Virus record (IMG/VR): IMGVR_UViG_3300020202_000205
Coordinates: 1-25,660 of that record
Origin: a virus
Length of the DNA: 25,660 nt
Strand: one strand, 5' to 3'
Part shown: positions 1 to 25,660 of the stretch, one piece after another
Layout: the number at the start of each line of letters is the position of its first letter
How positions within the stretch are numbered: the first letter of the stretch is position 1
The notes under the pieces: generated by a model
Database searches by the model: none
What the model saw: only the letters and a program-made list of their open reading frames with translations
What the model was told of the DNA's origin: nothing
Position numbers and translations under genes: made by a program

Positions 1-1
1 C

Positions 2-157
2 GACGAAGTGAACTTCAGGGTCGGCACCGAAACCCGCCGCCGCGAGGAAGCCGAAAACGCGAGACGCGCGGCCTTCTTTAACGCGATGAATGCCGCACCG
101 TCACAGCCCCAGCCAATGACCTGCTATCCGGTCGGAGCAGTGACGCGCTGCTATTAG
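2..157 (+). CDS. C-terminal end of an unrecognised plus-strand gene (partial)
   Basis: This is the only plausible plus-strand coding sequence. An open frame enters from the left edge and runs 51 codons to a TAG. Its product is mixed charged (many Arg and Glu), then Pro/Gln-rich, and ends TRCY. All three minus-strand frames over positions 1-153 contain stops, so a leftward continuation of the tail operon is not supported here. The stop overlaps the stop of the gp14-like gene by four bases, so the two genes are convergent with no room for a separate terminator. The family is not recognised, and a chance open frame in GC-rich DNA remains possible. Confidence 0.4.
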   Translation, partial: DEVNFRVGTETRRREEAENARRAAFFNAMNAAPSQPQPMTCYPVGAVTRCY

Positions 158-657
158 GTTCCGGGCTTCTTGGGTCCCGGCGTCTGCCCGACCGTCGTGC
201 CGCGCGCCGAGTAGGCGTTGCCAATCCCGCCAAGCAGGGATGCTCCCGCGCGCACGAAGCTGGAGCGCTTCTCTGCCTGCCCGCCCCAGCGGGTAAGGGC
301 TGCCTGATTTCTGAGGTTGGTCGCTTCCGCACCAGCACCCGCTCGTAGCCGGCGCGCCTGCAGTTCGATTTCTCCGGCCATGTCCTCGCTGACCAGGAGC
401 GGGGAGCCGGAACCGATCTCGACGCCGGAGCCGCCCAGAATGGCTCGACGTGAAGCCATCTCGCGCGAGGCCTTGCGGCGATAGTCTTCCTCGTCCTGCT
501 TGCCGATCTCAATAACGCGGTCGGCCTGCTGCTGCATCAGCGCCGCTTGGGCGTTGGCCTGCTTGCTGGCGATCTGGCCTTGCTGAATGGCGCTTGCAGC
601 GGACAACGCTGCGCCGCCAGCCATGATCGCCATTGCCGTACTGGTCCCGATAGCCAT
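154..657 (-). CDS. gp14-like internal virion protein
   Basis: The product has 167 residues. It begins with a hydrophobic Ala/Gly/Met stretch (about residues 5-22), followed by a long Ala/Gln/Arg-rich helical region with QQADR- and SREMASRR-type segments, then a Gly-rich end. This matches the small internal core protein of T7-like podoviruses (T7 gp14 has 196 residues), which is ejected into the host envelope with the DNA. The ATG at 657 overlaps the upstream stop as TGATG and has GGGAG about eight bases before it, so I prefer it to a TTG six codons upstream. Its place after the gp13-like gene and the tail tubular genes is the T7 order. gp15 and gp16 counterparts are not visible downstream. 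The family call is by composition and position, so moderately sure. Confidence 0.65.
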   Translation of the reverse strand: MAIGTSTAMAIMAGGAALSAASAIQQGQIASKQANAQAALMQQQADRVIEIGKQDEEDYRRKASREMASRRAILGGSGVEIGSGSPLLVSEDMAGEIELQARRLRAGAGAEATNLRNQAALTRWGGQAEKRSSFVRAGASLLGGIGNAYSARGTTVGQTPGPKKPGT

Positions 658-1106
658 CAGGCGGCTCCCATCCAACTCTCTTGTGTCTTCCGCAGACCCA
701 TGCGTGCGTAAACGCCGGCAATCCCGGGCGGGCTGCTGGTCAGGGATACGAATTCTTTTAGGCTTACGCTTCGTTCCTTGATCCGCCTCTCGACGAATCG
801 CAGGAGCGACAACAGGGTTGTCGGCGGAGCGTCTCTATCGGTCCAGATAAACAATTCGCTCGCGATGGTCTTCTGCCGGTTCCACGGGAACGGGGCATAG
901 AGAATCCCAATCCCGCCAACAATCTCCCCATCCCGCACCGCCACCGCGATCTCCAGGCCAACGCCTATCAGATGGGCGATAGCTTCGGCCAGGTCCACGT
1001 CTGTCTCGGGCAAACCTTCAGTGAAATCCATCCGCGAGATGAAGTCTTTTGCTCCCGCGAGAATGGCTGGGCCATCCTTCTCAAGCTCGGCCAATCGCAC
1101 GATCAC
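657..1106 (-). CDS. GNAT-fold acetyltransferase-like protein (T7 gp13-like)
   Basis: The product has 149 residues with a GNAT-like layout: an N-terminal beta/helix segment, a central VRDGEIVGGIGILYAPFP strand pair (about 57-74), a helix FVERRIKER, and a closing IAGVYARMGLRK segment like the 'N..a..fy.k.GF' end of acetyltransferases. T7 gp13 (138 residues), which is needed for virion assembly, is a GNAT-like protein in the same position between gp12 and gp14. Activity is uncertain, because the acetyl-CoA loop R/Q-x-x-G-x-G/A is not clear. The start is GTG at 1106, overlapping the upstream stop as GTGA. The role is likely virion assembly or internal core rather than metabolism. Confidence 0.6.
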   Translation of the reverse strand: MIVRLAELEKDGPAILAGAKDFISRMDFTEGLPETDVDLAEAIAHLIGVGLEIAVAVRDGEIVGGIGILYAPFPWNRQKTIASELFIWTDRDAPPTTLLSLLRFVERRIKERSVSLKEFVSLTSSPPGIAGVYARMGLRKTQESWMGAA

Positions 1107-3658
1107 GCCCGCGCCTTTTCCTTGGTCTCCATCTCGGGAGCCAATGCAATCAGGGTGAACGGTACGGGCGCGTCGTGCTCGATAACGATACGAGGATCTG
1201 TGGTCCAGTCCCCGGGGAATTCCTTGTGGAACTCGCCAGTAAAGAGCGGGACCGGGCTGTCCATCACGTCGGACACCTGGCGGAATGCCACCTCTTTCAG
1301 GTCGCTCTTGCTCGGCCCGAACTTCACCACCATGGAATCAAGAACGGCGAAGGTAAGGCCGAATATCCGTTTTGCCTTGCCGACCGCCGTCCCCGCTTGC
1401 GCGCCGAAGTCCCATTTCAGGGTCTTGATCCGGTGGGTGTAGCCCAACCCGATCTGCGCGACCGACACGGCGGGGTCTACCGTGATCTGAGACGATGTGA
1501 CGGTTTCGCTATCGAAAATCGCCCCGTCGCCCAAAACTTTCACCGTCTGCCCCTCAAGGTGAGACAATCCAGTTAAGGTCGTGGCCGATGACCCGTCATA
1601 GGTGATCAGACTGTCAGAGTAATAGGCGTCTTTCTGCTGATCGAGCATGGCGGTGCGCCACAGGGCTTCGGTCGCATAGTCGTCTTTCAGCACGCCCTCG
1701 AAATTACCCTCCATCACCTCGATATAGCGTTTCGTGGAGCCGTTGATGGTGCGCTTGACGATCAACCACACCTCGTCGCGATTCTCCGAGGATTTGACCT
1801 GTCCCGCCCCGTCAGCCCCCGGGATGACCTGCACCGATTCGACCACGGCGTTACCCGAGCCGAACGAGCCGCCGATGATGTGCCTGGCCCACCCCACCAC
1901 GTCTTCCTCGCGACGGAAGGTCATGCTGCACAAGACGCCGTCGTTTCTCACCGCCCAGAGCAGGGAGTCCGGCTCCTCGGCGTAATCCATTTCGACTAGC
2001 CCGCCGCGCGTCATGTGCTCGGCCAAGCGGGTCATATCGAGGGCTTGATAACCATCGACCTCGAACGAGAAGCCGAACTCCCGCACCTTGCGTTTGGCTC
2101 TCTGCAGGAACAGGACGACGTGATCGACGCGGACGGGATCGACTTTTGCGCAGCCGTGCGAGGTCTGCTGGCGGACGGTGATGTCGGTCGGGGTCAGAAC
2201 CGCCCCGGTCGATTCCGGTACCCATTCTCCCGAGATTGTCCCGATGACAAGGGTATCCTCGCCTGGGCTCATCCAGACGATGTTATGGGCGTCGTCGGCA
2301 GACAGCGTGTAATCGAAGGCGTCGTCATCCTCGACGGTCCCGGCCCAGGTGGTGCCGTCACTGTTCGGGCTGTCGGGGGCCATGTTCTCGAAATCTGAGG
2401 TCTGCGAGCCCCAGAAGGTTTGCGGCTGATCCGTCGTGCCGGCTGCCAATAAGCGCTGCTCGTAGAACGCACCGCACGAGGGATAGCCCGTGGAACCTGA
2501 CCACGCCCCCAACCGCCACTTGGTTTCCGCCGTCGCGACGACCACGGTTCGGCGCACGTCCGCCACCACGACAGTAGTGGAAGTGCGCGACGTGATCACC
2601 GCCCAGCCCCAATTGACCGTACTATCGGTCAGCCGGATCAATCGTCCAACGTCTGTGGTCTGCCACCCGGCCCCGCCGTTGATCCCCTCAACCGAGGAAG
2701 CGGTGACGGTGACGCCAAGTCCCGTGGCTGCGGAAAAGGTCAGCGTGGTGGCGGTGGTGTTCTCCTCCAGCCAGGGGCCATCCTCCCACGCTACCTCCTC
2801 AAGAGACCACGACGCATGGCCGTGCCGCTCAAGGCGATAGGTCGGATACTCCTCGTGAAAGAAGTAGAGAACGTCGTTCGACTGTGGTCCGCTCAATTCA
2901 TAGAGAACCGATTCCGGCCACGGGGTATCGAGATTGATTCCGACATTGTCGATCAGCGACACATCGTCGATCTGCACCGTCTTGTTGCGGAAATTGCCCC
3001 GGTTCCTGAACTGAACGTAGAAGTCGGCGGCCGTGGCCGTGAAAGCCACGCAGTGATAACCCACCTCGTAAAGCTGATCGGCGATCAGTTGCGAGCCGGT
3101 CGAGGCGGTGCCAATGCGCAGTTCGATGCGATCCGAGGGCGCGCCGATTACCCGGAACTTGAGCACGTGCTCCAACGCCGCGGCGTTGGTGACTTGCTGC
3201 TCGGCCCATCCTATGTCGGTCGCCCCCGTTCCGCCGGGTACGAGCGACAGCCGGCCGTTCGTAGCGTCGTGCGCAATCGAGCCGCCGCCGGTAGAGCGGC
3301 TCGTCCAGTTTGTGATGTTCGAGGTGAACGTGCCGTTGGTGATCGACGCCGTTATGTTGTTGGCGGTAATCCGCGCTTGATGCCGGTAGAAGCGCATCAC
3401 GTTGGCGCCCAGCTCCAGCATGTAAGCCTGGGTGTTCGAGTATTTGAACTTGCGCAGCCGCCCCTTCACCGACGAGGAATTGATCTCCGAGACGTAGCGC
3501 GTTCCCGGCCGGCGCATTAAACCGCCCTCGGCCAGGGGAATGACGTTCAGCCCGATTTCGACCGCGTTGGGATACTTGGAGAAATCCGTCCGCCCATGAA
3601 GGCGCGGGGATATCTCGCCGGCATTGCCCGAATTTTTAAGTGGGCTGACGCGCGCCAT
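1103..3658 (-). CDS. tail tubular protein B (T7 gp12-like nozzle)
   Basis: The product has 851 residues. The N-terminus (MARVSPLKNSGNAGEISPRL, then a GRTDFSKYPNAVEIGLN segment and GGLMRRPGTRYV) is the signature start of the podovirus tail nozzle family, in which T7 gp12 (794 residues) is the reference. These proteins form the lower tail tube and contact the host surface. The remainder is beta-rich, with repeated Thr/Val/Trp-rich segments typical of the multi-propeller body and a closing Ala/Glu region. The ATG follows directly on the stop of the tail tubular A gene (TAAATG), so the two are translationally coupled. The length is slightly above family average and I see no frameshift. Confidence 0.93.
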   Translation of the reverse strand: MARVSPLKNSGNAGEISPRLHGRTDFSKYPNAVEIGLNVIPLAEGGLMRRPGTRYVSEINSSSVKGRLRKFKYSNTQAYMLELGANVMRFYRHQARITANNITASITNGTFTSNITNWTSRSTGGGSIAHDATNGRLSLVPGGTGATDIGWAEQQVTNAAALEHVLKFRVIGAPSDRIELRIGTASTGSQLIADQLYEVGYHCVAFTATAADFYVQFRNRGNFRNKTVQIDDVSLIDNVGINLDTPWPESVLYELSGPQSNDVLYFFHEEYPTYRLERHGHASWSLEEVAWEDGPWLEENTTATTLTFSAATGLGVTVTASSVEGINGGAGWQTTDVGRLIRLTDSTVNWGWAVITSRTSTTVVVADVRRTVVVATAETKWRLGAWSGSTGYPSCGAFYEQRLLAAGTTDQPQTFWGSQTSDFENMAPDSPNSDGTTWAGTVEDDDAFDYTLSADDAHNIVWMSPGEDTLVIGTISGEWVPESTGAVLTPTDITVRQQTSHGCAKVDPVRVDHVVLFLQRAKRKVREFGFSFEVDGYQALDMTRLAEHMTRGGLVEMDYAEEPDSLLWAVRNDGVLCSMTFRREEDVVGWARHIIGGSFGSGNAVVESVQVIPGADGAGQVKSSENRDEVWLIVKRTINGSTKRYIEVMEGNFEGVLKDDYATEALWRTAMLDQQKDAYYSDSLITYDGSSATTLTGLSHLEGQTVKVLGDGAIFDSETVTSSQITVDPAVSVAQIGLGYTHRIKTLKWDFGAQAGTAVGKAKRIFGLTFAVLDSMVVKFGPSKSDLKEVAFRQVSDVMDSPVPLFTGEFHKEFPGDWTTDPRIVIEHDAPVPFTLIALAPEMETKEKARA

Positions 3659-4270
3659 TTAGCGCGGCCACCTCGTCGAGGGCCAGCCATGGCGAGCCGT
3701 GACCCACGAACCACCCGGGCGTTTCTCCGGGGACTGATTCATGGCGTCTGCCGACTTGGCGCCGAGCAGCAGGCCCTTCACCTCGCGCTCCAGGTCTTCT
3801 TTCGCGGAGATGGAATTGGGAATCGCGGGGGCAAGGCGCACTCCGAGCTCCACCGCCAGTGCGATGATGAAATCCGGCGGGTATAGATTTGGATCGGTGA
3901 CTCGCCCGACATAGCGGAGGTAAACCTGATCCGCGTTGGCGAGGATCACCCGCTGCCCGGAATAGGTCTCCTCCTTGTAGTCGATCCCCCCCAACCCGGC
4001 GTCGTTGTCGTGGACCGAAATGGTCCTGATCCAGTCGGACGGCAGGGCGTATTGGTGGTCGTAGCCGAAGGCCGGCGTGCTGCCGAGTTCGGCCAGTTGG
4101 GCGCGCATCGTGGCGAAATTCCACGGGTGCGCGCGGAGCACCTGATCCCTGACAAGGTCGTAGACATCGTTCGCCGCGTTGGCGTTGGGCGAGCCATCGG
4201 TCAGCGACGTGATCCGCGTACCCCCCAGCGCGCGGAGGGTGACGTTGACGATGTCTACGGAAGCGGTCAA
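3659..4270 (-). CDS. tail tubular protein A (T7 gp11-like adaptor)
   Basis: The product has 203 residues, close to T7 gp11 (196). The start VDIVNVTLRALGGTRITSL (about residues 5-23), the helix DLVRDQVLRAHPWNFATMRAQ, then YDHQYALPSDWIRTISV and PPDFIIALAVELGVRLA are the hallmark segments of the podovirus adaptor ring that joins portal and nozzle. The start codon is TTG at 4270, 15 bases after the preceding stop; no ATG exists near the conserved start. The C-terminus (GGSWVTARHGWPSTRWPR) is a short basic/Trp tail. The gene is followed directly by the nozzle gene, the usual order in T7-like genomes. Confidence 0.93.
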   Translation of the reverse strand: MTASVDIVNVTLRALGGTRITSLTDGSPNANAANDVYDLVRDQVLRAHPWNFATMRAQLAELGSTPAFGYDHQYALPSDWIRTISVHDNDAGLGGIDYKEETYSGQRVILANADQVYLRYVGRVTDPNLYPPDFIIALAVELGVRLAPAIPNSISAKEDLEREVKGLLLGAKSADAMNQSPEKRPGGSWVTARHGWPSTRWPR

Positions 4271-4284
4271 AGGCCGTTACTCGC

Positions 4285-4707
4285 CTAAGCCGCTTTCTTG
4301 CCGGGCTTGGCTTCCGCCGCTGCCTTCTCGGCGCTCTCGGCGATCTTCTTCGCGGCGGCCTTGGCGTTCTCCTCCTCGGCCTTGCCGGCGCGGGTGGTGA
4401 ACCAGTCGGTCAGCGGCTCGACCTCGAAGACAAATCCCGCCTCTGTCTTGGTGTCGCCGCGGTCGTTCTCTGTCATGTTGAGAACGGGACGGCGCGAATA
4501 GACAAGGTAGTCGCGCTGGTAGAGCACGGTCGCTTCGCGGTCAAAACCGGTGCATTGAACGCGGATGGTGTCGCCCGCATCGAGCGTGCGCTGGCGCGCG
4601 GCCTGCGCCACCATGTCGTCAGTCACGTAGCCCTTGGGGCAGCGGGTCTTGATGTGCGCTCCGCGCTCGGCCGGATAAATTTCGTCGCCCATGATCTTCA
4701 AGGCCAT
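4285..4707 (-). CDS. hypothetical protein with Ala/Lys/Glu-rich C-terminus
   Basis: The product has 140 residues and belongs to no family I recognise. Residues 1-105 look like a compact, beta-rich soluble domain with CPKGYVTDDMV and RDTKTEAGFVFEVEPLTDW segments. Residues 106-140 form a highly charged Ala/Lys/Glu helix ending GKKAA. I chose the ATG at 4707 because AAAGGAAA lies six to seven bases upstream and because upstream codons in the frame are a shadow of the glycosyltransferase gene. It overlaps that gene by 10 bases. Sitting directly before tail tubular A, it may be a virion-associated protein, but only position suggests this. Confidence 0.75.
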   Translation of the reverse strand: MALKIMGDEIYPAERGAHIKTRCPKGYVTDDMVAQAARQRTLDAGDTIRVQCTGFDREATVLYQRDYLVYSRRPVLNMTENDRGDTKTEAGFVFEVEPLTDWFTTRAGKAEEENAKAAAKKIAESAEKAAAEAKPGKKAA

Positions 4708-5312
4708 AAGGTTTCCTTTCGTGATTGCAACCACGCCTCGTAGAGGGCGCGGTCCTGGGATTTGTCGGACTTGCGATAGGTGCCGTCGAAAAGCGCGCGG
4801 CGGTTCGAGAAGTGATGATGTTCGAGGCGAATCTCGGGCGCGTAGCGATAGACGCCATTGGCCTTGGCGATTTGCTGCCAAACCGTGTCGATGTAGATGC
4901 GGTGTAGACCAGGCAGGCAGAGCCAGCCCTGTTCCCTAACAAGGCTGCCGGCCAGGACGAAGTGGGGCGATCCCCCCGTTGATTCCCCGCCCGAGGGAAC
5001 CGCCATACCGTCCTGACCGGCAATCTCTATGAGCTTTCGGTCCCAGCCTTCGGTTTCCGGGACAACGTCGTCCGCGATGAACCCGTACCAATCAAGGTTG
5101 GGGTGATAGGCGTAGAATTCGTTGTAGAGTTCGCCAAGGGGGCGCCGCGGCCCGACCGTGAGTTTCCAGCCTTGCGGTAGAGCCAGCGCCCGATACGCTT
5201 CAGCGAGCGGGTCGCAGTCATCGACCCGAAGGCTTCCCGGTGTGGTCGCCCCCCACGCCTTGAACAACCGCTCCGCGTTATGCGGCCGGCTTCGCGAGGG
5301 CAGCAGCCACAA
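4698..5312 (-). CDS. GT-A fold glycosyltransferase, family 2-like
   Basis: The product has 204 residues. The N-terminus WLLPSRSRPHNAERLFKAW matches the 'lPSRgRP' opening of phage and bacterial GT2-like proteins. GFIADDVVPETEGWDRKL (about 78-95) carries the Asp-Asp motif expected to bind the metal and nucleotide sugar. A LEHHHFSNRR segment (about 164-173) is like the C-terminal His of these folds. It would transfer a sugar to an unknown acceptor in the cytoplasm. The start is TTG at 5312, the first possible start after an in-frame TGA 18 bases upstream, and it overlaps the preceding gene by 35 bases. It is the last gene of the glycan cassette; donor and acceptor cannot be read from the sequence. 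Confidence 0.72.
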   Translation of the reverse strand: MWLLPSRSRPHNAERLFKAWGATTPGSLRVDDCDPLAEAYRALALPQGWKLTVGPRRPLGELYNEFYAYHPNLDWYGFIADDVVPETEGWDRKLIEIAGQDGMAVPSGGESTGGSPHFVLAGSLVREQGWLCLPGLHRIYIDTVWQQIAKANGVYRYAPEIRLEHHHFSNRRALFDGTYRKSDKSQDRALYEAWLQSRKETLWP

Positions 5313-6198
5313 CGGTTTGTCTTGCCTTCAGCGTCTTGGCGACGATCTCGCCGTAGATTTTCGCGGGGGTGTAATGCTCGCGCACGTAGGCAGCCAGACG
5401 ATTGGCGGTGGCCCGAATAACATCAGCCGGCGCGTTCTTGATCAGGCTGGCGGCATCCTTGGCGTCGTCGAACGTCAGATAACAGTCCTTCGGAAACCAC
5501 TCCCCGATGGGAGAGTCCCGGTGCTCCAGCAGACACGCACCCGCCCACCCTGCCTCAAGGACACGCCCTTTGATGTGGTGGGCTTGCTGCGAACCAGTCC
5601 ACGACAGGTTCAGCACCATGGCGCACCGCTTCAGGAACCGGACGTGTTCCTCGTAGCCGTCTGCATTTTCTCTGCGCCTCACCGTCAGGCCGCCGAACCA
5701 CTCCAGCGCGTTGACGATCTCCGATCTTGCGTTCCACCGACCAACCGAGCCGGAAAAGCCGCAACGGATGTCACGTGCCGGCCAGTCGCCGTTCTCGAAA
5801 TAGCGAGTATCGACCGGGGTCAGCGTGGCGTGATCGACCTCGGGAATTTTCGCCCCATCGATCGATACCTGAAGATCGAAGCACCCCCTGGTCCGCATCC
5901 CTGCCAACACTGGGTGCCAGGGCCTGTCCTTGGCGTCGGAGCACAGGTTCACACTCGGGGCCAGCTTTCGCAGAGCAACGAACGTTTCCGGCCTGGGATT
6001 GCCTGGGGCGTTGCATGCCCCGATGTAGAAGATGATGTCCGGGCGGACCCTCTCGGCCGCCTCAGTTAAGAGATGGTCATTCCGGATGCCCCGATGATCG
6101 AACGTGACACGCTCGTATGGCGTGTCAGTGAAGTCCCCCCACGCCGAGACGTGGCCGGCCACTTCATTTGTCAGCGTCGTGCAAAATAGCGCCTTCAT
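5278..6198 (-). CDS. GT-B glycosyltransferase, CgeB/group 1-like
   Basis: The product has 306 residues. The N-terminal half starts MKALFCTTLTNEVAGHV with RPDIIFYIGACN (about 52-63), like the Rossmann-type acceptor domain of CgeB-like proteins. The C-terminal half has FLKRCAMVLNLSW, then IKGRVLEAGWAGACLLEHRDSPIGEWF and YLTFDDAKDAASLI, the Glu-containing donor-binding pattern of Glyco_trans_1_2 proteins, closing with an REHYTPAKIYGEIV helix. Function: sugar transfer from an NDP-sugar in the cytoplasm. It overlaps the upstream small gene by four bases (ATGA) and the downstream GT2-like gene by 35 bases, so the cassette genes are probably translated together. The fold call is fairly sure and the substrate unknown. 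Confidence 0.75.
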   Translation of the reverse strand: MKALFCTTLTNEVAGHVSAWGDFTDTPYERVTFDHRGIRNDHLLTEAAERVRPDIIFYIGACNAPGNPRPETFVALRKLAPSVNLCSDAKDRPWHPVLAGMRTRGCFDLQVSIDGAKIPEVDHATLTPVDTRYFENGDWPARDIRCGFSGSVGRWNARSEIVNALEWFGGLTVRRRENADGYEEHVRFLKRCAMVLNLSWTGSQQAHHIKGRVLEAGWAGACLLEHRDSPIGEWFPKDCYLTFDDAKDAASLIKNAPADVIRATANRLAAYVREHYTPAKIYGEIVAKTLKARQTVVAAALAKPAA

Positions 6199-6491
6199 GC
6201 GGTGGCCGCGAAGTCTCGGGCGTAACCGGCGGTGTCGTGCTTGTCGAGTTCCAGTGTGACGGCGGCGTAGGCTTCTTGAAGGCAGGAGCCTTCCCCCTGA
6301 ATCCAGGAAAAGCCGGGCTCTCGCATCAGAGAGATTTGGAACTTGGGCCGACGCATGTACGCGGGGATGAGCGGAACAATGGTGATGTGCGGCGCCATGT
6401 AGCGCGTCAGGCCAATCTGGCGGGCGCGCTCGTCGAGACGACCAAGTATTTCTGTCACCTCACCGAGAAAGGCTCTCTCCATCAAACTCAT
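6195..6491 (-). CDS. small hypothetical protein in glycan cassette
   Basis: The product has 98 residues with no recognised family. An N-terminal helix (ERAFLGEVTEILGRLDERARQ) is followed by a beta-rich part with ITIVPLIPAYMRRPKFQISL and a GSCLQEAYAAVTLELDKHD helix. The strand, then 'G.g.clqeA...' helix pattern, resembles small phage proteins of unknown role. A good ribosome binding site (GAGGGTGG) lies immediately before the ATG at 6491, and the stop overlaps the CgeB-like gene start as ATGA. The good RBS suggests strong translation initiation. There is no signal peptide or membrane segment. Confidence 0.7.
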   Translation of the reverse strand: MSLMERAFLGEVTEILGRLDERARQIGLTRYMAPHITIVPLIPAYMRRPKFQISLMREPGFSWIQGEGSCLQEAYAAVTLELDKHDTAGYARDFAATA

Positions 6492-6500
6492 TCCACCCTC

Positions 6501-7610
6501 TTAATGCTGGCTCACCGCGTCGCGGCAATGGTCAAGCAGATCGCGCACGCTTTCGCGGAACTTGAATACCGGCCGCCACCCGGTCAGGGCGATGAACTTC
6601 GAGCAATCCGGAACTTGCAGCGTCACGTCGGCCGGCCGCATCAGGTTGGGGTCGGGCTCGCTCGGGATTGGACACAGGGCAATGGATTTGAGCGCGTCGA
6701 GAAATTGCCCGACCGTGACCGTCTCTGTGCCGCCGATGTTGTAGACCTCGCCCGGGACACCGTGCTCGGCAGCAAGCCAATAGGCCCTTACGGCATCCCG
6801 GACATCGAGCACGGTGCGGACACTATCGAGATTGCCGTGCCTCAGGATCGCCCGCTTGCCCGCTTCGATCTCCGCCACCTGCATGGCAAACGAGGTGGCG
6901 AACAGATCGGCCCGTCTCGGGTTCAAGTAGGTGAACATCCGGGTCCGGACGACACGGACATTGAACGACTTGAAGTAGGCGAAGCTCAGCGCGTCTTGAG
7001 CGAGCTTGGACACCGCGTAGGGCGACACCGGATTGAGCGACGTTGATTCATCGAGCGGACCTGACCCGGGTTTGATCTGCCCGTACACCTCCGACGAGCT
7101 GCACATGACGAACAGGGGATCGAGGCCGGCAAGCCGGATTCCCTCCAGAAGATTGGCCGTGCCCATCACGTTGTTGTTCAGAACGGCTAAGGGCGTATCG
7201 AAGCAGGCTCTGACGTTGGCGTGGCTGGCCAAGTGAAAGATCACGTCGGGCCGGGACACTTTCAGCGCTCGAACAACCGAGCCCAAGTCCATCAGGTCAC
7301 ATTCGTGGGCTTGCCACGAAGGACGAGACACAGGCTTGGGCAAGGTGTGCCACCTTGCCAGGCCGTGCACCTCATGGCCTAGCGACAGGGCGTATTCCGC
7401 AAGATACGACCCGCCCGAACCAGAGGCGCCCGTGACGAGTACACAAAGATTGCGCCCCAGCACCCTAGGCACATACGAGAGCGGCATTCCGCCGAACGGG
7501 CGATCCTTGGCCCTCTCCCACATCGAGGCTTCAAGCCCGGAGTGGATCGCGTTCTCCGACGCGACGTGCGGCGGTGAAACCGACATCCGCCTTGGCTCGT
7601 CGTGGCTCAT
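6501..7610 (-). CDS. NAD(P)-dependent sugar epimerase/dehydratase, GDP-mannose 4,6-dehydratase/reductase-like
   Basis: The product has 369 residues and is an extended short-chain dehydrogenase. The cofactor motif TGASGSG is at 60-66, RPDVIFHLAS about 120-129, SSSEVYG at 171-177, and the catalytic YAVSK at 198-202. Late segments RTVLDVRDAVRAYWLA, GEVYNIGG and LMRPADVTLQVPDCSKF with TGWRP fit the GDP-mannose dehydratase / GDP-6-deoxy-lyxo-4-hexulose reductase branch. It would make a deoxy-hexose donor for the adjacent transferases. The ATG at 7610 overlaps the upstream stop (ATGA) and has AGGCGG seven bases upstream. This gives about 50 extra N-terminal residues; an internal ATG at 7487 would start closer to the Rossmann fold. 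Catalytic residues are intact, so it is probably active. Confidence 0.88.
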   Translation of the reverse strand: MSHDEPRRMSVSPPHVASENAIHSGLEASMWERAKDRPFGGMPLSYVPRVLGRNLCVLVTGASGSGGSYLAEYALSLGHEVHGLARWHTLPKPVSRPSWQAHECDLMDLGSVVRALKVSRPDVIFHLASHANVRACFDTPLAVLNNNVMGTANLLEGIRLAGLDPLFVMCSSSEVYGQIKPGSGPLDESTSLNPVSPYAVSKLAQDALSFAYFKSFNVRVVRTRMFTYLNPRRADLFATSFAMQVAEIEAGKRAILRHGNLDSVRTVLDVRDAVRAYWLAAEHGVPGEVYNIGGTETVTVGQFLDALKSIALCPIPSEPDPNLMRPADVTLQVPDCSKFIALTGWRPVFKFRESVRDLLDHCRDAVSQH

Positions 7611-7993
7611 GCCGTCGCCGCCTGATGGATGACGCCGACACGCGGGAGCACGACATCGAGCATATAGACCCGGTATCCGCCTCGCCCCTCGCCGCCGCTG
7701 TGATAGCGCGACCCTATGCCCACGCCGATCTTGCGCATGAGCGGACGAAGCTTGGAGACAAAGACGTGAATGTTCTTGTCCGTCTCCGGCCCGCCGCTCA
7801 TGCCGTACATCCGGCGCATCAGTGTTTCCTTATCCACGTAGGCCGGGAAGCCATCGGCGAGCAGGGAGAGAAGTTCAGCGCAGCGCGGCGTTAGGCGCAC
7901 CGACAGGCCGTTTGCGTAAGCCGTGTTGGAATTAAGATCGACCACGAGGCCGGATGATTTGGTCTTGGCGCCGCAGACAGGGCAGCAGTTCAC
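7607..7993 (-). CDS. stand-alone OmpR-type winged-helix protein with CPVCG knuckle
   Basis: The product has 128 residues. It opens VNCCPVCG with a single Cys-x2-Cys pair (residues 4-8), then a complete OmpR/PhoB-like effector domain: small N-terminal sheet (17-35), LTPRCAELLSLLADG (34-48), KETLMRRMYG, recognition helix IHVFVSKLRPLM (75-86), and a wing ending GRGGYRVYM. There is no receiver domain. The GTG at 7993 overlaps the GT8-like stop (GTGA) and is preceded by GGGAGAG; the long open frame upstream is a shadow. Binding DNA as a transcription factor is the family expectation. It lies in the middle of the glycan cassette, so control of this cassette or of host envelope genes is a reasonable guess. 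Confidence 0.8.
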   Translation of the reverse strand: MNCCPVCGAKTKSSGLVVDLNSNTAYANGLSVRLTPRCAELLSLLADGFPAYVDKETLMRRMYGMSGGPETDKNIHVFVSKLRPLMRKIGVGIGSRYHSGGEGRGGYRVYMLDVVLPRVGVIHQAATA

Positions 7994-8604
7994 GCGACTT
8001 TCTCTCCCAGGAATTCGGTGCGCGGCACATCCCACGGCTTCGGTCTGCCGTGCCAGACGATCACCCGCGCGTCCTTGTGCAACTGGCCGGTTGGCCTGAC
8101 GTGCGCCTTGTAGGAAGGACACCACAGCCGAGGAAAGCGGTTGAAGTTCGGCACCCGCTCGAATATCCAATCCTGATCGCCGCGTAGCCGCTCCATGTCG
8201 TGCGAGGTCAGGGCGCTGAAAATGTCGGTGTGCGACCACGAGTTCCACGCCATGACGCTGGAGTTCAGCTTGAGCGGGAATTGATAGTCAGCGATAGCGG
8301 CAAAGGTTGGCCCGTAGACCGCTAACTCAGACAGATCGCCGACCACCGTTACGTCCAAGTCGAGATAGAGCACCCGACCGTTGAACAGCCCGGGCCTAAA
8401 AAGTTCAATTTTTGACCAGAACCCAGGCCACTCTTTGATGAGTGGAATCGTCTCGCAGTCCAGGGCAGTATCGGACAAGCAGACGAACCGATACGGCGCG
8501 CGCAGATGTCTCGATACGGCTAGCTGAAGCCGAAACACATGGAACGCATCATAGATGCCGGCGGGTGAGTGCTTTGTACGAAGCACGCAACATACCGTCA
8601 GCAT
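7990..8604 (-). CDS. family 8-like glycosyltransferase
   Basis: The product has 204 residues. It starts MLTVCCVLRT and has a GT8-like arrangement: FVCLSD (about 40-45), KIELFRPGLF, then RVLYLDLDVTVVGDLSEL with the DxD metal site at 82-84, then LNSSVMAWN, RGDQDWIFE, and VWHGRPKPWD with the HGxxKPW motif at 185-191. All diagnostic residues of retaining GT8 enzymes are present, so it is probably active on an NDP-hexose. The ATG at 8604 overlaps the homing endonuclease stop by one base (TGATG); earlier in-frame starts would fall inside that gene. Its stop overlaps the winged-helix gene (GTGA). Confidence 0.82.
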   Translation of the reverse strand: MLTVCCVLRTKHSPAGIYDAFHVFRLQLAVSRHLRAPYRFVCLSDTALDCETIPLIKEWPGFWSKIELFRPGLFNGRVLYLDLDVTVVGDLSELAVYGPTFAAIADYQFPLKLNSSVMAWNSWSHTDIFSALTSHDMERLRGDQDWIFERVPNFNRFPRLWCPSYKAHVRPTGQLHKDARVIVWHGRPKPWDVPRTEFLGEKVA

Positions 8605-9203
8605 CAGTAACCCCGACTTGGCTCGGTCAACGCCCGAGCCAGCGGCCATCCTCTGGATAGACGATTCCCGAGGGCGCGAGAGGTTATGCCGATGCACTCA
8701 GCCCAATCAGTCAGGCTCATCCGCTTGCCGGCAAACTCATACTGCCGGAACAGCGTGCGTCGCGTTCGGCTTTGCTTTTCGTTGATCTCGCGTGGTCTCG
8801 GTTTGCCCTTAGGCCAAGGACCGGGGCGGCCACGATGAGCAATACGGTTAGCTGCGGATATCTTTGCCCTCGTCGTCGCAGACGGCGGGCCGAACTTGAT
8901 TCCGAGATTGCTTTCCGCCAGCGGGCGGGAGTTGTACCCGGAGGAGACCGCATCGTATGCGGCCATTGCTCTGCTTTCGAAAAGCAGAAGATCGGCACGA
9001 GAGCACACGAGCAGCACCTGAAATCGAAATGTCGCCTCTCCGTACTTATCCCATGCCCTCTGCAACTTGCTCGGCGCCCGGCCGTCTGCCAATGAGCGGC
9101 GGTGCAGTTTCCATCGCCTGCGAATACACGCCGCGCTGCCGATGTAGCGGCGGCCCGACGCGATATTCTCAATTGCGTAGATTCCCGAGACGTTCAGGTT
9201 CAA
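8604..9203 (-). CDS. GIY-YIG homing endonuclease with NUMOD-like DNA-binding tail
   Basis: The product has 199 residues. The N-terminal GIY-YIG nuclease domain shows GIY (7-9), YIG (20-22), Arg-rich IRRRWKLH, the catalytic Glu in LLFESRAM (E76) and YNSRP (90-94). A NUMOD3-like basic segment (GPPSATTRAKISAANR, about 105-120) and a C-terminal helix-turn-helix-like region (LTDWAECIGITSRALGNRLSRGW) follow, as in SegA-type free-standing phage endonucleases. Such enzymes cut intron- or gene-lacking alleles and spread themselves. The start is TTG at 9203, overlapping the upstream stop as TTGA. It sits inside the glycan cassette with no visible intron flanks. Catalytic residues look intact. Confidence 0.85.
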   Translation of the reverse strand: MNLNVSGIYAIENIASGRRYIGSAACIRRRWKLHRRSLADGRAPSKLQRAWDKYGEATFRFQVLLVCSRADLLLFESRAMAAYDAVSSGYNSRPLAESNLGIKFGPPSATTRAKISAANRIAHRGRPGPWPKGKPRPREINEKQSRTRRTLFRQYEFAGKRMSLTDWAECIGITSRALGNRLSRGWPLARALTEPSRGY

Positions 9204-9781
9204 GGCGCCCCCAGGATTTCGCGGGTCTGCCCGCTCATTGAAAAGCACCCGCCATGCCACGCCCTGTCCTGCTCGATGCCCTTGAGCATGTTGTCCACGA
9301 CGCTTGGTTGGTGCATCAGGCCGCCGAGGTTGTGGCCGCCTGCATAGGGGCCGACTGTCATGGGGCAGCCGACCAATACGACAGGACGGAAGCCCATGAA
9401 GTGAGCGACCTTGCGCGCTCCCCAGGCCGAACCGCCCGAGCCCGTCGCTGCCGGCCACCAATGATCGACGTGCGGACATGAAGCATCGGGTGAACGCAGT
9501 CCGCGTGTGGCGTGGACGGTAAACCCAGGACCGAAGTACGCCCGCTGCCTTGCGATCCAGCCGAGAGAAACGAATCTCTCGGGGTGATACGAAAACAGCG
9601 CGAAGGCTCTGACCTCCCGCGCCGCCCCATTCACCGCGATACAGGGAGCATTTGGAAAGAGGCTCCGAGCCTTGGCCAGATCGTCGGGGAGGCATTCCGC
9701 ATTCCCAACGACCAGACAAGGCCCGGAGTGCTGTAGTGGATAAGGGGGAGAAGCGAACCCCTCCCCCCGTTCCGCTATCAC
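9200..9781 (-). CDS. DUF115/MptE-like Rossmann protein, possible sugar-transfer role
   Basis: The product has 193 residues from GTG. Core motifs are GPCLVVGNAECLPDDLAKA (about 22-40), CIAVNGAAREV, and GSGGSAWGARKVAHFMGFRPVVLVGCPM (about 112-139). The last has the 'sG..a..lA..lGf..I.LvG.D' layout of DUF115-like and sialyltransferase-like proteins found with glycosylation genes. GGHNLGGLMHQ and a closing MSGQTREILGAP follow. The GTG at 9781 overlaps the preceding stop (GTGA); no later in-frame start precedes the conserved core. A GC-rich hairpin lies in its first codons. It is the first gene of the glycan cassette, directly after the capsid genes. Enzymatic activity is unknown. Confidence 0.6.
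   Translation of the reverse strand: MIAERGEGFASPPYPLQHSGPCLVVGNAECLPDDLAKARSLFPNAPCIAVNGAAREVRAFALFSYHPERFVSLGWIARQRAYFGPGFTVHATRGLRSPDASCPHVDHWWPAATGSGGSAWGARKVAHFMGFRPVVLVGCPMTVGPYAGGHNLGGLMHQPSVVDNMLKGIEQDRAWHGGCFSMSGQTREILGAP
9744..9767 (-). terminator. GC-rich hairpin at the capsid/glycan-cassette junction
   Basis: In the minus-strand transcript, GGGGGAG pairs with CTCCCCC across a 10-base loop. It begins about 10 bases after the stop of the capsid-associated gene. It is followed by TTATCC, not a run of U, so it is not a textbook intrinsic terminator. It may attenuate transcription, stabilise the capsid mRNA or reduce translation of the next gene. The GGGGGGAGGGG run also resembles a strong ribosome binding site, but no in-frame start follows at the right distance. 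Confidence 0.4.
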
Positions 9782-10101
9782 GCGAGAGACGACAGCACGC
9801 CCGAAGACGCGATGCCCATCTCGGCGAGGTTGACGTTGCCGGCCGAGGCCGCCGCGTCGTTGTCGATGACGTTCGTCACCGCCATATCGACAACCTTGGT
9901 CAGGGTGCCGGTACGGATCGCGGTCGCCCACTGGAACACGCGGATGGTGTCGCCCTTCTTGAGGTTGAGCGAGTCATCCTTGTTGTTCATGTAGCCGGCC
10001 GCCTCGACATCGGGAACGATCTCATCGGTCGTGTCGTACCGATAAGAGCAGAACCCGTTGGCGTCGGAGAGGAGAGCGAGATTCGCAGCATTGAATGCCA
10101 T
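9778..10101 (-). CDS. capsid-associated protein following the major capsid gene
   Basis: The product has 107 residues. The opening MAFNAANLALLSDANGFCSY, with YRYDTTDEIV and DSLNLKKGDTIRVFQW after it, is a pattern I know from small proteins that directly follow the major capsid gene in many podovirus-like genomes, where they are thought to be decoration or head proteins. It looks beta-rich, soluble and without a signal peptide. The ATG at 10101 has AGGAGGG about eight bases upstream, one of the best ribosome binding sites in the window, suggesting high expression like the capsid gene. It lies 15 bases after the major capsid stop. Function as a head protein is inferred from position. Confidence 0.7.
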   Translation of the reverse strand: MAFNAANLALLSDANGFCSYRYDTTDEIVPDVEAAGYMNNKDDSLNLKKGDTIRVFQWATAIRTGTLTKVVDMAVTNVIDNDAAASAGNVNLAEMGIASSGVLSSLA

Positions 10102-10116
10102 GGTTCAGCCCTCCTC

Positions 10117-11010
10117 TTAGCTGGTCGCGATGGCGGAAGTGTCGTTGAGGTTGGCCTCAATGACGCCCGTGCCGTCGATAAGGCACGCCTGACCGCTCAT
10201 CATGTGGTTGACGAAGTGCGCCGCACGATCACCGTGCCAGGTGATGTCCGCCGCCACCGAGGCATTGCCGGCGATGTTGCCCGCCGACTTCGCCGAAGCG
10301 TAGCCCACCGCCATCTTGTGCCATGCGAAGCACTTGGCGGTTGCCGTGCCCTTGCCGGGGAGACCGGTGTGCATCGTCCATTTGATGCCATTCCAGTCTT
10401 TCCATTTGCCGACGCCGACAGCCGGACCCTGCTTGTAGGGCAAGCCGTCGAAGCCGACGAACTCGGCGCGGGCGAAGGCGTCGATCAACGAGAGCTGGGA
10501 CCACGCGCGCGGGGTGAGCGCGGCGTAGACCTGACCGTCGTTTGGCACGTCGTTGTCCCACACCGCCTCGCAGAACTCGACGAAGGTGGCGTGGATCGTC
10601 GCCTTGGACGTGACCGTGATGGTGATCACGGTTTCCGTGGTCGTATCGAAGACCGTGGTGAGCTGGTCGTCGATCTTGCGGCCAAGGGCCATGGCACCGC
10701 CGGACGCGATGACATCGCGCTCGTTGATGTTGGTCTTGGCCTCATCCAGCTTGTCCACCCAGTCGCCGGCATAGAAGTCGGCGAGCGTGCAGGACGGAGC
10801 CGTATGCGTCTGGTTCATCGGCGTGATGGTGCCGTGACGAGATTTGGTCGTCGCAGTACCCTTGCCGATCTTCTGGAAGACCGCGGTGGAGCCCACAACA
10901 TCGGTCTTGTGGCGCACGGCCTGCAGCAGATGGGAGCCCATCCGCTGGAAGACCTCGTGCACCTTCGCCTCGTAAGAGGTGATGAAGGCAGTGTCAATCG
11001 AGGTTGACAT
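10117..11010 (-). CDS. major capsid protein (Phage_capsid_2-like, HK97-fold family)
   Basis: The product has 297 residues. The N-terminus (STSIDTAFITSYEAKVHEVFQ, then GSHLLQAVRHKTDVVGSTAVFQ and KIGKGTATTKSRHGTITPMN) and CTLADFYAGDWVDKLDEAKTNINERDV are hallmark segments of this podovirus capsid family; AMALGRKIDDQL and an HKMAVGYASA segment follow. It builds the icosahedral head on the scaffold encoded just upstream. I chose the ATG at 11010 because AAAGGAGA stands seven bases before it; an in-frame ATG at 11043 would place this site inside the gene. The 270-base leader before it is the longest gap in the late genes, as expected for a strongly and separately controlled gene. Confidence 0.93.
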   Translation of the reverse strand: MSTSIDTAFITSYEAKVHEVFQRMGSHLLQAVRHKTDVVGSTAVFQKIGKGTATTKSRHGTITPMNQTHTAPSCTLADFYAGDWVDKLDEAKTNINERDVIASGGAMALGRKIDDQLTTVFDTTTETVITITVTSKATIHATFVEFCEAVWDNDVPNDGQVYAALTPRAWSQLSLIDAFARAEFVGFDGLPYKQGPAVGVGKWKDWNGIKWTMHTGLPGKGTATAKCFAWHKMAVGYASAKSAGNIAGNASVAADITWHGDRAAHFVNHMMSGQACLIDGTGVIEANLNDTSAIATS

Positions 11011-11017
11011 ACCCGTT

Positions 11018-11025
11018 TCTCCTTT
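11018..11025 (-). promoter_or_regulatory. strong ribosome binding site of the major capsid gene
   Basis: AAAGGAGA on the minus strand, seven bases before the ATG at 11010. It fixes the start of the major capsid protein at MSTSID and argues against the in-frame ATG 33 bases upstream. Confidence 0.85.
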
Positions 11026-11162
11026 GGGGAGTTGCACAGGCATGTCCGTCTGAGAGCGCAGGTCGGAATCGCGGAGAGCCGTGAGGCGTCCGCTATCGTT
11101 CCATGCGCGGCTTAGGACTTGCGGTTTGTCGCTGTGTTTCCGGGGCCCCTACGGGAGACCGG

Positions 11163-11177
11163 CCGCCCAGCGGGCGG
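11163..11177 (-). other. stem-loop in the 270-base scaffold-capsid gap
   Basis: CCGCCC and GGGCGG flank a three-base loop inside the untranslated stretch 11011-11280. No U-run follows, so termination is doubtful; an mRNA-stabilising or processing hairpin is possible. The minus-strand string CCGTAGGG, which resembles the core of the repeats near 20.4 kb, lies 15-25 bases further downstream. I see no convincing sigma-70 promoter and no gene of more than a few codons in this gap. Confidence 0.35.
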
Positions 11178-11280
11178 GTTCAGTGACCGGCGGTTAAACC
11201 GGGTGAATTAGGTTGGTTCGCCTTGGCTCACGCTGGAGAGAGACAGCGGCTTAACGGGCTGGATACCGTGGGCGTCAAAC

Positions 11281-12261
11281 TCAGTGGGTTCGGCCGGCCG
11301 CGCCAACGACGGGCTTATTGCCCGCCTTCTTTGCGATGAGGGCCATCTCGTTCTGGTATTCCTTGTTCGCGTCGGCGTTCTTGCCCTGCGCCTGAAGCTC
11401 CATCTGCTTGGCGCGGGACGCCGTGATCTGCTGATCGATCGCCGCAACATCGCCGTCCGTCAGCACGGGGCCGAGCGTGCCCTCGCCCATCTCACGACCG
11501 ATCTTGCCCAGAGCGCGGACCAAATCGGGATGGTCCAGCACGAACCGGCCGTCCTTGGTTTCGATCTGCTTCACATCCGCCAGCTTGTTGCCGAACAGGT
11601 GGGCAGCGGCACGATCCGCGAAAGTCTTGTTCACGTCGTACTCGGCGCCCCATTCCTTGCGCAGGGCGGCTTCCGACTGGTTCGCGTACTCCTTGTCGGC
11701 GTCCACCTGCGCCTTGAGCGCGGCGGCCTCCATCTGCGAGTAGGCACCCCACAGGGCACCAAGGGCGGTCTTGGGTACGCCATTGTCGTGGGCGATCTTG
11801 GCGATGGCGCCGAGCGTGGCTTGCACCCCCGCCGACTTGAATTCCTCCTCGGACAGGTGCTCGGGCTTGGTGAACTCGTAGCCCTTCGGATCGTCGGGGA
11901 TGTCCATCGCCTTGCGATAGGCGGCCACGTCTTCCGGCTTGGCGTCCTTGCCGGGCTTGACGATGGCGTTGGATAGCTTCTGCTGCATGGTCAGCGCGCG
12001 GCCGACCAGATGGTTGATGTCCGTCGAGGTCTCGGCGAACTTCTTTGCTGCTTCGTCCGTGATCGCGGCGCGCCAGTCGGCGGCCTTGCTCGTATCGGCC
12101 TGTGTCTTAGTCGCGTCGGCCTGCGTCTGCTGGGTCTGCTGCTGCGACGTTTGCTGCTGGCTCTGTGTCTGGGTGTGAGCCTGCGTTTGCGTCTGCTGCG
12201 TCTGCGAGGTCTGTGTATCGCTCGTCTGGGTTTGAGCGGTCACGCCGGAAGCATCAGCCAT
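11281..12261 (-). CDS. scaffolding (capsid assembly) protein, T7 gp9-like
   Basis: The product has 326 residues (T7 gp9 has 307). The first 55 residues are almost only Gln, Thr, Ser, Ala and Asp, a disordered low-complexity head. The body is Lys/Glu/Ala-rich and helical, with IPDDPKGYEFTKPEHLSEEE, KTALGALWGAYSQME and KKEWGAEYD-like segments common in podovirus scaffolds, and a basic C-terminal helix (about 285-320) expected to bind the capsid protein. It directs procapsid assembly and then leaves the head. The ATG at 12261 has AAAGGAT just upstream, overlapping the previous stop (GGATAG). The position between portal and capsid is canonical. Confidence 0.85.
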   Translation of the reverse strand: MADASGVTAQTQTSDTQTSQTQQTQTQAHTQTQSQQQTSQQQTQQTQADATKTQADTSKAADWRAAITDEAAKKFAETSTDINHLVGRALTMQQKLSNAIVKPGKDAKPEDVAAYRKAMDIPDDPKGYEFTKPEHLSEEEFKSAGVQATLGAIAKIAHDNGVPKTALGALWGAYSQMEAAALKAQVDADKEYANQSEAALRKEWGAEYDVNKTFADRAAAHLFGNKLADVKQIETKDGRFVLDHPDLVRALGKIGREMGEGTLGPVLTDGDVAAIDQQITASRAKQMELQAQGKNADANKEYQNEMALIAKKAGNKPVVGAAGRTH

Positions 12262-12264
12262 AAT

Positions 12265-12597
12265 CTATCCTTTACGAAGTGGCGATTTGGAGACGGCGCG
12301 CTGCGGTAGAGCCTTGGGCTCCCGCGTCGCCGTGATGTGGATTTGGAGCGCGAGGTTGCGCATCCCGTCGAGGTACATGGTCTTGTGCGGGTCGAAGCCC
12401 GCAGAGGCAGCGACCGAGCGGCCGGCAAAGGCCATGCGATGAATCTCGGCTAAGACCTTCTGCCCTACGTCCGAACTGAACAGCATCCGGAAGTCCCGGT
12501 AGCGGTCCATCTTCCCGCCGTCGCCTGAATACCCGCCCTCTTGGGCGATGAGGTTGACGGCCTCGGCGGCTATGTCGTCCGCGGATTCGTCGGTCAA
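12265..12597 (-). CDS. Bbp19-like small structural protein
   Basis: The product has 110 residues. The segment DRYRDFRMLFSSDVGQKVLAEI (about 31-52), followed by FDPHKTMYLDGMRNLALQIH, matches the Bbp19-like family ('dy...F.s..Gr.VL..l....' then 'd....~~~~eG.R...l.i'), first named in the podovirus BPP-1 and usually found near portal and capsid genes. The exact role is not known to me; a head or connector component is likely. The start is TTG at 12597, overlapping the upstream stop as TTGA. The N-terminal 29 residues are acidic and may be disordered. The C-terminus is basic (KSPLRKG). Confidence 0.7.
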   Translation of the reverse strand: MTDESADDIAAEAVNLIAQEGGYSGDGGKMDRYRDFRMLFSSDVGQKVLAEIHRMAFAGRSVAASAGFDPHKTMYLDGMRNLALQIHITATREPKALPQRAVSKSPLRKG

Positions 12598-12917
12598 TCT
12601 GCGTAGCCGATGGTGCGGGCGCTGTGAACCAGCATGGTTGCCCGGCGCTCGGGCTGATACACGGGCAACTCCGCGCGAATCCGGCCCAGCACGTATCCGT
12701 CGCGCTCGCGGCGTCTAAAGGCGTGCTGAATCTCAAGATTGAACTGCCGCACGAATGCGGGGCTTATCTCGCCGTCAACCCAAGTCGCCGTGTAGAACTC
12801 GGTCCCTATCGGCGACAGGCCGCGTCGAACGAAGATCGGATCAATGGCCCGCACGATGACGGGGGCGGCAAGCAGCCCGCCCAGGCCGGCGAGGAACCCG
12901 CGACGGCTGACGCTCAT
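12594..12917 (-). CDS. small phage protein with twin-arginine (Tat) signal
   Basis: The product has 107 residues. The N-terminus MSVSRRGFLAGLGGLLAAPVIV carries the SRRGFL twin-arginine motif (residues 4-9), a hydrophobic stretch and an Ala-rich cleavage-like site (APVIVRA). This predicts Tat export of a folded protein or membrane insertion. The mature part has GTEFYTATWVDGEISPAFVRQF and ends GYAD; no enzyme family is recognised. Proteins with the same opening occur near head genes of alphaproteobacterial phages, but their role is unknown to me. It is coupled by four-base overlaps to both neighbours (ATGA upstream, TTGA downstream). An alternative reading is a membrane-anchored assembly or entry-exclusion factor. 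Confidence 0.75.
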   Translation of the reverse strand: MSVSRRGFLAGLGGLLAAPVIVRAIDPIFVRRGLSPIGTEFYTATWVDGEISPAFVRQFNLEIQHAFRRRERDGYVLGRIRAELPVYQPERRATMLVHSARTIGYAD

Positions 12918-13294
12918 GCGTTGGCGACGATCCGCAGGCGGGGCTTCTGCAACTCGCCGCCCGCCGAGATAACCTTGACGGTCTTGCCTTCAAGGTGGGC
13001 GAGAATGGCCTTCCAGTCGCCTTCGGCGCAAACCGCTTCCAGATCGGCATTCCTCGACCCGCCGCCGTGCTTCTCGTCGATCACCTGCCGCAACTCCCTG
13101 GCTTGGTCAGGCGGCAGCTTGTCCACCAGCGCCTTGAAGTCGATGGCGAACGAGCCGTCCGAGCGTTCCTTGGCGCACAGGGCGGCTTTCACGTCGCGCA
13201 GCTTGTTCTTCATCGGCTCCATCTGATCGCGGAGCGTCTTCTCCCGGGCCTCTGCGCTTTGGGCGCGATCGATCCACATGCTGTCGTCGCTCAA
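12914..13294 (-). CDS. hypothetical protein, helical
   Basis: The product has 126 residues. Charged helices with coiled-coil character cover about residues 8-45 (SAEAREKTLRDQMEPMKNKL), followed by FKALVDKLPPDQARELRQVID and a C-terminal beta part, EGKTVKVISAGGELQKPRLR. No family recognised. The start is TTG at 13294, overlapping the portal stop as TTGA; an ATG at 13279 is an alternative that would remove five residues. Its place between portal and scaffold is the usual site of small head-assembly proteins, which is the only hint of function. Confidence 0.65.
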   Translation of the reverse strand: MSDDSMWIDRAQSAEAREKTLRDQMEPMKNKLRDVKAALCAKERSDGSFAIDFKALVDKLPPDQARELRQVIDEKHGGGSRNADLEAVCAEGDWKAILAHLEGKTVKVISAGGELQKPRLRIVANA

Positions 13295-14949
13295 GCCGCC
13301 TTCTCCTGTGGCTGTAGGTTCTTCACCGCCTGGCTGCCCTTGTTCGCCGCGTCGGCCGTCATAACGGCCATCTGAGCTTCAGCCGCTTCCTGCTGGGCCT
13401 GCTGGCGCTCCCGACGAATGGCCGCGATCTTCTCGGGCGAGCGCACAACGACACGCGGGATGTTGTTCGCCTCGGCCTGGAACTGGCCAAGGGCATCGGT
13501 ATCAACGATGTCGAGGTGCGACGGGTCGTTGGTGAGCTTCACCATCTCGGCGCGCTCGCGGTAGAACGCAGCGGCAGCAGCCGCTTCGATCATCCGGCGC
13601 AGCTTCTTGATCGGGCTTGAATAGCGGAACTTGATCTGCCGGCCCTGCAGAACTTCGGGAATCGGATTGAACTGGAACGCCCGCAGCATGACCATGAACG
13701 AACGCTCGACGAGCGGGGCTTTGTAATCCGTATCCAGCCGGCCGAACACCGGGCCGATCTCGCGCATAATCTCTTCTCGCCGAGCCCGGATTTCCTCCGC
13801 CGTCATCTGCGGGCCATCAACGGGGAGGTTCAGCACGTTGCGCAGGAACGCCGCCCACACCTGTTCGCGCTTCTTGTCCTGCATCTCCAGGACGATGGGC
13901 ATCTTTGCGCCCGTCTCCAGCGGGGCAATCGGGATTTGGCCAATTTCCTTGGCCAGTTGAATGTCGTAGTAGCTGATCCCGCCCGGGAACGTGTTGGCGG
14001 CGTCGAACGAGCCATCGCTGGGGGCGAGCAAGGGAGGATCGGCGGCGCGCTGACCCGCAACCAACAGCGTCTCATCCATCGCCTGCAGCGTGTTCGCGTC
14101 GGGGAGCGCAATCATCCCGGGGCCGCGCCCCGTCGTTTCGCCCGAGCTGGTATCCCAGCGCGGGCAGGCGAAGGGGTATTCGGCGAACCCGCCCTCGTGG
14201 GCTATGTGCGACTGCTCAATCTCAATCCACAGATCGGCATAGGGCAGATTCTTTGCCAGCAATGCCCCCTGCGGCGCTTCCTTGCGCTGCACGACGCAAT
14301 GGAGGAAGTCGAAGCACTCGTCCCATTTGGGATCTTGGGCGGTGCACTTCTCCTGCAGCTTGGGGCTCAGCTTTTCCTTGGTGAAGCGATCGACGGCCTG
14401 CCGGAGCGTGTACTTGCGCATCCGGAACATGCCGTTGGGGTTGCCCTCGTCGTCGTAGAGCGGGACGGCATCCTTGGGATGGATAGTCTGGAACAGCAGG
14501 TTGGTGCGGATGGCATTCTCGCCGCTGAAGATGTGCGCGCCGCCAAAGGTCACGAGGTCGAGATTTGCCTCTCCTCTCGCTTGGCGGAATCTGGCCTTAG
14601 GATTGTCGAATGCCCCCTCAAGCTTGTCCTCGGCATCGGCCAGCCACGCCCTGGCCTCGTCGTCATCCGCGATATCCGCGTCCGCCGTCTCGATGAAGAA
14701 CGCCTGCTCGCCCTCCGGCCACAGCATCCCGTCCAGCGCATTGGCCAAAGACCGGGCGGCCTGCATACCCGTGCCGTCGTAAATGTCCTCGGACCTGCGA
14801 TCCCCCTCGTGGACTTGACTGATGAAGCCCAGGCGATTGGGCAGGAGAACCCGCGCAAGGTCCTCGCAATGCTGATGATAAGGCCCGAGGTCTTGAAGCC
14901 TCGCCTTCCACCGCTTGATCAACTCCTTGGCGCGGAGGTCGTCGGCCAT
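13291..14949 (-). CDS. portal (head-to-tail connector) protein, T7 gp8-like
   Basis: The product has 552 residues (T7 gp8 has 536). Recognisable segments in order: LIKRWKARLQDLGPYHQHCEDLARVLLP, DGTGMQAARSLANALDGMLWP, FGGAHIFSGE, RKYTLRQAVDRF, VQRKEAPQGALL, GRGPGMIALPDANTLQAMDE, PGGISYYD and a Gln/Ala-rich C-terminus. These are the conserved blocks of the podovirus Head-tail_con family, a dodecameric portal through which DNA is packed and ejected. ATG at 14949. The C-terminal 40 residues are coiled-coil-like. It lies upstream of scaffold and capsid, the T7 arrangement. No interruption seen. Confidence 0.93.
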   Translation of the reverse strand: MADDLRAKELIKRWKARLQDLGPYHQHCEDLARVLLPNRLGFISQVHEGDRRSEDIYDGTGMQAARSLANALDGMLWPEGEQAFFIETADADIADDDEARAWLADAEDKLEGAFDNPKARFRQARGEANLDLVTFGGAHIFSGENAIRTNLLFQTIHPKDAVPLYDDEGNPNGMFRMRKYTLRQAVDRFTKEKLSPKLQEKCTAQDPKWDECFDFLHCVVQRKEAPQGALLAKNLPYADLWIEIEQSHIAHEGGFAEYPFACPRWDTSSGETTGRGPGMIALPDANTLQAMDETLLVAGQRAADPPLLAPSDGSFDAANTFPGGISYYDIQLAKEIGQIPIAPLETGAKMPIVLEMQDKKREQVWAAFLRNVLNLPVDGPQMTAEEIRARREEIMREIGPVFGRLDTDYKAPLVERSFMVMLRAFQFNPIPEVLQGRQIKFRYSSPIKKLRRMIEAAAAAAFYRERAEMVKLTNDPSHLDIVDTDALGQFQAEANNIPRVVVRSPEKIAAIRRERQQAQQEAAEAQMAVMTADAANKGSQAVKNLQPQEKAA

Positions 14950-14959
14950 CTAAGTGTAA

Positions 14960-15184
14960 TCAGCCCAGCAGTTGAGCGGCACGGGCGGAAGGACGATCAA
15001 GCAACGCCTCGCCCAAGTCACCGCCCTGTTCGGCCTCGGCAATCATCGTGGCGGCGCGGCCCTTGCGCTTCTTCTCAGCCAAGCGCTGCTTGTCCTTCGC
15101 CACGTTGACCTCGGGGTCCTCGCGTGTCGGGACGGGTGGCGGTGGAGCGGGCGCGGGAATGCTGGGCGCTGAAAAGATGCACAT
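14960..15184 (-). CDS. small proline-rich phage protein
   Basis: The product has 74 residues. MCIFSAPSIPAPAPPPPVP, then a basic helix (KDKQRLAEKKRKGRAATMI) and an ending RAAQLLG. The layout 'MC-F-x-P, poly-Pro, basic helix, ...LLG' is shared by small proteins that stand just before portal genes in many podovirus-like genomes; their function is not known to me. I prefer the ATG at 15184 (GAGGG nine bases upstream) to the TTG at 15193 that overlaps the upstream stop, because homologues begin at MC. It ends 10 bases before the portal start. Confidence 0.7.
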   Translation of the reverse strand: MCIFSAPSIPAPAPPPPVPTREDPEVNVAKDKQRLAEKKRKGRAATMIAEAEQGGDLGEALLDRPSARAAQLLG

Positions 15185-15189
15185 GCTGC

Positions 15190-15663
15190 TCAACCCTCGA
15201 AGGTGAAGCGGAGAAAGGTTTGGCCTTGGAATTCGATGGTTCCGCTTTTTCGGTAGCCGATGGCCTCAAGCCAGCGGGAGCGGACGGAACCGTTATCAAG
15301 GTCGGATATCTCGACATGCCCCGTCGTGTTGCGGAGCATGGCCCGACCCACGTCGGAGCGGTTGAAGCGGATCAGGTCTTTGGTGATCGAGAGGCGGAAC
15401 TGCTCCAGCCGCGCCTCGCTCGCCGTGCTTACAATCCCGGTGTTGGGGACGGCAAAGATGTAGGCCGGCAACCCCTCAGCCGACACGACACCAAGCCGCG
15501 CCGCGCCCTTGAAGACCGCACGACATTCCGGCTCGCTGAGCCGAAGATGGCGCTGAGCCCATTCGATATCTTCCACCGTAAACCGGTGTGGGTGATCGAA
15601 AACCCAGTCAACCGCCGCGTCACGCTCGGCTTGCGTCCATTGCGACGCATCATGGACCGGCAC
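15190..15663 (-). CDS. second GNAT-like (gp13-like) protein
   Basis: The product has 157 residues. EGLPAYIFAVPNTGIVSTASEARLEQFR is followed by ITKDLIRFN, then NTTGHVEISDLDNGSVRSRWLEAIGYRKSGTIEFQGQTFLRFTFEG. The final 'N..s..WLe.iGyr..gt....G..F..F' block is the form seen in gp13-like GNAT-fold phage proteins. The acetyl-CoA loop is not obvious, so it may be a structural relic rather than an enzyme. The start is GTG at 15663, one base after the upstream stop, with only weak Shine-Dalgarno sequence (GGCGGCGGG some 13 bases away). It lies before the portal gene, unlike the other GNAT-like gene near the left end. Confidence 0.5.
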   Translation of the reverse strand: MPVHDASQWTQAERDAAVDWVFDHPHRFTVEDIEWAQRHLRLSEPECRAVFKGAARLGVVSAEGLPAYIFAVPNTGIVSTASEARLEQFRLSITKDLIRFNRSDVGRAMLRNTTGHVEISDLDNGSVRSRWLEAIGYRKSGTIEFQGQTFLRFTFEG

Positions 15664-15664
15664 C

Positions 15665-16204
15665 TCAATGCGCGGTCCCGCCGCCTATCGTGGCCAGTAC
15701 GGCATCGTAAGCAGCCCCCGGCCCGTGCTCCTCAATCAGCTTGTCGCATTCCTGATCGGTGAGGGAGCGCCAGCCAACACCTGATTTGTCCCAGACTTCC
15801 TTGGTGCGTCTGCGGAGGTCGGCTAGTTCTTTCGGGCCAAGATCGGCAAGGAAGCTTTTAGTCTTCACCTGAGGCTTGCGGCCGATGACCATTGCTTCGG
15901 CGACCAGGAGAACCGGGGCCTCGTAGGTTACTGGCTCCCCACCGTCCTTCGGGGCGATGTGCACCGCCATGCGGCCCAAGCTGATGCATTTCTGCTCCAG
16001 CCACTTGGGCACCTCAGGCACCCGGTCATCCCCGGGCTTCTTGATCACGAACTCGGGATCGCCAATCAGGACGTTCTCTTTGTTCGCCTTTGACGTGAGG
16101 GCGGCGCGGGCGTCCTCTTCCATGAACTGGCGCAGGTGTTCGGCTGTCTCCCCGCCGGCCAGCCAGATTGCCAGTTCGATACGGTCGCCGTAGCGGAGGG
16201 TCAT
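15665..16204 (-). CDS. hypothetical protein
   Basis: The product has 179 residues, soluble and of mixed charge. Segments include ELAIWLAGGETAEHLRQFMEED, EVPKWLEQKCISLGRMAVH and VGWRSLTDQECDKLIEEHGPGAAYDAVLATI. No family recognised. The frame is fully open with good codon use. The ATG at 16204 overlaps the upstream stop (ATGA), and the stop is one base before the next GTG, so it belongs to the packaging/portal operon. A role in head assembly is only inferred from location. Confidence 0.75.
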   Translation of the reverse strand: MTLRYGDRIELAIWLAGGETAEHLRQFMEEDARAALTSKANKENVLIGDPEFVIKKPGDDRVPEVPKWLEQKCISLGRMAVHIAPKDGGEPVTYEAPVLLVAEAMVIGRKPQVKTKSFLADLGPKELADLRRRTKEVWDKSGVGWRSLTDQECDKLIEEHGPGAAYDAVLATIGGGTAH

Positions 16205-16410
16205 CGCAGCGGCAGCATCTTTGTTGGTCTGACCGTTCGCGGATCGTGCCCCGATGCGAGAAGGAATCTGTGGAGCGACGGCGGCACGAAAGACACGAAC
16301 CCGCGCTCCATTGCGGACAGCGCGGCGGAAACCCTAACGCCGTCAGCCATGTCGCTTATCGGCGCCGGCAAAGCAGTGGTGCTGGCGAGGTCGGCACGAA
16401 GACCGGTCAT
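16201..16410 (-). CDS. small hypothetical protein
   Basis: The product has 69 residues. No recognised domain; the centre is moderately hydrophobic (SAALSAMERGFVSFVPPSLHRFLLASG) and the end basic. I chose the ATG at 16410 because it overlaps the preceding stop as ATGA; a GTG two codons upstream is the only alternative. The stop also overlaps the next ATG by four bases, and this perfect coupling on both sides is the main support for a real gene. Confidence 0.6.
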   Translation of the reverse strand: MTGLRADLASTTALPAPISDMADGVRVSAALSAMERGFVSFVPPSLHRFLLASGHDPRTVRPTKMLPLR

Positions 16411-16592
16411 CTCCACCTCAAAGGGCTGTATTTGCTGTTCGCCGCCGTGGGCCGCGGCTGCTTGCGAAAGTCCCTGTCGAATCCAACAATGCCCATGTGC
16501 ACCCGGTTGCGTTCGGCGTGATACCGGGCAAGCGACTCAGCATCCCAGCCGTTTTTGATGTCGTCGGCGGTCAGCTCGGGCGTGTCGCTCAT
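16407..16592 (-). CDS. small protein sharing a C-terminal tail with the large terminase
   Basis: The product has 61 residues from the ATG at 16592, which overlaps the stop of a 51-residue membrane ORF (ATGA). It opens MSDTPELTADDIKNGWD with a helix ESLARYHAERNRVHMGIVGFD. The last residues, ANSKYSPLRWR, nearly repeat the terminase ending ANSNYSPTRWRAGR. This shared tail suggests a common docking peptide or an ancestral duplication of the terminase end. Function unknown; a packaging accessory is a plausible guess from tail and position. Confidence 0.65.
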   Translation of the reverse strand: MSDTPELTADDIKNGWDAESLARYHAERNRVHMGIVGFDRDFRKQPRPTAANSKYSPLRWR

Positions 16593-16744
16593 TTCAAAAC
16601 AAGACCGACCCTGAAGCACACGGCCACCACCCCAAAGATGGCAGACACTAGCCACCACATGCGCCGAAAACCGGGGTCCGGAGCGGTGTTTCCGGCTATC
16701 ACCGACAGCACCGACAGCATGCCGAAGAACTGCGCCTCGCTCAT
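16589..16744 (-). CDS. 51-residue membrane miniprotein
   Basis: The frame encodes 51 residues from the ATG at 16744. There are two hydrophobic stretches, FFGMLSVLSVIAG (about 6-18) and MWWLVSAIFGVVAVCFRVGLVL (about 29-50), separated by NTAPDPGFRR. Two short helices with a polar turn resemble small holin-like or other phage inner-membrane proteins, but nothing proves lysis function. The start overlaps the large terminase stop (ATGA) and the stop overlaps the next start (ATGA). It fills what would otherwise be an unexplained 150-base gap in a tightly packed operon. Confidence 0.65.
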   Translation of the reverse strand: MSEAQFFGMLSVLSVIAGNTAPDPGFRRMWWLVSAIFGVVAVCFRVGLVLK

Positions 16745-18108
16745 CGTCCGGCCCTCCAGCGCGTCGGGCTGTAGTTGCTGTTCGCTCTTGTCGGCAATGA
16801 CTTGGCGTTCGGGTCCTTGGGCTCTCTCAGCCCGATAGCGAGATAGCGGAACCCATCGGCGGGATGAGAGGTCCAGTCGTGCTCCGGGCGCTCCGAGAAC
16901 ACCTTGCGCTCATCGTCCCAGGCCTTGCGGTACTGCCTCAGCGCCTCAATGCCCCTCGAGCATTTCTCGGCGTCGAACCAGCAGCGCGGGAGAATCAGGC
17001 GTACGGCGTTGATGCCGTCCTCAAGCCGGTCGTTTGGAAGCACCCTGCCCTTAGATATGCCGAGGCTTTTCAGCGTCTCTATGCGCGTGCGCCCCGTGCT
17101 CAGGTCTTTCACCCGGGCGTCATGGGGCAACAGCGTGTCGCCGTAGACGTAGGGCTTCTCGCCCAGCACCTTGGCGTAGTGGTCGAGGCCGACGCCCGAA
17201 GCTTCGTAATAGTCGATCAGGCGAATTTCCCTGCCCGCTTGCTGGCAGAACCAGATCGCGGTGCTGTCGCCGATGCCAAGATCCCAAGCCGTGATAACCG
17301 GAAGGTCGGGCGCCCACGGCACATTGGTAATGCGCTTCTGGGCTTCGGCCGCTTCCATCAGCTTGCCGTAGTACGCCCCGACTAGAGCGGCTTGGAAGCT
17401 GCAGTAGTACTCTTGCTGGATCAGCTCCTCGGGCATGTCCGAGGCGCGCTCATCAGCAATGATCGATGGCGGGATGATCTTCGTATCGTCCACGGTCAGT
17501 TTCTCGGCGAACCAGCCGGGGTTAGACTTCGCCATCTCGTAGAGAGTGGCGCCGTGGTTCCTGCCCCGGGGCGTGTAGATGAACAGAGCCCAGCCGCCAT
17601 TCTCCGCAAGGATGGGCCGGATGTAATCCCATGCTCTCGGATCGGCCACGCTGTATTCGCTGAACACGACGCCGGCAGGATTCGCACCGATCAGGGCATC
17701 GAAGTTATCCGAACCGACCACCTGCCACGTTGACCCGCACTTGAGGCGGATCAGCATCTCGTCGTCGCGCTTGCCGCCTCTCAGAGACTCGGGAAAAGCT
17801 TGGTCGATAACCCGCCTGCCCTGACGGTCGATCGCTTCCCACACAACCTTCCGGCCCTGCTTGGCCGTGGGGAGCATGTGCCAGTAGTTGGCTACCCGTT
17901 CGTGGGCTGCGCACGCGGTGAAGTTCAGGGCGGTTGAGTCCTTGCCCGCCCGGCGGTGCCAGACGGCCACCGCGCGCTTACCTCCACCCTCCAGATAGCG
18001 CCACAGCCTAACTTGGTGGCCGCGCGGCTCCCACTCACTCGGAAGCGGAATCTCCCGCGCCAAACTTGCGAATGACGACGGTAATGGGGCTGTCAGCGTC
18101 GCCGGCAT
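16741..18108 (-). CDS. terminase large subunit
   Basis: The product has 455 residues. It is the ATPase and nuclease that packs DNA into the head. Walker A is HRRAGKDS (51-58), the Walker B-like strand VVFSEY has Glu at 151, and the coupling motif YTPRG is at 178-182. RNase H-like nuclease residues lie in AWDLGIGDS (D276), LLPHD (326-330) and HDWTSHPADGF (410-420). The Walker B Asp is replaced by Ser (FSEYS), a variant I have seen in podovirus-type terminases. I start at the ATG at 18108; a TTG two codons earlier is the only nearby alternative. It overlaps the small terminase gene by 74 bases. The ending ANSNYSPTRWRAGR is shared with a small neighbour. Confidence 0.95.
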   Translation of the reverse strand: MPATLTAPLPSSFASLAREIPLPSEWEPRGHQVRLWRYLEGGGKRAVAVWHRRAGKDSTALNFTACAAHERVANYWHMLPTAKQGRKVVWEAIDRQGRRVIDQAFPESLRGGKRDDEMLIRLKCGSTWQVVGSDNFDALIGANPAGVVFSEYSVADPRAWDYIRPILAENGGWALFIYTPRGRNHGATLYEMAKSNPGWFAEKLTVDDTKIIPPSIIADERASDMPEELIQQEYYCSFQAALVGAYYGKLMEAAEAQKRITNVPWAPDLPVITAWDLGIGDSTAIWFCQQAGREIRLIDYYEASGVGLDHYAKVLGEKPYVYGDTLLPHDARVKDLSTGRTRIETLKSLGISKGRVLPNDRLEDGINAVRLILPRCWFDAEKCSRGIEALRQYRKAWDDERKVFSERPEHDWTSHPADGFRYLAIGLREPKDPNAKSLPTRANSNYSPTRWRAGR

Positions 18109-18487
18109 GTTCAATTCGGTCGCGCCATTCCTTGGGCTTGCGGTTCTTCAGCCAGAAGATGCAGGCGGTCGTATCGGGCGGCGTGTGTTCGGTGTAATCC
18201 ACCGTCACGGGCGCGCCCTCATACTGAAAAATCTTCGTCGCTGCGTGGCTGTAGCCCGTCGCCTTACGGAACAGGCTTTGCTCAACCATCTGGTCGGCCA
18301 CGTCCTTCCCGTGCTTTAGGGCCTGACAAAAATCAGGGTGCTCGTGCTTCCAGCGATAGATGGTCCGCACGTCCACCTTAAAGAACTCGGCTAGGTCGGC
18401 GTCGGTCGCCCCCAACTCGCAAGCCTTCTTGGCCTGATCGATAAATTCGGGTTTGAAGTCGCTAGGACGACCCTTGGGCTTCGGCAT
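18035..18487 (-). CDS. terminase small subunit
   Basis: The product has 150 residues. It opens with the basic MPKPKGRPSDFKPEF, then a helix-turn-helix (GATDADLAEFFKVDVRTIYRWKHEHPDF, about 26-53), VADQMVEQSLFRKATGYSH, and a C-terminal block PPDTTACIFWLKNRKPKEWRD (about 108-128). The last block is typical of small terminases of this class. It recognises phage DNA and loads the large subunit. ATG at 18487, without a strong ribosome binding site; two GGGAAC copies lie just upstream. The long overlap with the next gene implies coupled synthesis of the two subunits. Confidence 0.9.
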   Translation of the reverse strand: MPKPKGRPSDFKPEFIDQAKKACELGATDADLAEFFKVDVRTIYRWKHEHPDFCQALKHGKDVADQMVEQSLFRKATGYSHAATKIFQYEGAPVTVDYTEHTPPDTTACIFWLKNRKPKEWRDRIEHAGDADSPITVVIRKFGAGDSASE

Positions 18488-18558
18488 GGGATAGGTTCCC
18501 GGTGTTCCCGACTAGGGGGCAGATAACTGCTTGGTCGTGTGTTCGGGGCCGGGAGTGG

Positions 18559-19065
18559 TTAAGCCGCCAGCGGGCGGACGTGCTCGCGCGGCAGGGTGAC
18601 GTTCGTTGCTCTACCGAAGACTTGAGCCTTCACGCTCACACTCGGGGTGTGATCAGCGCGGGTGATGAAGGCTGTGCAACCCGTGAAATTGCCGCAGATG
18701 ATCTCCACGGCCTGGCCGTAGCTCAGGGGCACCCTCTCGTGCACGTCGGTGTTCAGGCCCGACTCGATCTCCCGCACGACCTCGATTTGAACGTCCGGTA
18801 CGGGCTTGGGACGCTGCGAGGCATCCACCATGACCGCCCTTACCCCCTGCCGGCTGAAGATGTCGGGCCAGCGGGGATGATCGGGCGAAAAGCGGGCGAA
18901 CAGATAGCCGGGCAGCATGGCGCGGCTGATCACCTTGGATCTGCGGCCCCTGCGGATGCGCAGGCTGTAGCGGGGCAGATAAACTTCAATGCCGAGATTC
19001 GATATGGCGTAGGCTGCGGCGAATTCCGCTCGGGCGTTAGCCTCGATGACGAACCACGCCAGCAT
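18559..19065 (-). CDS. NusG/RfaH-like transcription antiterminator
   Basis: The product has 168 residues with an N-terminal NGN domain. WFVIEANARAEFAAAYAIS (4-22) is followed by GIEVYLPRYSLRIRRGRRSKV, MLPGYLFARF (50-59) and QGVRAVMVDASQRPKPVPD (73-91). A KOW domain follows, with YGQAVEIICGNFTGCTAFI (about 116-134) and a VTLPREHVRPL end. This is the full layout of NusG paralogues such as RfaH, which bind RNA polymerase and suppress pausing or termination. The ATG at 19065 overlaps the upstream stop (TGATG). It is the last gene before the packaging and structural operon, so antitermination of the late genes is the obvious hypothesis. Confidence 0.85.
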   Translation of the reverse strand: MLAWFVIEANARAEFAAAYAISNLGIEVYLPRYSLRIRRGRRSKVISRAMLPGYLFARFSPDHPRWPDIFSRQGVRAVMVDASQRPKPVPDVQIEVVREIESGLNTDVHERVPLSYGQAVEIICGNFTGCTAFITRADHTPSVSVKAQVFGRATNVTLPREHVRPLAA

Positions 19066-19376
19066 CAGGCAAGCATCCGCCGCTTGTGCACGCCCAGTTT
19101 TGCGCACACGGGGTTGCGGCTCGGCGCCGCGTCGCTCGCTACCAATGGCGCATCTGACGCAGGCTGTGAATTGTTATTATGTTCATGAACATTATTCTTG
19201 GCGTCACGCCAGAGCATCCAAAGCCGGGTGCGGCCCATGCCGTACTTGGCCATGAGGTCTTTCCAGTCGATGCCCTGCTCTCTTGCTGCAACCAGCTCAC
19301 GCCCGATGTCCATGCGAACAGTGGGCGATAGGGGCCGGCGACGGGGGCCGTTGTAGGGCTTGCCATCCTCGCTCAC
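19065..19376 (-). CDS. small helix-turn-helix protein
   Basis: The product has 103 residues from GTG at 19376 (GTGA overlap with the upstream stop). A basic start (GPRRRPLSPTVRMDIGREL) leads to a probable HTH, GIDWKDLMAKYGMGRTRLWMLWRD (about 35-58). A low-complexity segment KNNVHEHNNNSQPAS follows, encoded by an AT-rich patch, and then a basic tail. It could bind DNA as a regulator, or act with the NusG-like protein encoded next. The family is not recognised. The long frame upstream of the GTG is a shadow of the zinc-binding gene. Confidence 0.65.
   Translation of the reverse strand: MSEDGKPYNGPRRRPLSPTVRMDIGRELVAAREQGIDWKDLMAKYGMGRTRLWMLWRDAKNNVHEHNNNSQPASDAPLVASDAAPSRNPVCAKLGVHKRRMLA
19179..19192. 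repeat. 14-base AT-rich palindrome upstream of the NusG-like gene
   Basis: ATGTTCATGAACAT is a perfect palindrome in an AT-rich patch of otherwise GC-rich DNA. It lies within the small HTH gene (the VHEHN codons), about 115 bases before the NusG-like start. It has the form of a dimer operator; TAAT-type strings next to it could serve as a -10 element on the minus strand. No -35 element is clear. Confidence 0.45.
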
Positions 19377-19579
19377 GGTCGCGCCCCCGCCAGATGAAAC
19401 TTCCGACAATGCGGGCAGTGGTAGACCTTGCGCGGTCGCGTCTTGCGCTTGCGCCTCGCTACCCGCGCCGCCTCGGTAAACGTCGCGAAGGGGGCCTTGC
19501 CGATACAACTGGCGGCGCGTGAGCCTCGTCCGCCCAAGCGGGGCTGGGCGATCTTTTCAATGAGGGCGGGGCCGATCAC
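19373..19579 (-). CDS. small putative zinc-binding basic protein
   Basis: The product has 68 residues. FATFTEAARVARRKRKTRPRKVYHCPHCRKFHLAG (about 31-65) has a Cys-x2-Cys pair with a downstream His, the 'Y.CphC..wHl' form seen in small phage zinc-ribbon proteins, preceded by a very basic helix. It may bind nucleic acid. The start is GTG at 19579, overlapping the upstream stop (GTGA), and the stop overlaps the next GTG. Confidence 0.7.
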   Translation of the reverse strand: MIGPALIEKIAQPRLGGRGSRAASCIGKAPFATFTEAARVARRKRKTRPRKVYHCPHCRKFHLAGARP

Positions 19580-19809
19580 GGCTTATAGGCCCTCCCGTCA
19601 ACGCTGATCACGCAGACCTTGTGAGTCTCAGGCCCGACCCACCGTTTCTGCCGTGGCGCAAAGCCGCCCACATCGCGATACACCCGCGCCTCAACCATCG
19701 TGCAGGGCTCTACCTTTGGCCCGTCCTTGCTGTCGATGGTTACGGCCTCGTCACAGCCTATGAACAGCGGCAACGCGAACAGGGCACTGAGCTTCCTCGG
19801 TCTACTCAC
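19576..19809 (-). CDS. small putative lipoprotein
   Basis: The product has 77 residues. MSRPRKLSALFALPLFIGCDEAV is a basic start, a hydrophobic core and a lipobox-like FIGC with Cys at 19, followed by a polar domain (VARVYRDV-like strand, GPETHKVCVISVDGRAYKP). Export and lipid attachment at the envelope are predicted, though the -2 Ile is not ideal. Small phage lipoproteins can be outer spanins or entry-exclusion proteins; size alone cannot tell. The start is GTG at 19809. No inner-spanin partner is recognised next to it. Confidence 0.55.
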   Translation of the reverse strand: MSRPRKLSALFALPLFIGCDEAVTIDSKDGPKVEPCTMVEARVYRDVGGFAPRQKRWVGPETHKVCVISVDGRAYKP

Positions 19810-19882
19810 GCGGGGGCTCCCAAAACTTCGGGCCGTTCAGCACGAAAGCAACAACAGCCGAAACCAGAAGGGCCGAGAGCAA
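19802..19882 (-). CDS. candidate 26-residue membrane miniprotein
   Basis: From a TTG at 19882 the frame reads LLSALLVSAVVAFVLNG and then KFWEPPRE, a single membrane helix with a polar end. An alternative frame in the same DNA (ATG at 19901, stop ending at 19806) encodes MKIALYIALGPSGFGCCC and 13 more residues. It has perfect ATGA/GTGA coupling but a less protein-like composition. Only one is likely real; I favour the membrane helix on composition and the other on start context, so confidence is low for both. Confidence 0.35.
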   Translation of the reverse strand: MLSALLVSAVVAFVLNGPKFWEPPRE

Positions 19883-19897
19883 TGTAGAGCGCGATCT

Positions 19898-20347
19898 TCA
19901 TGCCGCATTCCCCTCCCCGGCCAGGAGATGACGGGGGACCTCGCAGTGGGGCTCGCCAGGTTTGGGGCCCCAGGAGGTCATCCAGAGATTGGACTCTCGC
20001 CAGCACTTCATGCGGAAATTCCACTCCTTGGTTTTTGCGTCGATCGGTTGAAACGCTGTCGGCTGCCAGAATCCGGGGGGTGGTTTGCGGGCGGGCGGTT
20101 CGGCAGAACGATTGACGCCAACCTCATCGGTCCATCGTTCGCCGTTCAGCCAGGTCGAGGGGTGGGCGATGTATTGCGGTTCCTTGCCCTGCACCTCTTT
20201 CCGGTATCGCTCCACGCCCTCCATGATTTCCTCGAAGCTCGCTAGCCGTCTCGCCTTTGGCCACTGGCGTCTTGCATAACCCTTCGCCACCTTCCGCGGA
20301 TATTGCTGCCAGAACGCCTCGAACTCTTCGTCCATCCGTCGCCCCAT
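19898..20347 (-). CDS. replication-initiator/replisome-organiser C-terminal-like protein
   Basis: The product has 149 residues. The start MDEEFEAFWQQYPRKVAKGYARRQWPKARR, with GVERYRKEVQG, YIAHPSTWLNGERW and later KEWNFRMKCWRE, is the conserved 'F..fW..YPrkv.k..A...w.k' module found at the C-terminus of phage replication initiators that load helicase. Here it stands alone without an N-terminal DNA-binding domain. ATG at 20347, or more likely 20335, which has GGGGCGG directly upstream. It is the first gene after the intergenic region with repeats and stem-loops, which fits a replication module next to its control region. Confidence 0.7.
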   Translation of the reverse strand: MGRRMDEEFEAFWQQYPRKVAKGYARRQWPKARRLASFEEIMEGVERYRKEVQGKEPQYIAHPSTWLNGERWTDEVGVNRSAEPPARKPPPGFWQPTAFQPIDAKTKEWNFRMKCWRESNLWMTSWGPKPGEPHCEVPRHLLAGEGNAA

Positions 20348-20373
20348 CGATTTTTGAACGTCGCCTATATCTC

Positions 20374-20386
20374 TCTGACCCTATGG
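20374..20386 (-). repeat. 13-mer copy 1 (CCATAGGGTCAGA), possible promoter-like site
   Basis: On the minus strand CCATAGGGTCAGA, preceded by GGGGATTCA. The second copy 85 bases away differs at one base. The TAGGG core before a run of purines recalls T7-type single-subunit RNA polymerase promoters (CACTATAGGGAGA), but no such polymerase is visible here. A protein-binding repeat is equally possible. It lies 27-39 bases upstream of the replication-like gene. Confidence 0.45.
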
Positions 20387-20458
20387 TGAATCCCCGAGCG
20401 AAGGACAAAGCACTAGATAACCGTCGTCCAGACGGGCTTTGCTTCATCCTTCGCGACT

Positions 20459-20471
20459 TCTGACCCTACGG
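20459..20471 (-). repeat. 13-mer copy 2 (CCGTAGGGTCAGA)
   Basis: This copy matches copy 1 at 12 of 13 positions, on the same strand. Upstream bases are partly alike (CGGG, then CC). Such a match within 85 bases of non-coding DNA is unlikely by chance. Confidence 0.45.
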
Positions 20472-20492
20472 AGCCATCCCGTCGCTTCGGAC

Positions 20493-20519
20493 CTGAACGA
20501 GCCGGCAATGGCCGTTCAG
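20493..20519. other. stem-loop 1 of the intergenic region
   Basis: CTGAACG pairs with CGTTCAG. After one bulged A, GCC pairs with GGC, leaving a six-base loop. No T-run follows on either strand, so an RNA element or protein/origin site is more likely than a terminator. Confidence 0.5.
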
Positions 20520-20533
20520 TTGGGACCCACTTA

Positions 20534-20551
20534 GTGAGGATTGCCCCTCAC
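20534..20551. other. stem-loop 2 of the intergenic region
   Basis: GTGAGG pairs with CCTCAC around a six-base loop, 14 bases from stem-loop 1. No T-run follows. Confidence 0.4.
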
Positions 20552-20619
20552 ACCCGCCCAGCTCGTCCCGTTCGCACCGCTGGTGGGGCCATGCGTCGTG
20601 GTTGCCCCTATGTCCACTA

Positions 20620-20652
20620 TCCCGCCGCCACTGTTTTCATCGTCCGGCGGGA
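20620..20652. other. stem-loop 3 of the intergenic region
   Basis: TCCCGCCG pairs perfectly with CGGCGGGA around a 17-base loop. No T-run follows on either strand. It lies 16 bases past the stop of the 37-codon ORF. Confidence 0.5.
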
Positions 20653-20668
20653 CTGAAGTTCCTTCGCT

Positions 20669-20782
20669 CTATCGTTTCGTCCTTATTTGCATGTGAGACG
20701 ATTTGCTGTTTGTCGCAACACAAAACACACCGCGAGTCGAAGATTCTACGAGTGGATTGTGCGAGATGTGTGGAGTAGTCAT
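20669..20782 (-). CDS. candidate 37-residue ORF
   Basis: The ATG at 20782 overlaps the stop of the DUF7303-like gene as ATGA, the pattern used throughout this genome. The product is polar and Ser/Thr/His-rich (MTTPHISHNPLVESS start, KSSHMQIRTKR end) with no recognised family. The DNA here is clearly less GC-rich than its surroundings, so this may instead be leader sequence. Support is only from start context. Confidence 0.35.
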   Translation of the reverse strand: MTTPHISHNPLVESSTRGVFCVATNSKSSHMQIRTKR

Positions 20783-21003
20783 GCGACTCGCCAAACCCTC
20801 ATCCCGTCCGACTGACGGCGCGCGGTGTACTTGTGTCCCAACACCTTGGCGTAGTGGTTGTGCATGGAGAAATGACGGCGGGGCACGAAGAACGAATCCC
20901 CCACCTTCATCTTGCTGAATATCTCTCTCCAGTAGCCACGCTTCGATCCCGTCGAATAGTGCGGCGGGATGGGCACGCCGGGCTGTATCTGGACCCGGAG
21001 CAT
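20779..21003 (-). CDS. DUF7303-like small phage protein
   Basis: The product has 74 residues. The pattern VQIQPGVPIPP, GYWREIFSKMKVGDSFFVP (about 23-41) and a basic region ending GMRVWRVA is that of a common small phage protein ('GipiP...r....yp...m.vGdSFFvp...~~~~vWRv'). These are found among early genes of many phages; their function is not known to me. The ATG at 21003 overlaps the GcrA-like stop (TGATG). Upstream codons in the frame are a shadow of that gene. Confidence 0.75.
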   Translation of the reverse strand: MLRVQIQPGVPIPPHYSTGSKRGYWREIFSKMKVGDSFFVPRRHFSMHNHYAKVLGHKYTARRQSDGMRVWRVA

Positions 21004-21464
21004 CACGCGGCCTCCCGGTACTTGGGTGGCAGAACGAGCACCGTATGACAGGCCGGGCACCAGCTCTTGCCCAACACCGACGGTTTGCCGCACATCTGCG
21101 CATGACGGCCGATGCCGGAGACGATGTTCAGGCAGGTGCGCTTGGGGTCCAGAACGACCGGTGTGGGGAGTCCCGTCTTCAGTCGCTCCCGGTAGTTCTT
21201 ATTGAGAAGGCGGTACTTCTCCCGGTTCTGGGCAACGTAGCGGCGTTCGCGCTCAAGCCGGCGGCGCTTCAATTCCTCAACGGGTAGAAGCTCGCGCTTG
21301 GCGCGGTGCGGGCGGCGGCTCAATAGGCCCTTTATCTGCAGCCGGTGGGCCTTGCCGACAACCTGACCCGGGGTCAGGCCCAAGGCGTGGGCAATCTCGA
21401 CGACCTTAAGGCCGTCCTCCCACAGCCGCGTCAGCTCACTTACTCGTTCTCTTGTCCACTCCAT
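21003..21464 (-). CDS. GcrA-like cell-cycle regulator family protein
   Basis: The product has 153 residues. The N-terminal WTRERVSELTRLWEDGLKVVEIAHALG (3-29), followed by TPGQVVGKAHRL (31-42), is the GcrA HTH. In Caulobacter it binds sigma-70 polymerase and CcrM-methylated GANTC promoters. A long basic helix (about 50-98) follows, and the C-terminus has CGKPSVLGKSWCPACH (C125, C136, C139, H140, plus C111) like the Cys-containing GcrA tail. The family is typical of Alphaproteobacteria and so supports the host assignment. ATG at 21464 with GGGGGCGG just upstream. It overlaps the previous gene by 29 bases. A phage copy could redirect host transcription or the cell cycle. Confidence 0.82.
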   Translation of the reverse strand: MEWTRERVSELTRLWEDGLKVVEIAHALGLTPGQVVGKAHRLQIKGLLSRRPHRAKRELLPVEELKRRRLERERRYVAQNREKYRLLNKNYRERLKTGLPTPVVLDPKRTCLNIVSGIGRHAQMCGKPSVLGKSWCPACHTVLVLPPKYREAA

Positions 21465-21615
21465 GCCGCCCCCGCTGAATCTTGGTGGATGATTCTTGAA
21501 TCAATCTCGACCATCGCCCGTGATGCCCGGGCCACTCGGTTACGACTTCGTATCCTTCCGGCATTTCCCATTCCTTCGGGTACAGCCACACCTCGATAAC
21601 GTCGCCGGGTTTCAT
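21436..21615 (-). CDS. small hypothetical protein
   Basis: The product has 59 residues from the ATG at 21615, which overlaps the upstream stop (ATGA). MKPGDVIEVWLYPKEWEMPEGYEVVTEW is a compact beta-type start (the 'kPGd.vev' opening suggests a small barrel), followed by a basic tail (HHGRWSRLIQESSTKIQRGRHGVDKR). No family recognised. It overlaps the GcrA-like start by 29 bases. Confidence 0.65.
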   Translation of the reverse strand: MKPGDVIEVWLYPKEWEMPEGYEVVTEWPGHHGRWSRLIQESSTKIQRGRHGVDKRTSK

Positions 21616-21908
21616 GCAGCCCTCACGAATCTGTACGCCCACAAGCCGTTTCCCAGGTGCTTGGATTGCTTGGTCCAACCCTTCCACCCGTCGATGTCCC
21701 TCATCCTTGCCGATACGCTGGCCTCGGGATCTCCCGTTGCTGCGGAAATCTCCTTGAGCGTCCGCCACTGCCCATCGGTGACGACGTTCAGCACGCGAAG
21801 GAACTGAGCACCCAAGCGGGCTCCGTCGCGCTTCTTATCGAACGTGCTGCCTCTCGGTTCTGGCGGAACCCAATTCCCCAAGGGCGTGCCGGTGAGGGAG
21901 GAGGTCAT
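21612..21908 (-). CDS. winged-helix DNA-binding protein
   Basis: The product has 98 residues. GAQFLRVLNVVTDGQWRTLKEISAATGDPEASVSARMRDI (about 33-72) is a clear winged helix: helix 1, TDGQWRTLKEI, recognition helix ASVSARMRDI. The wing GNGLWAYRFVRA closes the fold. Similar small proteins occur beside RusA-like resolvases in phages. ATG at 21908 overlapping the RusA-like stop (ATGA). Possible regulator of early genes; target unknown. Confidence 0.78.
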   Translation of the reverse strand: MTSSLTGTPLGNWVPPEPRGSTFDKKRDGARLGAQFLRVLNVVTDGQWRTLKEISAATGDPEASVSARMRDIDGWKGWTKQSKHLGNGLWAYRFVRAA

Positions 21909-22285
21909 TGGTAGCCTGCCGCTTTAACGCGGGCGTCTGTCGCGGGCTCGCCGTAGGGCTCGACCGATACCAAGAGGTCCGGCGAGTCGTGCCGCTCTAC
22001 GGTCAATTTCTCAATCTGCTTGTCGTCCGCCAGAACCCCGTGCTTCACCAGCAAATCAATCGGCGCCTTGCAGAAGTTGTCGATATCGCGGGAGACAGGC
22101 TTGCGCGGGACATAGAGCCCCACCTGCACCTTCATGGTGCCGAACCTCTCGGGGCGCGCGATCATCAACAGCGTGGCGGCTTCTTTCAGCCAGGACTTGT
22201 AGGTGCCCGTGATGAACCGGCCGCCGCTCTTGGCGTTGGCGAAAAGATTGTTCGTCGAGGGCGGAACCGGGAGCCTAATCAGCAT
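21905..22285 (-). CDS. RusA-like Holliday junction resolvase
   Basis: The product has 126 residues, the usual RusA length (about 120). LPVPPSTNNLFANAKSGGRFITGTYKSWLKEA (5-36) is the conserved opening, and SRDIDNFCKAPIDLLVKHGVLADDKQIEKL (65-94) carries the catalytic acidic residues (D69, D87, D88) and Lys73. It resolves branched DNA during recombination or before packaging. ATG at 22285 with GAGG just upstream. This ribosome binding site directly follows the U-tract of a strong terminator, so the gene is probably expressed by readthrough. A gene symbol is not given because the match is to the family only. Confidence 0.87.
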   Translation of the reverse strand: MLIRLPVPPSTNNLFANAKSGGRFITGTYKSWLKEAATLLMIARPERFGTMKVQVGLYVPRKPVSRDIDNFCKAPIDLLVKHGVLADDKQIEKLTVERHDSPDLLVSVEPYGEPATDARVKAAGYQ

Positions 22286-22294
22286 TCAGTCCTC

Positions 22295-22330
22295 AAAAAA
22301 CGCCGGCCTCAGTTTTCGGCCAAGGCCGGC
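22295..22330 (-). terminator. intrinsic terminator/attenuator before the RusA-like gene
   Basis: In the minus-strand transcript GCCGGCCT pairs perfectly with AGGCCGGC across a 13-base loop, followed by GTTTTTTG. This is a textbook Rho-independent terminator. It ends 10 bases before the RusA-like start codon, leaving no room for a promoter between them. Confidence 0.88.
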
Positions 22331-22346
22331 TAGTCCGCTCGGGGAG

Positions 22347-22793
22347 TTACGCGGCAAACAAGTTGGTCTGCTCTTTCGCTTCCTTGTAGCGGATGAGTTC
22401 GTCGGCGTGCTTGAAGCACCCGTGGCCCATGCGCCGATACTCTTCGGCTTTCGCCTCCAACTCGGTTGAGGTGAGTTGGTCAATCGGGATGATGACCTGA
22501 TCGCCGCCGCGCTCGACGAGGTAGCGCTTGCACAGATGCTCGAACCCCGGGAGCAAGAGCGACGGGTCGGCGTCGTCCTCTTCCATTTTCAGGTTGCGCA
22601 GAACCTTGCGGACGGCGTAGCGCGCGTGCTCGCGTCCACACAGAACGTAAAAATCCCGGTCCTCGCCGTGCACGTCCGGGTGCAAACTGATGACGCTCTG
22701 CACAATCCAACTCGCGGGTGCCGGGCGGGCTTGCGCGAGCGTGTCGTCGATAACCTTGCCAATTTCTGCAAACAACTGACTTTCGGTGTACAT
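22347..22793 (-). CDS. conserved phage hypothetical protein
   Basis: The product has 148 residues. HPDVHGEDRDFYVLCGREHARYAVRKVLR (about 38-66) and LLPGFEHLCKRYLVERGGDQVIIPIDQLTSTELEAKAEEYRRMGHGC (about 79-125) form a pattern I have met in early regions of alphaproteobacterial phages; no biochemical function is known to me. The protein is helical and soluble, with no signal. The ATG at 22793 immediately follows the upstream stop, with GGAGAAA as ribosome binding site. It is the last gene before the terminator. Confidence 0.75.
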   Translation of the reverse strand: MYTESQLFAEIGKVIDDTLAQARPAPASWIVQSVISLHPDVHGEDRDFYVLCGREHARYAVRKVLRNLKMEEDDADPSLLLPGFEHLCKRYLVERGGDQVIIPIDQLTSTELEAKAEEYRRMGHGCFKHADELIRYKEAKEQTNLFAA

Positions 22794-23555
22794 TCATTTC
22801 TCCAGAGAAACGATCAGCCGGTCTAACCAACCGTCTATGGTTGCGATGTGTCGTCTTATGGCCGCGTGCTCGTGCGGCAACGCTCCGCGCGCAATGACAA
22901 TCGGATCGGTCTGCGCCGCGAACTCTGCAAATCGTCTGAGGTGCCCCTGACCCTGCGTGGACAACGAAAACTCCGCCGGATCGCGATCCCCCAAATCAAT
23001 TAGCGTCCGCGTCTTCTTCCCCTGCTCAGCAAGTGCCGTGACGGTCGGCGGGTCGTCGCCTTCAACCGTCGCCTCAAAATCCTCGGCGGGCACGGATGCA
23101 ATGCGAAGCGCCTGCCTCTTTTGGTCCTGCGACATCCCGGCTGAAATCGCCGCATTGGTGCGGGACCGCATGGCCCATTGTGGATCGATTGCGGCTATAC
23201 GCTTGTTTGCTTGGTCTCGCGTCAATTCGCCTGCGGCCAATTTTTCCAGAACGCTGTCGATTTGGGTCTGTTGCTTGGCCGCTAACTCGGGGGGGCGCCC
23301 CCCCGAGTTTTGGGGGACTTGTTTCAGCAGTTCGCCGCATCGTCTGATTGCTCGCGCCTGAATGCGGTCTGCCATCTTCCGCATTTGGTCGTCGTTGGCC
23401 TGCTTCGCGTAACTCGCGAGCGCTTCGGCCTTGTTTGCCCATTCGGCGCACTCGTCGATTCGTGAGCACTCGGAAAGGGCGCTCTTGGCCGCCTCATACG
23501 TAGCGGGTAGGCGGGCCCGAGATACGTCGGGAAGATTTGCGGGAAGTGCTGTCAT
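22794..23555 (-). CDS. conserved phage protein, helical, unknown function
   Basis: The product has 253 residues. The N-terminal part YEAAKSALSECSRIDECAEWANKAEALASYAKQANDDQMRKMADRIQARAIRRCGELL (about 20-77) is a helical block seen in many phage and prophage proteins, followed by a NSGGRPPE turn. A middle region, RDQANKRIAAIDPQWAMRSRTNAAISAGMSQDQKRQALRIASV, resembles helical DNA-binding modules. The C-terminus is helical. Function is unknown; a nucleic-acid role is a guess. The codons for the SGGRPPEL turn form a 26-base perfect palindrome. ATG at 23555 overlapping the upstream stop (ATGA). Confidence 0.75.
   Translation of the reverse strand: MTALPANLPDVSRARLPATYEAAKSALSECSRIDECAEWANKAEALASYAKQANDDQMRKMADRIQARAIRRCGELLKQVPQNSGGRPPELAAKQQTQIDSVLEKLAAGELTRDQANKRIAAIDPQWAMRSRTNAAISAGMSQDQKRQALRIASVPAEDFEATVEGDDPPTVTALAEQGKKTRTLIDLGDRDPAEFSLSTQGQGHLRRFAEFAAQTDPIVIARGALPHEHAAIRRHIATIDGWLDRLIVSLEK
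23284..23309. repeat. 26-base perfect palindrome inside a coding region
   Basis: AACTC, seven G, CG, seven C, GAGTT: every base pairs with its mirror. It lies within the gene at 22794-23555 and encodes the NSGGRPPEL segment. As RNA it would form a very stable hairpin; as DNA it could be a symmetric protein site. In the plus direction it is followed by TTTT, in the minus direction by AGCGGCC. Confidence 0.7.
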
Positions 23556-23881
23556 GCGGCCACCATCTCAGCCAGAGCATCCAGTGCGGGGGACAGCTTG
23601 TTGACGGCCTGGATCGCGGCGGCTTTGCGGGCGTCGTGCATCTTGGCGATCACCACGCCATGCGCGCCGTACACCTCATTGGCAAAGCCGGCATCGAAAA
23701 ACTGGATCATCAGGCCCATCACGTATCCGTCCGGTTGCGAGTACTCGTTCAGGTAGTTGTCGATCGTGTCTTCGTCTTTGCCGATGGCGTGCGCGAGGTG
23801 CTTCCGCGTTACGCCTGTATTCGGGTAGAGGCGAGCGCGGATGGCATTTGAGAGCGATCTTCTGAAATCATGCCGTGTCAC
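23552..23881 (-). CDS. HTH-type regulator-like protein
   Basis: The product has 109 residues from the GTG at 23881 (GTGA overlap). FRRSLSNAIRARLYPNTGVTRKHLAHAIGKDEDTIDNYLNEYSQP (about 6-50) contains a helix-turn-helix (VTRKHLAHAIGKDEDTIDNYL, 24-44), followed by GLMIQFFDAGFANEVYG and an Ala-rich helical end. This resembles small phage repressor or CII-like regulators, but the exact family is not recognised. Upstream codons in the frame are a shadow of the next gene. Confidence 0.7.
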   Translation of the reverse strand: MTRHDFRRSLSNAIRARLYPNTGVTRKHLAHAIGKDEDTIDNYLNEYSQPDGYVMGLMIQFFDAGFANEVYGAHGVVIAKMHDARKAAAIQAVNKLSPALDALAEMVAA

Positions 23882-24180
23882 GCCGCGCCCGGTGGTTCGT
23901 TCGGAGAAGGTTCTCCCCCCTCCCGGTAAATTTTTTTCCACGTCGATGCTCCATCCTGGTGAGGATGAAGCCGAGCAACCCCGAGAGCATGAAGTTGGAG
24001 AGCGACAATGGACGCGACGACCAAGGCACCCTGGCAGGTAAGCTCGGTCCAAGCGTCCATGTAGCTCCGTGCGGAACGGCGATGTTCGGGGAAAAGGATG
24101 ATTTCCGCTGGCGCCGCATCGGGTGGCACAGCGCGCAGATAATTTCGCGGTTGAGGAAAGGCGTGGATTGATGCGGTCAT
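23878..24180 (-). CDS. hypothetical protein, possibly membrane-associated
   Basis: The product has 100 residues. The ATG at 24180 overlaps the upstream stop (ATGA) and the stop overlaps the next GTG (GTGA). A Pro-rich start with DAAPAEIILFPEHRR is followed by a hydrophobic segment, GALVVASIVALQLHALGVA (about 51-69), and a charged end. A second frame in the same DNA (stop at 23868) also encodes a hydrophobic, then basic, peptide from an ATG (MLSGLLGFILTRME...). The main frame is supported by coupling at both ends; the other may be an embedded membrane miniprotein. Confidence 0.55.
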   Translation of the reverse strand: MTASIHAFPQPRNYLRAVPPDAAPAEIILFPEHRRSARSYMDAWTELTCQGALVVASIVALQLHALGVARLHPHQDGASTWKKIYREGGEPSPNEPPGAA

Positions 24181-24365
24181 GGGCGGACCTCAGTGAAGAA
24201 GCCGCCGAAGTACAGCAGGCCGAAACTAAGGGCGGCGCCGAACATGGACAGCGCAAGGCTGTGCTTTGTTTTCCTCGGCTCGCCGTCAAGAACGGCCGCG
24301 ACAAACAACGAAAAGCCCGTCAGGCAAAGCCACGTAATCTGCGGCCACGCCCATACCCAATTCAT
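24177..24365 (-). CDS. small two-helix membrane protein
   Basis: The product has 62 residues from the ATG at 24365 (ATGA overlap). Helix one is WPQITWLCLTGFSLFVAAVL (about 7-26), then a polar loop DGEPRKTKHS, helix two LALSMFGAALSFGLLYFGGF, and a TEVRP tail. Small phage membrane proteins with this 'hG.p...~HsF..~l......~LyyGGFF' pattern are common, of unknown function. The size would suit a holin, but the setting among early genes argues against that. Confidence 0.75.
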   Translation of the reverse strand: MNWVWAWPQITWLCLTGFSLFVAAVLDGEPRKTKHSLALSMFGAALSFGLLYFGGFFTEVRP

Positions 24366-24592
24366 TTCTGCCCCCAATCCAGCTTGGCAGGCTCATCCTT
24401 CGGCTTAATCCGCCGCACGGATTCGCGGAGGGCTTCTAGCGTCGAGAGATTCATATTCGCGGGAATAGGTGGGGGCTCGCCGGGAGGTGTTGACGAGCCC
24501 CCGGCACCGTCCGGGATCGGGGGAGATTGGACGATGCCTGCCGCCGGATTGAGCCCAGCGACCAGAGGAAAATGATGTGAGAAGTCGTTCAC
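24362..24592 (-). CDS. small hypothetical protein with proline-rich centre
   Basis: The product has 76 residues from the GTG at 24592, which overlaps the upstream stop (GTGA). It opens VNDFSHHFPLVAGLNPAAG; a Pro/Gly-rich linker (about 25-47) leads to a charged helix LSTLEALRESVRRIKPKD and an ending LDWGQK. No known family. The long reading frame upstream of the GTG is a shadow of the DGQHR gene. Confidence 0.65.
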   Translation of the reverse strand: MNDFSHHFPLVAGLNPAAGIVQSPPIPDGAGGSSTPPGEPPPIPANMNLSTLEALRESVRRIKPKDEPAKLDWGQK

Positions 24593-25563
24593 GAGTGCGC
24601 CCAAGCGGGCTGCGGCAGCATCAGTTTCTTCCTGTCGCGGGACTCTTCGGCAAGCCGCCGCACGAAGATAGCTTTCAGGCGCGAGTAGCACGGCGTCCGG
24701 TCGCGGTCGGAGAGATTTCGGCCCTGCAACCAGTCGATGTAGTCGCTCGCTGCGGACACCGACATCAGGCACTTCTTGAAGTCGTTGATGCCGAGCACGA
24801 CGTAGCGCTTGATCGTCCGCTCGCGGTCCATGACGAGCTTCCGCCACAGCCACATGCAGAGCGTGAGATTGAGATTGCCCCAGAGGCGGTAGTACTCAGG
24901 GTCGCGCCCCCACGCGCTGTAGGCCGTGAGCAGGAATCGGATCAGGTGTTCCGTGCTCTCGTCCGTCAGGGAGGTCGCCAGATTGCTGGCCGAATTGCCG
25001 GCGCTGGTGGCCGGAGTTTCGCCCGCAGAGGCGGCCCAGCAGCGCAGCAGGGCAGACATTCCAACGATGGGCGCCCCGCTCGCGTTGCGGCGGATGTTGT
25101 CGTAGCCGACGAAACCGCAGTCGTGCCGGATCTTGGCGAGAGGGCGGCAGTTCTCTTCGAGCCCCCGCAGGATGTCGTCGGGCCGCATCTTGACGATGCT
25201 GGAATTGAGCCGCACGAACTCCTCGGCCATGTCGGCCATGCTGTCGAATCGGCACAGCCGAAGATCGGCAATGATCTCCGTCAGGCCGGACAGCTTGAAC
25301 GCCTCCGTGCGGTGCTGGCCGTCCACCAGCCAGATGGTCGGGTCATTTTTGACCTGACCCAGCGTGATGACGCCATTGATCTCCAGAGCGTTGGCCTTCA
25401 TCTCCTCGGCCATCGTGAGGACCTTGGTGTTCACGCGAAGCGGACGCTGGAACGGCGGAATGCGCCACTCGCGCGCCTGACCAAGCGTGATAATCGCCGT
25501 TTCCATGCGGCTCTGCGCCGCCTTGGGGGCCTCTTTCAGATTGCGGATCGGGATCACGGTCAC
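24589..25563 (-). CDS. DGQHR-motif (ParB/DndB-like N-terminal) protein
   Basis: The product has 324 residues. WRIPPFQRPLRVNTKVLTMAEEMKAN (33-58), then ITLGQVKNDPTIWLVDGQHRTEAFKLSG with DGQHR at 81-85, is the ParB/Srx-like core also found in DndB and DUF262 proteins. The remaining 200 residues are helical and not recognised (LRGLEENCRPLAKIRHDCGFVGYDNIRRN, DPEYYRLWGNLNLTLCMWLWRKLV). The DGQHR family includes NTP-binding, nuclease and regulatory proteins, so activity cannot be assigned. The start is GTG at 25563 with AAGGAGAG six bases upstream, overlapping the preceding stop (GTGA). Confidence 0.75.
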   Translation of the reverse strand: MTVIPIRNLKEAPKAAQSRMETAIITLGQAREWRIPPFQRPLRVNTKVLTMAEEMKANALEINGVITLGQVKNDPTIWLVDGQHRTEAFKLSGLTEIIADLRLCRFDSMADMAEEFVRLNSSIVKMRPDDILRGLEENCRPLAKIRHDCGFVGYDNIRRNASGAPIVGMSALLRCWAASAGETPATSAGNSASNLATSLTDESTEHLIRFLLTAYSAWGRDPEYYRLWGNLNLTLCMWLWRKLVMDRERTIKRYVVLGINDFKKCLMSVSAASDYIDWLQGRNLSDRDRTPCYSRLKAIFVRRLAEESRDRKKLMLPQPAWAHS

Positions 25564-25660
25564 GCCGCCTCTCCTTTCAAGGGTTCGTATCCAAGCTCAC
25601 GGATGAATGCGGCCCGAGCTGACGCGCAGGCCGCGTCCCAGGCGCCCCTTAAAAAAGCGA
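25560..25660 (-). CDS. C-terminal end of an upstream gene (partial)
   Basis: An open minus-strand frame enters at the right edge and runs 32 codons to a TGA that overlaps the next start as GTGA. The peptide is helical (AFLRGAWDAACASARAAF) and ends LGYEPLKGEAA. No family can be named from this fragment, but the coupled overlap supports a real gene in the same operon. Confidence 0.6.
   Translation of the reverse strand, partial: AFLRGAWDAACASARAAFIRELGYEPLKGEAA

Follow-up and report, generated by a model that had tools for sequence, protein, structure and literature searches.

The large terminase (TerL) encoded in the virus record analysed here (25,660 bp; this whole stretch is referred to as the window) and a 61-aa protein encoded close to it end with nearly the same peptide, and across related loci the tail of the small protein mirrors that of the local TerL in each of five BLAST-distinct TerL groups. 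The tail is independent of the TerL group, and it is restricted to one clade of portal proteins. The peptide remains associated with the head module as motor bodies are exchanged and is therefore best read as a head-module docking tag. From these comparisons, we consider the chances about even that the tail serves as a C-terminal docking peptide for a co-inherited head-module protein, most likely the portal, and that it is used both by TerL and by a small competitor or successor.

The genes concerned lie on the minus strand in the order TerS (150 aa, 18035..18487; phrog_309, 1.6e-51), TerL (16741..18114), a 51-aa membrane miniprotein with a hydrophobic stretch (16589..16744), the 61-aa small protein (16407..16592; ATG at 16592, stop at 16409–16407), a 71-aa ORF (16201..16416), a 179-aa ORF (15665..16204), a 157-aa ORF, a 77-aa phrog_831 protein (14960..15193) and, directly after it, the portal (13291..14949). 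TerL comprises 457 aa when counted from the TTG at 18114, the likely start being the ATG at 18108. It was assigned by profile matches to the phage large terminases in PHROG (phrog_2472, 8e-50; phrog_2, 1e-28), and a Pfam search of the protein gave no match. The portal, a head-to-tail connecting protein and the proposed partner of the tail, matched PF12236 (1.2e-94; 318 bits against a cut-off of 27), and its structure model has the fold of T7-like portals (8ck0 and 6qwp). Stop and start codons overlap as ATGA at 16741–16744 (TerL and miniprotein), at 16589–16592 (miniprotein and small gene) and at 16407–16410 after the small gene, the last overlap involving the 71-aa ORF if this starts at 16410. 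The miniprotein gene is the sole gene between TerL and the small gene, as had been described initially, and is not conserved: the intervening gene differs between the two closest phages, an 87-aa ORF with a signal-like start taking its place in the relative L001 (L001:1060-1323). Elsewhere in the window, several ORFs located among structural genes (5278–7610) resemble sugar-modifying enzymes on reading, with 6501–7610 being epimerase-like.

In the window, TerL ends with PTRANSNYSPTRWRAGR and the small protein with PTAANSKYSPLRWR, the tail peptides proper being ANSNYSPTRWRAGR (16744..16785) and ANSKYSPLRWR (16410..16442). The near-identity of the two ends reported in the initial annotation is exact, as ANSNYSPTRWR of TerL and ANSKYSPLRWR of the small protein have 9 of 11 residues in common. 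When all six frames of the window were searched with a loose tail motif, both tails and one unrelated match were recovered, and the DNA pattern AACAGCAAMTACAGCCC with up to three mismatches occurred twice (0.04 matches expected). Among the 554 ORF ends of the window, the best match to the TerL end was that of the small protein (score 56; next best 32). The resemblance is no coincidence.

The small protein belongs to a family of about 60–110 aa, initially found in 46 distinct contigs, that combines a core NGWxxxxLxxY (in fuller form [RK]-N-G-W-x(4)-L-x(2)-Y) with a tail of the approximate consensus P-T-R-A-N-S-x-Y-[SNR]-P-[HL]-R-W-R. In 18 aligned members, the core residues N, G, W, L and Y and the tail residues Y, P and W were invariant. 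Its gene often directly follows that of TerL; in L115–L117, very long ORFs of unknown kind (about 920–1070 aa) lie between the small protein and the portal. A scan with the sequence from the window alone found nothing, and successive scans with alignments of small proteins retrieved 4, then 8, then 45 loci. Searches of Pfam and PHROGs gave no match at E values up to 1, and a profile search of PDB sequences gave one match (E 1.8). Within the scope of these three collections, the family appears to be undescribed. A role as TerS was rejected, given the lack of a Pfam or PHROG match and the TerS already present upstream. No credible relative was found in the collection of cultured phages searched, nor any member in GTDB genomes at the sensitivity used. 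Judged from these searches, the phages with the shared tail would form one uncultured group of bacterial viruses, for which no cultured relative was found. In the structure model of the small protein from the window, helices at residues 9–13 and 18–35 (pLDDT about 90) are followed by a loose tail, which is probably disordered (pLDDT 56–66).

The tail occurs on both proteins or on neither. An HMM built from 13 small proteins and run against 18,232 ORFs from 127 loci matched small proteins and, besides these, solely the C-termini of TerLs (E 2e-5 to 0.025); a version without the tail matched small proteins only. When all ORF ends of a contig (23–554 each) were compared with the TerL end, the small protein ranked first in 43 of 46 contigs. 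It ranked fourth in L161. In L164, the true TerL end lies on another ORF, and PTQT....RWLRR is common to TerL and the small protein (PTQTKNAMRWLRR vs. PTQTICHRRWLRR). In L160, TerL is located about 8 kb upstream and ends with GGYSPHRF, compared with TTQAFDPQNW in the small protein. The TerL reading frame of L164 (L164:217-1856) is interrupted at a repeated stretch, which could be an assembly error. In L160 and L166 (contig 3300009285_010696), the small gene adjoins the portal gene, and the approximately 8 kb separating it from TerL hold other genes.

A count of 194 distinct TerL ends of groups A–D, in which identical 22-aa ends were taken once and for which the tail pattern was written after the tails had been seen, gave 39 ends with both tail and small protein and 154 with neither; no end had the tail without the small protein, and in one case (L165) a small protein accompanies a TerL tail that is diverged but matching (GGYRPHAGGY on TerL, AGFRPHRW on the small protein). 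The motif is thus not missing from relatives in just one of the two proteins, the finding that would have spoken against the initial observation. The 154 include L204, scored as lacking both by the HMM, in which inspection revealed a small protein (L204:4053-4355) ending with ESFDPHNW; its ORF starts inside the adjoining TerL gene, whose product ends with ASYDAF. The pattern had been tightened because an earlier, looser version caught seven TerL ends of other kinds (e.g., NDYDPLGG) without a small protein. TerLs with less than 450 nt downstream or with a weak family score (below 300 bits for group B and 250 bits for group D) were excluded from the count; among these, L096, L117, L135 and L171 each have both tail and small protein. 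Group E, with its diverged tails, stands outside the table.

The TerL bodies that carry the tail are very different. With the last 18 aa removed, no BLASTp similarity was found between groups, and at E 1e-8 the bodies clustered into five groups: A (the window and L001), B (Terminase_3/6C type), C (L097), D (kin of the BPP-1 TerL) and E (L163 and L164). Cluster 4 of that clustering (L173–L175) reflected a wrongly picked ORF, the TerL of these loci belonging to group B. The tail is present in all five groups, in diverged form in E. When the tails were kept and the threshold was relaxed, groups B, C and D merged into one cluster; therefore, these are remote kin rather than unrelated in fold. Of the 80 loci whose TerLs come closest within the group of the window, 79 lack the tail, and only L001 (82% identical) has it, on TerL and on a small protein ending with VANGKYSPLRPWR (61%–62% identical), despite the different intervening gene. 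Scans with TerLs of groups B and D likewise added many TerLs without the tail.

The portal behaves differently from TerL. Identity to the portal of the window was 69% in L001 and 51% in both L090 and L097, while the TerLs of the window and these three loci belong to groups A, A, B and C, respectively; portals of cultured phages reached 33% identity at most. A tree of 42 portals placed 22 tail-less rows on one side of a branch (100/99), with all 16 tail-bearing rows and four cut ones opposite. In a tree of 68 portals, in which L204 carries the label "nosmall" despite the small protein found later, every row with a small protein fell within a clade of 41 (95/85), where TerL groups were interleaved; L204 belongs to this clade as well. 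TerL groups changed 14 times for seven labels on this tree, compared with 34.0 times after shuffling. The tail therefore tracks the portal lineage and not the TerL lineage, with two exceptions in the wider portal clade: L121, the sister row in the 42-portal tree, lacks the tail as well as the small protein, and L184 has a TerL ending with YDPAAGW and no small protein. Both lack the small protein, and a portal of this kind can therefore do without it. No other gene family was shared as widely as the portal, which occurred in 23 of 26 representative loci. Other candidate partners were rejected: the TerS candidates of the loci form no single family; the 179-aa family, common in the group, does not track the tail (absent from L113–L119, present in the tail-less L121); and the NCVGL family is absent from the window and L001.

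That the peptide persists even after replacement of the motor gene by a very different one suggests a common docking place on the virus head for both proteins; since TerL and the small protein both bear the tail, each would come to this site. We propose that the small protein, which combines a short helical core with a flexible tail, takes up the place on the portal at which the terminase docks whenever TerL is absent. It could act as a place-holder or competitor before packaging, as a successor after TerL has departed, or as a filler of portal sites left empty by a terminase ring with fewer subunits. Both the portal as partner and the order of these events are inferred. It is conceivable, if on balance somewhat doubtful, that the family represents a dedicated terminase-tail mimic, in which tiny proteins take the portal docking site via the motor's own C-terminal peptide, in a lineage where this peptide is a docking tag borne by every very different terminase swapped in. 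Such a mimic would control when the motor docks or leaves.

Portal binding by the TerL C-terminus is an already known theme. The C-terminal part of T3 gp19 and T4 gp17 is reportedly important for prohead or portal binding, as is the C-terminal region of lambda gpA. In the phages described here, the element concerned is a short peptide that recurs on TerLs of very different kinds and also on another, tiny protein. A comparable arrangement is known from PCNA-binding peptides and the inhibitor p21, where one site receives several clients, an inhibitor among them, all via the same short motif; by analogy, one motif would serve several clients here, although the process is another one and binding is deduced. 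For lambda, the excerpted text of PMC2366019 describes a gpA mutation hindering procapsid binding that is suppressed by a portal mutation, and HK97 TerL contacts the portal clip according to excerpts of PMC10359639. P22 gp2 likewise has a short extension beyond its nuclease domain, the C-terminal basic tail 483–499; a second protein with this tail is not mentioned in the excerpted part of PMC11728703. Searches of the open-licence PMC literature yielded neither an account of a TerL tail recurring on a small protein nor one of a tail kept across very different terminases. The questions touched are how the terminase motor docks on the portal, why it is released and how very different terminases can be exchanged between phages. 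A peptide that follows the portal, sits on several TerL groups and is copied by a 60-residue neighbour offers a direct and cheap experimental handle: with lab-made proteins, one can ask whether the peptide binds the portal, whether the two proteins compete and whether the tail is needed.

The partner might instead be another co-inherited head-module protein, such as a scaffold, capsid protein or adaptor, which we consider unlikely but the most serious alternative to the portal. Downstream of the portal, two families of about 322 and 304 aa, scaffold- and capsid-like by position, travel with it, each in 14 of 26 representative loci; many of the remaining loci are truncated. In addition, of 32 clade-specific portal residues (conserved in the tail-bearing clade and different outside it), none falls within the presumed clip, whose limits (304–350) were deduced from the helices of the portal model; the nearest are A303 and Q357. 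The earlier suggestion of a shared partner such as the portal is supported in part: the phylogeny fits it, in that TerL groups are exchanged, the loci have no TerS in common and more of them share the portal than any other family, but a concentration of clade-specific residues in the clip was sought and not found. On the other hand, T3 gp19 does not bind to procapsids lacking the connector, as the excerpted text of PMC2366019 states, which suggests that TerL is normally received by the portal.

It is rather improbable that the tail mediates self-association, with the small protein acting as an assembly or regulatory subunit of the terminase. The TerL and small genes of the window are close and coupled by overlaps, and the tails covary: the two tails of one locus were more alike than other pairings (30.4 for own pairs vs. 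26.0 when shuffled, sd 0.7; reached in 0 of 20,000 shuffles), and covariation persisted after control for core similarity (partial r 0.26; 9 of 5,000). Covariation, which also counts in favour of the docking-peptide reading, is modest once relatedness is allowed for. A P-to-V change in both tails of L149 was rejected as proof of coevolution, given that in L171, L206 and L227 only the small protein has V. However, the TerL bodies are too different to offer a shared surface, so that contact would have to be made by the tails only, and the small gene of L160 lies beside the portal gene and far from TerL.

Binding to a host factor, or a degradation or processing signal on two proteins needing like handling, would suit a short, C-terminal and probably disordered tail modelled at low confidence, but would not explain its confinement to one portal clade; we regard this explanation as quite improbable. 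That the tail is a basic extension that binds nucleic acid, as may hold for the basic tail of P22 gp2, is very unlikely. R, H and W are abundant in most tails, yet the diverged tails are not basic and nevertheless keep an aromatic-x-[PA] element and a final aromatic residue (FDPQNW, FDPHNW and YDAF).

As DNA, the tails of the window form a 32-nt repeat with 81% identity, and TGGAGG precedes the overlapping ATG at 16744. A DNA artefact, either a recent local duplication or W-R codons that serve as the ribosome-binding site of the overlapping next gene, can nevertheless be dismissed almost entirely, as over 45 loci the two tails use the same codon for 110 of 280 identical residues, where codon usage predicts 122.9, the peptide of L001 is encoded by other codons, and the conserved part starts well before the W-R codons, which are all that a ribosome-binding site could account for. 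In the window itself, the same codon is used for five of nine identical residues (3.5 predicted from codon usage). Because codon sharing is not in excess, selection has acted on the peptide, and the likeness is not a fresh DNA copy; recent duplication or gene conversion was thus rejected.

Comparable TerL endings were also seen beside other portals. In L099–L101, L104 and L107 (BPP-1, DC33, RapA, phiV10 and zth2-2), which have distant PF12236 portals, TerL ends with (D)YDPY or HDPY. These endings may represent a sister docking tail that belongs to a different portal lineage; in contrast to the phages described here, no small protein with the same tail was seen in BPP-1, phiV10 and their kin, and the DYDPY motif lacks N-S-x-Y-x-P-H-R-W. 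In L023, a 96-aa ORF directly after the portal (L023:6706-6996) ends with KSDYNPFGAPT and TerL (L023:3075-4559) with GEYNPFA, possibly a second, independent shared tail.

Follow-up and report, generated by a model that had tools for sequence, protein, structure and literature searches.

GcrA is a cell-cycle transcription factor of the Alphaproteobacteria that recognizes methylated DNA. It acts through binding to domain 2 of sigma-70 (PMC7403470), and an extended GcrA motif, YGAKTCG, has been described (PMC7987155). GcrA homologues of phiCbK-like phages were reported in 2012 and were proposed to raise the replication state of the host; one of them, gp222 of phiCbK, has 41 residues in common with the Caulobacter protein (PMC3556154). 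The gp5 protein of Agrobacterium phage Atu_ph08 was likewise reported as a GcrA (PMC6630229), and the idea of recruitment has already been published for it as well as for phiCbK; further GcrAs are present in phiLM21-like prophages (PMC12429752) and in a coral-associated Rhizobiales phage (PMC11309003). Neither phage-borne GcrA nor the proposal of recruitment is therefore new. Since 2012, the view of phage GcrA has been that it copies the epigenetic cell-cycle activator of the host.

A GcrA-Family Gene on a Phage Record

The window analyzed here is the whole IMG/VR virus record IMGVR_UViG_3300020202_000205, a linear sequence of 25,660 bases that is probably a fragment. All genes that we identified are carried by the minus strand, and those for tail and head are found toward its low-numbered end:

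5278-6198, minus strand: glycosyltransferase-like protein, within the sugar-gene set
6501-7610, minus strand: GDP-mannose 4,6-dehydratase/epimerase (PF16363, 209 bits)
10117-11043, minus strand: capsid
13291-14949, minus strand: portal
16741-18114, minus strand: terminase large subunit, downstream of the gcrA-like gene and transcribed in the same direction (497 phage records match)
18559-19107, minus strand: NusG/RfaH-like antiterminator, downstream of the gcrA-like gene (PF02357 NusG, 50.6 bits; phrog_6386)
19898-20347, minus strand: replication-initiation-like (rep-like) gene, downstream of the gcrA-like gene (phrog_270, E 9e-26)
20779-21003, minus strand: small protein, next downstream, with an ATGA overlap with the gcrA-like gene (no confident PHROG)
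21003-21464, minus strand: GcrA-family protein P0001, 153 amino acids (PF07750; AF2 model with a mean pLDDT of 88)
21905-22285, minus strand: RusA, upstream of the gcrA-like gene

An earlier note on this DNA had placed a GcrA-like regulator, carried by a phage, at 21003-21464. Both parts of this claim hold: an open reading frame with an ATG start occupies exactly this interval on the minus strand and passes the PF07750 family cut-off (44.9 bits versus 26.9), while the capsid, portal, RusA and terminase large subunit genes identify the record as that of a phage. The P0001 gene is part of a contiguous minus-strand run whose starts and stops overlap; its own stop overlaps the ATG of the small gene that follows (20779-21003). 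Between this small gene and the rep-like gene lie 431 bp (20348-20778) without a convincing ORF and with a G+C content of 56% versus 62%, which we regard as a candidate control region. A scan of positions 18000-25660 for sigma-70 promoter-like sites, made with the E. coli consensus, found none, and the window contains neither tRNAs nor known RNA families.

Several other features of the window were noted. The NusG/RfaH-like gene (18559-19107, minus strand) is located immediately upstream of the terminase genes, the usual place of late regulators in other phages; its product scores below the cut-offs of the RfaH and UpxY models. A set of sugar genes (4698-9931, minus strand) separates the capsid from the tail genes and possibly serves the decoration of the surface or of the DNA. 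Between the capsid and the sugar genes is a GIY-YIG endonuclease-like ORF (8604-9287, minus strand; PF01541, 26.7 bits), perhaps a homing endonuclease. The product of the ORF at 7607-8119 (minus strand) has a CxxC motif and, after it, a winged helix of the OmpR type, which narrowly misses the Trans_reg_C cut-off (25.7 versus 26.2 bits); an ORF of comparable build adjoins the GcrA-like gene of L279, a record with a related capsid. A ParB/GmrSD-N-like protein with weak matches only is encoded near the end of the record (24589-25563, minus strand).

Domain Organization of P0001 and Its Altered Recognition Helix

P0001 can be divided into three parts, one of which contains the site of a sequence motif that is discussed below:

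21333-21464, minus strand: N-terminal DNA-binding domain (DBD), residues 1-44, three helices (61.7 bits against the cellular DBD profile)
21135-21332, minus strand: basic linker, in which residues 62-97 are predicted to form a long helix (DSSP of the model)
21006-21140, minus strand: C-terminal Cys domain, residues 109-153, C-x13-C-x10-C-x2-CH (35.9 bits against the phage-tail profile; Foldseek rank 1, 5yix_B)
21111-21134, minus strand: site of the near-invariant box CxWPxGxP, which reads CLNIVSGI, so that the box is lost

The match to PF07750 extends over residues 1-136, but residues 1-60 alone yield 44.3 of the 44.9 bits and nearly all of the score comes from residues 1-47; the Pfam family call therefore rests on the HTH. 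To profiles for the DBD and the tail that we built from 106 cellular GcrAs, we added an AF2 model of P0001 based on 54 aligned sequences. The score against the cellular DBD profile agrees with the view of the earlier note that the HTH is kept, and the predicted HTH overlays the DBD of Caulobacter GcrA (5yiv_A) with an rmsd of 0.8 and a Z of 8.1 (VIA). The recognition helix, however, has changed. It reads TPGQVVGKAHRL in P0001, as compared with T/S-R/K-N-A-V-I/V-G-K-x-H-R-L in the cellular proteins, and its start, [TS][RK][NS] in 106 of 106 cellular GcrAs, is TPG, with PG replacing the [RK]N pair. P0001 also falls far below the cut-off of the NCBIfam equivalog for the sigma-70 cofactor GcrA (NF050816; 38.3 versus 280 bits). 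MarR, LexA and rubredoxin were considered as identities and rejected, all matches being under their own cut-offs. Judged from its sequence, P0001 is a true, albeit diverged, phage-borne relative of the GcrA family.

The linker carries a net charge of +0.20 per residue over 64 amino acids, more than 108 of 110 cellular linkers and all 63 phage linkers measured, and the model predicts a helix of 36 residues in it. Of the two adjectives that had been applied to it earlier, basic is thus borne out and long is not, given that 82 of the 110 cellular linkers equal or exceed it in length.

The Cys Domain Is Related to the Sigma-Interacting Domain of GcrA and Lacks the Sigma Box

The cysteine residues of the P0001 tail (C111-x13-C125-x10-C136-x2-C139-H) align with the pattern of cellular GcrA (C-x14-C-x9/10-C-x2-H), and the three tail cysteines are invariant across 54 aligned sequences, in keeping with the earlier description of a preserved Cys-rich tail. 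At the fourth ligand position P0001 has a Cys followed by a His, where cellular GcrA has a His. The domain possibly forms a metal-binding zinc knuckle.

We compared the tail with a profile made from the tails of 44 phage GcrAs, from which P0001 was excluded. Its 35.9 bits were matched neither by 10,000 free shuffles, the best of which gave 13.9, nor by 9477 shuffles in which the cysteines were held fixed (best 16.5); the latter control matters because the tails in the profile had been picked by their Cys-spacing pattern. Against the cellular profile the tail scores only 4.9-7.0 bits, and 7.0 bits were reached by 21 of 8800 Cys-fixed shuffles. In a Foldseek search of 350,542 chains with a model of the tail alone, the top rank went to 5yix_B, in which the sigma-interacting domain (SID) of GcrA is in complex with domain 2 of sigma-70 (TM 0.57/0.63); with an E of 3.7, which is insignificant alone, this predicted fold match lends support to an SID-like tail but does not prove it. 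From its sequence we regard the P0001 tail as homologous to the GcrA SID, with which the model shares a likeness in fold.

Of the 106 cellular GcrAs, 104 contain the box CxWPxGxP, and the remaining two have CKFPIGDP. With the W and P residues gone from P0001, and with 7.0 bits against the cellular SID, the contact to sigma may have been lost.

Phage GcrA Proteins and the Position of Their Genes

GcrA is common on phages: a single scan of IMG/VR gave 207 confirmed stretches, and in GenBank 77 phage records match the Caulobacter protein in full or in part, including those of phiCbK-like, Brevundimonas, Rhizobium and Phaeobacter phages. Lactobacillus phages are also among the GenBank matches, in the HTH alone, so that an HTH match by itself does not mean GcrA. 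The box, written as CxWPxGxP or CxFPxGxP, is kept in 14 of the 80 viral GcrA proteins that we examined, and 59 of the 80 still score at least 15 bits against the cellular tail profile, with P0001 near the bottom at 4.9 bits. As far as their sequences tell, phage GcrAs commonly lack the sigma box, and few have diverged as far as P0001.

In a tree of HTH and tail, P0001 is found in a mostly viral region and pairs with the phage protein L310 (IMGVR_UViG_3300006802_017075; support 96/84), although few columns were available and many forks are open. The tail of this sister protein, CKRVIGEVGKGHKHCGQPVIPGQAWCPAC, is also devoid of the box and has a C-x2-C end, and its gene is positioned upstream of a terminase-like gene; unlike P0001, it keeps TKNA in the recognition helix, and the likeness between the two is only distant. 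P0001 matches positions 4-85 of PHROG 16311, a family of unknown function (34.5 bits), the tail being missed, whereas other phage GcrAs match this PHROG over nearly its full length; these near end-to-end matches suggest that PHROG 16311 represents the GcrA family of phages. A tblastn search of INPHARED with P0001 (E 0.01) returned no phage record, and megablast and blastn searches with the P0001 region returned no match.

Among the relatives of this phage by capsid, PF07750 was found at the family cut-off in three of 50 records, one of them (L280) doubtful for want of the Cys tail; among those by terminase it was found in none of 39. Many of these records are fragments, and the rarity of the gcrA-like gene in them suggests that it is not fixed in this phage lineage. 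The neighbor of the GcrA-like gene in L279 is a ParB-methylase-like ORF that encodes a DPPY motif (ORFs at 467, 1273 and 1661, reverse strand), and the two may form a regulator-methylase pair.

At other phage GcrA loci, for which similar lengths of sequence were searched on both sides of the gene, terminase (4 of 4), NusG-like (6 of 6), rep (8 of 10) and RusA (5 of 5) genes are located downstream on the same strand. In the window, the genes for rep, the NusG-like protein and terminase are likewise downstream; unlike at the other loci, RusA is upstream here. The position of the P0001 gene ahead of these three downstream genes fits that of an early or middle regulator.

GANTC Sites in the Window

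GANTC is depleted in the record, with 63 sites versus 125 expected from dinucleotide shuffles; a higher-order Markov model expects about 86, so that the depletion is real while its size depends on the model. The extended motif YGAKTCG is depleted as well (9 versus 24.7 expected). GANTC is under-represented in CcrM-encoding genomes (PMC3973325), and the depletion hints at a CcrM-positive host; avoidance of restriction would look alike. Two YGAKTCG sites are found upstream of the rep-like gene, at 20733 within the 431-bp gap and at 20784 at its edge. Around the gcrA-like gene, about 1.06 kb contain 9 GANTC sites versus 4.5 expected locally (P 0.04, local shuffles), but a record-wide scan for clustering gave P values of 0.05-0.93 depending on a window size chosen after the fact, none of them robust. 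One dense group was considered separately:

21477-21502, no strand: three GANTC spanning 26 bp, inside a small ORF and immediately before the start of the gcrA-like gene

With P = 0.16 for such a group anywhere in the record, it is within chance and was rejected as a signal. No N6/N4 methylase (PF01555) was seen in the window. Methylase-like ORFs occur near other phage gcrA genes at 8 of 80 loci versus 5 of 160 controls, in a motif scan that is crude and too weak to use. Taken as sequence data, the GANTC and methylase findings neither support methyl-dependent binding by P0001 nor tell decisively against it.

A Possible Mechanism for P0001 and Its Alternatives

We tentatively favor the view that P0001 is a phage-specific activator that works through the host RNA polymerase with an altered DNA specificity, a reading that falls just short of an even call and in which we infer the sigma contact from fold and family. 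P0001 combines a Myb/HTH domain with a basic, probably helical linker and a small, presumably Cys-coordinated domain with an SID-like fold. The HTH would bind near promoters, the linker would strengthen DNA binding without regard to sequence, and docking on the polymerase of the host would be left to the Cys domain, in the simplest case through domain 2 of sigma-70, which GcrA binds too. Docking would then favor open-complex formation at phage promoters, perhaps those for replication or late genes; the P0001 gene itself is part of the early/replication gene run. Since both the DNA preference and the polymerase contact seem to have diverged, a need for GANTC methylated by CcrM is improbable or reduced. 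The scores of the DBD and of the tail, the first rank of 5yix_B, the pairing with L310 among viral sequences and the downstream gene order speak for this view of P0001; the missing W and P of the box, the low score against the cellular SID, the insignificant Foldseek E, the upstream RusA and the lack of promoter-like sites in 18000-25660 weigh against it.

The earlier note had suggested that a phage GcrA could recruit sigma-70 polymerase to methylated phage promoters; the GcrA architecture of HTH, linker and Cys domain is well supported in P0001, and the sequence goes in part against the recruitment. In its full form, the suggestion would make P0001 a functional mimic with affinity for both m6A-GANTC and sigma-70, which switches on methylated phage promoters or host S-phase promoters. 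The shared architecture, the overlay of the DBD on that of GcrA, a GANTC depletion that suits a CcrM-positive host (PMC3973325), the local excess of GANTC around the gene and the two YGAKTCG sites upstream of rep are consistent with such a role; yet the equivalog score (38 versus 280 bits), the scarcity of GANTC and YGAKTCG and the lack of robust genome-wide GANTC clustering make it improbable. The loss of DNA- and sigma-contact residues, which the same note had named as speaking against it, is found in part: the sigma box and the [RK]N pair are gone, as judged by near-invariance in cellular GcrAs and not from a contact map. A kept DBD next to a lost box, which many other phage GcrAs also lack, would suit an antagonist that occupies promoters or GcrA partners without activating and thereby damps GcrA/CcrM-dependent transcription of the host. 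A competitor for host sites should, however, avoid changes in its recognition helix, and we consider this role very unlikely. P0001 might also be a DNA-binding repressor or a nucleoid-type protein whose Cys domain has another partner, for instance a phage protein, and makes no sigma contact; the weak fit to the cellular SID, the exchange of His for Cys at the fourth ligand position and the exceptionally basic linker point in this direction, but the phage-tail profile ties the domain firmly to GcrA tails, some of which keep parts of the sigma box, and we hold this option to be unlikely.

Beyond the activator role of P0001, it is conceivable, though in our estimate rather doubtful, that GcrA evolved in phages into a class of its own, activators that dock on sigma but bind other DNA targets, in which the reader of methyl-GANTC and the canonical box were dropped and the Cys domain was kept. 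Phages would then possess their own GcrA switch, independent of methylation and placed ahead of their genes for replication, the NusG-like protein and terminase. With most sampled phage versions lacking the sigma box, and with the helix of P0001 changed, the annotation of a phage gene as "GcrA cell cycle regulator" should not be read as methylation-dependent control of the cell cycle.

Comparison with Known GcrA Systems

A limited literature search returned no description of the loss of the box in most sampled phage GcrAs or of the [RK]N pair in P0001. Caulobacter GcrA, whose DBD (5yiv), SID together with sigma-70 domain 2 (5yix) and complex (7ye1) are represented by structures, has the same order of HTH, linker and Cys domain as P0001; the DBDs differ by an rmsd of 0.8 and the Cys spacing is nearly equal. 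The two proteins differ where Caulobacter GcrA has CKWPIGDP and P0001 CLNIVSGI, where TRNA corresponds to TPGQ, and at the ligand position held by a His in Caulobacter GcrA and by a Cys in P0001. The Caulobacter linker is richer in Ala and Pro, whereas that of P0001 is basic and predicted to be helical. With the published phage proteins (phiCbK gp222, Atu_ph08 gp5 and those of the phiLM21-like prophages and of the coral phage) P0001 shares the presence of a GcrA-family gene on an alphaproteobacterial phage; gp222 of phiCbK still matches the SID part of the Caulobacter protein, from which P0001 has diverged.
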